In this document: positions 1-64,000 of the stretch, piece after piece
Layout of the letters: every line of letters starts with the position of its first letter
Numbering within the stretch: the first letter of the stretch is position 1
The notes under the pieces: generated by a model
Database searches by the model: none
What the model was told of the DNA's origin: nothing
The model's input: only the letters and a program-made list of their open reading frames with translations
Translations under genes and position numbers: made by a program
Source of the DNA: Verrucomicrobiales bacterium
GTDB lineage: Bacteria; Verrucomicrobiota; Verrucomicrobiia; Verrucomicrobiales; V1-33
Reading direction: 5' to 3'
Assembly (NCBI GenBank): GCA_028293125.1
Contig: JAQGPJ010000055.1
Location: 1-64,000 of the forward strand
Length of the DNA: 64,000 nucleotides

Positions 1-836
<836 letters not shown>

Positions 837-862
837 TCAGCAGGCGCCGGGACGCGCGAACT

Positions 863-903
863 CCGCGGCGAGGGGGCCGACCTAGGAGAGGGCCTCGCCG
901 CGG
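863..903 (-). promoter_or_regulatory. leuA leader hairpin (putative attenuator stem)
   Basis: Perfect 11-bp inverted repeat, CCTCGCCGCGG at 893-903 and its complement at 863-873. One arm overlaps the leader-peptide codons just after the leucine run and the other lies beyond its stop codon. No long T-run follows, so control by sequestration or by a weak or Rho-assisted stop is as likely as a classical intrinsic terminator. Confidence 0.6.
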
Positions 904-929
904 CTGGTAAGCAGGAGGCTGCCGCGCAC
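882..929 (-). CDS. leuL: leuA leader peptide (leucine attenuator)
   Basis: A 15-codon frame, GTG start, reads VRGSLLLTSRGEALS and ends in TAG 93 bases before leuA. Three consecutive leucine codons (CTC CTG CTT) are followed at once by the 5' arm of a strong hairpin. A -10-like TACCGT (936-941) sits six bases before the GTG, so the transcript would start at or near the start codon and be leaderless, as is common in Actinobacteria. Leucine starvation would stall the ribosome on the Leu run and change the downstream fold. Leader-peptide control of leuA is known in Actinobacteria. The codons are seen directly; the mechanism here is inferred. Confidence 0.72.
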   Translation of the reverse strand: MRGSLLLTSRGEALS

Positions 930-935
930 GGTGCC

Positions 936-941
936 ACGGTA
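936..941 (-). promoter_or_regulatory. -10 element of the leuL-leuA transcript
   Basis: TACCGT on the minus strand fits the actinobacterial TANNNT -10 pattern and ends six bases before the leader GTG. No convincing -35 is visible at 16-18 bp. The putative upstream element overlaps the 3' end of the XRE-regulator gene. Confidence 0.5.
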
Positions 942-949
942 GCAGCGCG

Positions 950-1585
950 TCAGCCGACGTCGCAGTCACACGCACAGCCGGGCGCGTGCACCGGCCGCCC
1001 GGAGTAGTCATCGACGTGATCGCACTCCGCGGGGCAGGTGCACATGAACTCGTTCCCGGAAGGCCGGAGCTCTCCGGCCTCGAGCCGCCGCTGCCGTTCC
1101 TCCGCGCGACGCCGCCAGTACTCCCGGCGACGGGCCTCCGCTCGTTCCCTGGGTGAGTCGCCCGGCTGGGGGAGCTGGTGATCCTCGGGTGTGCCCGCGC
1201 GCCTCCGGTACCGGTCCCGGACCCGGCGGTCGCGGTCGAACGTGTACGAGGGCTGCTCGCGGTCGTAGCGGTGCGGACCGTGCCACCAGCCCTCGTCGCT
1301 GTACCGCGTGTCCAGGTGGGCCGGAAAGTGCCGGTCGCCCCTGTCGCGCACCGCGTCAGCTGCCATGGGCACCGCCTCGTCACCTGCGTCGTCGACCAGC
1401 ACCAGTCGGAGCCCAGCGAGGGCAGCCATCATCGCGAGGACGCGGACCGGCAGGTCCCGGCTGCCGGCCTCGGCGTGCCCGATGGTCGACGCACTGACTC
1501 CCGCAGCGACTGCCAGGTCGCGTTGCGACAGGTCGGCGCGTCGCCGTATCCGTCGCAGCGATCCGGGCAGGTCGAACGAGCTCAC
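950..1585 (-). CDS. XRE-family helix-turn-helix protein with Cys-rich C-terminal tail
   Basis: A 211-residue protein. Residues about 8-60 form a lambda-repressor-like HTH (LRRIRRRADLSQRDLAVAAG, then VSASTIGHAEAG). The middle is very Arg/Asp/Glu-rich and probably helical. The last 30 residues hold a Cys/His cluster (CTCPAECDH, then HAPGCACDCDVG) that could bind a metal such as zinc. The long upstream open frame is the repeat region, not coding; I chose the GTG at 1585 because the HTH fold begins there. It is transcribed towards leuA but ends before the leuL promoter. Two copies of a 37-bp palindrome lie 60-160 bp upstream and could be operators. The target genes are unknown, and the function beyond DNA binding is not recognisable. 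Confidence 0.72.
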   Translation of the reverse strand: MSSFDLPGSLRRIRRRADLSQRDLAVAAGVSASTIGHAEAGSRDLPVRVLAMMAALAGLRLVLVDDAGDEAVPMAADAVRDRGDRHFPAHLDTRYSDEGWWHGPHRYDREQPSYTFDRDRRVRDRYRRRAGTPEDHQLPQPGDSPRERAEARRREYWRRRAEERQRRLEAGELRPSGNEFMCTCPAECDHVDDYSGRPVHAPGCACDCDVG

Positions 1586-1644
1586 CGGGTCAGCATCGGG
1601 CGACGAGCATGCCCGTCGGAGACGAAGACTCGATCTGTGGACAG

Positions 1645-1681
1645 TCGTGCTCTGCTTGCACAGGCGGAGCAGAGCACGACT
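1645..1681. repeat. 37-bp palindromic repeat, copy 1
   Basis: Identical to the block at 1709-1745. Arms at 1645-1656 and 1668-1679 pair over 12 bp around an 11-base loop. It lies between the phospholipase D-like gene and the XRE-type regulator, so it could be an operator, an mRNA-end hairpin or a dispersed REP-type element. Confidence 0.85.
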
Positions 1682-1708
1682 TGGCTGGGAACCGTGTCTG
1701 TCCGGGCT

Positions 1709-1745
1709 TCGTGCTCTGCTTGCACAGGCGGAGCAGAGCACGACT
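1709..1745. repeat. 37-bp palindromic repeat, copy 2
   Basis: Exact second copy of 1645-1681, with 64 bp between equivalent positions (about six helical turns), so both copies would face the same side of the DNA. The flanking bases differ, so identity is confined to the palindrome unit. Confidence 0.85.
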
Positions 1746-1788
1746 GTCCGGAGAAGGGATGTCGACGGGGTCCGCAATCCCCCGGCGA

Positions 1789-3381
1789 TCAGAAGCTCTT
1801 CTTCAGCCTCATCCGCAGGGGCCGGCCGTCGGGGTCATCGAGCAACCGGTACACCGGGGTCGCCCACAGCCGGGTGAACAGCGGCAGCTTCTCGGCGCGG
1901 TGCGCCCGGACCCGGCCGGGAGGGCGCGGGCCCTGTCGGCCGCTCTCGTGCCAGGCGTCGAGCGCCGCTGCCCGCTCGGTCATGACGTCCACGAAGCCGG
2001 CGGGATCGAGCACGAGGTCGTCCTCGCCACCGTCGGCGGCGAGGTCGAGGTGTTCGCGGGCCAGCACCAGTCGCAGGTCACGCGCGAAGGCCCGGGCGCC
2101 CTCCCCGGTCCCGGCCGGGTCACGCGGCTCCCGTGGATCGCGGGTGGTGTCCAGGATCGTGCTGGAGAGCTCGCTGTCGTGGGTCCACGAGCGTCGGTTG
2201 AAGTTGTCGCTGCCGACGCTCGCCCAGGTGTCGTCGACGACGCACACCTTGGCGTGCACGTACACGGGAGTGCCGGCATGGTTCTCCACGTCGAACACGT
2301 GCACGCGGCCTGCACCGGCCCTCTGGCACATCTCGATGGCGTGCCAGCGGCCGACGTACTGCGGACGCTCGGCGAAGGCCCCGTCCTGGTCGGGGACGCG
2401 GGGCACGATGACCACCAGATGCAGGTCCGGGTGGTCGGACAGCGCCTCGGCGAACAGCTGCGCAACCTCGGCCGACCACATGTACTGATCCTCGAGGTAG
2501 ATCAACCGTCGAGCCCGCTTGATCGCCTTCGTGTACCCGCGGGCCACCGATCGCTCGCCGTCCGGCGCGAAGTCGTAGGGCGGGCGGATGGCCGGATAGG
2601 TGCGCAGGTTCTGCACGAAGTGCGGCCCGCACTCCGGCGGAGGCGGGATCTGCGCCGGCAGCGGGTCGGCGTGCATCCGGGTGTGGTGCAGCTTGTCGTG
2701 GATCCATGCGAGCGGGTGGTCGGCGTCCGGGCTGTTGGGGTCGTCCCAACGTTCGCGGAAGACCGTGTCGAGCACGTGCACCGCCGGGCCGCGGATCTGC
2801 AGCTGCACGTCGTGCCACGGCGGATTGTCGCCGTAGGCGGCGGCCATGGGCAGCGGCTGTGGGTCACCGCCGTGGTCGCCGTCGTCCCGCCGCCCGTAGC
2901 AGAGGTCGATGCCTCCGACGAAGGCGATGTCCTTGCTCGGGTCCTCGTCGTGCCGCAGGACCACCATCTTCTGGTGGTGGCTGCCCATCCGGCGGATCCG
3001 CTGGTCCAGGATCACCTCGCCGCCGCCGTGCTCGATCTCGCGGTCCAGCGACCGGTTGGACTCCTTGTTCAGTGACATCCGGGCCATGTGCGACCGCCAG
3101 ACCAGGCCGCGTACGCACACGCCGCGCTTGACCGCCTCGGTGAACAGCTCGGCGACGGTCGGCCCGCCGTCGAGCAGCAGCTCGTCGGGATCGCCCCGCC
3201 AGTCGGTGAAGAAGAGGTGGTCCCCGGCGTTGAGCGCACGCACCTCCTCGACCAGTCGGGCGAAGTAGGTGCTGCCGTGCAGCAGCGGCTCGGCGAGGTT
3301 GCCGGCCGTCCATCCGGGCAGCGCTGTGTGCGGGTTCCCCCGCTCCTCGGTGCTGAGCAGCCACTGTTCCGGATCGTCCAC
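1789..3381 (-). CDS. phospholipase D-like phosphodiesterase (two HKD motifs)
   Basis: About 530 residues. Both halves of the PLD active site are present: [17 protein letters not shown] in the N-terminal half and [19 protein letters not shown] in the C-terminal half, each followed by the family's G/S-x-D/N-N pattern. Such enzymes use the two histidines for transphosphatidylation or hydrolysis of phosphodiesters, usually phospholipids; the substrate here cannot be told. No signal peptide is obvious. The start is uncertain: GTG at 3381 begins just before the recognisable sequence, while an in-frame ATG lies at 3450, close to the divergent ask promoter. It reads away from ask and its stop lies just beyond the two palindromic repeats. 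Confidence 0.88.
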
Positions 3382-3441
3382 GCGACGATCACATCGGAGG
3401 CGACCTGCGGACGCAACCGACGGAGGCCCCGGCGCGCTCGG

Positions 3442-3447
3442 TAGCCT
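3442..3447 (+). promoter_or_regulatory. -10 element for ask (leaderless start)
   Basis: TAGCCT matches the actinobacterial TANNNT -10 pattern and ends eight bases before the GTG of ask, which has no Shine-Dalgarno. The ask-asd mRNA therefore probably starts at or next to the start codon. Confidence 0.5.
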
Positions 3448-3455
3448 CATGCCCC

Positions 3456-5770
<2,315 letters not shown>

Positions 5771-5771
5771 T

Positions 5772-5810
5772 GGCGTGGGAAAGTGCCGGTAACCGGCACC
5801 TTCCCACGCC
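5772..5810. terminator. 18-bp hairpin between convergent asd and S9 peptidase
   Basis: Starts one base after the asd stop. Arms GGCGTGGGAAAGTGCCGG (5772-5789) and 5793-5810 pair with one mismatch around a three-base loop. No T-run flanks it, as is usual in high-GC Actinobacteria. It sits two bases from the stop of the convergent peptidase gene, so it can serve both. Its length also fits a dispersed palindromic element. Confidence 0.7.
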
Positions 5811-5812
5811 GC

Positions 5813-7633
5813 CTACGGCCGCACGTGCTTCAGCGCGAACGCCAGGGCGACCTCCACCTGGCGGATCGTCTCCTCGATGACCAGTGAGCCGTGCCCGGCA
5901 TCGAACCGGTACACCTCGTGCTCCTTGCCGAGCTCGCCGAGCCGGGCCAGGTAGTTGTCGATCTGCCGGATCGGGCAGCGCGGGTCGTTGGCCCCGGCCA
6001 CCACCAGCACCGGCGCGGCGACGGCGTCGACGTAGGTGATCGGCGAGGACCGCACGTAGACGTCGTGCACCTCCTCGGGAGAGCCGCCGAACAGCGCACG
6101 GTCGTAGGCCCGGAGGCCCTCCATCTCGTCCTCGTAGGCGGCGAGGTAGTCCGCGACCGGCACCTCCGCGATGCCCGCCGCCCAGCGCTCCGGCTGGGTG
6201 CCGAGCCCGAGCAGGGTGAGGAACCCGCCCCACGAGCCCCCGGAGAGCAGTGCCCGTGCCGGGTCGACGACCCCTTCGGCGACGAGCGCGTCGTAGACCG
6301 CGCCCACGTCCTCCAGCTCCGTCAGCCCGGGCCGGCCGGTGAGGGCGTCGCGCCAGGCGCTGCCGTAACCGGTGGAGCCCCGGTAGTTGACGTGCACGAC
6401 CGCGAAGCCGGCGTCCACGTAGGCCGCACGGCGGGCGCGGTAGGAGTCGTCGTCGGCCGACTCCGGTCCGCCGTGCACCAGGAACGCCGTCGCGTACGGG
6501 CCCTCACCTCCGGGCCGCACGAGCAGGGCGTGCACCTCTCCGCCGGGACCGGGCACCCAGCGGTCCTCGACCGGATAGGCGGCCGGCGGCTCCTCGGCCG
6601 ATACCGACAGCACCACGGGACCGTCGGCACGGCGGATCACCGGCGGGAGAGCCGACGAGCTCCAGGCCAGCTCCACGGTGCCATCGGGCCGAGCGGTCGC
6701 CCCCCGGACGACGCCCTGCGGGGTGTCCAGCTTCTCGAGGGCACCGGTGGTCAGGTCGTAGCGGTAGATCTCCGAGCGCGCGGCGTGGTCGTGTCCCACC
6801 AGGAGGGCAGAGCCGTCGGGATACCAGCCGGCGGTCACGTCGCCGGGCAGGTCGAGCTCGATCCCGGTCTCGGTGTCGGTCTCGACGTCCCAGAGCAGGA
6901 GCTCCTCGCGGCCGCGGCGCTCGTGCCCGACCAGCAGCCGGCGGTCGCCGGGAAGCGGGCCGAACTCCAGCGCGTGCAGCCCGCGACCCTCGCCGTCCCA
7001 CTTCTCGGCGACGACGGCCGGTGCGTCGAGGGTGGTGTCGCCGGTGCGGAGCACGCGCAGCGCCGGGTAGCGCGGATCCCCGTGCTCGGAGTGCGAGATG
7101 ACCAGCAGCTCGTCGTCCCGGGTGAGCGCGTCGACCGAGGCGGGGTCCTCGTGCCGGTAGATCACCCGCGGCGTGGTTCCCGCGGGTGCGAGCCACAGCT
7201 CGCTGCCGTCATCGGTGGAGCGGCCGATCGCGACCGCGGTCCGGCCGACCTCGAGCCCGGCCGGGTAGGCCGCCTCGACCTCGGGGACGGCGTCGGTGTC
7301 GGGTCCGCCGCCGAACGGCTGGGTGCGCCAGACGCCGAACTCGTCGCCGTCGCTGTCGGCGAACCACCAGATGGTCTCGCCGTCCGGGCTCAGCGTGCCG
7401 ATGAGCGTGCCGTTGGGCCGGTCGGTCACCTGGCGGTGGGTGGCGGTCTCCCGGTCCCAGGCGTACTGCTCGACGACGCCGCTGACGTCGGAGGAGTACA
7501 GGTTGCGGTGCGGGGCGTCCTGGGCCCAGTCAGGCAGGGACACCCGAGGGGCGCGGAAGCGGGCCTGCCAGCGTGCGGTGACCTCGGGAGGAAGAGCGGG
7601 GGTGTCAGGGGCAGCAGTTGGCTCAGCGCTCAC
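5813..7633 (-). CDS. S9 family prolyl oligopeptidase-like serine peptidase
   Basis: About 606 residues: an N-terminal beta-propeller (WD40-like, residues about 40-370, with repeats such as YSSDVSGVVEQYAWDRE) followed by an alpha/beta-hydrolase domain. The catalytic triad is visible: Ser467 in GGSWGG, Asp550 in VVAGANDPRCP, His581 in DAGHGS. The propeller of this family screens short peptides, so a cytosolic peptidase or acylaminoacyl-peptidase is likely; the exact substrate is unknown. The GTG at 7633 was chosen because it follows the stop of the upstream CBS gene by four bases and the sequence before it is a shadow of that gene. It is last in the three-gene operon. Confidence 0.92.
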   Translation of the reverse strand: MSAEPTAAPDTPALPPEVTARWQARFRAPRVSLPDWAQDAPHRNLYSSDVSGVVEQYAWDRETATHRQVTDRPNGTLIGTLSPDGETIWWFADSDGDEFGVWRTQPFGGGPDTDAVPEVEAAYPAGLEVGRTAVAIGRSTDDGSELWLAPAGTTPRVIYRHEDPASVDALTRDDELLVISHSEHGDPRYPALRVLRTGDTTLDAPAVVAEKWDGEGRGLHALEFGPLPGDRRLLVGHERRGREELLLWDVETDTETGIELDLPGDVTAGWYPDGSALLVGHDHAARSEIYRYDLTTGALEKLDTPQGVVRGATARPDGTVELAWSSSALPPVIRRADGPVVLSVSAEEPPAAYPVEDRWVPGPGGEVHALLVRPGGEGPYATAFLVHGGPESADDDSYRARRAAYVDAGFAVVHVNYRGSTGYGSAWRDALTGRPGLTELEDVGAVYDALVAEGVVDPARALLSGGSWGGFLTLLGLGTQPERWAAGIAEVPVADYLAAYEDEMEGLRAYDRALFGGSPEEVHDVYVRSSPITYVDAVAAPVLVVAGANDPRCPIRQIDNYLARLGELGKEHEVYRFDAGHGSLVIEETIRQVEVALAFALKHVRP

Positions 7634-7637
7634 CGGG

Positions 7638-8753
7638 TCATCTTCCCCCGGCGCCCGCGCCGGTGGCCGCGGCACCCTGGGGCTCGGAGTCGACGTCTTC
7701 GGAGTCGTCGAGTCGCCGGCGTTCGGCCGCGGCGTCCCGGACGTCGCCGATGAGCTGCTCCAGCACGTCCTCGAGAGCGACCACGCCGAGGAGCCGGCCG
7801 CCGTCGTCGACGACGCGGCCCAGGTGGGCGCCGGCCCGACGCATCGCCGCGAGCACCTCCGGCAACGCCAGGTCCGACCGGAGCTCGACGAACGGGGTGA
7901 GCTCCTCGGCCGGGATGGGCTGGTCTCGGTCCGGGCCTTCGGCGTCCAGCACGTCCTTGACGTGGACGAAGCCCAGGAGGGCGCCGTCGTCGGCACACAC
8001 CGGATAGCGGCTGAAGCCGAACTCGGCGACGGCCGCCTCGAGCTGGCGCGGCGTCGTGCTCCTCGGCACGGTGACCAGCTCCGACATCGGCAGCAGGACG
8101 GCGTCGATGTCGTGGTGCTCGAAGGCGAGGGCGCCGGCCGCCAGCTCGCCGACCTCGCTGCCCAGGCGGCCCTCCCGCCGGGACTGGGCGACCATCGACT
8201 GGATCTGGGCCTCGTCGAAGCTGGCCGCGACCTCGTCGGTCGGCCGCACGCCGAACAGCCGGACGAAGGCGTTGGCGAGGGTGTTGAAGAACCAGATGAA
8301 CGGCCGCAGCACCGTGACCAGCGCGGCCAGCGGCGGGCCGAGGAGCAGGGCGGCGCGGTCCGGCCCGGCCAGCGTGATGTTCTTCGGCACCATCTCGCCG
8401 AGCACCATGTGCAGCACGGTCACCAGCGCCAGCGCGACCGTCAGGGCGATCGGGTGCAGCAGCCCCTCCGGCACGTGCACCGCCGCCAGGGGTGCCTCGA
8501 TGAGGTGCGCGATGGCCGGCTCGCCCACCGCGCCCAGGCCGAGGGAGCACAGCGTGATGCCCAGCTGGGCGCCGGCCATCATCTGCGAGACGTTCCGGAT
8601 CGCGGCCAGCGTCTTGACCGCGCGGGCCGAGCCGGCGGCGGCGCGCGGTTCGAGCTGGTCGGCGCGGACGGAGACCAGGGCGAACTCCGCGGCCACGAAG
8701 AACGCGTTGCCGAGGAGCAGCGCCACCACGATCAGCAGGCTCAGAACGGTCAC
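7638..8753 (-). CDS. CNNM/HlyC-CorC-type membrane protein with CBS pair
   Basis: About 371 residues. It starts VTVLSLLIVVALLLGNAFFVAAEFALVS, the first helix of the DUF21/CNNM transmembrane domain, followed by three more hydrophobic segments to about residue 150, then two CBS domains (about 200-320). The family includes Mg2+ and Co2+ efflux or transport proteins. Unlike its upstream paralogue it lacks a full CorC_HlyC C-terminal domain and ends in an acidic, Gly/Ala tail. The GTG start overlaps the upstream stop (GTGA), so it is coupled to it; the pair may form a heteromer. Ion specificity cannot be read from the sequence. Confidence 0.9.
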   Translation of the reverse strand: MTVLSLLIVVALLLGNAFFVAAEFALVSVRADQLEPRAAAGSARAVKTLAAIRNVSQMMAGAQLGITLCSLGLGAVGEPAIAHLIEAPLAAVHVPEGLLHPIALTVALALVTVLHMVLGEMVPKNITLAGPDRAALLLGPPLAALVTVLRPFIWFFNTLANAFVRLFGVRPTDEVAASFDEAQIQSMVAQSRREGRLGSEVGELAAGALAFEHHDIDAVLLPMSELVTVPRSTTPRQLEAAVAEFGFSRYPVCADDGALLGFVHVKDVLDAEGPDRDQPIPAEELTPFVELRSDLALPEVLAAMRRAGAHLGRVVDDGGRLLGVVALEDVLEQLIGDVRDAAAERRRLDDSEDVDSEPQGAAATGAGAGGR

Positions 8754-10087
8754 GCGGAGACCTCCTGCCGGTCCGGCAGGTCCGCGTCGTCCGCTGTCCG
8801 CGTGCGAACCGCCCGGATGCGTGCGATGCGCCTGCCCTCCACGGTCTCGACGGTCAGCCGGACGCCGTCGACGTCGACGGAGTCGCCCGGCGTCGGCAGC
8901 CGCTGCAGGCGCTGGGCGAGGAAACCGGCCACCGTCTCGTAGCGGCCCTCGGGGATCGGGATCCCGGTGCGCTCGAGCACCTCGTCGGGGCGCAGCAGCC
9001 CGGAGACCAGCCAGGTGTCGTCGTCCAGCCGCTTGAGGGTGCGCAGCGGGCGGTCGGTCTCGTCGGCGATCTCCCCGACCAGCTCCTCCACGATGTCCTC
9101 CAGGGTGACCACGCCATGGGTGGCCCCCCACTCGTCGACCACGAGGGCCATCTGCAGCCCCTGGTCGCGGAGCAGGTCCAGGAGCCGCTCCAGCTGCAGC
9201 GAGGACGGGACCGCGAGCACCGGCACGGCCAGCTCACCGGCGGTGCGCAGCCGGCGGTCGGCCTCGGGGACGGCGACCGCGTGCTTCACGTGCACGATCC
9301 CGGTGACCTCGTCGAGGTCGGAACCGTAGACGGGGAAGCGCGAGTTGCCCGAACGGACGGCGGCCTGGATCACCTCGGCGGCCGTGGCGCTGGACCGCAG
9401 TGTCCACAGCCGGGTGCGCGGAGTCATGACGTCGGTGGCGTACTTGTCGCCCAGGCCGAGCGAGCGCTGGAGCAGGCGCGAGGCGACGGGAGAGAGATCG
9501 CCCTCCTCGGCCGACCGCCGGGCCACGGCCGCCAGCTCCTCGGCGTCCCGGGCGGTGTCGAGCTCCTCCCGCGGCTCGATGCCGAACCGGCGGACGATGC
9601 CGTTGGCCACCCACTGCAGCGCGCCGACCACCGAGCCGAAGATGCGGGTGAACAGCCGGAGCCCGGGGGCGACGAACGACGCCACCGCCATCGGCTCGGC
9701 GATGGCCAGGTTCTTCGGTCCCAGCTCCCCGAGGATCATCTGCAGCGTCGTCGCCAGGGCGATGGCCAGGCCGTACGAGAGGCCTCCGACGGCGCCGCTC
9801 GGGACGCCGATGCTCCCGAGGGGACCGCGCAGCAGTTCCCCGATCGCCGGCTCGGCGAGGTAGCCGACCAGCAGGGTGGTCAGGGTGATGCCGAGCTGGG
9901 CGGCCGACAGCTGGGTGGAGAGGCTCTGCAGCGCCCGGACGACCGCCTGCGCCCGCCGGTCCCCGTTCTCCGCCGACTGCTCGGCGCGGCCGCGGTCGAC
10001 GGTCGTGAGGGAGAACTCGGCGGCGACGAAGAAGCCGGTGAGCGCGGTCAGCACGACCGCGGCGAGCAGGAGCAGCCAGGCGGTCAT
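8750..10087 (-). CDS. CNNM/HlyC-CorC-type membrane protein with CBS and CorC_HlyC domains
   Basis: A 445-residue paralogue of the next gene. The N-terminal DUF21/CNNM membrane domain (MTAWLLLLAAVVLTALTGFF, then conserved AAEFSL and ALGELGPKNLAIAEP-type segments) is followed by a CBS pair (about 205-330) and a C-terminal CorC_HlyC domain (about 345-425). Members act in divalent cation (Mg/Co) homeostasis in the cytoplasmic membrane. It is first in a three-gene operon, shielded from the tRNA gene upstream by a strong hairpin. Confidence 0.92.
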   Translation of the reverse strand: MTAWLLLLAAVVLTALTGFFVAAEFSLTTVDRGRAEQSAENGDRRAQAVVRALQSLSTQLSAAQLGITLTTLLVGYLAEPAIGELLRGPLGSIGVPSGAVGGLSYGLAIALATTLQMILGELGPKNLAIAEPMAVASFVAPGLRLFTRIFGSVVGALQWVANGIVRRFGIEPREELDTARDAEELAAVARRSAEEGDLSPVASRLLQRSLGLGDKYATDVMTPRTRLWTLRSSATAAEVIQAAVRSGNSRFPVYGSDLDEVTGIVHVKHAVAVPEADRRLRTAGELAVPVLAVPSSLQLERLLDLLRDQGLQMALVVDEWGATHGVVTLEDIVEELVGEIADETDRPLRTLKRLDDDTWLVSGLLRPDEVLERTGIPIPEGRYETVAGFLAQRLQRLPTPGDSVDVDGVRLTVETVEGRRIARIRAVRTRTADDADLPDRQEVSA

Positions 10088-10144
10088 CGCCGGTGCGGTG
10101 CCCGCGCCGGGGTCCGCCCAACCGGCGAAAGGTGGGAGAAACGA

Positions 10145-10173
10145 CTCAGGGGCCGCCGGCGGCGGCCCCTGAG
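10145..10173 (-). terminator. terminator hairpin after tRNA-Pro
   Basis: Perfect 13-bp stem (CTCAGGGGCCGCC and complement) with a three-base GGC loop, starting eight bases beyond the 3' end of the minus-strand tRNA. No T-run follows, which is common in high-GC hosts. It would separate tRNA transcription from the downstream CNNM operon. Confidence 0.75.
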
Positions 10174-10181
10174 AAGGGTGT

Positions 10182-10254
10182 CGGGGTGACAGGATTTGAA
10201 CCTGCGGCCTCGTCGTCCCGAACGACGCGCGCTACCAAGCTGCGCCACACCCCG
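10182..10254 (-). tRNA. tRNA-Pro (anticodon CGG)
   Basis: A 73-base cloverleaf on the minus strand. The 7-bp acceptor is CGGGGTG/CACCCCG, the D stem GCGC/GCGC, the anticodon stem CGTCG/CGACG around loop TTCGGGA, and the T arm has loop TTCAAAT. The anticodon CGG reads CCG proline codons, frequent in this GC-rich genome. CCA is not encoded. Confidence 0.96.
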
Positions 10255-10304
10255 AGGTGCTGGTCGAGTCTAACGCTCCGGGTCCGGCGGCCCGGCGGCA
10301 GGTA

Positions 10305-11216
10305 TCACGCGGTGCGGGCGGTCAGTGTGAGGAGGGTGGCCTCGGGCGGGCAGGCGAACCGGACCGGCGCGTACGGGCTGGTGCCCAGGCCCGCCGACAC
10401 GTGCAGCCAGGTTCCCGCCGGGTGCCCGGCGGTCGGCCCTCTCCAGCGGTGCAGCCACCGGGCCCGCTCCCGGTCGATGCCGCAGTTCGTCACCAGTGCC
10501 CCGTAGAACGGGACCCGCAGCTGCCCGCCGTGGGTGTGCCCGCACAGCAGCAGGTCGTAGCCGTCGTCGGCGAAGCGGTCGAGCACGCGCGGCTCGGGGG
10601 AGTGCGCCAGCCCGATCCGGACGTCGGCATCGACGTCCGCCGGCCCGGCGACCAGGTCGTAGCGGTCGCGCTCGAGGTGTGAGTCGTCGACGCCGGCGAA
10701 CACGATCCGCCGTCCGCCGACGGTCAGTTCCCCCGCTGCGTTCGTGAGGTCGAGCCAGCCACGGGCGAGCATCCCGTCGCGCAGGTCGCGCCATGGGAGC
10801 TGCTCCCCGTGCACCCGCTTGTGGTCGGTCCGGAAGTACTTCAGCGGGTTCTTCGCCCGGGGCGCGTAGTAGTCGTTGCTCGCCATGACGAAGGCGCCGG
10901 GACGGTCGAGCAGGGGGTCGAGGGCGCGCATCGTGCCCGGGACGGCGTCGAAGCCGGCCAGGTTGTCGCCGGTGTCGATGACCAGGTCCGGTTCGAGCGC
11001 AGCCAGCCCGGCGACCCACTCCTGCTTCGAGCGCTGGCCGGCCGTCATGTGCAGATCGGAGATCTGCAGCACGGTCAGCGGCGCCGACCCCGGGGCCAGC
11101 ACGGGGACGTCGAAGCGGCGCAGCGTCCAGCGGGTGCGCTCGTACAGGCTCGCGTAGGCCGTGACCGCCGCGCCCGAGGCGACGGCGGCGGTGGGAACAG
11201 CGGTGAACCAGCGCAC
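10305..11216 (-). CDS. calcineurin-like metallophosphoesterase
   Basis: A 303-residue protein with the metal-binding set of the family: DLH in LQISDLHMTAG, GDN in VIDTGDN, ND in MASNDYYAPR, AHSPE, and GHTHGG near residue 230. Residues 8-28 are hydrophobic, so it is probably anchored in the membrane. Related proteins act on phosphodiesters or phospholipid-linked substrates; the substrate is unknown. It diverges from yqeY with 53 bp between the starts. In mycobacteria a metallophosphoesterase of this kind lies beside a penicillin-binding protein gene, matching the PBP-like tail at 11,726. Confidence 0.9.
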   Translation of the reverse strand: MRWFTAVPTAAVASGAAVTAYASLYERTRWTLRRFDVPVLAPGSAPLTVLQISDLHMTAGQRSKQEWVAGLAALEPDLVIDTGDNLAGFDAVPGTMRALDPLLDRPGAFVMASNDYYAPRAKNPLKYFRTDHKRVHGEQLPWRDLRDGMLARGWLDLTNAAGELTVGGRRIVFAGVDDSHLERDRYDLVAGPADVDADVRIGLAHSPEPRVLDRFADDGYDLLLCGHTHGGQLRVPFYGALVTNCGIDRERARWLHRWRGPTAGHPAGTWLHVSAGLGTSPYAPVRFACPPEATLLTLTARTA

Positions 11217-11269
11217 GGTCGGTCAGGGTACGGCCCGCTCGTCCCCGGCTGCCGTGTCAGGCTGGGGGA

Positions 11270-11722
11270 GTGCCCCCATTGAAGGAACAGCTGCGCGCCG
11301 ACCTGACCACCGCGATGAAGGCCCGCGACGAGCTGCGCACCGCGACCCTGCGCATGGTCCTGTCCGCGGTGAGCGCCGAGGAGGTCGCCGGCAAGGAGGC
11401 CCGTGAGCTCAGCGACGACGACGTCCAGGGCGTGCTGCGTCGCGAGGCCAAGAAGCGCCGGGAGGCCGCCGAGGCCTTCGGCAACGCCGGCCGCACCGGG
11501 CAGGCCGCGCGGGAGCTCGCCGAGGGCGAGGTGCTCGCCGGGTATCTCCCCGCGCAGCTCGACGACGCCGACCTGGCCGCGATCGTCGCCGACGCCGTCA
11601 CCAGCACCGGCGCCTCGGGCATGCAGGACATGGGCCGGGTCATGGGTGCCGCGACGGGTGTCGTGGCGGGCCGGGCGGACGGGGGCCGGGTCGCGGCAGA
11701 GGTGCGCCGCCAGCTCGGCTGA
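11270..11722 (+). CDS. GatB/YqeY domain protein
   Basis: A 150-residue protein starting at GTG (VPPLKEQLRADLTTAMKARD), entirely the YqeY fold found at the C terminus of GatB (LRMVLSAV..., GYLPAQLDDADL, GRVMGAATGVVAGRADG). GatB uses this region to contact tRNA; the free-standing protein has no settled role. It is the last complete actinobacterial gene in the window and is convergent with the chimeric frame that begins four bases after its stop. Confidence 0.93.
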   Translation: MPPLKEQLRADLTTAMKARDELRTATLRMVLSAVSAEEVAGKEARELSDDDVQGVLRREAKKRREAAEAFGNAGRTGQAARELAEGEVLAGYLPAQLDDADLAAIVADAVTSTGASGMQDMGRVMGAATGVVAGRADGGRVAAEVRRQLG

Positions 11723-11725
11723 GCG

Positions 11726-11755
11726 CTAGCGGGGAACGGGCGGCTGGGGACCGTG
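11726..11755 (-). CDS. C-terminal tail of an actinobacterial protein, probably penicillin-binding protein (fragment)
   Basis: The minus-strand frame closes with the ten residues HGPQPPVPR plus stop after a glycine run. In Actinobacteria a class A penicillin-binding protein (PonA type) commonly sits next to the metallophosphoesterase gene and ends in a Gly/Pro-rich tail, and the orientation convergent to yqeY fits. Only the tail is here; the rest is missing, replaced by verrucomicrobial sequence. The assignment rests on neighbourhood and tail composition, not on any domain. Confidence 0.4.
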   Translation of the reverse strand, partial: HGPQPPVPR

Positions 11756-14700
11756 GCCGCCGCCACCACCGCCGCCACCGCCACCGCCGCCACCGCCGCC
11801 ACCGCCACCGCCGCCGCACAGCAGACCCGGGAAGGACTGCTTGGACGTGATGCGGTAAGGAATGATCACTGTGGTTTTAGCCGGAATGTTGTCCGGCACC
11901 GCCTCCAGCAGCTCGAAGTCATTGTAGGCATCACTGACCGGAGCCTTGAACGCAAAATTGTCCGCACGGATCAGACCATGGTTGGTCAGGGCGAACTCTC
12001 CGTAGAACACCTTTCCCTGGCAAAGCTGCGGCAGATTGAGCACGGGCGGATTCACCGTCACCACCGCAGCCGGCACGTTGGTTTCAAAAGTCGCCTCCAG
12101 CAGGATCTCATACCGGTCCTCAATAGTGATGGGCACCACCTCCCACTCCACCGTCACAAAGCGGTTCGGAATGAGGGAAGTCTGGTCCAGCGTGATGCCG
12201 GGCCGCACCACCAGCCGGCCGGATAGGCTGTCATGGCCGTCCGCCGAGATGCGGAACTTGTAGTTGCCCGCCGGCAAAGTGGGATCGCCGTTGCTGTCGC
12301 GGAAGTCGGCCTCGCCATAACCGTCCGTGGTCACCATGCGCACAAAGCTGGTCACGTCCTCGCTCTGCAGCTGGATGCTGGCGGCGTAAACACCCTGATA
12401 GAGAGGATCGGGATGCTGCGGCGTGCCGGGAGCCACGTATTTCGGGTCCGGTGTCAGGGTCAGCAGATCGACCACCTTGAAGCGGACATCGCCCACGCCG
12501 GAGGCCGTTACGGCCACGCGCACGGGGATGGTCACCGCCGCATAGTTGTCGCTGGTGAACTTCACATCGAAGTAATAATCCCCCGGTGTCAGATCCGGCG
12601 GCGGCTGGATATTCAGCGACACCGGCAGATTCTGCCCAACCGGCAGGGATGCCGTCACCGGCGGCGTGTTCAGACTGATCCAGAAGGGCGGCGGCGTCTG
12701 GGAAGTGCCCTGCACGCGCACCAGCGCCAGCTGCACGTTCTGAAGCGCCACCAGACCCACGCTATTAATGATAAAGCTCTCCGAGACACTGTCCCCAGGC
12801 TTCACCCCGGTGTCCAGAATGTTGGGTGTGAACGTGGCCGCCGCAGTGGCTGCCGTGAGGGTGTATTGAATGCTCACGGCCGCCCAACCCACCAGATTCT
12901 CATCGCTGATGACCTTCAGACCAATCCTGCCCGCCGCCAGGGCGTTGCTGTTGCCGGTGAAGACAAAGGGCAGCGTGCCGCGCTCCAGTCCCGCCAGATT
13001 GACCGGCGCGCCCGGCACCACGGAGATGCCGTTGGGCAATGTGTCATCGGGGACGACCCGCAGGTTGGTGGCGGTGGTGCCGTCGCCGGCCTTCACGGTC
13101 AGGTTGATGTTCTGCCCGAAGTTGCGCGGCGCACGGAGGGCGATGCCCGCCGGCTCCACGGTTACCCGGGAGATCACGAAGGAGTCCTGCACGGTTTTGC
13201 CCAAGAGGTCCGGATGGGTGAGCCACACGCTGTAGGTGCCGCCCTCGCCGGCCAGCGGCGTGAAAGTCCAGGAGAAGTTCCCGGCGGCGTCAGTGGTCAC
13301 CTGCGCGGTGCGCTCAAACCCGCCGCTGGAGATACCCAGCCGCAGGGGGCTGTTGGGCACTGCGGCTCCGCCGGTGCGGGCTGCCGCCCGTCCGCTGATG
13401 ACCACCGGCTGGTTGCCGAAGGAGACCTTGGGCGTCACGGCGGTCACGATCCCGTCGTAGCTCACGTCCGTCAGGGAGGCTTCCCCACGCACGGTCATAC
13501 CCGGCGAAGTCACCTGCTCGGGCCGTCCATAGCGGTAATAAACGCTGTCGATGGTCAGCTGCACCGCCAGCAGATTGGCCGCAGTCTCCGGCAGCTGGAT
13601 CTGGAAGATGTCGGAAAGGAATTCCGCATTGGGAGCCAGACGGATGACGCTGGTGCCGTCGGAGACCGTGACCACCCCGGCTCCAATGTTGATGCGCACG
13701 GGCTGCACCGCCAGGGTGTTGCCGGCGGGATCCAGCAGCGTGAAGCGGATGTGCGGGGAATCCGCGCCGCCGTTGCTTTTCGCCGCCTGAATTTCGACCG
13801 TCTCGGTGGAGGTGTTGCGCACTCGGAACTGGACCCCGCCGAAGCCACCGCGGGTGAAGGTGCCGGGCACCAATTCGGCCACCAGCCCGCCGTCCGCCAC
13901 CGCCACCGTGCCGCTGCCGGGATACTTCAGCAGGGCTCCTTCCTCAGGACGGGACTCTATCAGCAGCGTGACCGGGGCCGTGGCCTCAGTGAGAGTGGAG
14001 TAACCACCCACCACCACACCGACCTGGCGGGTTTCACCGGGCGCGAGGTTGAAGAGCTCAGACTGGTGCACCTGTCCCGCGAGGGTGATCTTCGCCAAGG
14101 CATTGCTCAGCGTGGCCGCGGCCGAGGGATTGGTGACCGTGACCAGCAGGCGGCTGACCAGCCCCCGGCGCACCGTCTGACCTTCCGCCAAGGAGATCCG
14201 CAGCGGCAGCAGGGTGAGTCCCCGGGCCGGGCTCTCCGCCGAGGCGGTGTCGATGCTGACAACCGAGTAGAACCGGTCGCCTCCGTTCCAGGATTGATCC
14301 GTGAAGGTGGTGGCGGGCAGCAGTGCCGGATTCAGCTTCACGCCGGTGTCGCGCGGTCCGGCATACACATTGTAGCCCGTGATATCCGGCGCGGCGTTGG
14401 TCCAGGCAAGGACCGGGGCTCCGGTGGCCGGGCGCTCAATAGTCAGCGAGCTGACCGCCCACAGCGTGGTATTGAGATAGGCGCTGTTGGAGGGCGCGGA
14501 CTCATTCCCCGCGGCATCCACGGCGGTGACGGCGTAATAACGCTGCGCACCGGAAGGGGAGGGATCGACATACTTATTCTGGGTGAGGGTGCTGATCAGC
14601 GGTGTCAGTCCGGCAATCGAGTTGATAGGCGCTCCGGCGCGGTAAACGTGGTAGACGGCACTGTTGGCCACGGACTGCCACTGGGCCAGGATGCCATTGC

Positions 14701-17700
14701 TGGCCAACACCAGCGCGAGCGACTGCGGCGTGCCGGGAGCCACGGAGTCCGCTGTTGCCTCCGCGGGAGGCGTGGTGGCGGTGCCGGTGGCGGTTTCCCC
14801 GTTGGCCGTGCGCCGGGTGGCGATGGCATAGAGGTATTCCCCATCGGTGCCGGGCGTGTCGCGAAAGGTCAGGACCGCAGGATCCGCGATTGCTTGGAAG
14901 GGTGCCAGAGTCTCTGGTCCCCCATTCACGGTGGAGCGGTAGAGCTGGTAGCCGGATGCTTCGGTCACTGCCCCCCAGGACAGTTCGATCACCCCCGCCG
15001 GCTTGGCGGCGGCGCGGAAATTCGCCGGGGCATCCAGCGGCGGCAGCTCTCCCTGGTAGATTTCAAAACGGGAGGGAACGGTGATACGGGTGTCAGTGTT
15101 GGCCAGATCGTCGGTGGCGGAGTAGCTGAACACCAGATCCTCCGGCTCCGGCAGGCCTGCCTGTGCAGGCAGTGGGAGGACACCGTTCCAAGTGCGGCTG
15201 TCCACCCCTTGGGTAAGCACGATCGCCGCCGGGGCCTGATGACCGGGCAGACGGGTCAGACTCCAGGCCAGGGACGGCGTGCCTACCGGAGCCTCATCCA
15301 GATGCAGGGTGAGGGCCAGCTCTGCAGGACTGGCCTCGATGTTCAGGATCGGGGCCGTGGCGCTGAGCGTCAGGGCATCCGCGGACGGGCCTTTGGTGTC
15401 GATGACGATCTGCGCGGTCGCCGAGGTGCCCGCTCCGCGGTTTTGCGTCAGGTCACGCATGGAGTAGCTGGCCTGATAGGTGGCGGATCCAGTGCTGGTG
15501 GTGATGGTGAAGTTTCCTTTGTACTCCAGTGGGCTGCTGCCCGTGGTCAGAGTCACGGGAATGGGGAATCCACCGCCTGCAGGGGCAAGGCTGAGGAAGG
15601 GATCGCCGCTGAGAGGTTCAGTCACCGTCAGCACCACATCCACGATGCCGGTGCCGTAGCGGCCATTCTTCAGTTTGTCAGGGTTGCGCGGCGTGAAAGT
15701 GATGCTGGCCAGAGCGGGAACCGTGCGGTCGCTGGAGGCGGTGGCAGTCTCGGAGAGCACGCTGGTGTTGCCGGCGACGCTGGTGGTGGTGAGACGGTAA
15801 TACCACACACCGTCCGTGGCCGGGGTGTCGTCATACTGCTGCAGGGTCACGGGGGCGCTGTTCACCTTGACGACGCCGGCATCGGCGGTGGAGGTGAAGG
15901 GTGCCGCGGCGCGGTAGATATCGTAACCTGCGATGGAGGCCCCACCGGCGGCCGACCACGTCAGGCGGATGCGGCCCTCCTCGCGGGAGGATGCCTGGAG
16001 CGAACCGGGGGGCGACGGCACCGCAGTGTCGAGCGTCACCCCCACCTGATTGGAGAACGGGCCCGGACCGGCGGCATTGACCGCGCGGGCGCTGATCTGA
16101 TTCACGCCCATGGCCAGGGTGACACTGGACTGCCACTGTCCGCCGGAGGTGACAGCCACGGCACCGGGCAGACCGCTGCCGTTCAGGTGCAGCCGCACGG
16201 TGGTGTTGACCGGGGCGGTGCCCTTCACCATGACCACGTTGCTGTTGGTCAGGAAACCGCTGGCCGGGGAATTGATCACCGGAGCCGCGGGCGGCGCGAG
16301 CGCCAGCTGCACATTCCGCGTGACCGTGGTCAGGGTGCTGAAGGTGTCCCAGGCGCGGATGGTAAGGACATACTGCCCGTTGGCGGCGGCCTCGGCGTTC
16401 CAGAAGGCGGCATACCCGTCAGCCCCGTTCTGATCGATGCCCAGGCTGGTGTCCGTCCCGCTTTGGGGACGGATGAGGAACTCCACACGGCTGACCCCCG
16501 AGGGATCGGCGGCGTCAGCTTTCAGGGTGCCGGAGGTGGTCAGCACCGCGCCGTTATTCAGGGTGGCGTTGTTGTACTGAATGTTCGAGACCACCGGACC
16601 GGCGGCATCAATGTCATACAGCGCCTGGAGTGTACCGCTGGGGTTCTGGCCGGCCAGATATGCCCGGGCTTTCAGCGTTCCGGTGGCATTGATCTGGATG
16701 GGGACCGTGTAGGCCGTGCCTGTGGTGTCGGTCGGCTCCGCGCCGTTGAGGGTGTAATAAATGGTGGCTCCCGCAGTCCCTGTGGACAGCGAGACATTGG
16801 CCTGCCCGGCATAGGATCCGCCGGCGGGCGAGGCCTGCGGCGTCTGCACCGTCAGGGCGAAGGGCAGCCCGGAGTAAAGCTGTGTGGAGGGAATCACCTC
16901 CCGCGGCTGGGAGGAACTGCTCCAGCCCAGCTGCACGGAGGCCACGCCGGTCTGCTCGAAGTACTCCAGCTTCACGGCATATTGCAGACTCTTCTGGAGG
17001 GCGACCGGGTTGGAGGCGGTGTCCGCGGCTCCGGGGATGAAACGGTTAATGATGAGCTCATTGGCCTCAAAAGTCCCGCTGCGGTCGAGGTCCACCCACA
17101 GGCGAGCTCCGTCGTCGCTGTTGACGTGAAAGCGGTGGGATTCCGTGAAGCGCGGCTGCACGAAGCCGGTCCAGCGGATGCTGAACTGGTCCGATCCCAG
17201 CCCCGTCACCGGGCTGGTGTAGCCAAAGTTGAAGTTCACTGTGGGATCGCGCCGGAGCACGCTGCTGCCCGTGAAGGCGGGACTGGCGTAGTATTCCGCC
17301 GCCAGGCCGGTGCCGGTGCCCGGAGCCGCGCCGATGGCGAAATAGGCCGAGGAGACCACGCTGGGGTTGTAGCCATCCCGGAAGCCGCGGGCGCGCACCT
17401 GAGTGCTTTCCGTCAGGGTGAGGGCACCGGTGTAGATCGGGGAGACGGAGGTGGGCTCACCGCCGTCCAAGGTGTAGCGGATCACGGCGTCAGGCGTGGT
17501 GGACTGGATCTGCACCGGCACCGGACCGGTGAAGAAGCCGCCATTGGGCGAGAGCACAGGCGCGGCGACATCGAGGGACTCGATGCCGTAGCGGGTGCGC
17601 AGGGAGGATTCCGCATCCGTGCGCTCATTGGTGTCAAGCGCGCGGTTGTAGATCATCACCTCCGCGATGTCGCCGAGGAAATAGGCATCGCTGCTCCAGT

Positions 17701-20700
17701 TGCTGCGGCCAAGATAGTTGATGGTGCGCTGCGCCACAGGCGGCAGGGGCATCACTGCGGTGCCTTGGAGCACACCATTCTTGTAAAGCTGCGCGGTGCC
17801 GGCCGGTGAATGAACGACTGTGAAGATCTGTTCCTGGCCCGTGGTCAGACCGTTGGCGATAGCCAGCGTCCCTTGGGAGGAGGATCCGTTGAAGAAGCCG
17901 TAGTCCAGGGTGGAGGTGGTGCCCTCGCGGTACAGATAGATGTTGTTGGCGGAGGAGCCTTGACCGAAATCGAAGAGTCGCTCATAGCTGCCAGTGCCGG
18001 ACGCATGATCGGGGCGGGCCACAAAAACGGCAGTCAGCCCCTGACTGAAATCGCGGAACCCCGCAGGCAGCGTCAGCGCGTCGTTGCTGCCATCGAACCG
18101 GACGGCGGCCTGGTTGCCTATGCCGGCGGCGGCCAGCACGGGACGGCGGCCAGCTTCGGACTGAAAGGCGTCATTGCCCTGCCCTGACTGGTCGGCCCAT
18201 GCGGTGATGGCTCCCGCATCCTGGCTGATGCCTGTATCGGCGCGCAGCCAGAGCAGGAGGCCGTTGTGGGGAACGTCCCCGCTGCCGAGGATGGAGAAGC
18301 CCGCGCTGGCGGTGGCGCTGGCGGTGACACCGGGGGCGAAGACTTTGGCCTTCACTGTGGCGGCGGTGGTCAGGGTGAACGGCCCGCTGTAAAGGCTGGA
18401 GGCCGCCGTAGGCTCGTTGCCGTCAAGGGTGTAGCGGATGGACGAACCGGCCAGCGGGCTGGTCAGCGTGACCTGCGCCTGATTGGCGAACGAGCCGCCG
18501 TCCGGGGTGATCACCGGAGGCTCGGCGGTGCGCGGCAGGTTGTAACGTTGGATCAGATAGGTGTCGAGGGCCGAACGCTCGGCGGGAGTGAGGTCGCGGT
18601 CATAGAACAGCGCCTCCGCGATCTCCGCACCCATGGAATAGGCGGAGTTCTGCTGAAGACGGCCCAGCAGGAAGAGGTCGCTGGATTCGGCATCCCCCGT
18701 GTAGCTGCGGCTACTGACCGTCAGGCCGTTCACGCGGTCAAGGGAGGTTCCCTTACCGTCGATACTGAGCGAGACCTCGTAGGGTGTGTTCGCCGCAAAG
18801 GTGAAGTTGTAGTCGCCATAGTTATTGCCCGCGGCGGAGTAACCTTGGCCGCCATTGCGGATGCCGGTGTAGGTGTAGGCTCCGGCAACCGCTCCCTGGC
18901 CGGAGAGCGCATAGCCGCTGGTGCCGTTCAGGGTGTGGTAGCGCAGCACGCTGACGAAGGTCCGTGCGCTGGCGGGTGCATGGTAGCCGGTGTTCAGGAA
19001 GTCATCGGCGCCGTCGAAGCGCACCGCGGCCTGACCGTTGATGGAGGAGGCGGCCAGGGTGGGCTGGGAAACTCCCGTGGGCTGGGTGGCGTGGCGGCCT
19101 TGGCCGGACTGGTCGGCCCAGCGGGTGATACCGGCCCCGGCGCTGACGCCCTTGTCCCCGCGGTACCAGAACTTCAGGCCTGAACGGGTGAAGCCAGTGG
19201 CGGCGTCAAAAGTGAAGGACGACTCACTGACGTCGCTGGCCTGAAGACCGGTGCGGAAACCGCGGGCTTTGAGCACGGCGCTGTTGCTGACCGTGACTGG
19301 ACCGCTGTAGAGCGTGCCGGTGCCCTCGGTGGGCTCACTGCCATTGAGCGTGTAGTAAATCCGCACATCCGCCAGACTGGAGGAGAGCGTGACCGGCACG
19401 GAGGACGCGAAGATGCCGCCGTCCGGCTCCACGCGGAGCGCCGGGATTTTGGAAGGCACATCATTGTCGGCATAGGGCGTCAGGAGCACGTGCTCCGCGC
19501 CATTGCCGGCGATACCGTCCCAGTCCACCAGCGCGGGCACGGAGTCGATCTTACGTCCATCCGGGAAATACACTGCCACACCCAAATAGTCGTTGCCGCC
19601 GAATTCCGCCTGCAGACCCTCGACGTAATAACGCTTGCCCGCCTCCAGCGTGACCGCTGTGGTCCGGGGTCCGGTGTAGGTGGAAACCACGCCGCCGCTT
19701 TCAAACAGCAGCACCTTGTTGGCGGGATCGTCATCGGTGCTCAGGTAGAACTTCACTTGGTCGTCCCAGATGAAATCGAATCGGTACTGCCCCGTGGCCG
19801 GCGGATTCAGGTAGCCCCGGTAGCGGGCGACGTAGTTGCTTCCGTAGCCATTATGATAGAACACCTGCTCCACGGACTGGGCCGCGGGACTGTATGGATA
19901 CTGCCAAGCGGTCTCCAAGCCGTTGATGCCCGTGGAAATGCCGGTGTAGTACTGCCGCAGAATGCCGGAGCCGCCGCCGCTGGTGACCAAGTAGTCGCCG
20001 ACCGCGGTGTCGCTGGCCAGCTGCCCCACCACAAAGGATTTGGCACGGATCTGGGAGGTCGCTGACAGCGTGAGGGGCGCAGAGTAAAGGGTGGAGGTCT
20101 CCGTGGGCTCGCTGCCGTCCGTGGTGTAGCGGATGGTGCCGCCGGGGGTGGCGGAAGTGATGGTGACAGGTGCCGTCTGGCCGCTGTAAACCCCGCCTGG
20201 CGGGGACAGCTGGGGCACGGAGGCGGCCAGAGGCTGGCTGTATTTCGCAGCCAGCAGGGTGTTCACCTGATAACGCTCGCTTTCCGACAGCGCCTTGTCA
20301 TAGATGATGATCTCCGCGATGTCCGCACCGCTGTAGCCCGCGCTGGAGTAGCCGAAGCCGTTGATGGCCAGCGGGCCGGAGAGGCCAAGAATGTCGGGGT
20401 TCGCGGTCCGCCGGATGCCATCGAGCCAGAAATCGGAACGGTTGGTGTCCTGAATGGCCCACGCGGAATAAACAGTTCCGACCGCCGCGTTCAGCCCGCT
20501 GGAGGGCGAAACCCAGCCGCCCGGATAATACATCTGCTGGCCATAATAGAGACCGAAACGCCAGTCCCCGGTCTGGCTCTGCAGCAGGCGGTCGCCGGTG
20601 CCGCCGGCATTGCGGCGGTAAACCATGAACACCGAGGACGGGCGGCCCAGGCTCAGAGCCGGATTCACCCGCAGGCCCTGGGCGGCGCTGGTGAAGCGGA

Positions 20701-23700
20701 ACACCGGCTTGCCCTCGATTCCGTCGGCTCCGGTGGCCAGGCCGGGCTGGAGGCCGGAGTCGAACTGCACGGCGTCATAACCATGACCGGAGACGTCGTG
20801 AATGCGGATGATTTTCCCGTCCGCCGATTTGGTCAGGGGACCATCGGCCCGGAACCAGGCCACCAGATTGCCAGGCGAAGGCATGGGTGAGGGGGCGGCG
20901 CTGATGATGTATTCCGCCGCTGTGGGATTGCTGGAGGAGAATCCGGTCCGGAAAGTGGCGGCCTTTAGCGTGGCCGAGGCGGAAACCGTCACTGGCGCGC
21001 CATTATAGGCGGGGGATCCGGCAACAGGCTCGGAGCCATCCAGCGTGTAGCGGATCACGCTGTCGGGGGTGGTGGTGGACATGCTGACCTGCACCGCCGC
21101 CGGATAGCGGCCACTGGGCGGGCTGAGCAGCGGGGACCCGGCCAGCGGGGTGTAAACCGCGTAATGTCCGGCCAGATAGCGCTCGACCTCACCGCGCTCG
21201 CTGCTGGTCAGGGCGCGGTCGTAGATAATCAGTTCGGAAAGGTCGGCATTGACCGGCTGATTGTAGGTGCCCACAGCGCCGCCAAGGGCGATGCGGCCCA
21301 GCGGGCCGGAGGGCGATGAATTCTCGGTGATGTCCTCGCCGTTGAAGAAATAGGAGGTGTTGTTCGGGTTCAGCAGCGCGGTGGCGACCGCCGGCTCGAA
21401 GGGATTCACCGTGTTCTGGCGCACCCAGCCATTGGCATACATTCCCGGACCGTCATGCAGGCCCATCAGCCAGTTGTGGCCGCTGGCGCTTTGGAGAAGG
21501 CGGCCCAGACGGCCCACGCGCTGAAAGACCATGAACACCGTGGCCGGACGCTGCACATTTAGCCCGGCATCCCCCAGCATACCGTCGTCCACGCCGTCAA
21601 AGCGCACCGCCGAGCGGCCGCCGATGGCATCAGGCACCAGCAGCGGCTGGCGGGCGCTTTCGGTTTGCAGGGCGTCGAAGCCGTTGCCTGACAGGTCCCC
21701 CCAGCGGAAAATGCGGCCCTGGGCATCGCGGCTCACGGCGGTGTCGGCCTTCAGCCAGGCGCGCAGGCCCGCGAGGGGAATGGGCACCGAAACCGCGCCG
21801 ACATCATACCGGCGCTCGGTGGTGTAGGATTCGAGATAGCCTGCGCGGAAAGCCTTCGCCTTGACAGTGGTGCTGGTGGCCACGGTGAAGGGGCCGGTGT
21901 AGGGTGTGGAGGCTGCGGTGGGCTCCGATCCGTCGAGGGTATAGTAGACCGAGGTCAGCTCCGTGGGGCTGTTGATGGAGACCGCCACCGGCGTGGTGAA
22001 GCGTCCGCTGACCGGCAGCATCTCCAACACCGCAGCCCGTGGCGCATACAGCCCATAGCGCACCGCCAGATAATCCTCCACCTGCTGGCGCTGGGTGTCG
22101 TTGAGGGCGGTGGGATAGGCGATGATCTCCGCGATTTTCACGCCGGCGGGTCCATGATTGCGTGCCAGACCGCCACCGATGGACAACCGTCCGGGAGCGC
22201 CGTCACTGATGCCGTAGTTCTGGGTGTAGTCCTCGCCGTCCACATAATAGCGCGTGTCCGACGCGCTCATGGTCATCACATTCAGTTCCGGGGTCAGACG
22301 GGGCAGGATCCGGTTCCTGACATAGTTGTTTCCGGAATACAGTGAGTAGCTGGTGTGGAACAGCCAGTTCGATCCGCTGTTGTTCTGAAGGATATAGCCG
22401 TCGGCGCCAGGAGAGCGCTCATAAATAAGAAACACGGTGGAGGGCCGGGGCAGATTCATGGACTCCGGCCCGATCAGGCCATCGTCGGCACCATCGAAAT
22501 TCACCGTCGCGAGGTGTGCGGGCGCGGGCGCGCCGGGAAGGCGGAAACGGAAATTGGCGGCCCCGTAGGCATGGGGAGCCGCATATCCGGGCACCGCGTT
22601 GGGAAAGGCGCCGGCAGTTCCGCTGTAGCGGCCGGTGCTCACAGGCCGCACGCCCTTGCCGGAGGTGATGGAACCCACACCGTTGCTGACCAACAGGTAC
22701 TGCTCAGCCGAGGTGTAGCCATGGGCGGCAACCGTGTAGGATCCCGGGATGAGATTGAGAGCTGCGGGCAAAGGCTTGAAGCGGTAACCTGCGGAAAGCG
22801 CTCCCGGATCCGCTGTCGTGAAAACGATCTCCGCCAGGGCGGTGCCATCGGCGGTGTCATCGTTGAAGGTGTCCGGGGTGCCGTTGTCGTTCCGTTTCCA
22901 GAGCTTGACGGTGATGTTTTGGCTGAGGCCGTCGGAGTTATGGTCAAAAGCGCCCAGATGGGTCAGGCTCACCGGGGCCTCCACCACGAAGTCCATCCCC
23001 AAGGTGCCGGCATAGGTACTGTTACCTGCTGCGCCATTGTCCGTGCGCACAGCGGCATCGTCGTTGACGGCAAGGCCATCGGGGTCCACCGCCGGACGGC
23101 TGGCGGGATCGTTGGTCTGCATGTGGTTGCCGCCTCCGCTCAGGTCACGCCACCGGATGACGTGCCCGCTGGCGTCGGTCTCCACGCCGGCATCGCCGCG
23201 CAGCCACAGGGTTGCTCCGGCCACCGGCAGGGTGGCTGCATCGGCATAAAACTGCTCGGCCACGCTGCTGGGCTGCCGGCCCGCCGCGAAGGCCACGGCC
23301 CTCACACGGGTGCCGCGCGGCACATTGAAGGCACTGCCGCTGTAAAGGGAGGAGGCTGCGGTCGGCGTGCTGCCGTCCAAGGTGTAGCGGATTTGCGCTC
23401 CGGCGGTGGAAGCCGTCAGCGTGACGCTCACCGGGCCGGTGCCCGGACTGCCGGCGGGGGCGATCTCCGGTGCCACGGCGGCGGGCTGCAGGATGCCGTA
23501 TTTCACCGCCAGATAATCCTCCACTTTCCGCCGGTCGGCCTCTGTGAGGGCGGCGGGAAAAGTGATAACCTCCGAAATTTTCTGGCCCAGGGGATCGATG
23601 CTCAGTCCCATGCCTCCGCCCAGCGCCAGGCGTCCGGGATTGCCGGAAGTCAGATTGGGATTGGTGGTGAGGTCGGTCCCGTCCACATAATACCGCGTTC

Positions 23701-26149
23701 CCTCCGGAGTCATCACCATGCTGGAGATCTCCGCAGCCCAGGGCAGTCCGCGCTGCCGCACCCAGCCGCCGGCATATATGCCGTCCTGCCGCAGGAACCA
23801 CTGGCTGCCCGTTTGGTTCTGAATGACATAACCATTGTCGCCCCAGTTCCGCGAGCTGACCACAAAAACGGTCGAGGGCCGTCCGAGATTGAGGGTGTCC
23901 GGGGCCTGCAAGCCATCATCCACGCCGTCGAAGTTCACGGTGGTCCCAAGCTGGGACAGGCTGGCAGGGGTGCGGAATTTGAAATTGCCCGCCGCGTAAC
24001 GCTGGGAATAGCCCTCCAGCGTGGTCGGAAAATCGGTGAACGACGCTGTGTAGCGCGAGGCACCCGCGAGGCGCACGCCGGTGTTTCCAGTCCACTCCCC
24101 TGCCCCTTGGTAATTGTTGTAATACCTCTCCGCGCCGGCATATCCCGAGGCGATGATGGAGTAGCTTCCGGCCGGGAGCGTCACCGGAGTGATGGATTTG
24201 AAGCGGAAGCCATTCTCCAGCGTTCCGGGATTGGCGTTGTTGAAAACCTCCGTGGCCACCACCTCAATGCCGGTGTCATCATCGAAAGTCGCCGGCGTCC
24301 CGTTGTCATTCCGCCTCCAGAGTTTGACCGTGATGGTGGACCCGAGGCCAAAGCCGTCGGAATTGTTGTCGAATGCGCCCAGCTGGGTCAACTCCGTGGG
24401 TTGGTTCAGGATGAAGTCAAAACCCAGGCTGCCGTTGTGGGCGCTGGTCCCGCTCCAGCCATCGGTCAGGCGGACGGCAGACTCCTCCCCGTTGGAGGCC
24501 GGCAGCCTGACAGCGGCGGGACGGCGGAAGTCCTCGGGGGTGGTGAAATCATTGCCCCCGCCGCTGAGGTCGCGCCAGCGCGTCACACGGCCGGCGCTGT
24601 CGGTCTCCACGCCCGCATCCGCCTTCAGCCACACATTCGCACCATTGACCGGCAGCTCCGCCGCCGGGGCGTAGTATTGCTCCGCCAGATCGCTCGCCGC
24701 CAGACCGGAGACAAAAGCCCGGGCCCGCACCCGCACGCCGCGTGCCACGCTCAGCGCCGTGCTGTAAAGCGGGGAGGCGGCTGTGGGCTCGGATCCATCC
24801 AAAGTGTAGCGCAGCTGCGCGCCGGTGGTGTCGCTGGAAAGGGTGACACTGACATTTCCCGTGCCCGGAGACGCCACCGGACTGAAGACAGGAGCCGAGA
24901 CCTGGGCTGTATAAACCGCGTATTTGGTGGCCAGGTAGTTCTCCGTGTTTTTCCGCTCGGCATCCGTCAGGGTCCGCGAATAGGCGATCACCTCGGCGAT
25001 GCGCACCGCCAAGGGATCGTTGGACAGGCCGGAGCCCCCGCCCAGCGCCAGACGTCCGGGCGCGCCAGTGGTCAGCGGCTGATTGTCAAACTCCTGGCCG
25101 TTTACAAAATACCGCGAGCCGGTGGCCGAACTTGTCAGGAAATCAAGCTCCGGGCGCAACTGGGGCAGCTGCCGCTGGGTTACCCAGCCGCCGGTGTAAG
25201 CCCCGTCCGCCCGGATGAACCACTGGGTGCCGGAGGTGTTCTGAAGCACATAGCCGCTGCCTCCCCATTGGCGCTCATACACCACAAACACCGAGGCGGG
25301 ACGGGCCAGATTCAGAGCCTCCACGGCCTGCAGGCCATCATTGACCCCGTCAAACTCCACTCCCGGTTGGGCGGGAGCGGGCGTGACCGAGGTTGTGAAC
25401 TTGAAATTCCCGGCTGAATACCGGTGGACATAAGACTCCACTGTCCCCGGAAAAATATCCGGATTCCCATCATAACGCGACGGGCCGGTCAGCTGGACCT
25501 CCGGAGCGGAGGTCCAGACGCCGGAACCACCGGTGTTGTCATAATAACGGTCCGCGGTGGTGTATCCCCAGGAGGTGATAGTGTATCCCCCCGCCGGCAG
25601 CACCAGTGACGCGGCCAGGGGCTTGAAGCGGAAACCGTCCTGAAGCACCCCGGCATCCGCCGCCGTGAAGGTCATGTCCGCCACCGACTCCGCTCCGGTG
25701 TCATCCGCCGGAGTGGCTGGGGTGCCATTGTTATTCCGCCTCCAAAGACGCACCGCCAGCGTGCCTGCAATGCCGTCGCCGTTGTGGTCGAAGACCCCGA
25801 GATGCGTCAGGGTCACCGGACTGGTGACCGTGAAGTCCGTGGCCACGGAACCGCTGTACCAGCTGTTGCCCGCATTGCCGCTGGTCATGCGCAGCGCCTG
25901 CGTCTCCCCCATGGAAAAAGCCTGGGCGTTCAGCTTCGGCTGTTTGGCGGCGTCGGCCTGAACGAAATGGTTCCCATTGCCGCTCTGGTCAGTCCATTCG
26001 GACACATGGCCGCCGCCATCGGTGACCACACCGGTGTCGGCGCGCAGCCAGACAGCCGGGTTTGGAGCAGGGGTTTGTGCAGGCGCCAAAACCGGCGTCC
26101 ACAGGCTCAGGAGGCAGGCCAGCGTGTGGAGAACAGTTAAATTTCTCAT
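11726..26149 (-). CDS. giant secreted mosaic protein: LamG-like, CHB_HEX_C-like, PA14 and FN3 repeats (C terminus chimeric)
   Basis: A frame of 4,807 residues from the ATG at 26149 (a TTG lies two codons earlier). A signal peptide is clear: MRNLTVLHTLACLLSLWTPV, cleaved near APAQ. Then come seven units opening WLRAD/WLKAD...DQSG.GN (LamG-like, near 26,090, 24,620, 23,200, 21,750, 20,860, 19,170 and 18,250). Each is followed by a chitobiase C-terminal-type module marked YTLDGSEPT; about nine such modules are present. PA14-like domains lie near 19,950-19,500 and 17,300-16,900. From about 15,950 follow FN3 domains, then Ig/CARDB-like segments. All are extracellular, often carbohydrate-binding or adhesive folds; no catalytic site was seen. 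The natural C terminus is lost: the last about 30 residues come from the glycine tract and an actinobacterial tail. Confidence 0.85.
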   Translation of the reverse strand: MRNLTVLHTLACLLSLWTPVLAPAQTPAPNPAVWLRADTGVVTDGGGHVSEWTDQSGNGNHFVQADAAKQPKLNAQAFSMGETQALRMTSGNAGNSWYSGSVATDFTVTSPVTLTHLGVFDHNGDGIAGTLAVRLWRRNNNGTPATPADDTGAESVADMTFTAADAGVLQDGFRFKPLAASLVLPAGGYTITSWGYTTADRYYDNTGGSGVWTSAPEVQLTGPSRYDGNPDIFPGTVESYVHRYSAGNFKFTTSVTPAPAQPGVEFDGVNDGLQAVEALNLARPASVFVVYERQWGGSGYVLQNTSGTQWFIRADGAYTGGWVTQRQLPQLRPELDFLTSSATGSRYFVNGQEFDNQPLTTGAPGRLALGGGSGLSNDPLAVRIAEVIAYSRTLTDAERKNTENYLATKYAVYTAQVSAPVFSPVASPGTGNVSVTLSSDTTGAQLRYTLDGSEPTAASPLYSTALSVARGVRVRARAFVSGLAASDLAEQYYAPAAELPVNGANVWLKADAGVETDSAGRVTRWRDLSGGGNDFTTPEDFRRPAAVRLPASNGEESAVRLTDGWSGTSAHNGSLGFDFILNQPTELTQLGAFDNNSDGFGLGSTITVKLWRRNDNGTPATFDDDTGIEVVATEVFNNANPGTLENGFRFKSITPVTLPAGSYSIIASGYAGAERYYNNYQGAGEWTGNTGVRLAGASRYTASFTDFPTTLEGYSQRYAAGNFKFRTPASLSQLGTTVNFDGVDDGLQAPDTLNLGRPSTVFVVSSRNWGDNGYVIQNQTGSQWFLRQDGIYAGGWVRQRGLPWAAEISSMVMTPEGTRYYVDGTDLTTNPNLTSGNPGRLALGGGMGLSIDPLGQKISEVITFPAALTEADRRKVEDYLAVKYGILQPAAVAPEIAPAGSPGTGPVSVTLTASTAGAQIRYTLDGSTPTAASSLYSGSAFNVPRGTRVRAVAFAAGRQPSSVAEQFYADAATLPVAGATLWLRGDAGVETDASGHVIRWRDLSGGGNHMQTNDPASRPAVDPDGLAVNDDAAVRTDNGAAGNSTYAGTLGMDFVVEAPVSLTHLGAFDHNSDGLSQNITVKLWKRNDNGTPDTFNDDTADGTALAEIVFTTADPGALSAGYRFKPLPAALNLIPGSYTVAAHGYTSAEQYLLVSNGVGSITSGKGVRPVSTGRYSGTAGAFPNAVPGYAAPHAYGAANFRFRLPGAPAPAHLATVNFDGADDGLIGPESMNLPRPSTVFLIYERSPGADGYILQNNSGSNWLFHTSYSLYSGNNYVRNRILPRLTPELNVMTMSASDTRYYVDGEDYTQNYGISDGAPGRLSIGGGLARNHGPAGVKIAEIIAYPTALNDTQRQQVEDYLAVRYGLYAPRAAVLEMLPVSGRFTTPVAVSINSPTELTSVYYTLDGSEPTAASTPYTGPFTVATSTTVKAKAFRAGYLESYTTERRYDVGAVSVPIPLAGLRAWLKADTAVSRDAQGRIFRWGDLSGNGFDALQTESARQPLLVPDAIGGRSAVRFDGVDDGMLGDAGLNVQRPATVFMVFQRVGRLGRLLQSASGHNWLMGLHDGPGMYANGWVRQNTVNPFEPAVATALLNPNNTSYFFNGEDITENSSPSGPLGRIALGGAVGTYNQPVNADLSELIIYDRALTSSERGEVERYLAGHYAVYTPLAGSPLLSPPSGRYPAAVQVSMSTTTPDSVIRYTLDGSEPVAGSPAYNGAPVTVSASATLKAATFRTGFSSSNPTAAEYIISAAPSPMPSPGNLVAWFRADGPLTKSADGKIIRIHDVSGHGYDAVQFDSGLQPGLATGADGIEGKPVFRFTSAAQGLRVNPALSLGRPSSVFMVYRRNAGGTGDRLLQSQTGDWRFGLYYGQQMYYPGGWVSPSSGLNAAVGTVYSAWAIQDTNRSDFWLDGIRRTANPDILGLSGPLAINGFGYSSAGYSGADIAEIIIYDKALSESERYQVNTLLAAKYSQPLAASVPQLSPPGGVYSGQTAPVTITSATPGGTIRYTTDGSEPTETSTLYSAPLTLSATSQIRAKSFVVGQLASDTAVGDYLVTSGGGSGILRQYYTGISTGINGLETAWQYPYSPAAQSVEQVFYHNGYGSNYVARYRGYLNPPATGQYRFDFIWDDQVKFYLSTDDDPANKVLLFESGGVVSTYTGPRTTAVTLEAGKRYYVEGLQAEFGGNDYLGVAVYFPDGRKIDSVPALVDWDGIAGNGAEHVLLTPYADNDVPSKIPALRVEPDGGIFASSVPVTLSSSLADVRIYYTLNGSEPTEGTGTLYSGPVTVSNSAVLKARGFRTGLQASDVSESSFTFDAATGFTRSGLKFWYRGDKGVSAGAGITRWADQSGQGRHATQPTGVSQPTLAASSINGQAAVRFDGADDFLNTGYHAPASARTFVSVLRYHTLNGTSGYALSGQGAVAGAYTYTGIRNGGQGYSAAGNNYGDYNFTFAANTPYEVSLSIDGKGTSLDRVNGLTVSSRSYTGDAESSDLFLLGRLQQNSAYSMGAEIAEALFYDRDLTPAERSALDTYLIQRYNLPRTAEPPVITPDGGSFANQAQVTLTSPLAGSSIRYTLDGNEPTAASSLYSGPFTLTTAATVKAKVFAPGVTASATASAGFSILGSGDVPHNGLLLWLRADTGISQDAGAITAWADQSGQGNDAFQSEAGRRPVLAAAGIGNQAAVRFDGSNDALTLPAGFRDFSQGLTAVFVARPDHASGTGSYERLFDFGQGSSANNIYLYREGTTSTLDYGFFNGSSSQGTLAIANGLTTGQEQIFTVVHSPAGTAQLYKNGVLQGTAVMPLPPVAQRTINYLGRSNWSSDAYFLGDIAEVMIYNRALDTNERTDAESSLRTRYGIESLDVAAPVLSPNGGFFTGPVPVQIQSTTPDAVIRYTLDGGEPTSVSPIYTGALTLTESTQVRARGFRDGYNPSVVSSAYFAIGAAPGTGTGLAAEYYASPAFTGSSVLRRDPTVNFNFGYTSPVTGLGSDQFSIRWTGFVQPRFTESHRFHVNSDDGARLWVDLDRSGTFEANELIINRFIPGAADTASNPVALQKSLQYAVKLEYFEQTGVASVQLGWSSSSQPREVIPSTQLYSGLPFALTVQTPQASPAGGSYAGQANVSLSTGTAGATIYYTLNGAEPTDTTGTAYTVPIQINATGTLKARAYLAGQNPSGTLQALYDIDAAGPVVSNIQYNNATLNNGAVLTTSGTLKADAADPSGVSRVEFLIRPQSGTDTSLGIDQNGADGYAAFWNAEAAANGQYVLTIRAWDTFSTLTTVTRNVQLALAPPAAPVINSPASGFLTNSNVVMVKGTAPVNTTVRLHLNGSGLPGAVAVTSGGQWQSSVTLAMGVNQISARAVNAAGPGPFSNQVGVTLDTAVPSPPGSLQASSREEGRIRLTWSAAGGASIAGYDIYRAAAPFTSTADAGVVKVNSAPVTLQQYDDTPATDGVWYYRLTTTSVAGNTSVLSETATASSDRTVPALASITFTPRNPDKLKNGRYGTGIVDVVLTVTEPLSGDPFLSLAPAGGGFPIPVTLTTGSSPLEYKGNFTITTSTGSATYQASYSMRDLTQNRGAGTSATAQIVIDTKGPSADALTLSATAPILNIEASPAELALTLHLDEAPVGTPSLAWSLTRLPGHQAPAAIVLTQGVDSRTWNGVLPLPAQAGLPEPEDLVFSYSATDDLANTDTRITVPSRFEIYQGELPPLDAPANFRAAAKPAGVIELSWGAVTEASGYQLYRSTVNGGPETLAPFQAIADPAVLTFRDTPGTDGEYLYAIATRRTANGETATGTATTPPAEATADSVAPGTPQSLALVLASNGILAQWQSVANSAVYHVYRAGAPINSIAGLTPLISTLTQNKYVDPSPSGAQRYYAVTAVDAAGNESAPSNSAYLNTTLWAVSSLTIERPATGAPVLAWTNAAPDITGYNVYAGPRDTGVKLNPALLPATTFTDQSWNGGDRFYSVVSIDTASAESPARGLTLLPLRISLAEGQTVRRGLVSRLLVTVTNPSAAATLSNALAKITLAGQVHQSELFNLAPGETRQVGVVVGGYSTLTEATAPVTLLIESRPEEGALLKYPGSGTVAVADGGLVAELVPGTFTRGGFGGVQFRVRNTSTETVEIQAAKSNGGADSPHIRFTLLDPAGNTLAVQPVRINIGAGVVTVSDGTSVIRLAPNAEFLSDIFQIQLPETAANLLAVQLTIDSVYYRYGRPEQVTSPGMTVRGEASLTDVSYDGIVTAVTPKVSFGNQPVVISGRAAARTGGAAVPNSPLRLGISSGGFERTAQVTTDAAGNFSWTFTPLAGEGGTYSVWLTHPDLLGKTVQDSFVISRVTVEPAGIALRAPRNFGQNINLTVKAGDGTTATNLRVVPDDTLPNGISVVPGAPVNLAGLERGTLPFVFTGNSNALAAGRIGLKVISDENLVGWAAVSIQYTLTAATAAATFTPNILDTGVKPGDSVSESFIINSVGLVALQNVQLALVRVQGTSQTPPPFWISLNTPPVTASLPVGQNLPVSLNIQPPPDLTPGDYYFDVKFTSDNYAAVTIPVRVAVTASGVGDVRFKVVDLLTLTPDPKYVAPGTPQHPDPLYQGVYAASIQLQSEDVTSFVRMVTTDGYGEADFRDSNGDPTLPAGNYKFRISADGHDSLSGRLVVRPGITLDQTSLIPNRFVTVEWEVVPITIEDRYEILLEATFETNVPAAVVTVNPPVLNLPQLCQGKVFYGEFALTNHGLIRADNFAFKAPVSDAYNDFELLEAVPDNIPAKTTVIIPYRITSKQSFPGLLCGGGGGGGGGGGGGGGGGGGGHGPQPPVPR
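11756..11815. other. poly-glycine tract and probable assembly junction between two genomes
   Basis: Twenty consecutive glycine codons (GGC/GGT only), internally repetitive. To the left lie actinobacterial genes; to the right the codons become less GC-biased and the protein is a verrucomicrobial surface giant. Both parents could plausibly hold a glycine run here, giving an assembler a shared low-complexity bridge that keeps the frame open. Confidence 0.8.
17440..26095 (-). repeat. seven in-frame LamG/CHB_HEX repeat units within the giant gene
   Basis: The coding DNA repeats a unit of about 0.9-1.5 kb seven times. Units 1-3 (about 26,090-21,900) are longer because each carries an extra beta-domain with LGVFDHNGDG and VRLWRRN (or close variants) plus YSAGNFKF-type endings, inserted inside the LamG-like part; units 4-7 lack it. 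Units 1-3 resemble each other most, which points to recent duplication. Confidence 0.8.
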
Positions 26150-26202
26150 AATCAAAAATCTCAGGGTCTAAAAATCGGAAAAGGGACGGAAAGAGATGCG
26201 CT

Positions 26203-27513
26203 TTATTTTTTCGGGCAGGTGCCGCAGCCGGGGGAACCGGGGGCCGCAGGCACTCCAACGCGCTGACCCGGCATCCTTTTGGCGAAGCCTTTGGTGGTTC
26301 CGGTGGCCTGGCCCTCCGTGCGGGAGGCCAGCAGGCCGGCCTGATCCACGCCGCCGCGGTAGGCTTCAAAAGTGTCCCGCAGATAGCTGACCCGGCCCAA
26401 CCAGTGGGCGGGGGCCGACTGGTTCACCGCACCGTAGAAATCTCCCCGGCCATCCACGATCACCACCCGGGCGGCGGCATCGGCCTTCAGCCGGGCATCC
26501 ACGGCGGCAGTCAGCTCCGCCCCCGGCACGGCTCCGCCTTGGGGAAAGTAATAACGGAACGCGAACTCATCGGCGGGGGCGGTGCCCAGCACACTCAGTC
26601 CGGCCGCACCGGCGGAATCCCTCATTTCGGCGGCGGTCAGGCTGGCAACCACCGGCGGCGGATCCATTTCCTGAAACACCTGCCCGCCGGCGGCCTTCCA
26701 GCCCGCCACGCCATCCCGCACCACCATCACTTTCGGCGCGCCATGCCGCAGCAGACCACGCCTCGCCTCCAGCAGGCTGACAGTGAGCAGCGGGGAGCCG
26801 GTGAGATAAAGATCCCGGCCCCGGAATGCGCCGCTGGGTTTCAGCTGGGAGGCGGGAATATTCAGCGCGCCCACAATGTGGCTGCCGGAAAACTCACTGG
26901 ACGGGCGGATGTCCACCAGCACTCCCCGCCCGCCCTCGATCTCACGGCGGGCCTCATCCGCGGACACGGCGCCGGTCTCATCCAGCTCTGGTTTTGGAGG
27001 CAGGGGAGCCTTCACCATCTCCACCAGCTGCTCCGACCAAGCCGGATCGCCGCCGCCGACAGTGCCGGTGACTTTGGCCGTCAGAATCTCCTCCTGGCCA
27101 TCCGCCCCCATCCGGCTGAATGCCAAATTCACCTCCACCGGTCCGGGCCGCACGGCCATGTAGCGCGCCTTCAAAAGTGGTGATGAGTCCTCTCCGCCGG
27201 GTGCGCCAAAAGTCTGCAGACAGGAGCAGGAGCTTTCCACCTGCCGGATTTTACCCTGCCCCTCCTGATTCAGCGTGAGTGTCAGTTCCCGGATGGATCC
27301 CAGCCCCAGCACTCCCATGTCCAGGTGGGCCTCCTGGCCGGGAGTCAGGTTCAGAACCGCCGCCTGGCTGGCAAAGGACGCCGGTACGGCTTGGGCGGCG
27401 CCGGACACCGCCGCGGGCGGAGTATCGGATTTCCGGGTCAAAAACCAGGCTGAAGCCCCCGCCCCGAAGGCAATGACCAAGGCAGGAAGAACAAATCGGG
27501 AAGGACGGATCAT
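26203..27513 (-). CDS. DUF1573 domain fused to two inactive-looking rhodanese folds, C-terminal CxxC
   Basis: 436 residues. Residues 7-25 are a membrane anchor or signal. Residues about 50-155 resemble DUF1573 (IRQVESSCSCLQTF with its paired cysteines C96 and C98). Residues about 185-280 are a rhodanese fold (VLVDIRPSSEFSGSHIVGALNIP), and 295-390 look like a second. Where an active rhodanese has Cys in the loop, the first has LYLTGSPLL, so catalysis is unlikely. The protein ends CGTCPKK, a CxxC suited to thiol exchange or metal binding. It lies downstream of a MauE-like and a true rhodanese gene on the same strand, suggesting a periplasmic thiol or sulfur-handling role. The giant-protein gene begins 53 bp further on. 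Confidence 0.72.
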   Translation of the reverse strand: MIRPSRFVLPALVIAFGAGASAWFLTRKSDTPPAAVSGAAQAVPASFASQAAVLNLTPGQEAHLDMGVLGLGSIRELTLTLNQEGQGKIRQVESSCSCLQTFGAPGGEDSSPLLKARYMAVRPGPVEVNLAFSRMGADGQEEILTAKVTGTVGGGDPAWSEQLVEMVKAPLPPKPELDETGAVSADEARREIEGGRGVLVDIRPSSEFSGSHIVGALNIPASQLKPSGAFRGRDLYLTGSPLLTVSLLEARRGLLRHGAPKVMVVRDGVAGWKAAGGQVFQEMDPPPVVASLTAAEMRDSAGAAGLSVLGTAPADEFAFRYYFPQGGAVPGAELTAAVDARLKADAAARVVIVDGRGDFYGAVNQSAPAHWLGRVSYLRDTFEAYRGGVDQAGLLASRTEGQATGTTKGFAKRMPGQRVGVPAAPGSPGCGTCPKK

Positions 27514-27644
27514 AAGGGGAGGTCCTGAACTCGCAGCTGACGCCGCATAAGGTTATCCGCATGCAGCTCCGGAAAATTGCACAATTTATTGCAAAAAATT
27601 AATGCTCCGGGAGGACGGCGGGAGACTGTATGCCAAATCCAATT

Positions 27645-28091
27645 TTAATTGTCCAGCTTTTCCGTTAAAATAATCAACCACACCCCGGCTCCCAGCAGCA
27701 GGACATTGCGCACGATAGCCCACGGGATCGAGAGGGTTGGTAGCCAGCCCCCGCCCGAGCAGCCGCAGTCGATATTCAGCCCGCGGACGGCGGCGGAAAT
27801 CAGCGCCATCGTGAAAATCAGCGTCAGCCCCAACATGCCCAGCACCGCCGCCCGCCGCCACCGGCCGGTGACGAGCAGCAGCGCCAGCAGCATCTCAAAC
27901 ACTGGCAGCGCCAATGCTGTCAGAGTAATGCCGGGCCTCCAAGGAATGAGCCGGTAATCCGCGACGCTGTCCGCAAAGGCCAGCGGGTCCAGCAGCTTCC
28001 CCCAGGCCGCCAGCCCAAATACTGCCGCGCACAGCCAGCAGAGAATCGTCCGGACGATGAATTGTTTTTTCAGCGAGGCGGCGGTGGTCAT
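27645..28091 (-). CDS. MauE/DoxX-like integral membrane protein
   Basis: 148 residues with four transmembrane segments (about 11-31, 54-75, 82-103, 122-142) and a DCGCSGG motif (C109, C111) at the end of helix three, typical of the MauE branch of the DoxX superfamily. MauE in methylamine utilisation helps form disulfides in the amine dehydrogenase small subunit; many homologues sit beside other redox genes. I chose the ATG at 28091 (GGAGAA just before it) because the upstream in-frame part overlaps the rhodanese gene. It lies 17 bp after the rhodanese stop, so the two are probably cotranscribed. Confidence 0.82.
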   Translation of the reverse strand: MTTAASLKKQFIVRTILCWLCAAVFGLAAWGKLLDPLAFADSVADYRLIPWRPGITLTALALPVFEMLLALLLVTGRWRRAAVLGMLGLTLIFTMALISAAVRGLNIDCGCSGGGWLPTLSIPWAIVRNVLLLGAGVWLIILTEKLDN

Positions 28092-28108
28092 TTCTCCGGT
28101 GGTGCGGT

Positions 28109-28717
28109 TCAAAGTCCAGTCTCCGCAGGCAGTCCGGCAGCCTGCCATTCCTTCCAGCCGCCCGCAAACACGGATAGACGTGTGAATCCCAGGGAGCGCA
28201 GCGCTTCCGCCACCATGTCACTGTCCTCGCAGGATCCTCCTTGGCAGTAGATCACGATTTGCCGGTTTTTATCCTGCTCCAGCACTGTCCGGTGCCGCCT
28301 CAAAGCAGCCTGAAACCCCTCACGTGGCAGATGCAGGGCCCCGGGCAGATGTCCCATTTTGAAGAAAAGGGGGAGCCGGGCATCAATCAGCAGCGGGGGC
28401 TGGCGTTGCCTCAGTGCTGTCCTCAGAACCGGCAGGGAGACGCGGGTGAATCCGCCGGCTGCCGGCTTCGAAGTGCCTCCCGATGGCTCCCCTCCCAGTG
28501 CGCGCACCCCGGTGGCAAGGCGCTCCTCCCGGCTCTGATAGCTCCATGACAGGGACGGGTTCCGGAAAAAATTCGTGATCCCTCCCAAGGCCACCGACAG
28601 AACCCCCAGCAGCGCCACACGCCGGAGATCCCGTGACCACCTCCCTGCCCTGCCATCGGAGGACCCCAAGGAGCCGGCGGAGGGAATGGTGATGCTGTTT
28701 CCGCTGTTTTCCTTCAT
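28109..28717 (-). CDS. membrane-anchored rhodanese-like sulfurtransferase
   Basis: 202 residues. A basic stretch and hydrophobic segment (residues 31-50, RRVALLGVLSVALGGITNFF) anchor the protein, and the rhodanese domain spans 92-200: LLIDARLPLFFKMGHLPGAL and the active-site loop YCQGGSCEDS, with C158 as predicted catalytic cysteine. Rhodaneses move sulfane sulfur between donors such as thiosulfate and thiol acceptors. It starts three bases after the stop of the secreted protein upstream and ends 17 bp before the MauE-like gene, so the three form one operon. Confidence 0.88.
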   Translation of the reverse strand: MKENSGNSITIPSAGSLGSSDGRAGRWSRDLRRVALLGVLSVALGGITNFFRNPSLSWSYQSREERLATGVRALGGEPSGGTSKPAAGGFTRVSLPVLRTALRQRQPPLLIDARLPLFFKMGHLPGALHLPREGFQAALRRHRTVLEQDKNRQIVIYCQGGSCEDSDMVAEALRSLGFTRLSVFAGGWKEWQAAGLPAETGL

Positions 28718-28720
28718 GAG

Positions 28721-29575
28721 TTACGGGCTGATGGGGCCTGCGACCCGGTAAAACGCCCGCCCGGCGGGAGGCGTGGCGTCCGTGAATGCGCCAGCCCCGG
28801 CGGCACCGGTGGTGACAGTCCATTCCTGCGGCCACGAGACAAGGTCCGTGCCCCGCTGCACTTTGTATTTCAGCCCCGGCGCTCCGGTAAAGGTCAGGGT
28901 GACACCGCCGCCCGCCGCTAGGGCGAGGGACAATCCCGAGGGACCCGTTCCCGCCGGCGGCGCCCCCGTCAGCCGGGAGGCCCGGCCCAGCTCCGGCGGA
29001 TCGACGCCGCTGAAGTCCGGCATCGCCAAGGGGTCCAGCGTGATAGTCTGCCCGCCGTCCATGGGAATCAGCCACCCCACCGTCCCCGCGCCGGGATTCA
29101 CAGGCACCGACCGGGTGAACTCCCCATAGGCGGAGCCCGCCGCCGGTCCGGTGGCGGTCACGTCCACCGCTCCGGCCTTGTAACCGGGAAACCAGCGTAG
29201 AGCGACGGGCACGGGGGCCGTCCTGCCGGAAAACTGGGCGGGATCGATGATCAGGGAGCGGGACAGCAGGCCCGGCTCCGTCACTCCTGATGCCAGATCG
29301 AATCCCCGCGTGCCACCGGAGGAGGCCGGAAACTCACTGTCCGAAACCACCACCAGCACGTCGTCATCCGCCACCCAGTCACTGACCGGGGGATCAAAGC
29401 CGTCCTCCGCCGGATCCGCCACCAGCACACACAGCGTATCCACCGGCAGACGGTTCGAGGCTCCTGTGCCCCCAGCGTCAAACAGCCAACCAGCTCCGAG
29501 ATTCACCGCCACAGTGCCGGCGGAAAGCGGTGCCGCCAAAGCGGAAGCTGCGATGATGAGCCGGACCGGATTCAT
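28721..29575 (-). CDS. secreted protein of unknown function
   Basis: 284 residues from the ATG at 29575; the 13 in-frame codons before it have no support. A signal peptide is clear (MNPVRLIIAASALAAPLSAG). The rest is Gly/Ala/Pro-rich and beta-like, with FDAGGTGASNRL and a C-terminal half (about 195-284) ending RAFYRVAGPISP. FYRV endings after a fibronectin-like beta-domain are frequent in secreted Verrucomicrobia proteins. No enzyme motif was found. It heads the rhodanese-MauE operon, but nothing in it suggests a redox role: there is only one cysteine, in the mature N-terminal part. Confidence 0.75.
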   Translation of the reverse strand: MNPVRLIIAASALAAPLSAGTVAVNLGAGWLFDAGGTGASNRLPVDTLCVLVADPAEDGFDPPVSDWVADDDVLVVVSDSEFPASSGGTRGFDLASGVTEPGLLSRSLIIDPAQFSGRTAPVPVALRWFPGYKAGAVDVTATGPAAGSAYGEFTRSVPVNPGAGTVGWLIPMDGGQTITLDPLAMPDFSGVDPPELGRASRLTGAPPAGTGPSGLSLALAAGGGVTLTFTGAPGLKYKVQRGTDLVSWPQEWTVTTGAAGAGAFTDATPPAGRAFYRVAGPISP

Positions 29576-30062
29576 GTGGCCGGTGATTGAACCCGGACTT
29601 TTCGAAACACGCAAGCAGGTCTTCAGACGGTTTCCACGCCAAACGGCGCTTTTTCAGCCCCCTCTCTTTTCCGCCACTGTCAGGATAAGCCGGACAGTCC
29701 CCGCTCTCCATTCCGGTCCTTGCGCGGTCCTGCCGGACATTCCCGGAATGTTTAGGCCGGTGTTCATGCAAACGGAACCGCATCGGGGAATTTCTTATAC
29801 TTCAATCCACCATAATCCCTATCTCAATTTCCCGCTGAATTTGAGAGGGGATGCACCGGCGGCTTGAAATTCTCATGCCGTTTTTCAGCCGGATCCGCTC
29901 CGAATCCCCTAAAATCCTTAGGAAACTGGCTTTTTCGGCATGGAAGCAATATTTTATTATATTTTAATTATAAAACACAAATTTTGATGTCTTTCAAAAT
30001 ATTTTCAGTCAGGAAGACAAATTTGCTGGTGTGGCGCGATCCATTGGCATAGCAGCCAATCC
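29576..30062. other. divergent AT-rich intergenic region
   Basis: 487 bp between the divergent secreted-protein and cysteine-peptidase genes. The part at about 29,940-30,010 is strikingly AT-rich for this genome (a run of TTTATTATATTTTAATTATA), with several possible -10 boxes, so promoters for both directions probably lie here. No RNA gene or credible open frame was seen. Confidence 0.55.
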
Positions 30063-31445
30063 ATGCAGCCCACCGTTCTGAAAATCATACTTTCCGCGCT
30101 CGCTCTGAGCCTCCTGTCCCCTGCCCTTCCCTCCCTCCGCGCTCAGGAGCAGTTCTATGGAGCCATGCCGGCCACCGCCTCCAAATCCATTCCGCTGGAC
30201 GCCCTGACAGATCCGGAGACCCTGTGGTCCACCACACCGGACACCGCCGAAACCCGGTTCAGCAAGGTCTCCATGAAGTGGCTGAGCGCCTCCAGGAACC
30301 GGGCCAACATCAAAAGGCGGCCCTTCTCCAACGTGAGCCAGGATTTGAAAATCGGGGATGGAAAAGTGGATGTGGAGGAGGTGACGCTGGAGTTTACGGA
30401 CAGCAAGCTGGCCCGCCTGGCCTTCTCCCTGTGGAACCGGGGCGATTCCTCCGGCTCCTTCGATGCCAAATCCTTCAAAGCCAGAATTGCGGAGATCAGC
30501 GCCACCCTGAATGATGTTTTCAAATTCAAGGGCGTGGAAGCCGGTGTGGACCGCACCGGGGCCGCGCGTTATGAGCGCACCCAATGGCTGACGCCGAAGC
30601 TCTCCGCCTCGTTGGAATACAGCGGGGCCAAGGTGGACGGCGAGTTCCGCGCCGAGTTCATCCGCCTGCGCATCGGCCCGCCGTTGAAAAAGGCGATGGT
30701 GGGGTCCGTGCCCTCCGCCAGCGAAAAAGGCGGGATCATCGGCCGTGCGGATCTGGTGAAAAATGTCGAGCACGCGGACAGCGGTGACACTTGGGTCCGG
30801 AACGTGCCCATGGTGGACCAAGGCATGAAAGGCTACTGCGCTGTCTCCAGCTGCCAGCGCGTCTTCAACTACTTCGGCCTGAACGTGGACGAGCACGAGA
30901 TGGCGCAGGTGGCCGAGAGCAGCGCCGGCGGCGGCACCAGCAGCCGCAAGCTGATGGAATCCTTGGACCAGCTGGAGGGCCGCCTGAAGGTGCGGTTCAA
31001 AAAGCTTTACGACCTCTACACCAACAAGGCGCTTCAGGATCTGGCCTCGGACTACAACCGCGCTGCCCGCAAACGCTCCGCCAAACCCCTCGACTGGACC
31101 AGTCTGCAGCTGGAGCGGATGGATCCGGCGGATCTGAAATCCGCGCGCAGCAAGGGAGCGGAATACTCCAAATTCCAGCGCATGGTGAAGGACAACGTGG
31201 ACAAGGGAATACCCCTCCTGTGGAGCCTGACCCTGGGCCTCTACCCTGAAAACGGCAAACCCGCGATGCAGAACGGCGGCGGCCACATGCGCCTTGTCAT
31301 CGGTTACAACGTGAAGGATCCCGCCAATCCGGTGCTCATCTTCTCCGACTCCTGGGGAGCCGGACACGAGAAAAAGACCATGAGCATGGCAGATGCCTTT
31401 GCCGCCACTACGGCGCTGATCGTATTGGAGCCCCAGCAGAGGTAG
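30063..31445 (+). CDS. secreted papain-fold (C39-like) cysteine peptidase
   Basis: 460 residues. The signal peptide spans MQPTVLKIILSALALSLLSP to about residue 27. Residues 60-210 form an N-terminal domain of unknown type. The C-terminal half has the C39/papain-like triad: Gln253 and Cys259 in VDQGMKGYCAVSSCQRVFNY, His408 in GGGHMRLVIGYN, Asp429 in IFSDSWGAGH. It therefore probably cleaves peptides outside the cytoplasm. There is no ABC transporter nearby, unlike bacteriocin-processing C39 peptidases, so an envelope or nutritional role is more likely. Fold and triad are inferred from motifs alone. Confidence 0.8.
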   Translation: MQPTVLKIILSALALSLLSPALPSLRAQEQFYGAMPATASKSIPLDALTDPETLWSTTPDTAETRFSKVSMKWLSASRNRANIKRRPFSNVSQDLKIGDGKVDVEEVTLEFTDSKLARLAFSLWNRGDSSGSFDAKSFKARIAEISATLNDVFKFKGVEAGVDRTGAARYERTQWLTPKLSASLEYSGAKVDGEFRAEFIRLRIGPPLKKAMVGSVPSASEKGGIIGRADLVKNVEHADSGDTWVRNVPMVDQGMKGYCAVSSCQRVFNYFGLNVDEHEMAQVAESSAGGGTSSRKLMESLDQLEGRLKVRFKKLYDLYTNKALQDLASDYNRAARKRSAKPLDWTSLQLERMDPADLKSARSKGAEYSKFQRMVKDNVDKGIPLLWSLTLGLYPENGKPAMQNGGGHMRLVIGYNVKDPANPVLIFSDSWGAGHEKKTMSMADAFAATTALIVLEPQQR

Positions 31446-31632
31446 GCGGAAAAGTTTTCAGGAGGCAGTTTTCAGACTCTGAGGCTGGGACTGCTCCTTA
31501 AGGCCGGGAGTGCCGCAGCTTTTCATACACTCCACATTACCCTGCTGTGGGCTGGCTCTCCGCACAGTCGGCGGGCCGGTGCGCGGCAGCCAAACCACAT
31601 TCCTCTGGGCTGCGGCACAGGCTTGAAATGGT

Positions 31633-32964
31633 TCAGCTCAGCGACAGCGCCCCTCCCTCGCAAAAGGGAGCGCTGCCGAATTTGCCGATGCCGTGTCCCA
31701 TGCCTTGAGCCACCGCCATCCACAGGCGGTTGTGGGCCACGTGGTCCACCTTGAGACTGCGGCCCATTTTGAAGCCGGCACCGCCGCCCACCATCACAAT
31801 GGGAATGTCGTCCAAGGTGTGCGAGTTGCCTTTGCCCAGTTCGTTGGTCCATACGAGCAGCGTGTTGTCCAGCATGCTGCCGCCGGCTCCGCCGGGTTCG
31901 GGGGTCTCCGCCAAGCGTTTGGCCAGATAGGCGAACTCGCCGCAGAACCATTTGTTGATGCGCTCCAACTTGTCCTGGGCGTCCGTGTTCTTGTCGGGCT
32001 CGTGAGAGAGATCGTGGTGTCCCTCCCCCACGCCCAGCCAGTTCATGCGCGCCTGGCCCACGGAGCGCATATACTGGAGCGTGGCCACGCGGGCCATGTT
32101 GTTGGCGAAACTGTTGACCAGCAGGTCGATCTGCATGCGGCTGATGGCCGGGGTGTTGTCATTGACAAGCTCAATTTTCGGATCCAGCTCCGGCACGGGA
32201 TGGCCGGCGTTTTCCGCCCCGCTGCGGCGCTGCTGGGCCATTTCGGACTCCACCTCGCGCACGAGCGTCAGGTGCTGGTCCAGCAGGCTGCGGTCCTCCG
32301 GGCTGAGGCGGGAGGAGATCTTTTTGAAGTCGGAGGCGATGCCGTCCAGCACGCTGACCAGGCTTTCCTGATCCTTCATCTGGCCGTAAAGCCGCTCCAG
32401 CATCTGGTGCGGGTCGTCGATCGGGGCCACAGGCTTGTTGGCCCCGGCATAACTCATGCGGGTCCACGGATCCGCGCGGTCAGGCACGGCCACACCGAAC
32501 TCCAACGAGCCGAAGCGGCTGCGGGTCTCCGGGCGGGATTGGAGAAAGTTCCGGATCTCCTGGTCAATGGAGATGCCGCTGGCCCAGCCGGCGGGGGTGT
32601 CGGATCCGCCCTGGATGTTCCCAGGAGCCAGCTCCGTGCCCGTCAGCAGGCAGCTCATGCCGCGCATGTGGCCGTCGCCGTCGCCGCGGACCTTGTTGGC
32701 GATACCTTTCAGAATGAGGGTGCGGTCCCGGAAAGGCGTGAGCGGCTCCAGGATGGAGGGCAGAACAAAATCAGCGCCCACAGTCTCCGGCCAGAATTTG
32801 CCGGGCACAATCCCGTTGGGCGAGAACATGATCACCAGACGCTGCGGACGCGGTTTGGCGGACGCCTCCTGCCCGAAGAGGCTCGACAGCCCGCCCACGA
32901 ACGGCAGTGCGGCGGAGGAGATTCCGAGATTGCGGAGAAACTGGCGGCGGGGGAGGGTTTTCAT
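31633..32964 (-). CDS. DUF1552 protein, Tat-secreted
   Basis: 443 residues starting [20 protein letters not shown], a twin-arginine signal. The body matches the DUF1552 family, related to DUF1501 and more distantly to sulfatase-like folds ([58 protein letters not shown]). These proteins are abundant in Planctomycetes and Verrucomicrobia, almost always next to a DUF1592-type cytochrome; their reaction is unknown. It follows the DUF1592 gene by 73 bp in one operon. A paralogue lies at 45,483. Confidence 0.92.
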
Positions 32965-33037
32965 GACAGGGGCAGGGCTATTTTCACGCGGGCCGGCGAA
33001 CTTCCGCGCGAAAGGGAAATGCTTCCATTTTAATTCG

Positions 33038-35389
33038 TCACCGGGCGGTCGTTTCTTTCCGGTTTTCAGCTGGCAGGCCCTGCGTGGCGGCGGTCAGAGC
33101 GCTACGCACCAGCAGTTCACGGATGCTGTAGCCAGAGTCCGTGAATTTTTTCTCCAGGGCCGCCATGGTGTCCGGACCGTAGGCCGCCGCCTGCTGCTTC
33201 ACCGTGTGCTGGAAGAGATGCCGGATGAAAGTCCGGTGCGCGGATCCGCTGCCGATGGCGAACGCCGCCACGTCCTGCGCTCCTTTGAGCAGTACCGGGA
33301 CGCCCTCGTCATTGGGGAAATCGCTGGCGGGATCCACCGGTTTGCCATTGTCCTCCGTCCGCCAGCGTCCCAGGGCGTCGTAGTGCTCCAAGGTGAAGCC
33401 CAGCGGATTGATGGTGCTGTGGCAGCCCATGCAGTTGGCCGGTTTTGTCAGTTCGGTGACCTTTTCCCGCATGGTGAAGGCGGGATTGAAGTCGGCATCA
33501 TGGAACTCCACGGCCTCCGGCGGGGCCTTCAGCAGGCGGCCCACAATGCTACGCGTCAGGAACACGCCCCGGTGGATGGGAGAACTGGTTTTCAGGTAGG
33601 ACAGTGAGGTCAGCAGGTACGGATGCGTCAGCAGCCCCACGCGCTCGCCGCCGGGGAAGCCCACCGGCTGGAAATCCGCGTCCTCCGGCACCTCCCGGCC
33701 ATACAGCGGGGCCAGGCGGTGGTTGAGCAGGAGGTAGTCCGCATTCAGCAACTGGCGGTAGTCCGATTCCGGGCTCCAGACCACTTTGTCGATAAACAGG
33801 TCCAGCGACCGCCGCAGATCACCCAGCAGCACCGGATCCACCATGGGAAACGCCGCCGTATCCTTCACGATGGTGTCCGGCTCCTTCAGCCCCAGCCACT
33901 GCTGGAAAAAGCCGCGCAGCTTTTCCTGCGAGCGGGGGTCCTCCGCCATGCGGCGGGCCTGGGCGTCGATTTCCCCCCGGTCGGCAAGTTTCCCCTCCGC
34001 CGCCAGTTGCAGCAGTTTTTCGTCCGGCACGGAATCCCAGAGGGTCAAGGCCAGCCGCGAGGCCACGGTGTAGCCGTCCGCCGCCTCCGGCTCAAAGGCG
34101 TCCGGGAACAGGAACCGCGGCGACATCAGCGCCGCCAGCGCCACCCGCTTCACCGCCACCTCCGGCGAGGGCGCGGCGGCGAAGGCCGGCTCCACCAGTG
34201 CCATGGCCTCGGCATCCGTCAGCGGACGCCGCCAGGCGGTGGAGGCAAACCGGCGGCAGAATTCCTTTAAACGGGTCAGGCGCTCCGGATCGTTGTTCTC
34301 CACCCCGGCCAGCCGGGGCAGATGCTCCGACACGTAGGTCGCCGCCGCCACGGAGCCCGCGGTCACCGCATCGTACCACGCCCGCGACACCGAGGTCCCG
34401 CGCTCATACCCGCTGCTGCGGTCATCCGCCGGAAAGGGGGCGGACACGGCGAACACCGGACGCCGTTTCGCAGGGGACAGATTCCGCGCCGGAATGATCT
34501 CCGCCGCACGGTGCGGCGGCTTCCACACCAGCTGGATGGACGCGGCCTTCTCCTTGAATTTGAAGTATTCCAGCCGCAGCGGGTAGGCCCGCCCGCCCAG
34601 CAGATGGATGGTGGCCTTCTCCTCCCGCACCTCGGGGCCGGAGCTCACCCAGGCGTCGATCAGCGCGTTGCGCTCGTCGTTCACCCACAGGCGGGCGCCG
34701 TTTTGGGTTCTGACGGTGAACTCATAAAGCCCGGTCTCCTCGGCGATCACCGCGCCGGTCCACCTGATGGAGAACTCCTGACTGCCCATCACCGCATCGT
34801 CCGGACTGCCGCCTCCGAAGTCGAAGGCCACCCGCAGGTCACGCCGGTCGAATTTGTCCTTCCCCTCCTTCTCCTTGGTTGGCTGGAAGCCGCTGCCGCC
34901 GTAATATTCCGACCTCAGCCCACGCTCCTTCGGATCCAACGGATCGGCCGCCGGCTGAAAACTCCCAATCACATCCGACATCGACACCCGGAACTGATTC
35001 ACGGTCAGCCGCGACTCATCCCGCTGCGCCGGCACCAGCGCCGCGCGGGCTCCCGGCGAGTAAAACGCGTGATAAATGTAAAACGCCACCGCCTCCGCGT
35101 CCGCCCCCACACAGGTGCCCTCCTTCCCCTCCGGCATGGTTTTCTCAATCCGTTTGGTCAGGGACGGCAGTGTGCGGTCCCCGAAAAGCGCATCGTCACA
35201 CTTCCCCGGCACGCCCCCACCCTTTAGCCCGTGGCACTCAATGCACATTTGCTGGTAAATCTCCGCTCCTTTTTGATTCAGGGCGTCATCCGCCATGCCG
35301 CGGCCCGCCGTCAGCGCCAAGGACACCGTCAGGACGGGCCACAACCGCAGGAAAGGGGCGGGGGGAAATACAGAACGGTCTGAATTCAT
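33038..35389 (-). CDS. DUF1592/DUF1588/DUF1585-type cytochrome c protein with PA14 domain
   Basis: 783 residues. After a signal sequence (to about residue 34) comes a c-type heme site CIECH (C49-H53). A PA14-like domain (about 155-290; [20 protein letters not shown], then [10 protein letters not shown]) interrupts before the DUF1595, DUF1592, DUF1588 ([20 protein letters not shown]) and DUF1585 blocks. CMGCH is a second heme-type motif. Family members are secreted multi-domain cytochromes of PVC bacteria, probably part of extracellular carbohydrate or other polymer oxidation; the biochemistry is unproven. I took the ATG at 35389, before the signal peptide. It is paired with the DUF1552 gene. 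Confidence 0.92.
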
Positions 35390-35546
35390 GAAGGAAGGGG
35401 GGGAGTCACCGCCCTCAGCGGTGCGCCAAACAGGCCAATGTTCCCGGAAAAACGTCACGCCGCCACTCCGATTATCAAAACTCTCCCCGCTCCGCAGCCC
35501 CATTCCCCCTTGCGTGGCCCCCGAAGTTCCAGACCTTTCGCCCATT

Positions 35547-36449
35547 ATGGCCGCGCAATCCCGCAACTCCTCCCACAAATTCAAACTCGCCCTCGTCCAG
35601 ATGTCGTGCAGCGATGACGTGGAGGCCAATCTCGTCAAAGCTGAAAAGCTGATCACCCAGGCGGCGGAGGGCGGGGCCAAGCTGGTCTGTCTGCAGGAGC
35701 TTTTCGCCTCCATCTATTTCTGCCAGAATCTGAATCACGAATATTTCGGTCTCGCGGAGTCCATCCCCGGCCCGCTCACGGAGCGGTTCGCCGCGCTGGC
35801 GGGGAAGCTGGGCATCGTGCTGCTGCTGCCGGTTTACGAAAAACGCGCCCCCGGCCTGTATTTCAATTCCTGCGCGGTGATCGACGCCGACGGATCGCTG
35901 CTCGGCGTTTACCGGAAGATGCACATCCCGCACGATCCGCAGTTCGAAGAGAAATTCTACTTCGCGCCCGGCGACCTCGGTTTCAAGGCCTGGGACACCG
36001 CCGTGGGCCGCATCGGAGTGCTCATCTGCTGGGACCAGTGGTATCCGGAGGGTGCCCGTCTGACCGCCCTGCGCGGGGCGGAAATCCTCTTTTTCCCCAC
36101 CGCCATCGGCTGGCTGGCTCCGGAGAAGGCGGAGTATGGCGAGCGTCAGTACCAGTCCTGGGAGATCATCCAGCGCAGCCACGCCGTGGCCAACGGCTGT
36201 TATGTCGCCGCGCCCAACCGCTGCGGGCATGAGGCTCCGAACCACAGCCCCGGCATCGAGTTCTGGGGCCGCAGCTTTGTGGCCGATCCCTCCGGACAAA
36301 TGGTCGCCCAGGCGGGCACGGAGAGCGACGAGGTGCTTTTCGCGGACATCGACCTAGACGAGGTCCGCGCCCAGCGCGAGGTCTGGCCCTTCCTGCGCGA
36401 CCGCCGCGTGGATGCCTACGGGGATCTCACCCAGCGCTTCCTCGGCTAG
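35547..36449 (+). CDS. aguB: N-carbamoylputrescine amidase
   Basis: Hydrolyses N-carbamoylputrescine to putrescine, CO2 and ammonia. The 300-residue nitrilase-family protein has the Glu-Lys-Cys triad at E51 (CLQELFAS), K124 (YRKMHIPHD) and C161 (ICWDQWYPEGA); the CWDQWYPE sequence is characteristic of AguB rather than other nitrilases. The ATG at 35547 fits the family start (KFKLALVQMSCS). The next enzyme in the same pathway, agmatine deiminase, follows 148 bp downstream. Confidence 0.94.
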   Translation: MAAQSRNSSHKFKLALVQMSCSDDVEANLVKAEKLITQAAEGGAKLVCLQELFASIYFCQNLNHEYFGLAESIPGPLTERFAALAGKLGIVLLLPVYEKRAPGLYFNSCAVIDADGSLLGVYRKMHIPHDPQFEEKFYFAPGDLGFKAWDTAVGRIGVLICWDQWYPEGARLTALRGAEILFFPTAIGWLAPEKAEYGERQYQSWEIIQRSHAVANGCYVAAPNRCGHEAPNHSPGIEFWGRSFVADPSGQMVAQAGTESDEVLFADIDLDEVRAQREVWPFLRDRRVDAYGDLTQRFLG

Positions 36450-36597
36450 TTGGCTGGTTTGTTCCATCCCCTGCCACCCTGCTCTCCCGCCGTGGCGGGC
36501 CGCCCGCCGGCTGCGACTTTTTTTGGGGGAAACGGGCCAGGCCGCTTGTTTCCCTCCCTTCCGCCTTCAGCTTTCGCCCACACCCTTTTACCGACCT

Positions 36598-37662
36598 ATG
36601 ATCTCCCCACCCCTCGCCGACCAGGGCTGGCGCATGCCCGCCGAATGGGAACTCCATGCCGCCACCTGGATGAGCTGGCCCTCCCGCGAAAACACTTCCT
36701 TTCCCGACGGCGACCACCATGACAAGGTGCTGCCCGTCTTTCTGGAGATGATCCGCGCCCTGACCTCCTCGGAACGCCTTTATCTGAACTGCACGCACCC
36801 GGCTGACCGGGCCTATATCGAGGCCAATCTCAACCTCGACGAGGCCTTCAGGGAAAATCTGGTGATCACGGATATTCCCGCTGTCTATCCCTGGTGCCGG
36901 GACCACGGGGCGATTTTTATCGTGAATGACGAACTGGGCGAGGTCGCCGCCACCTCTTGGAAATACAACGCCTGGGGTGGCAAGTACCCCGAGGCTTTTC
37001 CGGACAACGACATCTCCTCCGCCATGGCCAAACTGCTGGGTGTCCAGGAGTTCGATGCCGGTCTGGTGCTGGAGGGCGGCTCCATCGACTGCAACGGCTG
37101 CGGCACGGCGCTCACCACGGAAAGCTGTCTGCTCAACCCCAACCGTAATTCCCATCTGGACCGCGAGGGCATTGAGCGGCATCTCCATGATTACCTTGGA
37201 TTCGAAAAGGTCCTGTGGCTGCACGACGGCATCGTGGGCGACGACACCGACGGCCACATCGACGACATCACCCGCTTCATCAATCCGGAGACAGTGGTGA
37301 CCGTGATCGAAGAGGATGAGAGCGATGCCAACCACCTGCCGCTGGAGCGGAACTGGCAGCGCCTGCGCCGCATGACCACCGAGGACGGCAGCCCGCTGAA
37401 CATCATCGCCCTGCCCATGCCCGCGCCCGTCATCATCGACGGCCAGCGCCTGCCGGCGAGCTATGCGAATTTCTACATCGCCAACAGCGTGGTGCTGCTG
37501 CCAGTGTTTGGCGATCCCACGGACGCGGAGGCCATTGCCATCCTCACCGAGTGCTTCCCGGACCGCCGCATCGTGCCCATCAACTCCCGCGAGCTGGTCT
37601 GGGGTCTGGGCTCCTTCCACTGCCTCACCCAGCAGGTGCCGGCCGTACGCGGCCAGCGCTGA
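36598..37662 (+). CDS. aguA: agmatine deiminase
   Basis: Converts agmatine to N-carbamoylputrescine and ammonia, feeding AguB. The 354-residue protein is a pentein-fold guanidine hydrolase: WMSWPSRENTSFP near the start, WCRDHGAIFI, LEGGSIDCNGCG (Glu/Asp substrate site), DGIVGDDTDGHIDDITRFI with the catalytic histidine, and the nucleophile C342 in GSFHCLTQQ at the end. The ATG at 36598 fits the family start. With aguB it forms the agmatine route to putrescine; the arginine decarboxylase that supplies agmatine is not in the window. Confidence 0.94.
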   Translation: MISPPLADQGWRMPAEWELHAATWMSWPSRENTSFPDGDHHDKVLPVFLEMIRALTSSERLYLNCTHPADRAYIEANLNLDEAFRENLVITDIPAVYPWCRDHGAIFIVNDELGEVAATSWKYNAWGGKYPEAFPDNDISSAMAKLLGVQEFDAGLVLEGGSIDCNGCGTALTTESCLLNPNRNSHLDREGIERHLHDYLGFEKVLWLHDGIVGDDTDGHIDDITRFINPETVVTVIEEDESDANHLPLERNWQRLRRMTTEDGSPLNIIALPMPAPVIIDGQRLPASYANFYIANSVVLLPVFGDPTDAEAIAILTECFPDRRIVPINSRELVWGLGSFHCLTQQVPAVRGQR

Positions 37663-37719
37663 CAGAGTTTCCTTTGTGGCACACCATCCGTCCCGTCAGG
37701 TCCAGACCTCTTCCGCCTC

Positions 37720-40536
37720 ATGCAGCCCAAACGATTGTTCCTTCTTGATGGCATGGCCTTGGTGTACCGGGCTCATTTCGCCTTCGCGGTGAAGCCTGTG
37801 GTCACCACCTATGGCCTGAACTCCTCCGCCATCCTGGGATTCACGAATACCCTGATGGACCTGCTGCAAAAGGGGCAGCCCACCCATCTGGCGGTGGTGT
37901 TCGACACCAGCGCGCCCACCGCCCGGCACTCCCGTTTTCCCGCCTACAAGGCCCAGCGGCAGGAGATGCCGGAGGACCTGAGCAAAGCCATCCCCCATGT
38001 GAAGCGCCTCATTGAGGCCTTCCGCATTCCAGTGCTCACACTGGACGGCTACGAGGCCGACGACATCATCGGCACCCTGGCCAAACAGGCCGAGTCCGAG
38101 CCCGGCGGTGAATGGACCACGTGGATGGTGACCCCGGACAAGGACTTCGCCCAGCTGGTGGACGATCGCACGTTCATGTGGAAACCCGGACGCCAAGGGG
38201 GGGACCATGAAGTCATTGGCGTCCCGGAGGTCCAAGCGCAGTGGCTGGTGCACCGTCCGGAGCAAGTGATCGATGTGCTGGGGCTGTGGGGCGATGTCTC
38301 GGACAATATCCCCGGGGTACCCGGCATCGGGGAGAAGACCGCCAAGGCCCTCATCGCCGAATACGGCAGCGTGGAGAACCTGCTGGCCAACACCGGAAAA
38401 CTGAAGGGCAAGCAGAAGGAGAACCTGATCCAGCACGCCGAACAGGCGCGCCTCTGCCGCGAACTGGCCACCATCCAGCTGGATGTGCCCCTGGATATCA
38501 AACTGGACACCCTCATCCGCCAGCCCATGGATGACGAGGCCGTGCAGGCCCTGCTGGTGGAGTTTGAATTCAACGCCCTCGGACGGCGCCTCTTCGGTGA
38601 CAGCTTCAAGGCTGGGCGCGGCTTTCACCGCCGTGATGCCGCCCCGCCAGCCGACGCCGATGCCAATGTCAATGCCGGCGGATCCGGTGGAGCTGTGGAA
38701 AACGACGGGCAGCCAGTCCTGCCGGTCATGCGCACCCTGGACAGCACCATCCATGACTATCAGCCGGCGGACACTCCTCAGCGACGCGCCAAAGCGGTGC
38801 AGGCCGCCTTCAAGGCGGGCACAGCGGCACTGGCTGTCGATTGGCAGGGAGCGGACCCGCGCAGTTCCGAGATCCGGGGCATCGCCCTGTGCCCGGCCCC
38901 CGGCAAAGGCTTTTACCTGACCAATGCCGGTCCAAAGACGCTGGTGGCGGACCTGCTGCCGCTGCTCAGCGCGGAAGCCGTGACCCTCACCGGCCACGAC
39001 CTGAAGGAGCAGCTGCAGGTGCTGATGCTGCACGGTGCCCCGGCGGGGATAAAGGCCAGGGTTTTCGACACCTACATCGCCCAGGCACTGGTCGAGGCCG
39101 ACCAGAAAGCCACCCTGCCTTATCTTACGGAGGCCCTGCTGGGCTACACCCTGTCACAGTCCAAGCCGGTGGAGGCCTCCGGCCAGATGCTGATGCCCGG
39201 TCTGGAACCTGAGGACACCGCGCGCGGCGACCGCACCATGGAGCGGGCGGATATGGTCCGGCAGCTGCAGCCGCTGCTGGTGCCAAAGCTGGTTTCCGCT
39301 GCCCAGGAGCGTGTTTTTTACGAAATCGAAAGTCCGCTCATCCCCGTGCTGGCGGAGATGGAGTCCATTGGCATCCGCTTGGAAACTTCTGTATTGAAGG
39401 AAATCGGCATGCGTCTGGAAAAAGAGATCCGCGCTTTGGAGGAATCGGTTTATGCCAAGGCGGGCATGGAGTTCAACCTGAACTCCCCCAAACAGCTGGG
39501 CGAGATTCTATTCGACCGCATGAAGCTGGTTGAGAAGCCGAAGAAGACCAAAACCGGCCAGTATATGACCAGCGAGGATGTCCTGACGGAACTGGCCGGC
39601 ATCCACCCCATCATCGCCGATCTATTGACCTATCGCGAGGCCTCCAAGCTGAAAAGCACCTACGTCGATGCCCTGCCGAGCGCGGTCTCGCGGCGCACCG
39701 GACGCGTGCACACCACACTTCAGCAGGTCAGCACCGCCACGGGCCGCCTGGCGTCCATGAATCCCAATCTTCAAAACATCCCCATCCGCACTGAGGCCGG
39801 ACGCGGCATCCGCCGGGCATTCATTGCGCCCGGTCCAGGCTGGTCCCTGCTTTCCGCCGACTACAGCCAAGTGGAGCTGCGTGTCATGGCGTCGATCAGC
39901 CAGGACGCCCACATGATGGAGGCCTTCGCCCAAGGCATCGACATTCACACCGCCACTGCCGCCCGCGTCCATGGCGTGCCGCTGGAGGAGGTTACCAGCG
40001 GCATGCGCCGCATCGCCAAAATGGTGAACTTCGGCATCATCTACGGCATCAGTTCCTTCGGCCTGGCTCAGCGCCTGGGGATCGCCCGCAGTGAGGGCGG
40101 GCGGCTTATTGACGAGTATTTCGTGCAGTACCCCGGCGTGAAGCGGTTCATGGACAGCACCATTCTGGAGGCTCAGAAAAAGGGTTACGTTGAAACCCTG
40201 ACCGGACGCCGCCGATACCTGCGCGATATCAACTCCGGCAACCTCAACACCCGCAAGGCCGCCGAGCGCACCGCCATCAACACCCCCATCCAGGGCACCG
40301 CCGCCGACATGATCAAGATCGCCATGGTCCGCGTCGCCCACGCCCTGCGGGAGGGCGGTTTTCAAACCCGCATGCTGCTCCAAGTCCATGACGAGCTGCT
40401 CTTTGAGGTCCCTGACGCCGAGCGCGAAGCCATGCGTTCCCTGATTCCCCAAATCATGCGCGACGCCTTGCCCCTCTCCGTCCCCATCCTCGTTGAAATC
40501 GGCGAAGGACCGGACTGGCATGCGGCCCATGCCTGA
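37720..40536 (+). CDS. polA: DNA polymerase I
   Basis: 938 residues. Residues 1-290 are the 5'-3' flap nuclease (FLLDGMALVYRAHFAF; GYEADDIIGTLA; IPGVPGIGEKTA). A Gly/Ala-rich linker follows, then a 3'-5' exonuclease fold (about 365-545) that looks inactive: the first acidic motif reads AVDWQ rather than DTE, and GHDLKEQ lacks the second Asp. The polymerase is intact: motif A DYSQVELR at about 713, motif B RRIAKMVNFGIIYG, motif C VHDELLFE at about 889. It removes RNA primers and fills gaps. It stands alone between aguA and the sigma gene. Confidence 0.97.
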   Translation: MQPKRLFLLDGMALVYRAHFAFAVKPVVTTYGLNSSAILGFTNTLMDLLQKGQPTHLAVVFDTSAPTARHSRFPAYKAQRQEMPEDLSKAIPHVKRLIEAFRIPVLTLDGYEADDIIGTLAKQAESEPGGEWTTWMVTPDKDFAQLVDDRTFMWKPGRQGGDHEVIGVPEVQAQWLVHRPEQVIDVLGLWGDVSDNIPGVPGIGEKTAKALIAEYGSVENLLANTGKLKGKQKENLIQHAEQARLCRELATIQLDVPLDIKLDTLIRQPMDDEAVQALLVEFEFNALGRRLFGDSFKAGRGFHRRDAAPPADADANVNAGGSGGAVENDGQPVLPVMRTLDSTIHDYQPADTPQRRAKAVQAAFKAGTAALAVDWQGADPRSSEIRGIALCPAPGKGFYLTNAGPKTLVADLLPLLSAEAVTLTGHDLKEQLQVLMLHGAPAGIKARVFDTYIAQALVEADQKATLPYLTEALLGYTLSQSKPVEASGQMLMPGLEPEDTARGDRTMERADMVRQLQPLLVPKLVSAAQERVFYEIESPLIPVLAEMESIGIRLETSVLKEIGMRLEKEIRALEESVYAKAGMEFNLNSPKQLGEILFDRMKLVEKPKKTKTGQYMTSEDVLTELAGIHPIIADLLTYREASKLKSTYVDALPSAVSRRTGRVHTTLQQVSTATGRLASMNPNLQNIPIRTEAGRGIRRAFIAPGPGWSLLSADYSQVELRVMASISQDAHMMEAFAQGIDIHTATAARVHGVPLEEVTSGMRRIAKMVNFGIIYGISSFGLAQRLGIARSEGGRLIDEYFVQYPGVKRFMDSTILEAQKKGYVETLTGRRRYLRDINSGNLNTRKAAERTAINTPIQGTAADMIKIAMVRVAHALREGGFQTRMLLQVHDELLFEVPDAEREAMRSLIPQIMRDALPLSVPILVEIGEGPDWHAAHA

Positions 40537-40842
40537 ATTCCCGGCGCCTTGGCGGAGAGTGTCACCACTGACAATGGCTATCACAGCCGGAGGAGCTGGC
40601 CATCATCCGGAATGGGACCGGAGCGCACCGGCATCGGCGACGCCAACGCCGCGCGCCGACTTGATCGACTTTCCTCATTCCATGAAGTGATTCAGCAGGA
40701 TTGACTGCTGTTTTCAATGACATTCACCGCCCAACGGAAACGGAAAAGCTACCTTCGGATTCCAAGCCGGAGCGGGCGGAAATTAGTTTCGCAAAATAAT
40801 TTTGTCAGAAACGGGGCTGCAGCGTGTCTTCTTTGATACAAG
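40537..40842. other. intergenic region upstream of the sigma-FecR cassette
   Basis: 306 bp between polA and the sigma gene. The last 80 bp become AT-rich (TTAGTTTCGCAAAATAATTT), so the cassette promoter probably lies there, but no clear -35/-10 pair can be singled out. No gene seen. Confidence 0.5.
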
Positions 40843-41361
40843 ATGGATTTTTTGCCCCAGGATGACATCATCCGCACCCTGTTAGGGGCGCGGGGGAGGC
40901 TCAGTGCGGGGTTTTATGTCGTGCTCCACGATGTGCATGCGGCGGAGGATGTGTTTCAGGAAGTGATGGTGAAGGCTCTCACCCAGAAGGATTTGTTCAC
41001 CAATGAGGCGCAGTTGCTCTCCTGGGCGCGTGCGGTGGGGCGCAATGCGGGGCTGAATCTGTTGCGCAAGCTCAGCCGGGTGAGCGTGGGATTGCCAGCT
41101 GTTTTATTGGATATTATGGAGCAGGAGAGCGAGGCGTATGCCCGAAACGGGCGCGAGGAGGCATTGGCGGAATGTTTGGAAAAACTCCCAGCCGCCGCGC
41201 GCGAATTGCTAGAGTTGCGTTATTTCCATACCCTTCCCTGCAAGGAAGTGGCGCTGCGGACAGGATCGGGAGTGGAGGCCGTGTATCAAAAACTGTCGCG
41301 GTTGCACCGCACTCTCCGGGACTGCGTCGATCGGACTTTAACTCTTTATCCGGAACCCTGA
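40843..41361 (+). CDS. RNA polymerase sigma factor, ECF-like (sigma-70 family)
   Basis: 172 residues with sigma regions 2 (about 29-78: HDVHAAEDVFQEVMVKAL, then LLSWARAVGRNAGLNLLRK) and 4 (about 111-165: LEKLPAAARELLELRYF, then KEVALRTGSGVEAVYQKL). Region 3 is absent, as in ECF sigma factors. It matches the group of Verrucomicrobia and Planctomycetes sigma factors that precede a FecR-like anti-sigma gene. The stop codon overlaps the FecR start (TGATG), so the two are translationally coupled. Confidence 0.92.
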   Translation: MDFLPQDDIIRTLLGARGRLSAGFYVVLHDVHAAEDVFQEVMVKALTQKDLFTNEAQLLSWARAVGRNAGLNLLRKLSRVSVGLPAVLLDIMEQESEAYARNGREEALAECLEKLPAAARELLELRYFHTLPCKEVALRTGSGVEAVYQKLSRLHRTLRDCVDRTLTLYPEP

Positions 41362-42689
41362 TGACAATTCCCGATTCAGACCTGGATTTGTTTTTGGTGC
41401 ATTATCTGGACGGCACTTTGGACTCTCGTGAACTGGAACGTCTGATCGCGGAACTGGAGGGCAATGCCGGAGCAAGGCGAAAACTGCGCAGCATGGCGGA
41501 GCAGGCGGTCGCGGTCGCGGAAGCGGGCCGCTGCGGGGAGGCCCGGCAGCCTACCGCGCCCACCACGCGGTTGGTCGCTTTGCTTCCGGATGCCATAGGT
41601 GGCGGGAGAGATTGGCGCATCCCTTGGCGGAGGTTGGCCATATTGGCGGCGGGTTTGATGATGTTGGCTTCGGTGGGCTGGTGGGTGTCAGGCAAGCAAT
41701 CCCGACAAATGGAAATCACCCAGGTGCGGGGCGCAGTGAGCTGGAACGGACAGCAGGGCCGGACCCGGCAGGAGCCCGCCGCGGGTTTAAAATTCAAGGA
41801 GGGAACCCTTGAGTTGATAGGGGACGACCCGCTGGTCTCCGTGCGCATGGATGATGGCTCCACCATCACCCTGCACGGTGAAAGCGAGGCGTTTTTTTCA
41901 TATGAGAACGGTTGGATCGTGCGGCTGAGACGCGGGAGCTTCGAGGCTGCCGTCCAGCCGCAGCCTGCGGACAGGCCGATGCGGGTATTGACTCCCACGG
42001 CGGAACTTGTGGTAGTGGGCACGATATTTTCCCTGCTTGCTCAACCGGACGAAACCAGCTTGGAAGTGGTGGAAGGCCTCGTAACCATGCGCCGTCTGGC
42101 GGATGGCCGGAAAGCGTCCGTCAGGGGCCAGAATCGGCTGGTGATCACGCTTGATCACCAGACCACTCTGGCACCGCGGCAATTGGTGGCCCCGCCCACC
42201 ACGTGGGAGGCTGATTTCTCCATTTTTCCCCGGAATGCGGATGGCACTTGGGTTCCTCCCGGCAAAGATGCCCCCAGCGGTGCCCTCTCCGCCCGGCCTT
42301 ATATCGCAGGGCGGCGGGAGGACGGCGGCGTGCTGGTGCATCACGGAATCCTTTACCGCCACCATCAAGCCCTCGCGACGGTGCAGGCGGGAGCGGAGCT
42401 CCGGCTTAAGGTGCGCACCACGTCCGACACCAGCCTGCAGATTATGGCCGTCACCTACCGGCCGGAAGGTGGTTACGGTGGAAATTATGAGATCAATGCC
42501 GTTCCGTGTTTGCGGCCCCCGGATGGGGGATGGCGGGAGGTGAATATTCCTTTGCAAATGCTGCGGCAAAATTCACCGGTCACGACTGCCCTGCCTCCCG
42601 GAAACGTCATCGTGGCCATTCTGATCAATTCCTACACTTGGTCTGTCGGATTGGAGATCGGAGGCCTGGCCATCCGACCGCCGCAGTAA
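41361..42689 (+). CDS. FecR-domain anti-sigma-like membrane protein
   Basis: 442 residues. The N-terminal cytoplasmic part (1-90) would bind the sigma factor. One transmembrane helix follows at 91-109 (RLAILAAGLMMLASVGWWV), then a periplasmic FecR domain (about 115-250; MDDGSTITLHGESEAFFSYE; LTPTAELVVVGTIFSLLAQP). The C-terminal 180 residues form a further periplasmic beta-domain without known catalytic features. It starts on the last base of the sigma stop codon. By analogy with FecR it would pass an envelope signal to the sigma factor; here the downstream targets are probably the DUF1592 and DUF1552 genes. Confidence 0.88.
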   Translation: MTIPDSDLDLFLVHYLDGTLDSRELERLIAELEGNAGARRKLRSMAEQAVAVAEAGRCGEARQPTAPTTRLVALLPDAIGGGRDWRIPWRRLAILAAGLMMLASVGWWVSGKQSRQMEITQVRGAVSWNGQQGRTRQEPAAGLKFKEGTLELIGDDPLVSVRMDDGSTITLHGESEAFFSYENGWIVRLRRGSFEAAVQPQPADRPMRVLTPTAELVVVGTIFSLLAQPDETSLEVVEGLVTMRRLADGRKASVRGQNRLVITLDHQTTLAPRQLVAPPTTWEADFSIFPRNADGTWVPPGKDAPSGALSARPYIAGRREDGGVLVHHGILYRHHQALATVQAGAELRLKVRTTSDTSLQIMAVTYRPEGGYGGNYEINAVPCLRPPDGGWREVNIPLQMLRQNSPVTTALPPGNVIVAILINSYTWSVGLEIGGLAIRPPQ

Positions 42690-42720
42690 ATCCGTGACCG
42701 TCATTTCCGTTTTACTAACT

Positions 42721-45468
42721 ATGTTACCACGCTTACTCTTGCTTTCCAGTGTATCGTTGACCTTGGCTGCGCATGCCAGGGCTGATGCGGAATACCGGGA
42801 AATCGTCGCCCCCTTCCTCGAAAAGCACTGCATGAATTGCCATGATGCGGATACCGCCCGGGCCGGCTTCCGCATGGATACGCTGGGCGGGGACTTCACG
42901 GCAGGCAACAACGCCGGTCTGTGGAAAGAGGTGATGGACCGGATCAACTCCGGTGAGATGCCGCCGAAAAAGAAGGCGCGGCCCGAAGCGAAGGAATCAT
43001 TCGCAGTCGTCTCCTGGATCGCGCAACAGCTCGCGGAAACCACCAAACGGGCCCAGGGCGCAGGTGGGCGGGTGCCACTGCGGCGGCTGAACCGGGTGGA
43101 ATACGCCAACACAGTGAGCGACCTCTTTTCTTTGGATCCGCAATATGCGCGCCGCATCGAGAAAGAACTGCCCGCCGATGGCCAAGTGGGCGGATTCGAC
43201 CGTGGTGCCGCGGCGCTTTTCATGGATGAAGGCCAGCTTGCCCAATACATGGCCGTCGCCGATATGTTGTTGGATGAGGCGGTCTTCATGGAGCAGCCAC
43301 AGACGCAGAAACTGGCCTGGGATGCGGTCAGGGAAAAGTGGATCCACGGCATCGGCGTATCCTGGAAAGACGGGACGGGCAAAGTGGTGGACGACAATCC
43401 GACTCCGGAATTCATCGCCAGCCTCAAGGAGCCATTGGCCCGGATCCAAGTGGATGACAATAATGAAGCCAATGCGGCGGCGCACCGTTATGTGCCGCAT
43501 GGGCCCATGGCCTTCGCGGTCAAAAACGGGGGCGTGGAGTATCTTTCAGGAGGAAACAACTACCGCAGCCACGACAATCAGCGCAGCGTTTTTCACCAGC
43601 ATGACTGGGCGAAAAAAGGCGTGACCCGCGATGGCTGGTATCGCTTGAGGTTCAAGGCCGGCGCTTTCGCCGGGGAGGGCGGGGAGAAACAGAAGGAGGT
43701 AAAGCTGGTGATGGAGTATTGCTATGGATCTCCCATCCAAGTGGTGAAAGGCGTGGTTATCGATGCTCCTTTGGAAGCCCCGAAGGATTACGAAATTCTG
43801 GTCTATCTCGAGCAGGGCCCCCCGGGCATGGACCGGAGCTGGAACCTCGCCTGGGACAATGGCAATAAAGATGTGGTGATTGAAAACCCGGCGTTTCAGG
43901 CCGTGCAATGGGCTCCGGTGCTCGCGGCTGGTGATATTGAAAAAGCATTGCTGGAAAAGAAACCAGCGGATCAGATTGCCGCGTTGAGGAAAAAGTCCGA
44001 AGCTGCCCTGGCAGCCGCCGCCAGGAACCGCAAAAACTTCGCCGGACCGTTATGGATATACGATCCGGAACTGGATCCTGCCAAACGCCCGCGTCTCTGG
44101 ATGGGCCCGATGGAATGGGAAGGCCCGCTGATGGAATGGCCTCCCCAAGGGCGCACGGCGCTGCTTCCGGAAGTTGCGGAGCGGAGTGACGTCGAATATG
44201 TGAGGGAAGTTTTTCGTCGGTTTCTGCCACGGGCTTACCGGCGTCCGGCGCTGGAGGAGGAAGTGGAAAGCGTCGCGCAATGGACTTTACTATCAAAAAA
44301 TGAGCGCCAGCTCAGTCTGGAACAGGCGGTGCGGGAAGGCGTGAAGAATGTATTATGCTCCCCCGCCTTCCTCTATCTGGGCGGCGAGCGGGGATCTGGT
44401 GACGGGGTCAAAGCCAAAACGGCCGACCAGCAGCCGCTGGACCCATGGCAGCTCGCCAGCCGCTTGTCCTACCTGCTCTGGAGCGGCCCGCCGGATGACC
44501 GGCTGAGGGCGCTGGCGGCGGATGGCAAATTAGGCGCTGCCGCTGTGCTGCGGGAGGAGGTGAAGCGCATGATCGCCGACCCCAAAGCCGGGGAATTTGT
44601 CCGAAGTTTTGCGGGCCAGTGGCTCAGTGTGCGGAATTTCGACAACGGAACCCCGCCCAACCGCGATGTTTACGGGCACTATGATGATGCGCTGCGGGAA
44701 AGTTCCCGGCGCGAGCCGCTGGAGTTTTTCAGTGAGGTCCTGCGTCGGGATTTACCGGCCACTTCGTTTCTGGAAAGTGACTTTCTGGTGATCAATGAGC
44801 GGCTCGCCAAACACTATGGGATTGAGGGTGTGACGGGTGATGACTTTCGCAGGGTGGCCACGCCCGCCGATGGCCGCCGGGGGGGAGTGCTGGGCATGGC
44901 GGGCATCCTGACTTTTCTGGCTGATGGATCCCGCACGCTGCCTGTGCGCCGGGCGGTGTGGGTGCTGGATGCTCTGTGGAACCAGCCGGTGCCTCCCCCG
45001 CCTCCGAATGCCGGCAACCTGCCAGCGATCAAGGAGAAAAACCTCAGTGTGCGCTCGCGCCTTGACCAGCACCGGCTCTCGGAAAACTGCGCCAGTTGCC
45101 ACGACCGTGTGGATCCATTCGGTCTGGCTCTCGAAAATTACGATGCCACCGGCCATTGGCGGGACCGTCAGAACGGCGAAGGAATGAGCGGAAATGACGA
45201 CGACCCGGCGCTGGATGTGAGCGGACAGTTGTCCGGCGGGCGCAACTTCGCCACCGTGCAGGAATTCAAAGCCAGGCTGTTGGACGAAAAGAAATTTTTC
45301 ATCAAAGGATTCACGGAAAAATTACTCTGTTATGCGCTCGGACGTCCTATCAATTATGGCGACTATCCCGTGGTGGAGCAGATCACCACTCATGCCGCGC
45401 AGCATGAATACCGTCTTCAGGAAATCATCCAAGCCACCGTCGCAAGCCCCTTTTTCACTTCTAAATAA
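42721..45468 (+). CDS. DUF1592/DUF1588/DUF1585-type cytochrome c protein
   Basis: 915 residues starting MLPRLLLLSSVSLTLAAHAR, a signal peptide; a GTG nine codons upstream is an alternative start. A heme-type motif CMNCH (C37-H41) opens the mature protein, followed by DUF1587-like sequence (RRLNRVEYANTVSDLF), a middle region of about 300 residues without PA14, then DUF1595/DUF1592 (LASRLSYLLWSGPPDDRLRA) and DUF1588 with a second heme-type motif CASCH, followed by DPFGLALENYDATGHWR. The DUF1585 block ends it (KGFTEKLLCYALGRPINYGD). Its enzymatic role is not known. Paired with DUF1552 14 bp downstream. Confidence 0.92.
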   Translation: MLPRLLLLSSVSLTLAAHARADAEYREIVAPFLEKHCMNCHDADTARAGFRMDTLGGDFTAGNNAGLWKEVMDRINSGEMPPKKKARPEAKESFAVVSWIAQQLAETTKRAQGAGGRVPLRRLNRVEYANTVSDLFSLDPQYARRIEKELPADGQVGGFDRGAAALFMDEGQLAQYMAVADMLLDEAVFMEQPQTQKLAWDAVREKWIHGIGVSWKDGTGKVVDDNPTPEFIASLKEPLARIQVDDNNEANAAAHRYVPHGPMAFAVKNGGVEYLSGGNNYRSHDNQRSVFHQHDWAKKGVTRDGWYRLRFKAGAFAGEGGEKQKEVKLVMEYCYGSPIQVVKGVVIDAPLEAPKDYEILVYLEQGPPGMDRSWNLAWDNGNKDVVIENPAFQAVQWAPVLAAGDIEKALLEKKPADQIAALRKKSEAALAAAARNRKNFAGPLWIYDPELDPAKRPRLWMGPMEWEGPLMEWPPQGRTALLPEVAERSDVEYVREVFRRFLPRAYRRPALEEEVESVAQWTLLSKNERQLSLEQAVREGVKNVLCSPAFLYLGGERGSGDGVKAKTADQQPLDPWQLASRLSYLLWSGPPDDRLRALAADGKLGAAAVLREEVKRMIADPKAGEFVRSFAGQWLSVRNFDNGTPPNRDVYGHYDDALRESSRREPLEFFSEVLRRDLPATSFLESDFLVINERLAKHYGIEGVTGDDFRRVATPADGRRGGVLGMAGILTFLADGSRTLPVRRAVWVLDALWNQPVPPPPPNAGNLPAIKEKNLSVRSRLDQHRLSENCASCHDRVDPFGLALENYDATGHWRDRQNGEGMSGNDDDPALDVSGQLSGGRNFATVQEFKARLLDEKKFFIKGFTEKLLCYALGRPINYGDYPVVEQITTHAAQHEYRLQEIIQATVASPFFTSK

Positions 45469-45482
45469 CCCCGCGTTCCAAC

Positions 45483-46832
45483 ATGAATATTCAGACCCAT
45501 CATTGGCGGCTGGGCCGCCGCACTTTTCTCAAAGGCATGGGCGCGTCCGTGGCCCTGCCATGGCTGGAGGCGATGAGTGCGAACGCCCAGAATATCACCA
45601 CGGCCGGTTCCATGGCTGCGGGGGAAATTCCACGCCGGGCCATGTTCACCTACTGGGGGCTGGGCTTGGAGATCCGCGGCTTCACTCCGCCGGACACGGG
45701 CAGGAATTATACAATGACACCTTCCCTGAGACCGTTGGAACCATATAAAGACGATTGCACGGTCCTGACCGGACTTGCCGCCTACAGCGGCGGACACGGC
45801 TCCTGCAGCTGTCTCCTTACCGGCATGAATACGGTGCGCAATGCACAGACTCTGACCTCCGTCGACCAGCAGTTGGCCGCCTTCCACGGCAGCGCCACCC
45901 GCTTTCCCTCGCTGGTGCTGGGAACGGTGCGGGAGACCGGCTTTGGCGGTCCTTTTCCCATGACGCTCTCCTGGAGCCGCAATAAAACTCCGATCACTCC
46001 CGAAAACCGGCCTGAAGTGTTGTTCGAGAAACTTTTCGGGGCGGAAACCAATGACACCATGGCCAAAGCGAAACTGGCGCTGGCCGCGCGCGGCAGCCTG
46101 TTGGATTCAATCCGGGAGCAGGCCGCCGCTCTCCAACGACGGGTGGGCAAGGATGACCGTGAACGCCTTGATCAATATTTCACCTCCATCCGCGACCTCG
46201 AAGACAGGATCAAGGTCGAGGGCGAATGGATCGGCCACCCTAAACCGAAGGTGGATAAACCGGATTTCGGCGATGGTTCTCCGCGCGACCGCATTGCCGG
46301 CGACGGACGCGGCTACAGCGAATACACGAGGCTGATGTTTGACATGATCGCGCTCGCCTTTCAGACGGACAGCACCCGCGTGGTGAGCCACATTCCCCGG
46401 ACGGAGGGTGACGAGGCGCATTGCTTCCGCTATCTCACCAACAGCAGGTGGGATCTTCACACACTCACGCATCACAACGAGCAGGAGGACAAAATTGCCT
46501 TTTGGCGGGAACTGGATGCGCTCTACATGGCGGAGTGGGCTTACTTTTTAGGCAAGCTGAAAGGGGTGCGGGAAGGTGCTGGCTCCCTGCTGGACAACAC
46601 CATCGCCGCCTGGGCCACCACCAACGGCGGACTTGGCGCCCATGACTCCAATCTGCTCCCGCTGATCCTTTCCGGCGGCTCTTCTCTCGGCCTGAAACAT
46701 CAGGGCCACCTCGTGCAGAAAGATGTGCCGCTGGCGAATGTCTGGCAGACGGTCGCCGCCAAAGTAGGGATGCCGCTGCCAGAGAATTTCCAAGGAGGAC
46801 TGGCCAAAGGCATCCTTACGGAATTGGGATAA
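45483..46832 (+). CDS. DUF1552 protein, Tat-secreted
   Basis: 449 residues. LGRRTFLKGMGASVALPWLE is a twin-arginine signal. The body matches DUF1552 (SLLDNTIAAWATTNGGLGAH, LPLILSGGSSLGLKHQGHLV). It closes the sigma-FecR-DUF1592 cassette and parallels the pair at 31,633-35,389. Sequence between the two DUF1552 proteins is diverged, so this is not a recent tandem copy. The remnant gene downstream overlaps its 3' end on the other strand. Confidence 0.92.
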   Translation: MNIQTHHWRLGRRTFLKGMGASVALPWLEAMSANAQNITTAGSMAAGEIPRRAMFTYWGLGLEIRGFTPPDTGRNYTMTPSLRPLEPYKDDCTVLTGLAAYSGGHGSCSCLLTGMNTVRNAQTLTSVDQQLAAFHGSATRFPSLVLGTVRETGFGGPFPMTLSWSRNKTPITPENRPEVLFEKLFGAETNDTMAKAKLALAARGSLLDSIREQAAALQRRVGKDDRERLDQYFTSIRDLEDRIKVEGEWIGHPKPKVDKPDFGDGSPRDRIAGDGRGYSEYTRLMFDMIALAFQTDSTRVVSHIPRTEGDEAHCFRYLTNSRWDLHTLTHHNEQEDKIAFWRELDALYMAEWAYFLGKLKGVREGAGSLLDNTIAAWATTNGGLGAHDSNLLPLILSGGSSLGLKHQGHLVQKDVPLANVWQTVAAKVGMPLPENFQGGLAKGILTELG

Positions 46833-47005
46833 CTGAAAGTATCGTGTAAATCCCGGTGATCGAAGAAATTAAAATGCCAGTCCGAATCGATGAAGGCCAA
46901 AGCCGATGGCGGAAATCTGTGCTGCTCGGTCTCAATGTAGGCGCAATACCGCTCGAATGAGCCTTTTGGATCCTTATCCCGCTGGGGGCCGAGTATGTAT
47001 GACAT
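46700..47005 (-). pseudogene. 3'-truncated remnant of a small unknown gene
   Basis: An open frame starting ATG at 47005 reads MSYILGPQRDKDPKGSFERY, then RFPPSALAFIDSDWHFNFFD and HRDLHDTFSYPNS, with the composition of a real soluble protein. After about 65 residues it runs into the antisense of the DUF1552 gene and its composition becomes that of a shadow frame. I have the impression of a small family with a YLLGP start and a W-Y-N/D-F-x-D-H-R core but cannot name it. Probably the 5' remnant of a gene broken when the cassette was inserted. Confidence 0.4.
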
Positions 47006-47263
47006 TGCGGATGATGCCAAAATTGGGTGGACCGGTGGATTTTTCAAGCCGTGAGCGGATGTCAGCGGCAGGAGGACTGGGAGCAAACGAACAGCTGGCC
47101 CGCCTCAAGCCTGCGGGCGTCCAAAACGGCTTATTTCGGTTATGGATGGCACCGGTTTTCGGAAACAGATGCAGCCACGTGAGGATGGATCAAACACCGG
47201 GTGCTGTTTCCCTCAGGAAACAGCGCTGCTAAAGCATGAAGGCAAAGCCGTCCCTCCCCCGGT

Positions 47264-48064
47264 TCAGGGGGTGCCCGGCTTGGCTCCTGGAGCAGCCGGA
47301 GGATTGGCTTTCCCATCCAGCAGCGGATCAGGCCCCGGATCGGTGCCCATCTTCCATTTGGTGATGCAGTCCGGTCCCCGGAAGAGGCTGACGCCCAGTC
47401 CGCTCAGGGATTCATCCCATTTTGTGGTGGAGACGGTGGTCACCCTTTCCCCGCCGCTGGTTCTGCTGGTGGAGGCGCTGGTGGCCTGCAAAGCTTGGAC
47501 CACAATGCCGTCGGTCTGCACCGTGACACTGCCGAAGGGAGCAATCGGCGGCACCTTCAGTGTTCCACCGCCGCGGCGGGACTCCTTTTTGGCGGTTCCC
47601 CTTGCTGCGCCCTGGTTGCGGTCCTTGCACTCGACGAGCTGGCTGTAGCGCAGCTCAAGACCCTCCACGGGATGCTTGGTGGCGTTTTTCAGCGTGATTG
47701 TCCAGCACCACATCTCCGACTTGGCGTTGACCTTCAGATTGGCGGTCTCCTGCTTGTTTTTGGTTTTGGCACCGGTCGGCACCTTGTTCTTGGTGGCGCT
47801 GAGAATGATTTTATTGCTGGCTCTGGAGGCCCTCCATTTGACGATTTCCTCTTGGTCCTGATTGCTGAGGTTCGCGATGGCCAGATTGAGGATTTTGTCA
47901 TCGGGAGTTCGGCGGATCGTGACCTGCACGTCTCCGGCATCCACAATTTCCCCCTCCAGCGTGCGTCCATCCGCCGCCGTAAAGGTTCTTGCCACCGCCA
48001 ACGGCAACGGCACCGCCAAACTCAAAAATAATACACCTGCCCAAAGCAGATTGGGAATTTTCAT
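47264..48064 (-). CDS. secreted protein with SHD1-like N-terminal domain
   Basis: 266 residues. Signal peptide MKIPNLLWAGVLFLSLAVPL to about residue 26, then a short beta-domain (26-78: RTFTAADGRTLEGEIVDAGD, ending WRAS) of the SHD1-like type common in secreted Planctomycetes and Verrucomicrobia proteins. A second domain (about 95-235) is basic and beta-rich, with WCWTITLKNATKHPVEGLEL. The tail is Pro/Gly-rich. No catalytic motif. It stands alone, divergent from lpxC-fabZ. Confidence 0.75.
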   Translation of the reverse strand: MKIPNLLWAGVLFLSLAVPLPLAVARTFTAADGRTLEGEIVDAGDVQVTIRRTPDDKILNLAIANLSNQDQEEIVKWRASRASNKIILSATKNKVPTGAKTKNKQETANLKVNAKSEMWCWTITLKNATKHPVEGLELRYSQLVECKDRNQGAARGTAKKESRRGGGTLKVPPIAPFGSVTVQTDGIVVQALQATSASTSRTSGGERVTTVSTTKWDESLSGLGVSLFRGPDCITKWKMGTDPGPDPLLDGKANPPAAPGAKPGTP

Positions 48065-48383
48065 GGATTTTTATTAAAAAACGCATCCACTGATAACCTG
48101 AATATTTTTCTACGCAACAACGGTCAGTAGAAATACTTAACTTGATCTTTTAATCACATATACTTGTACTATTCACATCCAAAATGCTGACGGAAGCCCT
48201 TGTGCGGAGGATGCATCGGCGCGGAATCGCGTCCAATGACGGCGGATACAGAACAGATAAGCAAGTCTTTTTCCGGTCAAAACCGACCCGCCGCTGGAAG
48301 GCAATCGCGGCTTGACCCCCGGACCGGCCCGCCTAGGCTGCCGCTCTTTGCCCGAAGACAAAGACGCAGACGACAACGACTTT
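48065..48383. other. divergent intergenic region upstream of lpxC-fabZ
   Basis: 319 bp. The left 120 bp are AT-rich (leader and promoter of the minus-strand secreted protein); the right part is GC-rich and holds the promoter-like pair at 48,312-48,339. No ORF or RNA gene seen. Confidence 0.5.
48312..48339 (+). promoter_or_regulatory. sigma70-type promoter candidate for lpxC-fabZ
   Basis: TTGACC (48312-48317) and TAGGCT (48334-48339) with a 16-bp spacer. The predicted transcript would start near 48,346, leaving a leader of about 38 bases before the ATG at 48,384. A match by eye to consensus; not proof of activity. Confidence 0.5.
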
Positions 48384-49691
48384 ATGGAATATCAGCACAC
48401 GCTGGCCAAATCGGCCACGCTCGCCGGCACTTCTCTCCACACAGGGGAGAAGGTCACGCTCACCATGACCCCTGCCCCTCCGGGACACGGCATCCGGTTC
48501 CGCCGCATTGATCTGGAGGATCAGCCCTTCATCCCCGCCAGCGTGGACAAGGTCCAGATGGTCGAGCGGGCCACCACCTTGGCGGAGGGCAGCGTGAAGG
48601 TGCACACTGTGGAGCATGTGATTAGTGCCCTGGCGGGCATGGGCGTGGACAATGCGCTCATTGAAATGGATGCCAACGAGCCTCCCATCGGTGACGGCTC
48701 GGCCCTTGCTTATGTGGAATGTATCAAGAAAGCCGGTATCCAGAAGCAGGACGCCCCGCGCGGGGTTTACGAAATCCGGGAGCCGGTCTGCATCGAGACC
48801 AAAACCGGCAGCATTCTGATGGTGGTGCCGGATAAAAAGTTCCGCATCTCCTGCACCCAAGTGGGTCCCGAAGGCCGGCTGACCCAGTACTACAGCACGG
48901 AGATCACCCCCGAGATCTACGAGAAGGAGATCGCCCCCGCCCGGACCTTTGTTTTTTACGAGGACGTCAAGGGCCTGCTGGACAAGGGCCTGATCAAGGG
49001 CGGCAGCCTGGAGAACGCCATCGTCATCCGCGACGACAGCGTAATGAGCAAGGAGCCCCTGCGCTTCAAGGACGAGTTCGTCCGGCACAAGATTCTGGAC
49101 ATCATCGGGGACCTGATGCTGAGCGGAAAGCGCATCATGGGCCATGTTATCGCCGTGAAGCCCGGCCATGGACCCAACACTGACATGGCCCGCCGCCTGA
49201 AGCAGGACTACAGCCGCATGATGAGCATGGTCCCGCCCGTCAGTATCCCCAGCGGGGAGGCGGTGATGGACATCAACGAGGTGATGCACATCCTGCCACA
49301 CCGTTATCCCTTCCTGATGGTGGACCGCATCGTCGGATTCGAGGGGGAGAACAAGTGCACGGGCGTGAAATGCGTAACCATCAACGAGCCCTATTTTCAA
49401 GGCCACTTCCCCGGACACCCCGTCATGCCAGGGGTGCTGCAGGTTGAGGCCATGGCCCAGGTGGCCAGCATCCTCATGCTGCGCCGCCCTGAGAATCAGG
49501 GAAAAATCGGCTACTTCATGAGCGCCAACGAGGTGAAGTTCCGCAAACCCGTAATGCCCGGCGACACCCTGTTCATCGAGGCCGAAATCCTGAAGGTGAA
49601 GCGCAGCATCGGCGTGGCCCGCGCCCGCTGCGTGGTGAACAACGAGACCGTCAGCGAGGGCGAACTCATGTTCAGCCTGCTCGACCGCTGA
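48384..49691 (+). CDS. lpxC-fabZ: bifunctional UDP-3-O-acyl-N-acetylglucosamine deacetylase / 3-hydroxyacyl-ACP dehydratase
   Basis: 435 residues joining two enzymes. The LpxC part (1-285) makes the committed step of lipid A synthesis; zinc ligands H78 (VHTVEHVISAL), H235 and D239 (RFKDEFVRHKILDIIGDL), and the acid/base pair E77 and H262 (KPGHGPNTD) are all present. The FabZ part (298-435) dehydrates 3-hydroxyacyl-ACP, with catalytic H345 and E355 (GHFPGHPVMPG, then VEAMAQ). Such fusions are known in Bacteroidetes, Chlamydiae and relatives. Both enzymes compete for the same acyl-ACP, so the fusion may balance lipid A against phospholipid. lpxA follows 124 bp downstream. Confirms a Gram-negative envelope. 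Confidence 0.97.
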   Translation: MEYQHTLAKSATLAGTSLHTGEKVTLTMTPAPPGHGIRFRRIDLEDQPFIPASVDKVQMVERATTLAEGSVKVHTVEHVISALAGMGVDNALIEMDANEPPIGDGSALAYVECIKKAGIQKQDAPRGVYEIREPVCIETKTGSILMVVPDKKFRISCTQVGPEGRLTQYYSTEITPEIYEKEIAPARTFVFYEDVKGLLDKGLIKGGSLENAIVIRDDSVMSKEPLRFKDEFVRHKILDIIGDLMLSGKRIMGHVIAVKPGHGPNTDMARRLKQDYSRMMSMVPPVSIPSGEAVMDINEVMHILPHRYPFLMVDRIVGFEGENKCTGVKCVTINEPYFQGHFPGHPVMPGVLQVEAMAQVASILMLRRPENQGKIGYFMSANEVKFRKPVMPGDTLFIEAEILKVKRSIGVARARCVVNNETVSEGELMFSLLDR

Positions 49692-49815
49692 TCATACCAG
49701 GAGCGGCGGACCCAATGGGATGTCTCTCTCCCTGCTTGCCGTCCCACCGCTTTCCTCCCCGGAAACTCCGCGCTTCCTTTCCGCAGCCCCGCCCGCTGCG
49801 CTCCTGAACCGCTCC

Positions 49816-50583
49816 ATGATTCACCCCACCGCCATCATTCACCCCCGTGCGGAGATCGCCGCCGGCTGCTCCATCGGTCCTTACTGCGTCATCGGCGAGG
49901 GCGTGCGGCTGGGGGAGGACTGTGTGCTGCACAACGGGGTGACCCTCACCGGTCCCTGCACCATTGGCGCGGGGAACCAGTTCTTCACTGGGGCCTGCAT
50001 CGGCGGGGTCACCCAGGATTTGAAATACAAAGGCGAGCCCACCTTTCTGGAGATCGGGGACGGCAACACCTTCCGCGAGCACAACACGGTGAACCGCGGC
50101 ACCCTGCCGGGGGCCAAAACGGTGATTGGCAGCCGGAACCTCTTTCTGGCCTATTGCCACATTGCGCACGACTGCACAGTGGGCAGCCATGTCATCTTCT
50201 CCAACAACGGCACCATCGCCGGCCATGTCATCGTGGAGGACCATGTCATCCTCGGAGGCCTCACCGCCGTGCACCAGTTTTGCCGGCTGGGGAAATTCGC
50301 CATCACCGGCGGCTGCTCCAAGATCGTGCAGGATGTGCCGCCGTTCATGATCGCGGACGGCAATCCGGCGGAGATCCGGGGCGTGAATCAGGTGGGTCTC
50401 CAGCGCCACGGCTTTACCGAGACCGATATGCGCCCCCTCAAGGAGGCCTACAAGGCCCTCTTCATGCGCACGGGGAATCTCAGCGAAATCCTGCCCCAGG
50501 TCGAGGCCCGGCATAGGGAGAATGCCTCCATTCAGCACCTCTGCGCCTTCATCCGGGCCAGCCAGCGGGGAATTGTGCGGTAG
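49816..50583 (+). CDS. lpxA: UDP-N-acetylglucosamine O-acyltransferase
   Basis: Transfers 3-hydroxyacyl from ACP to UDP-GlcNAc, the first step of lipid A synthesis. The 255-residue protein is a left-handed beta-helix of hexapeptide repeats (IHPTAIIHPRAEIAAGCSIG and on), followed by a helical C-terminal domain (about 190-255). The catalytic histidine is H118 in CHIAHDC, with the substrate region GLQRHGF downstream. The ATG at 49816 gives the canonical MIHPTAIIHP start. It lies downstream of lpxC-fabZ; together they encode two successive lipid A steps. Confidence 0.97.
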   Translation: MIHPTAIIHPRAEIAAGCSIGPYCVIGEGVRLGEDCVLHNGVTLTGPCTIGAGNQFFTGACIGGVTQDLKYKGEPTFLEIGDGNTFREHNTVNRGTLPGAKTVIGSRNLFLAYCHIAHDCTVGSHVIFSNNGTIAGHVIVEDHVILGGLTAVHQFCRLGKFAITGGCSKIVQDVPPFMIADGNPAEIRGVNQVGLQRHGFTETDMRPLKEAYKALFMRTGNLSEILPQVEARHRENASIQHLCAFIRASQRGIVR

Positions 50584-50616
50584 CGCCTACGCCACTTCTG
50601 TTTTTTGTCCAATACC

Positions 50617-51273
50617 ATGAGCGATATCAGTGAAGTAATTCAGAAAAACCGGGCCTGGGCGGCGGAGATGGTGGCACGCGATCCGGATTTCTTTGGAAGA
50701 CTGGCCCGGCAGCAGGCTCCGGAATATCTCTGGATCGGCTGCGCGGACAGCCGGGTGCCGGCCAATGAGATCGCGGGCATGCTGCCCGGCGAGCTTTTTG
50801 TGCACCGCAACGTGGCCAATGTGGTGGTGCACTCGGATCTCAACTGTCTCTCGGTGATGCAGTACGCCGTGGATGTGCTGAAGGTGAAGCACATTATCGT
50901 CACCGGCCACTACAACTGCGGCGGCATCATCGCTGCGCTGCGCAACCAGTCCTTCGGGCTGATCGACAATTGGCTGCGGCATGTGCAGGACGTTTACCAC
51001 CTGCACCGCGAGGAGATCGACGCTCTTGAAGGTGAAAGCCGTCAGGTGGCCCGCCTGTGCGAGATGAATGTGCTGGAGCAGGTGATCAATGTCTGCCGCA
51101 CCACCGTCGTCCAGAATGCTTGGCAGGCCGGCCAGCAGCTGTCCGTCCACGGCTGGGTATACGATGTGAAGGACGGCCTGGTGCACAGCCTCATCGACCC
51201 TATTTCCGACGCTGGCAACGCCCGTGACCTGCATCTCCGCGGCGTCAAGAACGTCCGCCGGGGGGTGGCGTGA
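50617..51273 (+). CDS. beta-class carbonic anhydrase
   Basis: Interconverts CO2 and bicarbonate. The 218-residue protein has the zinc ligands C42 and, in GHYNCGG, H98 and C101, plus the D44-R46 dyad of the conserved CADSRVP motif. The start ATG at 50617 replaces a TTG four codons upstream. It starts 33 bp after lpxA and may share its transcript; bicarbonate for fatty-acid synthesis is one plausible link. Confidence 0.96.
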   Translation: MSDISEVIQKNRAWAAEMVARDPDFFGRLARQQAPEYLWIGCADSRVPANEIAGMLPGELFVHRNVANVVVHSDLNCLSVMQYAVDVLKVKHIIVTGHYNCGGIIAALRNQSFGLIDNWLRHVQDVYHLHREEIDALEGESRQVARLCEMNVLEQVINVCRTTVVQNAWQAGQQLSVHGWVYDVKDGLVHSLIDPISDAGNARDLHLRGVKNVRRGVA

Positions 51274-51414
51274 TCCGGAGGGTGAATACAGCGGCAGGCG
51301 GTGGAGGCAGTGCGCATTTCCTGCTGCCTGCCTCCGGCTAAAGCTGTTTCAGGAAATATATCTGCTTTAGGAAATCGGTAGTCACCTACTGGGGCTGCCA
51401 AGTAATACCTGCAC

Positions 51415-51450
51415 AAAAAAACCGGCTCCCACATAGCAGTGGAAGCCGGT
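51415..51450 (-). terminator. intrinsic terminator of the small lipoprotein gene
   Basis: On the minus strand a 12-bp stem with one mismatch (ACCGGCTTCCAC paired across a short ATAGCA-type loop, 51421-51450) is followed at once by six T (51415-51420). It ends transcription from the lipoprotein gene about 25 bp past its stop. Confidence 0.85.
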
Positions 51451-51473
51451 TTAAGGATTTTCCGCTGCCAGGA

Positions 51474-51608
51474 TTACTTGGCGCCGGTCACGTAGCCGGA
51501 GGACGTGGAGGAGGAGGAGGAGGGCGCCACGGGAGCCGGGTTCTTGTGGGCGCAGGCACCGAGGGTGGCGGCGATCACAGCGAGGGAGAGGATTTTGATT
51601 GCTTTCAT
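51474..51608 (-). CDS. small predicted lipoprotein
   Basis: 44 residues, too short for most gene callers, but with its own terminator. MKAIKILSLAVIAATLGACA is a lipoprotein signal with lipobox LGAC, so C19 would be lipidated and the mature protein is only 26 residues of Ala/Pro/Ser (APVAPSSSSSTSSGYVTG). It is probably exported to a membrane; no known function. Size and composition resemble small envelope lipoproteins. Confidence 0.72.
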   Translation of the reverse strand: MKAIKILSLAVIAATLGACAHKNPAPVAPSSSSSTSSGYVTGAK

Positions 51609-51982
51609 TGGAGTGGTTTGATCAGGATGAGTTTTTTTTGCCACCAGGCACCGGCTGGTTCCTGCGGTCAGGGGAACGTTCTTAACGCCCGTTAAGGACG
51701 ATGCAATCGAAAATACTTTCAAACTGCTAAATTTTTAACGGCAGTAGAGGTTTCGCGCTGATCATTTACGGGATCTGAAATCCCATCAGGCACTACGCAA
51801 ATGCGTAAGATTTTTGACCCAAGGCCGCTTGAGCCTGTCCTGAGTTCGTTCAGTGGGAAATGAATTTATCACTAAAATTCCTTTGAGTGGAGTTTTCCAC
51901 TCTTCCCCTGGCCTGTTTTTGGTGCTGCTTGATGATTTGAGGTGTTGGACGCCTAAAAATTCAGATTTTACTGATCATAAAA
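51609..51982. other. intergenic region without a recognised gene
   Basis: 374 bp between the lipoprotein start and the stop of the ATPase gene. It is AT-rich relative to the genome and must hold the lipoprotein promoter. A 6-bp inverted repeat TACGCAAATGCGTA lies near 51,795. No ORF, tRNA or clear terminator was seen. Confidence 0.5.
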
Positions 51983-54688
51983 TCAGTTAATAACATTTGA
52001 AACCAAATGAATGGTGGACGCACCCAGTCCGGCGTAAGCCGCCGGATGGCAGGTCAGGACAATGATTTGCAGACCCCGCCCGGCGGCCAGATCCAGCATC
52101 CGCTGCAGGGGCAGCATCCGGTCCGGATCACTGTGGGTGAAGGCGTCATCAAAGACCAGTGGCAGGCAGCCGTCGTGATCCGCCGCCAGAATCTCCGCGA
52201 CCGCCAGACGCACCGCGGCGGCCAGCTGCTCGCGGGTGCCGCCGCTGAGGCTGGCGAAGCTGAACGCGCCCATGTCCTGACCGGGCCGGGACGCCAAGTG
52301 CAGGCCGGTGAACCGGCGGTCCTCCAATGCCAGGGAAGCCCGGCTGCCGGGACCGAAAAGGCATTCCAGATAACCGGAGATGCGGTCGGCCAGCGGCTGC
52401 GTGAACTGGTCCGCCAAGGCCTGCTGCTCCTCGGTGAAAAGCCCGTGCAGCAGGCTGACCGCCCCGGCGTGGCGCTGCACGGACAGCAGTTTTTCCCGCA
52501 GCTCCTCCACCTGCGCCTCCGCCATGGCCAACTCCGCCGCCGGGTCCTCCACGCCGTCGGAGCACAATCCGTTCAAGGCCACGGCACGACGTGTCTCCGC
52601 CTCATTTTTCCGGGCTGCAGCCTGATCCAGAGCGCGCGTCAGGCGCTCCAGATCGCCGGTCACCAGGTGTGGCTGGAGCTTTGCCAGACCGACGCGGCAT
52701 TCCTCCAGGGATTCAGCGGCGGCCTGGCTTTCCAGCCGCACGCGGCTCAGGGCCTCTTTGCGGGCCTCATCCGCTCCGTGCTGGTCCAGCAGCAGCCGCA
52801 GCTGGGCCTGGAGGTCGCTCAGTTCCCGGTTCCGCGTCTGCTGGACAGCGGCATGGTCCGCCAGCAGCTTTGAAGCCTCCTCCAAGGACCCCGCTGCGGC
52901 GTCGCGCACTCCTCTGGCGGTTAGAAAAGCGGTCTCCGCCTCCTCCATTCCCTGGCGCGCCAGTTGCAGAAAAGCCATGGCTCCGTCCGGTTCCGCGGGC
53001 AGTGCCACATCCGGCAGCCAGGCTGACCGTCGGGAAACCTCGGCCTGCGCCGTCAGATGCGCCTCCCGCGCTGCCGACAAGGTTTTTGGGGAAACCGAGC
53101 GTCCCATGCCCTCCAGCCCGGCCTCCGCCGCCCGGATACGCGTGGCCAGCTCCGCCCGCCGCGCCGCCGCCAAGGACGCCTCCTCCACCGTCGCCAGTCC
53201 GCAGACGGACAACTCCCCGCGCAGGGAGGCATCAGCCTCCGCGCATTTCCGCCGCGCCTCCTCGAGGCTGGTGCCGCCGCCGGGGCGCAGCCGCAGCCTC
53301 AAGGAAGGGCCATAATAAATCTCCGTGTCCTCAGTCAGGATGCGGCGCGAACCTGCCGGCATCACACTGCCGCCCGCCTCCACCGGACCGTCCGCCGCCA
53401 GCACCTCCAGCGTGGTGGCCATAGCCCGCAGAGCGGCCCGGGCGCTGGCCTGGGCGGCATCCAGCTGCTGAATCCGATTCAGCCGCGCCGCGTCCACATC
53501 CGGCAGGGCCGCGGCCTCCTGACGCAGATTGGCAAGCTCCGCGCCGCGGGCCTCCATCTGGCTCATGGCCGCGGAAAGTTCCTGCAGCCGTGCCGCGGCC
53601 CCCAGCTGGGCAGTCCAGGCCTCGGCCAAGTCCCGCCGCTGGCGCGCTGTTTCACGGGCGGCGGCGGCGGCTTCGTGCCGGCTGGCGGCCTCCGCGGCGC
53701 GGGCGGCAGCCAAGGCGCGGGCCTCCTCCAGAGACTGGCCGCGGGCCTGGCCGGGGGACAGACTGGTCTCCAGCCTTTTCAATTCCTCCCGCCGGCGGGA
53801 AATCAGGATCTCCGCCGCCTCCATGGCCGCCAAGCGTGATGCCGCATCCGCCGCCGGTCCCTGACAGGCCGCCTCGCGCTGCCGCAGGGCCATGATTTGA
53901 TCCTGCCGGGCCAGCGCCTCCCGGTGCTGGCGGTGCAGGGACTCCAGACTCCCGGCCAGCTCTGTCAGGATGGCGGTGGCGGATTCGTAGTCCCTGACTG
54001 TCTGGTGCAGGGATTCGGATTTCCGCAGCGCCGCGTCCCGTCTTGCCTGCGCTTCCTCCAGGGCTATGGCGGCCCTCCCCACTTCAGAGCCCGCTTTCGG
54101 CTTTTTGTTCAGGTTGAATATCTCAGCCCAGGCGGTGGCGAACCGCGCCGCCAGACGGCCATCGAGCTCCGACAGCATGGCGGCGGCACCGCCGGAGTCC
54201 TGCAGACGCTGCAGCAGCCCCCCGTGCTGGGTGGTGGCGTGCGGCGTGGGGTCATCCCCGCTTTGTCCCTGCCAAGCCCACAGATGCGGCCACTGCGCCA
54301 CCGCGGCCCGGCCGCTGAGCCCGGCCTCCACGCCCAGCAGCCCGGCCAGCGCCGCCTCCGCCTCCTCGCCTGACAAAGCCGCCTCCCCCTGAGTGGTCAG
54401 GCTGGCGGTGCCATTGCCGGCGAAACGCTTGCGAAGATTCCAGACTTTTCCCCGGGCCGCGAATGACAGATCCACCTCCGGCACGCCGCCCAGCGCCGGC
54501 TGCATGGCCCGGTGCTCCGCGGTGGCACCTTTGGCTTTTAGAAACAGCGCCCGGTGCACGGCCTCGGCCAGCGTGCTTTTCCCCGCCTCATTGGGCCCGG
54601 CGATCAGAGTGCGGCCCGCATCAAAGTGGAGGACACCTGTATCCTGGTGAATGCGGAAGCAGCGCAGGCGGACAGAGATCAGACGCAT
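51983..54688 (-). CDS. SbcC/YhaN-like ATPase with long coiled coils
   Basis: 901 residues with the SMC/Rad50 plan: Walker A GPNEAGKST (31-39), a long Ala/Glu/Arg-rich coiled coil (about 170-740, e.g. EEARALAAARAAEAASRHEA), then the ABC signature LSGGTREQ and Walker B LPLVFDDAF near the C terminus. It lacks the CxxC zinc hook of SbcC/Rad50 at the coil tip, so it fits the YhaN-type branch better. It would work with the upstream nuclease (46 bp before its start) in processing DNA ends. Start ATG at 54688 gives the typical MRLISVRLRCFRIH beginning. Confidence 0.88.
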   Translation of the reverse strand: MRLISVRLRCFRIHQDTGVLHFDAGRTLIAGPNEAGKSTLAEAVHRALFLKAKGATAEHRAMQPALGGVPEVDLSFAARGKVWNLRKRFAGNGTASLTTQGEAALSGEEAEAALAGLLGVEAGLSGRAAVAQWPHLWAWQGQSGDDPTPHATTQHGGLLQRLQDSGGAAAMLSELDGRLAARFATAWAEIFNLNKKPKAGSEVGRAAIALEEAQARRDAALRKSESLHQTVRDYESATAILTELAGSLESLHRQHREALARQDQIMALRQREAACQGPAADAASRLAAMEAAEILISRRREELKRLETSLSPGQARGQSLEEARALAAARAAEAASRHEAAAAARETARQRRDLAEAWTAQLGAAARLQELSAAMSQMEARGAELANLRQEAAALPDVDAARLNRIQQLDAAQASARAALRAMATTLEVLAADGPVEAGGSVMPAGSRRILTEDTEIYYGPSLRLRLRPGGGTSLEEARRKCAEADASLRGELSVCGLATVEEASLAAARRAELATRIRAAEAGLEGMGRSVSPKTLSAAREAHLTAQAEVSRRSAWLPDVALPAEPDGAMAFLQLARQGMEEAETAFLTARGVRDAAAGSLEEASKLLADHAAVQQTRNRELSDLQAQLRLLLDQHGADEARKEALSRVRLESQAAAESLEECRVGLAKLQPHLVTGDLERLTRALDQAAARKNEAETRRAVALNGLCSDGVEDPAAELAMAEAQVEELREKLLSVQRHAGAVSLLHGLFTEEQQALADQFTQPLADRISGYLECLFGPGSRASLALEDRRFTGLHLASRPGQDMGAFSFASLSGGTREQLAAAVRLAVAEILAADHDGCLPLVFDDAFTHSDPDRMLPLQRMLDLAAGRGLQIIVLTCHPAAYAGLGASTIHLVSNVIN

Positions 54689-54734
54689 GGAGTAAAAATC
54701 GGAATCGGTGGATTGGGCCGCGGTTGTAAAGGCA

Positions 54735-55916
54735 TCAGGACCCCTCCATGCAGGCGGTGTGCAGCTCCCGGAGGGCCACTCGGGCTGTGGCCGAGGCCTC
54801 GTCATCGCCTGCGGCCATGGCGGTGAGGCGCGCGGCCACGCGGGAAATCAGGGGATCGCCAGCGCGGCGCGTCAGCTCCTCGGTTTCCCCGGGAGCCGGA
54901 GCCACACGGGTCCGGTCCAGCAGCTTCAGACGCAGCAGGCGGGCGCTCCAGGAGTCGAGCAGGCCGGCCAGTTCCGCCGCCGCCGCAATGCCCAGCGATC
55001 CCGACAGCTCCAGCCGCAGCAGATCCTGATGCGCCCGCTGCCCCAGCCAGTCTGAAATTTCCACCCGCAGCCGGTCCAGAGCCGCATCCTCCGAAAAGAA
55101 GCCCACCGCCCGCCGCCACGCCAGCCGCGCGGTGCTGACCCGGGTGACCACCGGCAGCAGGCCGCGCGCCGCCTCCACCGTCAGCACATAGCCGGGCTCG
55201 TTGGTTTCCCCTTTGGCGAAGCGGTCGGGCTCCGGTGTGCCGCAGTAGCTGGCTTTGGGGGAAATTTCCTTGACCCCATGCCAGTCGCCCAGCGCGATGT
55301 AGTCCAGCGCCGACTGGTCCAGCCGGTTCAGCTCCAGCAGGTTTCCGGCGGATCCACCGCTGTCGTCGTCCTCCCCGCTGCCGCCACTCCCAAACCCCTG
55401 CACGCTGCCGTGCGCCACCACGATCCTGGGCTTGTCCGGAGGCAGGGCGTCCAGCACCCCGTCCCCCCGCAGCCATGCCGTGGGGTCTGACGACTCCGCC
55501 CGCCGCCGCAGGGGACAGGGCAGCAGCACCGCCTGCGGCAGCTCCACCGGCTCCGGCTTCAGCAACAGGTGAAAATTCGGGGCCAGCACGGCGCATTCCC
55601 GCCGGAAAAAATCCTGCTCCCACACACTTCCGGGACCGCCGTGGTCATGATTCCCCGGAATGGCGTAAACCGGCAGCCCCATGCGTCCAATGGCGCTGCA
55701 GGCCGCAGCCACGGTGGACTGGGTGACGCTGGGGGAATCAAACAAATCCCCGGCCACCACGATGAACGCCGCGCCGGACTCCCGGGCCGCCTGGCCGATG
55801 CGGTCCAGCACCGCCAGCCGCTCCTGCCGCACCAGGGCGCGCTTTTCGGGATCCTGGATCCCGGCAAAGGGCTTCCCCAGCTGCCAGTCGGCGGTGTGCA
55901 GAAATCGGACGGTCAC
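54735..55916 (-). CDS. SbcD/YhaO-like metallophosphoesterase nuclease
   Basis: 393 residues. The two-metal calcineurin fold shows FLHTADWQLG, VVAGDLFDSP, IPGNHDHGG, VVAHGSVQGF and LGDWHGV, the five signature motifs of Mre11/SbcD nucleases. Start GTG at 55916 is chosen because VRFLHTADWQLG is the family start; no Shine-Dalgarno is visible, so the exact start is uncertain. It forms an operon with the SbcC/YhaN-like ATPase and is divergent from the tolQ-type gene. Confidence 0.9.
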   Translation of the reverse strand: MTVRFLHTADWQLGKPFAGIQDPEKRALVRQERLAVLDRIGQAARESGAAFIVVAGDLFDSPSVTQSTVAAACSAIGRMGLPVYAIPGNHDHGGPGSVWEQDFFRRECAVLAPNFHLLLKPEPVELPQAVLLPCPLRRRAESSDPTAWLRGDGVLDALPPDKPRIVVAHGSVQGFGSGGSGEDDDSGGSAGNLLELNRLDQSALDYIALGDWHGVKEISPKASYCGTPEPDRFAKGETNEPGYVLTVEAARGLLPVVTRVSTARLAWRRAVGFFSEDAALDRLRVEISDWLGQRAHQDLLRLELSGSLGIAAAAELAGLLDSWSARLLRLKLLDRTRVAPAPGETEELTRRAGDPLISRVAARLTAMAAGDDEASATARVALRELHTACMEGS

Positions 55917-56104
55917 AGGATGGAAAACACGGGCTTTCCCCTGCCTTGGCACATTCCGAAGGGCTGGTCAATACCCGGCCCCGCTTTGAACAGGCGGTGC
56001 CCGGCATTTGTTTGCAAAACAGGAAAAGAACAGCGGTGCCGTCCATCACGGGATCAAAGCCATCCTTGCAGAGACCGGGGGGGAGGTTACGGTCCGCGTC
56101 CACC

Positions 56105-56986
56105 ATGAAACGCCTTTCCCAGCTTCTCACCCTGCTGTCGCTGCTGCTGCTTTGGAACCCGGCTCCGGCGGGGGCGCAGCCCGCGGGTGGCACCAACGGC
56201 AATTCCTCCCCGGCCTCCCAGGTCCAGTCCCCGTCTCCGCCTCCTGCGGCCTCACCGGCCCCGGCTTACGCCGCACCGGACACCGCCCCGGCCGCCAAAC
56301 CCAAGCCCGCCGCCGCCCTCTCCGATATGGTGGCCAAAGGCGGATTCACCTTCAAAATTCTGATAGGCCTGTCCTTGGTGATGGTGGCCCTGATTTTCTT
56401 CCTGATGGTCACCATCCGGCGCGGGGCCGTGGTCAGCGATCACTTCATGCACACTGCGGACACTCTTATCCGCAAGCAGGATTACTTGGGCCTGCTGGCG
56501 GTCTGCAACCGGCAGAACGAAGCCATCTCCACCATCACCCAGAAGGCCCTCGACTTCGCCACCAAGAACCCCATGGCCACCTTTGACGAGGTCCGCGAGG
56601 TCACCCAAGCCGAAGGCCAGCGCCAAGCCAGCCAGCTTTTTCAGCGCATCACCTATCTTACGGATATCGCGGCCGTGGCTCCCATGGTGGGCCTGCTGGG
56701 CACGGTCATCGGCCTCATGAGCGAGTTCGGCCGCATCTCCAAGGCGGACATGCAGCAGGCGCAGATGGAATTCGCCGGCGGCACTGCGGAGGCCCTCATC
56801 AACACCGCCGCGGGGCTGGTAATCGCTATTCCCGCCATGATCGTTGCGTCCATCTACCGGGGCCGGGTGAATGGCCTCGTCTCCGAGCTGGAGGCCGCCG
56901 CCACGCACATTATGGCGCTTCTGAGCGCCCAGTACAAGCGTATCACCGCCGCCCGCGCTCCGCAAAGCCAGCCGGTCCGCAGATAG
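56105..56986 (+). CDS. MotA/TolQ/ExbB proton-channel protein with N-terminal signal and Pro/Ala-rich extension
   Basis: 293 residues. A signal peptide (MKRLSQLLTLLSLLLLWNPA, to about residue 24) and a Pro/Ala/Ser-rich spacer (25-75) precede the usual three transmembrane helices at about 83-106, 185-205 and 230-250 (ITYLTDIAAVAPMVGLLGTV; ALINTAAGLVIAIPAMIVAS). With an ExbD/TolR partner it uses the proton gradient to power outer-membrane processes. The extra N-terminal export signal is not in E. coli TolQ or ExbB, but occurs in related PVC proteins. Followed 50 bp on by the ExbD/TolR gene. Confidence 0.92.
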   Translation: MKRLSQLLTLLSLLLLWNPAPAGAQPAGGTNGNSSPASQVQSPSPPPAASPAPAYAAPDTAPAAKPKPAAALSDMVAKGGFTFKILIGLSLVMVALIFFLMVTIRRGAVVSDHFMHTADTLIRKQDYLGLLAVCNRQNEAISTITQKALDFATKNPMATFDEVREVTQAEGQRQASQLFQRITYLTDIAAVAPMVGLLGTVIGLMSEFGRISKADMQQAQMEFAGGTAEALINTAAGLVIAIPAMIVASIYRGRVNGLVSELEAAATHIMALLSAQYKRITAARAPQSQPVRR

Positions 56987-57036
56987 TCCGGAAACTGGAA
57001 CCGCCGGGCGCCACTCCTATTCCCTTTCCCAACACC

Positions 57037-57468
57037 ATGAATTTCCGCACCTCCCACGCCACGGAGTCCCATGGGATGAATCTCGTGCCGCTGATTGACG
57101 TGCTGCTGATTCTGCTCGTTTTCTTCATTGTCACCTTCAGCATGGCGCAGCGGGAGAACGACCTGAACATCTCCGTGCCCGCTGCGGAGTCCGGAGCACC
57201 CAAGGACCGGCAGGTGGGGGAGATTGTAGTGAATATCGGGAGGGACGGCAGCGTCCGGGTGAACACCCAGCAGCTCACGGAGGAGCAGCTTTTCAAACGT
57301 TTTCAGGATATATATCAATTGAATAAAAAACAGGCCATCATCATCCGCGCCGATGAGGAGTCTGTTTATAAAAACATGTTCAAGGTGCTCGATTTATGTT
57401 ATAAAGCCGGACTTTATCATGTCTCCTTCGCGGCGCTGCCGTCCTCCGCCCCGGCTGCGGCCCGGTAA
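57037..57468 (+). CDS. ExbD/TolR-type protein
   Basis: 143 residues. A single transmembrane helix (about 17-35, LVPLIDVLLILLVFFIVTFS) carries the conserved Asp21 needed for proton flow; the rest is periplasmic (REND..., then QQLTEEQLFKRFQDIYQLNK). Partner of the TolQ-like protein upstream. Start ATG gives the typical short cytoplasmic N terminus. Confidence 0.95.
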   Translation: MNFRTSHATESHGMNLVPLIDVLLILLVFFIVTFSMAQRENDLNISVPAAESGAPKDRQVGEIVVNIGRDGSVRVNTQQLTEEQLFKRFQDIYQLNKKQAIIIRADEESVYKNMFKVLDLCYKAGLYHVSFAALPSSAPAAAR

Positions 57469-57566
57469 CGTGCTCCTCTTCCCCACCTCTTCCCATCGAC
57501 CGGACTGCGATCCCGGGGGATTGCCGGCCGCCGGCGGTGCCCTCTGTCAACCAGCGACTCCCGACC

Positions 57567-60410
57567 ATGAAAAAATCAGCCACGACCCGGTGCTTCCCGC
57601 GCCTGCGGGGCGGTGCCCCCGCTCTGACGGCCGCCGCGATTCTGCTTGCCCCCCTTTCCGCGGTCCACGCCCAGCAGCCGGCCCCGCGCCCCGCCGAGGT
57701 GGTGGATGACAATCCCACGCCGCCCCGCGCCCAAATCGTGCCCGACGAACCCGCCCCGCCGCCGAAGGCCGATGTGGTGCCGGAGGACGCGGATGAAAAC
57801 ACCGCCCCGGAGATCAAACCCACAAAACCCGCGCCCGAGGCCCCCGCACCGGTGCCCTCCCAGGAGGAAAACACGGCTCCGCCGGAGACCAAACCCTCCA
57901 CCGCCCCGTCCGTGAAGCCCAAACCCGCCGCCCCGGCGGCCAAGGCCAGATCCAGGGAGGACGAGCTTTTTGACTACTGCGAACAACTGTTCAACAGAGG
58001 CAACTACTCCGTGGCCCTGCGTCAGTACGGGGAATACCGGAATATTTTCCCCAATGGCAAATACCGGGAGGAGGCCCGCTTCAAAATCGCGGAATGCTAC
58101 TACGCGCAGAAGAACCACGACATCGCCGCCCAGGAGCTCGACAGCTACATCCGGGATCATCCCTCGAGTAAAAACCGTCCCAAGGCGCTCTATCACACTG
58201 GAGAGGCCCACTACAGCATCGGTTCCCGCTCCACCACGCTGATGGAGGACCGCGCCAACCACATGGGCATGGCGGAGGCCGCCTACCGCGCCGTCCTCCA
58301 GACCACCAAAACGGGGCTTTACGCTGGCTATGCCGCCTTCCGCCTGGGGTGCTTCGCCTACAACGCCGCCGCCCAGACCCCCAGTCAATATCCCGCCGCT
58401 GTCCGCTATTTCGGCATCGCCGCCGCCCAGGTGCCGAAGGACCAGCCCTTGGTGCGCTTTGCCTCCTTCTATTTCAAAGGCCAGAGTGCGAAATTCAGCG
58501 GTTCCCTCAAGGAGGCCGCCGCCGCGTTCGAGGAGGTGGTCAAAACCAAGGAGGACAACAAATATTACGAAAAGGCGCTCAAGGTGCTGGCGGAGATGGA
58601 TCTGGACGCCGGCCGCACGGCGGAGGCCATGAAAAAATACGCCGTGCTGGCGGTGGAGGCCCGGGAGGCCGACACCCGCGCCGAGGCCATGGTCAATGCC
58701 GGCATGATTCAGGCCAAGGGCGGAAAGACGGAGGAGGCCACCCAATACTTTGAAGATGCGCTCAAAGTGCCTGGAGCCACGGTTTCCCTCTCCCGCGCCC
58801 GCTACGGTCTTATCTTCGCCTACTACAAGCGGAAGGATTTCCAAAAAGTGGTGGATAACTGGCGCGGCATGTCCGTGGACTACAGCCAACTGGACGACCC
58901 GCAGCAGGCGCAGCTGCTGCTGATCGTGGGCAGTTGCTACTCCGCCACCAATCAGCACATCCGGGCCATCGAGGTTTTCCGCATTCTGGAGAGCTCCCAG
59001 CCCGCGAGCGCGGAGGCCATGGAGGGCGGCTACAAGCGCCTCGTCAGCATGATGAAGCTGAACGATCCCCGCGTGACTGACGAGGCCCGGAGCTACATCG
59101 AGCAATGGAGCGCCCAAAAGCCGGAGAGCGATTTCATTGACAAAGCCTGGATCGTCCGCGCTGTCTATTACTACAACCGCGGCGTCTGGAAGGCTGCCGC
59201 CGAGTCCTACGGCAAAGTGCGCGAGCAGAAGCTGGAGCCGGAGCGCCTGGCCAACTTCTTTTTCCAGAAAGGATTCGCCGAGGCCTCCGACGGCGACCGC
59301 GAGGCCCTCTCCACCCTCACCACTTTCATCAGCAAATACCCTGACGACGAGCGCCTGTCCGGCGCTCTGCTTCAGCGCGGTTTGGCCTCGCTGAAATTCG
59401 AGGATCTAAACGGCGCCCTGAAGGACTTCCAGACCGTGCGGGAGAAATATCCGAAATCCGATTCCGCGGAGAGTGCGGCCTACCACGCCGCCAAGGCCAA
59501 GCGGTTGAAGCAGGATTACGCCGGTGCCGTGGAGGATTACCGGGCTTTCCTCGTCAATTATCCGGATACCAAGGTCAAGCCGGAGGTGAACTACTGGATC
59601 GGCACCGGCCTGTTTATGCAGCATAAGTATGCCGACTGCCTGGAGCCCCTGCGCACTGCGCGGAATCTGGATCCCAAAACCTATTTCCGGGATGTGTCGC
59701 TGATGCTTATCAACGCCCTTTCCCAGCTGGCCTCCTCCTCCCCGCAGGAACTGGATCTGCTGATGGCGGAGGTGGACAGCTACATGAAAGGCCCGCAGGA
59801 GCCGAAAATAGACCCTGCCATTCTGCGCTGGCTGGGCCGCACCGTGTTCCGGGACCGCCATGACTACGCAGCCGCAGCCCGCTATCTGGACAAGGTGGTG
59901 AACCGCGACCAGCCCGCCACCACCGAGGCTGTGGTCTGGAGCGAGCTGGGCGAAAGCTATCTGGAGAGCGGGAATTCCCAACTGGCCCTGACCCCGCTGG
60001 AGAACCATCTTATCAGCGACGCCCCGCCCATGGCCAAGGCCCGCACCCATCTTTTGAAAGCCCGTGCGTATTATGCCCTCAACCGCTTGGAGGAGGCCAC
60101 CAAAAGCGCCGAGGCCGGGCTGAACATCGACCGCGAAACGCTGGTCTCCGCCCAGCTGCGGCTCATCCTCGGGGATGTGGCCATGGCCTCCAAACGCTAC
60201 AATGAGGCCGCCAGCAGTTACGGCCTGGTGATGGGCAACTGGGAGGACCCCACCCTTACCCCCCAGGCCATGGAGAAATACATCGCCGCCTGCGAGGCCC
60301 TGGGCGACGCCGCCAATCAGGCCAAGGCGGAGGCCACGCGGGCGGATCTGAAAAAGCGCTACCCGCGCTATCAGCCGGCTGCCTCGAGCACCACCGCCAG
60401 GAATCAATGA
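57567..60410 (+). CDS. large periplasmic TPR protein in the Tol/Exb cluster
   Basis: 947 residues from the ATG at 57567; ten upstream codons are unsupported. A signal peptide ends near residue 36 (AHAQQ). Residues 37-120 are Pro/Ala-rich; after that come many tetratricopeptide-type repeats (e.g. DYCEQLFNRGNYSVALRQYG, EEARFKIAECYYAQKNHDIA, VEDYRAFLVNYPDTKVKPEV) up to the end. It is likely a periplasmic scaffold, comparable in position to the CpoB/YbgF-type TPR protein of Tol-Pal systems but about four times longer. It follows the ExbD/TolR gene by 98 bp, so the three genes probably work as one energised envelope machine. Confidence 0.9.
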   Translation: MKKSATTRCFPRLRGGAPALTAAAILLAPLSAVHAQQPAPRPAEVVDDNPTPPRAQIVPDEPAPPPKADVVPEDADENTAPEIKPTKPAPEAPAPVPSQEENTAPPETKPSTAPSVKPKPAAPAAKARSREDELFDYCEQLFNRGNYSVALRQYGEYRNIFPNGKYREEARFKIAECYYAQKNHDIAAQELDSYIRDHPSSKNRPKALYHTGEAHYSIGSRSTTLMEDRANHMGMAEAAYRAVLQTTKTGLYAGYAAFRLGCFAYNAAAQTPSQYPAAVRYFGIAAAQVPKDQPLVRFASFYFKGQSAKFSGSLKEAAAAFEEVVKTKEDNKYYEKALKVLAEMDLDAGRTAEAMKKYAVLAVEAREADTRAEAMVNAGMIQAKGGKTEEATQYFEDALKVPGATVSLSRARYGLIFAYYKRKDFQKVVDNWRGMSVDYSQLDDPQQAQLLLIVGSCYSATNQHIRAIEVFRILESSQPASAEAMEGGYKRLVSMMKLNDPRVTDEARSYIEQWSAQKPESDFIDKAWIVRAVYYYNRGVWKAAAESYGKVREQKLEPERLANFFFQKGFAEASDGDREALSTLTTFISKYPDDERLSGALLQRGLASLKFEDLNGALKDFQTVREKYPKSDSAESAAYHAAKAKRLKQDYAGAVEDYRAFLVNYPDTKVKPEVNYWIGTGLFMQHKYADCLEPLRTARNLDPKTYFRDVSLMLINALSQLASSSPQELDLLMAEVDSYMKGPQEPKIDPAILRWLGRTVFRDRHDYAAAARYLDKVVNRDQPATTEAVVWSELGESYLESGNSQLALTPLENHLISDAPPMAKARTHLLKARAYYALNRLEEATKSAEAGLNIDRETLVSAQLRLILGDVAMASKRYNEAASSYGLVMGNWEDPTLTPQAMEKYIAACEALGDAANQAKAEATRADLKKRYPRYQPAASSTTARNQ

Positions 60411-60466
60411 GAGCCTCCGCTCACAGCCCGGCATGCGGCTAATGGGAAACTGACTTGTCTGAAGAC

Positions 60467-60958
60467 ATGAGCCGCTCGGCCCCTGCCCCTGCCCCGGATC
60501 CGGACAAGGGTTCCGCCTCCCCCTTCGCCGCCTTCCGTGTCACTCACACCACCCATACGGTGCGCACGCAGGGCAAGGGAACCTACGATCTTACTAGCCA
60601 GGCGGAGGATGCCGTGCGTGTCAGCGACGTCCGGAACGGCACACTGACCGCTTTCACCCGTCACACCAGCTGCAGCCTCGTCGTCATGGAGAACGCCGAC
60701 CCCTCCGCCCGGCGCGATCTTCACGAATTCTTCGAGCGCCTGGTGCCCGAGGACACGCCATGGTTCAGCCACACCTGCGAGGGTCCGGACGATATGCCCA
60801 GCCACATCCGCATGGCCCTCACCCGCACCTCGGAGACCATTCCCATCATCAACGGGCGGCCCGCTCTCGGCACCTGGCAGGGACTTTACCTTTTCGAGCA
60901 CCGCCGTGCTCCGCACACCCGCGACGTTATCCTCACCGTTACCGGTACTACTCAATAA
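60467..60958 (+). CDS. YjbQ/UPF0047 family protein
   Basis: 163 residues, ATG at 60467 (a TTG four codons upstream is an alternative). The UPF0047 fold is clear from residue 24: TAFTRHTSCSLVVMENADPS (H66, S68), DDMPSHIRMALTRTSETIPI (H113) and GTWQGLYLFEHR (H145); these histidines bind a divalent metal in the family. Family members have weak thiamine-phosphate synthase activity in E. coli; the physiological role is unsettled. A ferredoxin-like gene starts 69 bp further on. Confidence 0.93.
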   Translation: MSRSAPAPAPDPDKGSASPFAAFRVTHTTHTVRTQGKGTYDLTSQAEDAVRVSDVRNGTLTAFTRHTSCSLVVMENADPSARRDLHEFFERLVPEDTPWFSHTCEGPDDMPSHIRMALTRTSETIPIINGRPALGTWQGLYLFEHRRAPHTRDVILTVTGTTQ

Positions 60959-61027
60959 CGCTTGGAGAAAAATCCATTTCCAAGGCCGAAATCATTCCGG
61001 ATTCCGGCGGGGAACCCGCTCCTTCCC

Positions 61028-61363
61028 ATGCACTATTATCCAATTGTCCCGCCCAAATATGAAGGGGAACCGGACAATGCTCCGGGCCCGTTTTACGTTG
61101 TGAAGGATCAATGCCTTCTCTGCGGGCTGCCGTCGGCCTCCGCGCCCCGGAACATAACGTTCCGGGAAGGCGGATGCGGCGGCCCCGCCAACCATTGCCG
61201 GGTGGAGCGCCAGCCCAGGAACTGGGAGGAGACGGTTGCCCTCATGGAGGCCGCCCGGAGCTCCCGCATCGCCGCCATCCGCTACTGCGGCACCGATCCA
61301 GCAATTTTGGAATGGCTCAGGGTCCACGGCTGCGCCTTTCTGTGCGATACGCCGGAGGCATGA
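61028..61363 (+). CDS. small ferredoxin-like Cys protein
   Basis: 111 residues. Cysteines at 29, 32, 50, 57 and 87 (DQCLLCGLPSASAP, then GGCGGPANHCRVERQP, then AAIRYCGTD) resemble the one-cluster ferredoxin-like proteins with a C-x-x-C-G-x-P...HC-x-x-x-RQP pattern that end in an R-Y-x-G-x-D-P-x-I-L segment. Binding of an iron-sulfur cluster is likely but not shown. The ATG at 61028 was chosen over an in-frame one 22 codons earlier because homologous sequence seems to begin there. It follows yjbQ and converges on the sulfite/nitrite reductase gene. Confidence 0.7.
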   Translation: MHYYPIVPPKYEGEPDNAPGPFYVVKDQCLLCGLPSASAPRNITFREGGCGGPANHCRVERQPRNWEETVALMEAARSSRIAAIRYCGTDPAILEWLRVHGCAFLCDTPEA

Positions 61364-61620
61364 ACCCGCCGCCCTGACCCATAGCCTCAGCAGGGCGGTG
61401 GACAATTATCCACCGTGGACTCCGGACCTGACAAACCGTCCGGCGGAGCACCACAGCCTGCCGGGAGCATTCATACTGTACCACTGTCAGGATTCCGATC
61501 CCGTCACGGTCCGCCCATCAAAGCCCTTCAATGTCGGTGACGTATGGCCTACCGCCTATGCGCGTTATTTCCCACTGCCACAGCAGTTGCGGGTTTCCTA
61601 AAACACTTCACCCGGCCCGC

Positions 61621-63357
61621 TCACCCGCAGAACATTACCTGCAGGGTGTTGAGATCATGGCGGGTGGTGAAGGCTTGGAAGGATTCACCGGGCTGGCGGT
61701 TTTTGAGCCAGGCGGTGAGCATGGTCTCCACCATGGTACGGACTTCATCGAAGGGCATGGCGCTAAAGACCTGGCGGCCGCAGGCCTGGTTTTTGCCGAA
61801 CCCGCCACCCACGAAAATGTGGTAGGCCTCAGTGCCGGCGGCGGTTTTGGTGCCCAGCAGGCCGATGTCGCCCATGTAGTGCTGGGCGCAGGAGTTGGGG
61901 CAGCCGGTGAAGTGAATGTTCACGGGCTGGTCCAGCTCCAGCTTTTTCTCCAGATATTTGGTCAGGGTCAGGGCGTGTCCCTTGGTGTCCGTGGCGGCGA
62001 ACTTGCAGTAACGGCTGCCGGTGCAGGCCACCACCCCGCTGGCCACATTCGTCTGCCGCCAGCGCAGGCCCATTTTCTCCACCGCTTTTTTAACGGTCTC
62101 CAGCCAGGCGGCGGGAATGTTGGGCAGGATCAGATTCTGCCAGACCGTCAGGCGGATGTCTCCGGAGCCGTAATTCTCCGCCAGCTCGGCCAGACGCATC
62201 ATCTGCCGGGGGGTGATCTGGCCGACCGGTATGGAGACGCCCAGCCAGTGCAGTCCCGGCTGTTTCTGTTTATAGGCGCCCACCTGTGGATGCGGCAGTT
62301 CCGCTGAAGGCCAGATCATGGGAGTGAACTCCACGGGCACACGGCGCAGGGACCGGCCCAGCTGCTTCTCCGTCTCCTCCACAAACCGGCTGACCGGCCA
62401 TGTTTCCAGCAGGTGTTTCAGCCGGCTCTTTTTGCGGTTGGAGCGGTTCCCGTTTTTGATGAACACCCGCAGCATGGCCGTCACCACAGGGACGATCTCC
62501 GCGGGAGACACCACCACGCCGGCATCGCTGGCGAACTTCTGATGACCGGTGGCCCCGCCGAGGCCGATGCGGAACAAAACCTCTCCATCCAGCATCACCG
62601 CCTTGATGCCGATGTCATTGGTATCCTCCGCGGCGCTGACCAGTCCTCCGCCGTCGAAGGCGATGTTGAACTTGCGGGGCAGATCGTAAAACTCCCGCTG
62701 GCTGATGATGATCTGGGCCAGATCGTGGATCATGGGCGTGCAGTCGATCAGCTCCACCGGATCCACGCCGGCGGTGGGGTTGCAGGTCAGGTTGCGGATA
62801 TTGTCCGCACCGGATCCCCGGGTGTGCAGCCCCACGGATTGAATGCGCCGCAGCACCTCCGGGGCATCCTTCGGTTTGATGCTGCGGATCTGGAAATTGG
62901 CGCGGGTGGTGATCTGCACATAGCCGGTGGTCAGATCCTGGGCCACGCGGGCGATTTCACGCAGTTGGAAGGACTTCAGTTGTCCTCCCGGAATGCGCAG
63001 CCGGGCCATATAGGAATCTTGAACGGGGTTCTGGTAAAAGAGGCCGTTCCACTTGAAGCGGAAGGTGTCCTCCCGGTCCGGCGCGGCATTGCCACGGGCA
63101 TTCTCCAGAATGCGGTGGTAGGCGTCCAGCGGGTGCTCCGCCAGCTTGATGCGCTCCTCCGCCGTCAGCACCGGCGGCTCAGGAGGTTCTTCCGCGGCGG
63201 CTTTGACCGGGGCGGACACCATGGGATCGATGGCGAACAGGTCGGCGAAAACAGCCGCGCGCTGCTGCACCCCGGCGAAGAAGCCGGTGAGGTAGGTTTT
63301 CTGGGCTTCGTCGAAGGGAGCCGGAGCCGTCTGCTCAAGCGTCTGGAGAGTGTTCAT
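61621..63357 (-). CDS. siroheme assimilatory sulfite/nitrite reductase (NirA-type)
   Basis: 578 residues. Two ferredoxin-nitrite/sulfite reductase-like half-domains are visible (IPGGQLKSFQLREIARVAQD; ITTRANFQIRSI) plus the siroheme-[4Fe-4S] cysteines C445, C451, C486 and C490 in CTGSRYC and GCPNSCAQ, the CX5C...CX3C pattern. It reduces nitrite to ammonia or sulfite to sulfide in six-electron steps. An in-frame ATG 16 codons upstream (63405) overlaps the flavoprotein stop and is an alternative start. The flavoprotein gene upstream supplies electrons from NADPH, which favours sulfite reduction, though NirA proteins are also used for nitrite. Confidence 0.93.
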   Translation of the reverse strand: MNTLQTLEQTAPAPFDEAQKTYLTGFFAGVQQRAAVFADLFAIDPMVSAPVKAAAEEPPEPPVLTAEERIKLAEHPLDAYHRILENARGNAAPDREDTFRFKWNGLFYQNPVQDSYMARLRIPGGQLKSFQLREIARVAQDLTTGYVQITTRANFQIRSIKPKDAPEVLRRIQSVGLHTRGSGADNIRNLTCNPTAGVDPVELIDCTPMIHDLAQIIISQREFYDLPRKFNIAFDGGGLVSAAEDTNDIGIKAVMLDGEVLFRIGLGGATGHQKFASDAGVVVSPAEIVPVVTAMLRVFIKNGNRSNRKKSRLKHLLETWPVSRFVEETEKQLGRSLRRVPVEFTPMIWPSAELPHPQVGAYKQKQPGLHWLGVSIPVGQITPRQMMRLAELAENYGSGDIRLTVWQNLILPNIPAAWLETVKKAVEKMGLRWRQTNVASGVVACTGSRYCKFAATDTKGHALTLTKYLEKKLELDQPVNIHFTGCPNSCAQHYMGDIGLLGTKTAAGTEAYHIFVGGGFGKNQACGRQVFSAMPFDEVRTMVETMLTAWLKNRQPGESFQAFTTRHDLNTLQVMFCG

Positions 63358-63394
63358 TGGCGTGGAAATCGGGAATAGGTTTTCTGTTTCTGTT

Positions 63395-64000
63395 TCAGTA
63401 AACATCGCGCAGATAGCGCTTCTCCTTTTTCAAGGCTGTGACCCACTCAGCGGCGGTCTCCGGGCTGCATCCGCCGGCGGCCTGAGCGATTTGATGCAGG
63501 GTGGCGTCCACATCCTTCGCCATGCGGGAGGCATCGCCGCAGACATAGAAGTGCGCGCCTTCGCCGAACCACCGCCACAGCTCCTCCGCCTGCTCCAGCA
63601 TGCGGTGCTGCACATAGATACGCTCTTCCTGGTCGCGGGAGAATGCCAGATCCATCCGGTGCAGGTATCCCCCGCCCGATAAAGCCGCGAGCTGGTCGTC
63701 ATAGAGAAAATCCGTGCGGCGCCTCTGGTCGCCGAAGAACAGCCAGTTTTTCCCCGGCGCCGCCGTGGTTTGGCGCTCCTCCAGAAAGGCCCGGAAGGGC
63801 GCGATGCCGGTGCCGGGCCCCACCATGATGACCGGCACGGAGGGATCCGCCGGCAGGCGGAAGTGCGGCGAGCGGTGGACAAACACCGGCACCCTCGGTT
63901 CGGCTCCGGCCCGCTGCTCAAACTCCGACAGGAACGTGGAGCACACGCCCTTCCGCGGGCGGCCATTCAACTCGTAGCGCACTACGCCCACGGTCAGATG
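63395..64000 (-). CDS. sulfite reductase flavoprotein subunit, C-terminal 201 residues (cut by window edge)
   Basis: The visible part is the NADPH-binding end of a CysJ-type reductase: HFRLPADPSVPVIMVGPGTG (nicotinamide-binding GPGTGIAPF), NWLFFGDQRR and FYVCGDASRMAKDVDATLHQ (nucleotide-sugar end). The terminal Tyr-stop follows the family pattern. It would pass electrons from NADPH through FAD and FMN to the NirA-type enzyme encoded 37 bp downstream. FAD and any FMN domain lie outside the window. Confidence 0.93.
   Translation of the reverse strand, partial: HLTVGVVRYELNGRPRKGVCSTFLSEFEQRAGAEPRVPVFVHRSPHFRLPADPSVPVIMVGPGTGIAPFRAFLEERQTTAAPGKNWLFFGDQRRRTDFLYDDQLAALSGGGYLHRMDLAFSRDQEERIYVQHRMLEQAEELWRWFGEGAHFYVCGDASRMAKDVDATLHQIAQAAGGCSPETAAEWVTALKKEKRYLRDVY

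Follow-up and report, generated by a model that had tools for sequence, protein, structure and literature searches.

A glycine-codon tract in a verrucomicrobial contig almost certainly marks an assembly join between Blastococcus DNA and the bin's own genome

Judged by comparison with other genomes, the junction in contig C92 is almost certainly an assembly artefact, i.e. a chimeric contig in which DNA of a Blastococcus species, an actinobacterium of soil, is joined to DNA of the bin's own organism. The window, by which we mean the whole 64,000-nucleotide stretch analysed, covers the start of this contig; the bin (G000) is a draft of 6.48 Mb in 120 contigs with 99.1% completeness and 0.7% marker-based contamination. 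The two sides of the junction belong to different organisms: the left side is 99.85% identical to Blastococcus, and the right side is closest to the bin's own family. Moreover, in independent genomes the two sides lead into different sequence beyond the junction, the left into a penicillin-binding protein (PBP; in the Blastococcus contig L093 and in isolates) and the right into an RHS region (L032-L034). An earlier note on this DNA had proposed that a metagenome assembler joined two genomes at a low-complexity bridge, and the different continuations of the two flanks support this proposal. Separate searches with each flank, a check suggested in the same note, led to a Blastococcus contig carrying the PBP on the left and to giant RHS proteins of the same family on the right. 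Feature coordinates are listed in Table 1.

Table 1. Features on both sides of the junction in the window
Feature	Position	Strand	Remarks
Foreign block, Blastococcus sp. (Geodermatophilaceae) DNA, start of contig C92	1-11755	.	L093 alignment
2-isopropylmalate synthase leuA, truncated by contig end	3-788	-	
Aspartate kinase (ask), actinobacterial	3456-4721	+	Only full aspartate kinase detected in bin
Aspartate-semialdehyde dehydrogenase asd	4718-5770	+	
S9 family prolyl oligopeptidase-like protein	5813-7996	-	
CNNM/CBS/CorC_HlyC transporter-like protein	8750-10087	-	
Metallophosphoesterase	10305-11216	-	100% to Blastococcus RYN_169; ~77-91% to Geodermatophilaceae genomes
YqeY-like protein (Blastococcus)	11270-11722	+	
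HGPQPPVPR plus stop codon, C-terminal 9 codons of the Blastococcus PBP	11726-11755	-	Identical to L093
(GGY)20 tract, junction zone	11756-11815	-	L093 match in register to 11779 only
Giant surface-type protein, N-terminal ~4,780 codons, bin's own lineage, truncated before RHS/YD-repeat region	11816-26155	-	65% identity, three same-family genomes, last 500 aa
Bin's own sequence	11816-64000	.	Contig C92 runs on to 153,752 bp, like composition in part read

The left flank was traced with the metallophosphoesterase (10305-11216) as query against 84,980 species, each represented by one genome; the closest matches were from Blastococcus, Geodermatophilus and Modestobacter. The single match at 100% was on JAOPWH010000168.1 (L093), entitled 'MAG: Blastococcus sp. 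isolate RYN_169'. Window positions 464-11807 align to L093 with 99.85% identity; in register, there are 11 mismatches over 464-11779, and divergence starts at 11780, within the glycine tract. Positions 1-463 lie beyond the end of L093 and align to other Blastococcus loci, e.g. L060 and L088. The foreign block begins at base 1 of the contig, and a single junction is visible. The genes in this block had been described as actinobacterial, and this holds for leuA, ask, asd, the S9 peptidase, the CNNM protein, the metallophosphoesterase and yqeY; the flank as a whole is ~99.9% identical to a Blastococcus contig. Plasmid records searched with YqeY gave distant matches only. The bin's own YqeY is encoded at C115:23337-23759 and is 40% identical to the window copy, which is 100% Blastococcus; similarly, the leuA DNA of the window has a second matching place in the bin, on C118, with 68% DNA identity. 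Thus, yqeY and leuA would be duplicated by the join.

The ORF that crosses the junction is on the minus strand (26155-11726), comprises 4,809 uninterrupted codons and has the C terminus SKQSFPGLLC-G20-HGPQPPVPR followed by a stop codon (written out, ITSKQSFPGLLC-G20-HGPQPPVPR-stop). The earlier observation that a (GGY)20 tract bridges the open frame was reproduced base for base: positions 11756-11815 are exactly 20 Gly codons, each of them GGC or GGT on the minus strand. Past the tract, L093 continues into the gene body of a PBP, an open frame of 785 residues that encodes transglycosylase, transpeptidase and PASTA-like domains and ends in APPPPA-G15-HGPQPPVPR-stop; the last 9 codons are the same as in the window ORF. 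Window positions 11726-11755 and part of the tract are therefore identical to the C-terminal end of a PBP that has both a transglycosylase and a transpeptidase domain. Compared to an actinobacterial class-A PBP (PBP1A family, TIGR02074; PF00912, PF00905 and PASTA-like domains), the window has the tail in common, namely the final 9 codons and the initial part of the tract; the entire gene body is missing from it. The body of the Blastococcus PBP was also absent from the bin in a search that, as a positive control, found the PBP in the source genome.

A PBP at this position is the rule among actinobacteria. A PBP-similar ORF ends beside yqeY in 66 of the 76 actinobacterial loci tested, isolates among them; two of the 10 loci without a PBP match start too near yqeY, and the other eight may reflect a crude choice of ORFs. 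The PBP tails beside yqeY are mostly Pro- or Gly-rich, and at one of these loci (L050, URHB0062) the tail is poly-Gly, too. From the Pro-rich tail, the earlier note had predicted a PBP beside the metallophosphoesterase and yqeY genes, and Blastococcus does have a PBP there, with a tail rich in Gly and Pro. L093 is itself a MAG contig, as is the contig studied here, which tempers certainty about the chimera and raises the converse reading that the window contig is correct and L093 the chimera. However, the PBP is ~62-83% identical in other Geodermatophilaceae and lies at the same place, and the order PBP-yqeY-metallophosphoesterase recurs in many isolate genomes; moreover, the composition of L093 is left-type throughout (see below). 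We rejected L093 as the chimera on the basis of this isolate synteny, and consider that reading to have next to no probability.

A gene from the right side of the tract has relatives throughout the bin's own family and order. Over the last 500 residues before the tract, the giant protein has relatives of 65% identity in G008, G018 and G019, three genomes that belong to the bin's family, and the alignment reaches the Cys just before the tract, in a shared SFPG-x-x-C-G motif (SFPGLLCGGGG in the window; SFPGIVCGPEAGGDDG in the relatives). The relatives then go on via CIRYTACFNYTY to RHS/YD repeats, and none of them stops at the tract; their open frames comprise 6,669 codons in G018 and 6,672 codons in G019. 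By contrast, the window copy ends before the RHS/YD-repeat region. At the position of the tract, the relatives have short glycine-rich stretches and no long Gly run exactly there. Thus, in comparison with the giant RHS/YD-repeat surface protein of the family, the window copy is similar up to the tract and lacks the RHS region. A search of the bin for the RHS continuation gave no close match, the best being partial and 28-34% identical, in other long open frames. The part at 11816-26155 (-) is a giant secreted multidomain protein with repeated LamG-like, CHB_HEX/Fn3-associated, PA14-like, Big and FN3-like units; its probable start is an ATG two codons past the listed TTG, ahead of a stretch that resembles a signal peptide.

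The remaining genes on the right flank agree with the earlier description of a surface giant and Gram-negative envelope genes. They include DUF1592/1588 cytochrome proteins, LpxC/FabZ, YbgF/BamD-like proteins and NirA; the DUF1592/1588/PA14 cytochrome proteins and the LpxC-FabZ fusion fit Verrucomicrobia, we infer. The DUF1592/DUF1588/DUF1595 cytochrome-type (PSCyt/PSD) proteins are encoded at 33038-35713 (-) and 44197-45210 (+), and their family has about 12 matches in the genome and many in relatives. The LpxC-FabZ fusion (bifunctional deacetylase/dehydratase, NF009667) is encoded at 48312-49691 (+).

The unbroken frame also fits a genuine gene that encodes a giant surface protein, has its own polyglycine tail ending in HGPQPPVPR and lies beside a block of actinobacterial-like genes that belongs to the lineage itself, and Gly-rich codon runs do occur elsewhere in the bin, e.g. 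in the gene for a glycine-rich RNA-binding protein on C44. This is extremely improbable, since the tail of the Blastococcus PBP recurs unchanged in the final 9 codons and at the start of the tract, no relative ends its giant protein at the tract, and the yqeY of the block, which matches Blastococcus at 100%, shares only 40% identity with the copy native to the bin.

Base composition changes at the same place. GC content is 0.69-0.75 at 1-12 kb and 0.54-0.73 beyond (mostly 0.58-0.68), and GC3 of the genes drops from 0.92-0.96 left of the tract to 0.75-0.83 right of it. A comparison of tetranucleotide composition, likewise suggested in the earlier note, showed that affinity switches at ~12 kb: 2-kb blocks correlate with the left profile at 0.69-0.89 up to ~12 kb and at 0.39 or less beyond it, a test that is partly circular because the profiles were built from the same flanks. 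In an independent stretch of the window contig (64,001-80,000; L120), the correlation is 0.19 to the left and 0.96 to the right profile; by contrast, L093 has correlations of 0.99 to the left and 0.22 to the right profile and is left-type throughout.

Within the right flank, GC content is locally 0.68-0.73 at 52-55 kb over a Rad50-like ATPase gene (51983-54805, -), where the tetranucleotide profile is still right-hand. Other contigs of the bin with similar tracts, some of them near contig ends (C44, C72 and C111), gave no sign of chimerism in the 2-kb pieces read, which had the bin's own composition. The tract on C44 (700-1100; L121) encodes the long Gly-rich tail of a glycine-rich RNA-binding-type protein, i.e. 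natural poly-Gly codon runs are present elsewhere in this genome.

Illegitimate recombination can be mediated by repeats in DNA. In a very recent horizontal transfer, a Blastococcus fragment with leuA, ask, asd and yqeY, 11.8 kb long or longer, could accordingly have recombined at the GGY run into the giant gene, replacing the native aspartate kinase and supplying the organism's only one. A full copy of this enzyme was found in 16 of the 17 relatives of the bin searched, and the only full copy detected in the bin is that of the window; this can be read as functional replacement by a foreign gene and speaks against a chimera. However, a gap in the 120-contig draft accounts for the missing enzyme as well, and the simplest explanation is that the native aspartate kinase of the bin probably falls in such a gap. 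Moreover, the block is ~99.9% identical to a known Blastococcus genome with no shift in composition, its housekeeping genes keep the native Blastococcus order, and the bin lacks the giant gene's RHS half. Finally, the block reaches the contig end with no second junction seen, and host sequence is thus found on one of its flanks instead of both. Altogether, these observations make transfer very improbable. The marker-based contamination of only 0.7% also appears to argue against a chimera; such measures are weak for this type of error (PMC8201837).

We therefore return to a chimeric contig, for which the parents can be proposed. One would be the Blastococcus class-A PBP gene with its in-frame polyglycine tail of GGC and GGT codons, and the other the bin's gene for the giant RHS-type surface protein, which probably has a glycine stretch at the corresponding place. 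The assembler would have confused the two and switched genomes within the repeat, probably within ~11779-11815. The tract in the window is built of words that are also present in the tract of L093, with exact runs of 33 bases (11757-11789, offset 12) and 24 bases (11790-11813); the crossing can therefore be placed no more finely than ~11779-11815. In Blastococcus, such a Gly run occurs naturally, with 15 Gly in L093; the remainder of the window's run can be assigned to neither parent. With both parents contributing GGY codons in one frame, an open frame after joining would be expected and not a coincidence.

Chimeric contigs are a misassembly known from metagenome-assembled genomes and defined in the GUNC study of Orakov et al. 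2021 (PMC8201837), who also noted that estimators based on single-copy markers are less sensitive to non-redundant contamination. The window has the common features of such contigs (PMC8201837), i.e. fragments of two source organisms in one contig and low marker-based contamination; it differs from them only in where the join lies, a low-complexity run of codons across which one frame stays open. As a chimeric contig in a MAG-type assembly, the join belongs to a known class of error and is biologically nothing new.

Its consequences lie in what would be read from the genome. With a chimeric origin, the 4,809-residue protein does not exist, yet it would appear in an automatic annotation; likewise, the copies of leuA, ask, asd and yqeY are foreign, and annotation would credit the organism with actinobacterial genes. 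In-frame codon repeats can in this way conceal a contig chimera from frame-based as well as marker-based checks. Pathway reconstruction and screens for horizontal gene transfer would be misled about this organism, since no aspartate kinase other than the foreign one was detected in the bin.

Follow-up and report, generated by a model that had tools for sequence, protein, structure and literature searches.

A sigma–FecR operon encoding DUF1592 and DUF1552 proteins in a Verrucomicrobiales bacterium, with a candidate carbohydrate-sensing domain

The window analysed here is a stretch of 64,000 nucleotides of contig JAQGPJ010000055.1 from a Verrucomicrobiales bacterium. At positions 40843–46832 it carries four open reading frames, whose coordinates were checked, in a single tight run on the + strand, as are all features described below. 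These encode an ECF sigma factor, a FecR-type anti-sigma factor, an exported DUF1592 protein and a DUF1552 protein. The genes for the 172-residue sigma factor (40843..41361) and the 442-residue FecR protein (41361..42689) share one base, the FecR start at 41361 being the last base of the sigma gene. The DUF1592 gene (42694..45468; 924 residues) starts 4 nt past the FecR stop, and the DUF1552 gene (45483..46832) starts 14 nt past the DUF1592 stop. The preliminary description of this DNA had reported the one-base overlap and had placed a DUF1592 cytochrome and a Tat-type DUF1552 protein close behind FecR, and both observations hold. Base composition was discarded as a sign of transfer, as it is not distinctive (GC 0.598 in the cassette, 0.607 in the neighbouring lpxC and 0.649 in the window).

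The sigma factor matches the Pfam families PF08281 (1e-8) and PF04542 (6e-7). Its top NCBIfam model is TIGR02989, the sigma family of Rhodopirellula/Verrucomicrobium, with a score of 108.6 bits that falls below the curated membership cut-off of 124.55. In the FecR protein, which matches PF04773 at 2.6e-12, residues 89–110 (41625..41690) form a probable transmembrane helix, judging from the sequence and a helix in the model. The periplasmic FecR/PupR-type domain, delimited by Pfam and structure alignment, spans residues 146–276 (41796..42188) and aligns with PupR (6ovk_R, VIA Z 13.9) and with 4m0n (13.2); a PDB sequence search with the protein likewise returned FecR-domain matches. The remaining C-terminal region, residues 279–442 (42195..42686), is predicted to adopt a beta sandwich resembling carbohydrate-binding modules (CBMs). 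The model aligns with the laminarin-binding CBM 8qx6 (Z 12.5, 140 aligned, rmsd 2.8), CBM29 1oh3 (Z 11.3) and CBM11 1v0a (Z 10.8), with the complex I assembly factor 7zkq also among the best matches (Z 12.3); the second-look structure aligner drew on Foldseek's own candidates only, so other folds are possible. We therefore treat this region, modelled with a carbohydrate-binding-module fold from which sugar binding does not follow, as a candidate sensor, and the input of FecR, which had been described as unknown, is no longer wholly open.

The DUF1592 protein is of the PSCyt3 type, and its PSCyt1, DUF1587, DUF1595, DUF1592, DUF1588 and DUF1585 domains all score over the Pfam cut-offs. It contains two CxxCH haem c motifs: CMNCH at residues 46–50 (42829..42843) and CASCH in the DUF1588 region (45088..45102). 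A comparison of the DUF1592 and DUF1549 bodies, with PSCyt1 removed, gave no support for homology (3.4% in hhalign, across 73 columns). The DUF1552 (HXXSHH) protein matches PF07586 at 2.1e-74 (251.4 bits against a cut-off of 30) and carries the twin-arginine sequence RRTFLK at its N-terminus. Its fold is that of the alkaline phosphatase/sulfatase superfamily: it aligns with PafA 5tj3 (VIA Z 17.5, 274 aligned, rmsd 4.1), Foldseek matched it to 6fny (E 1.8e-5, TM about 0.4), and hhalign connects DUF1552 to DUF1501 (97.4) and DUF1501 to sulfatases (94.6), the direct DUF1552–sulfatase comparison reaching only 22.4. No Pfam sulfatase model matched the protein at E<=1, and PDB sequence searches with the DUF1592 and DUF1552 proteins returned nothing informative. 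The sulfatase formylglycine motif CxPSR is absent from DUF1552; the position that aligns, via DUF1501, with the formylglycine cysteine of sulfatases is occupied by His105 (codon 45795..45797), which is invariant in 21 aligned DUF1552 proteins. The earlier label of a "cytochrome pair" thus has to be amended, since the DUF1552 member is a sulfatase-fold protein without the sulfatase nucleophile and not a cytochrome. No known function was found for DUF1592/DUF1552 or for DUF1549/DUF1501 proteins, and 41 PVC genomes hold at least 1302 DUF1549 and at least 430 DUF1592 matches.

Such genes recur behind sigma–FecR pairs. Among 94 pairs surveyed in the same bacterial class, the gene right after the pair encodes a DUF1549, DUF1592, DUF1501 or DUF1552 protein in 31, and the gene directly upstream of sigma does so in only 6. 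DUF1549/DUF1592 cytochromes make up 28 of the 94 next genes, against about 0.9% of genes, which is more than chance would give. DUF1549/DUF1501 is the commoner partner (26 of the 31 next-gene cases). Within the FecR subfamily of the window, DUF1592/DUF1552 genes occur no more than three genes downstream in 13 of 18 loci, two of them from Planctomycetota (L232 and L234), and five loci have no adjacent downstream DUF gene. The exact four-gene order has two further complete cases (L220 and L232), the sigma side of L221 lying off its contig. As a widely conserved unit it was rejected in its strict form, as both the order and the DUF1592 subfamily vary. Thus, of the four-gene arrangement for which the preliminary description had proposed a survey of PVC genomes, the module recurs and the exact order is a minority form. 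Loci labelled DUF1592/DUF1552 do not cluster in the FecR tree (6 changes for 6 rows), and the same FecR subfamily is coupled to several DUF1592 subfamilies. The nearest orthologues of the window's DUF1592 protein (L117–L119; 62–65%) have no sigma–FecR nearby. Different DUF1592 subfamilies have thus become coupled to the regulator, and co-descent of this DUF1592 protein with its regulator was rejected. Four congeneric genomes that were searched gave no clear case of the cassette; a first FecR search of genome contigs, with the window protein alone as query, gave no match.

A promoter-like site, TGTCAG-N17-GTCT (40803..40829), lies 13 nt before the sigma start. It keeps the -35 half and the geometry of a motif found in relatives, and its -10 half differs (CGTT in relatives). 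In these relatives, TGTCAGGA-N15-CGTT lies 8–13 nt ahead of the sigma start codon and, at the same distance, ahead of the start codons of DUF1592 and DUF1552 genes that have loci of their own. The motif was first spotted by eye in close relatives and then tested. In 11 further genomes it has 20 sites, compared with 3 for the backwards control; 12 of the 20 precede sigma (4), DUF1592 (4) or DUF1552 (4) genes, and one precedes a sulfatase gene. The shorter form TGTCAG-N17-CGTT has 27 matches in 3.01 Mb of loci, some sites being counted twice in overlapping loci, against 1–9 at each of eleven other spacings; near recognised gene starts the counts are 15 and, for all other spacings together, 1. 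In genome G026, all four TGTCAGGN16CGTT sites precede sigma, DUF1552 (two) or DUF1592 genes (backwards control, 0), and in genome G269, where the sigma–FecR pair has no DUF neighbour, a DUF1592 gene begins 8 nt after the sole motif site. When the regions ahead of 100 sigma genes were searched for two-box k-mers, no clean motif emerged, because these stretches ran into coding sequence. Since the relatives carry a matching promoter signal before the switch and before further such genes, the sigma–FecR switch probably controls their DUF1592/DUF1552 genes. In the window's own genome, TGTCAGGN16CGTT has 3 sites, as many as its backwards control, none of them before a recognised DUF gene, and TGTCAGAN16GTCT occurs at the operon's own site only. 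With a different -10 half and no further copies, control by sigma in this genome can be proposed for the operon alone. A shared promoter motif, suggested earlier as a check, is present before sigma and DUF1592/DUF1552 genes in relatives, and in the window's genome no promoter copy was found outside the operon itself.

We consider it reasonably likely that the four genes form a self-contained periplasmic sensing operon, in which a FecR–sigma switch for DUF1592/DUF1552 acts as a counterpart, built on FecR, to the sensing of polysaccharides by RsgI. The N-terminal helices of FecR would hold the ECF sigma factor at the inner membrane, and its periplasmic CBM-like end most likely binds carbohydrate directly, no TonB receptor being encoded nearby. 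By analogy, carbohydrate binding would trigger FecR proteolysis and thereby free sigma, which would transcribe its own operon from the promoter immediately ahead of it; all four proteins would then be produced together. In relatives, the same sigma type would also fire the separate DUF1592 and DUF1552 genes through the shared motif. The two exported products may then act jointly on the carbohydrate that is sensed, or on fragments of it: the DUF1552 protein would contribute a sulfatase fold whose active site is altered, and the DUF1592 protein, which has two haem motifs, would serve as redox partner. The earlier proposal that the pair is under its own sigma/FecR system gains support from the recurrence of the arrangement and from the motif common to the sigma and DUF genes of relatives.

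Ordinary FecI/FecR/TonB signalling, with a receptor encoded elsewhere, perhaps for iron or haem, and the DUF genes as iron- or haem-linked targets, appears unlikely. It would account for the PupR-like periplasmic domain and the haem motifs of the DUF1592 protein, and the host genome encodes three TonB plug (PF07715) proteins, so that a distant transducer is possible. All three are on other contigs, however, and a profile search found no PF07715 match on the window contig, in line with the initial remark that no TonB receptor gene lies beside FecR. The extra C-terminal domain of FecR also argues against this explanation, as do the recurrent sulfatase-fold and cytochrome partners and the motif site before a sulfatase gene. 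Somewhat less probable again is a general envelope-stress system, in which FecR would respond to damage of the envelope and many targets would be regulated, the DUF pair among them. A Rhodopirellula ECF sigma factor proposed for a PSD1/PSCyt2 protein is reported as up in heat, cold and salt (PMC2754498), which would suit such a role, but a broader regulon would be expected than the few sites in relatives concentrated on sigma, DUF1592 and DUF1552, and the FecR end is modelled with a binding-module fold. Accidental linkage, in which a mobile DUF1592–DUF1552 pair landed behind a sigma–FecR pair that does not govern it, fits the unlinked nearest orthologues, the divergent -10 half without further genomic sites and the four congeneric genomes, but is improbable given gaps too short to hold a promoter of the pair's own and the repeated coupling of this FecR subfamily to other DUF1592 subfamilies.

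If the carbohydrate-sensing operon is real, the input to FecR signalling can be a ligand that FecR binds directly, in place of a TonB receptor. The abundant DUF1592/DUF1552 and DUF1549/DUF1501 proteins would also become more tractable through a regulator of their own, with its recognisable sensor domain and short promoter motif, which could help to identify the ligand that induces the DUF genes and the genes that are co-induced. More tentatively, PVC bacteria may possess a carbohydrate-sensing FecR branch that forms an independent counterpart to RsgI and controls a dispersed DUF1592/DUF1552 regulon through nearly leaderless promoters; a sulfatase-fold protein whose formylglycine nucleophile is replaced by an invariant histidine, together with a di-haem partner, might then constitute an undescribed periplasmic redox route for carbohydrate processing. 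A word search of titles and abstract openings, limited to the terms used, found no FecR with a carbohydrate-binding module and no sigma–FecR–DUF1592 unit.

Several described systems resemble parts of this operon. The same enzyme pairs occur in freshwater Verrucomicrobia, where PSCyt2/PSCyt3 genes are reported with neighbouring unknown families, nearby sulfatases and fused carbohydrate-binding modules (PMC5615132); the words "sigma factor" and "FecR" are absent from the main text of that source, and the passages considered propose no regulation. In the case of Rhodopirellula baltica RB10049/RB10051, an ECF factor was likewise proposed to regulate a cytochrome-domain protein of a planctomycete, of the PSD1/PSCyt2 type (PMC2754498, citing Studholme et al.); that protein is of the DUF1549/DUF1553 type, and neither FecR nor a sensor domain nor a promoter motif is mentioned in the passages considered. 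FecI/FecR systems such as PupI/PupR share the adjoining ECF sigma and FecR genes and the periplasmic FecR domain (PMC9249621, PMC8144685), whereas the present cluster has no TonB-dependent transducer and its FecR bears the additional CBM-like C-terminal domain. Compared with SigI/RsgI of Clostridium thermocellum, the sigma factor here is of the ECF type, the anti-sigma factor is FecR-type, the module, a putative sugar binder, is expected to be periplasmic, and the targets are DUF1592/DUF1552 genes instead of cellulosome genes (PMC12203970). Pfam at E<=1 detected FecR alone in the anti-sigma protein, and no RsgI-type anti-sigma N-terminal domain; its mode of action may resemble that of RsgI, but we do not class it as one. 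The two systems are alike in having an anti-sigma factor in the membrane that can carry a carbohydrate-binding module at its extracytoplasmic end and that controls a sigma factor and genes for secreted proteins (PMC12203970).

The ECF sigma factor gene (40843-41361), the FecR gene (41361-42689), the gene for a DUF1592-type exported cytochrome (42694-45468) and the gene for a twin-arginine DUF1552 protein (45483-46832) are ORFs on the + strand. The FecR start overlaps the sigma stop by one base and the subsequent gaps measure 4 and 14 nt, which leaves the last three genes without space for intergenic promoters of their own. The coordinates and families of this tightly packed set are as the preliminary description reported; its label of a cytochrome pair is a misnomer, because DUF1552 is no cytochrome. 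The DUF1592 protein has two CxxCH haem motifs. The operon is flanked by polA on the 5' side and by an LpxC-FabA/FabZ-type fusion on the 3' side, the latter a single ORF (48312-49691, + strand) joining LpxC with the dehydratase. GC content is 0.71-0.73 over positions 1-12000, against 0.58-0.66 across most of the remaining window, with another GC-rich stretch (0.695) at 52001-56000.

The association of sigma-FecR pairs with these families was surveyed in 98 stretches around FecR genes plus the window, selected by FecR similarity alone: 17 of the 24 FecR matches in other genomes, the own-genome place L084, and 80 from a second search, these being the best-scoring, about half of the matches listed, with contigs G174:C7 and G247:C11 passed over. 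Another own-genome place, L085, was excluded, as the FecR profile recognised no FecR there. Genes were taken as the longest ORFs recognised by profiles built here, with Pfam checks on a subset; 101 FecR genes were recognised, and the 94 with an adjacent sigma gene and a downstream ORF were kept (7 dropped). The first gene 3' of these pairs was of DUF1549 type in 25 cases, DUF1592 in 3, DUF1552 in 2, DUF1501 in 1 and other in 63; the gene directly 5' of sigma belonged to one of the four types in 6 of 94. Both cytochrome types together make up about 0.9% of genes (at least 1732 matches in 233 Mb from 41 genomes, with gene density taken as one per 1.2 kb), against which a cytochrome neighbour in 28 of 94 gives a binomial value of 1.5e-34, kinship being ignored. 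Sigma-FecR adjoining DUF1549/DUF1592 cytochromes is therefore a general pattern, and its common form is DUF1549-DUF1501. By hhalign (97.4 over 364 columns), DUF1552 is related to DUF1501.

The window's own FecR subfamily was scanned using three close FecR relatives as queries against named genomes, yielding 20 loci in Verrucomicrobiaceae, in Prosthecobacter-, Akkermansia- and Chthoniobacter-labelled MAGs, and in Planctomycetota. Two loci terminate at FecR; in 13 of the remaining 18, the same strand carries DUF1592 and/or DUF1552 no more than three genes downstream. Two of these 13 (L217 and L231) come from genomes encountered before, G026 and G160. The proposed four-gene cassette does recur in exact order at L220 and at L232, the latter from Planctomycetota, and L221 carries FecR-1592-1552 with the sigma side beyond the contig end, but the arrangement and the DUF1592 subfamily vary among the linked loci. 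At L232, a MAG locus, one sigma-FecR pair is followed by DUF1592-DUF1552-DUF1549-DUF1501 in a single run. An ankyrin-repeat protein sits between DUF1552 and the sigma gene at L222 (6827-8365), and L219 has an ORF of similar size with a motif site near its start.

Simple descent of one FecR-DUF1592 unit was weighed against repeated coupling. The DUF1592 proteins of the linked loci fall into several subfamilies, and on a 59-row tree the 13 linked rows need 7 changes (shuffled mean 12), details being soft because this is a quick LG tree with long branches. The window's DUF1592 protein groups with three proteins of 62-65% identity, all without sigma-FecR, and the DUF1592/1552 label is not clustered on the FecR tree. 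Repeated coupling is the better account of the linkage. In the own genome, the 8 DUF1588 and 7 DUF1552 matches include six adjacent pairs, judged by position. Two lie inside the window, the second (31633-35713, minus strand) without adjoining sigma-FecR; that pair is distant from the operon's, its DUF1592 protein has a PA14 domain, and its closest relative found is L129 (47-48% identity). Only three FecR matches occur in this genome, the window's scoring highest, and four congeneric genomes (68-89% complete) gave one weak match to it and none in the other three.

A promoter-like pattern, TGTCAG(G)-N17(16)-CGTT, was spotted by eye directly before the sigma start codon in close relatives and then tested across 349 loci (3.01 Mb). 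At spacing 17 there were 27 matches and at each of eleven other spacings 1-9, with a few sites counted double where loci overlap; 15 of the 27 lay near a recognised gene start, compared with 1 for all other spacings combined. Whole genomes provide the better test, because the 349 loci were fetched for sigma or DUF genes. Genome G026 carries the pattern four times, before sigma, a DUF1552-DUF1592-DUF1552 cluster, another DUF1552 and a DUF1592; five other genomes searched alongside hold 2-11 sites each (22 in total), with recognised genes after only two, the G015 sigma gene and a sigma-like ORF in G029, 250 nt beyond its site.

In 11 genomes carrying close FecR relatives, TGTCAGGA-N15-CGTT occurs at 20 sites (backwards control 3), with none in 2 of the 11. 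The shared motif sought before sigma and cytochrome genes is present in relatives: the sites precede sigma (4), DUF1592 (4), DUF1552 (4), a sulfatase (1) and others (6), and the remaining one precedes an ORF, with a DUF1552 start 150 nt further along. The chance value, about 1e-24, is a guide only, and the 8 DUF sites should not be counted as independent events because several targets look orthologous between genomes. A telling case is G269, whose sigma-FecR (L228) has no DUF neighbour and whose sole motif site lies 8 nt before a DUF1592 gene. Leaders measure 8-13 nt in 16 of the 17 sites with starts checked and 18 nt in one, from which the messages are predicted to be nearly leaderless. At L264 (G270), a short ORF after the motif site resembles, by eye, a decayed sigma gene start, and a DUF1552 ORF begins about 150 nt further along. 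At L280 (G260) a site lies 8 nt 5' of a sulfatase gene start, and the motif-linked regulon may include sulfatases. Upstream of sigma at L077, L080, L138 and L140, TTCGTTAAAT followed by a GGAAA-TAC-like stretch was seen by eye; it belongs to the LamG-FecR/DUF1549-DUF1501 branch and is possibly a second promoter type.

In the window, TGTCAG occurs at 40803 and 13 nt separate the -10 position from the start codon, as in relatives; the -10 element is GTCT versus their CGTT. With either the relatives' pattern or the window's own, the own genome has no further sites before recognised DUF genes, so we infer sigma control for its own operon only.

The DUF1552 model (18 sequences, pLDDT 74.8, pTM 0.76) adopts an alkaline phosphatase/sulfatase fold. 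Profile alignments, rather than a superposed active site, match the formylglycine cysteine of sulfatases to an invariant His in DUF1501 and, by way of that family, to His105, which is invariant in DUF1552. PMC5615132 describes sulfatases near such cytochromes and carbohydrate-binding modules fused to them; together with the DUF1552 fold and the PA14 domain, this points to carbohydrates as a candidate theme. FecR was modelled with AlphaFold from 19 sequences (pLDDT 81, pTM 0.49, which leaves the domain arrangement uncertain). From the N-terminus the model shows helices, a helix spanning residues 89-110, a domain of the FecR/PupR type at 146-276 (Z 13.9 to 6ovk_R) and a beta sandwich at 279-442. 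Structural matches to the sandwich, a candidate sensor, include carbohydrate-binding modules (laminarin-binding 8qx6, Z 12.5; CBM29, 11.3; CBM11, 10.8) and also a complex I assembly factor (12.3). Other survey FecR proteins have a Laminin_G_3 end, which is likewise a lectin-like fold (Pfam, one protein); a profile built here assigns this end to 50 of 101, and it goes with DUF1549 in 19 of these and with DUF1592 in none.

For Rhodopirellula it was proposed earlier that an ECF factor regulates a PSD1/PSCyt2 protein (PMC2754498), and the pairing of these gene families was likewise described before (PMC5615132). Literature word searches returned no CBM-type FecR, promoter motif or DUF1592/DUF1552 targets of it. 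The window's FecR is unlike classical FecR in having no TonB receptor nearby and like RsgI in carrying a domain of sugar-binding type at its outer end; as modelled, and as RsgI is presented in PMC12203970, it resembles RsgI more closely than classical FecR in make-up.
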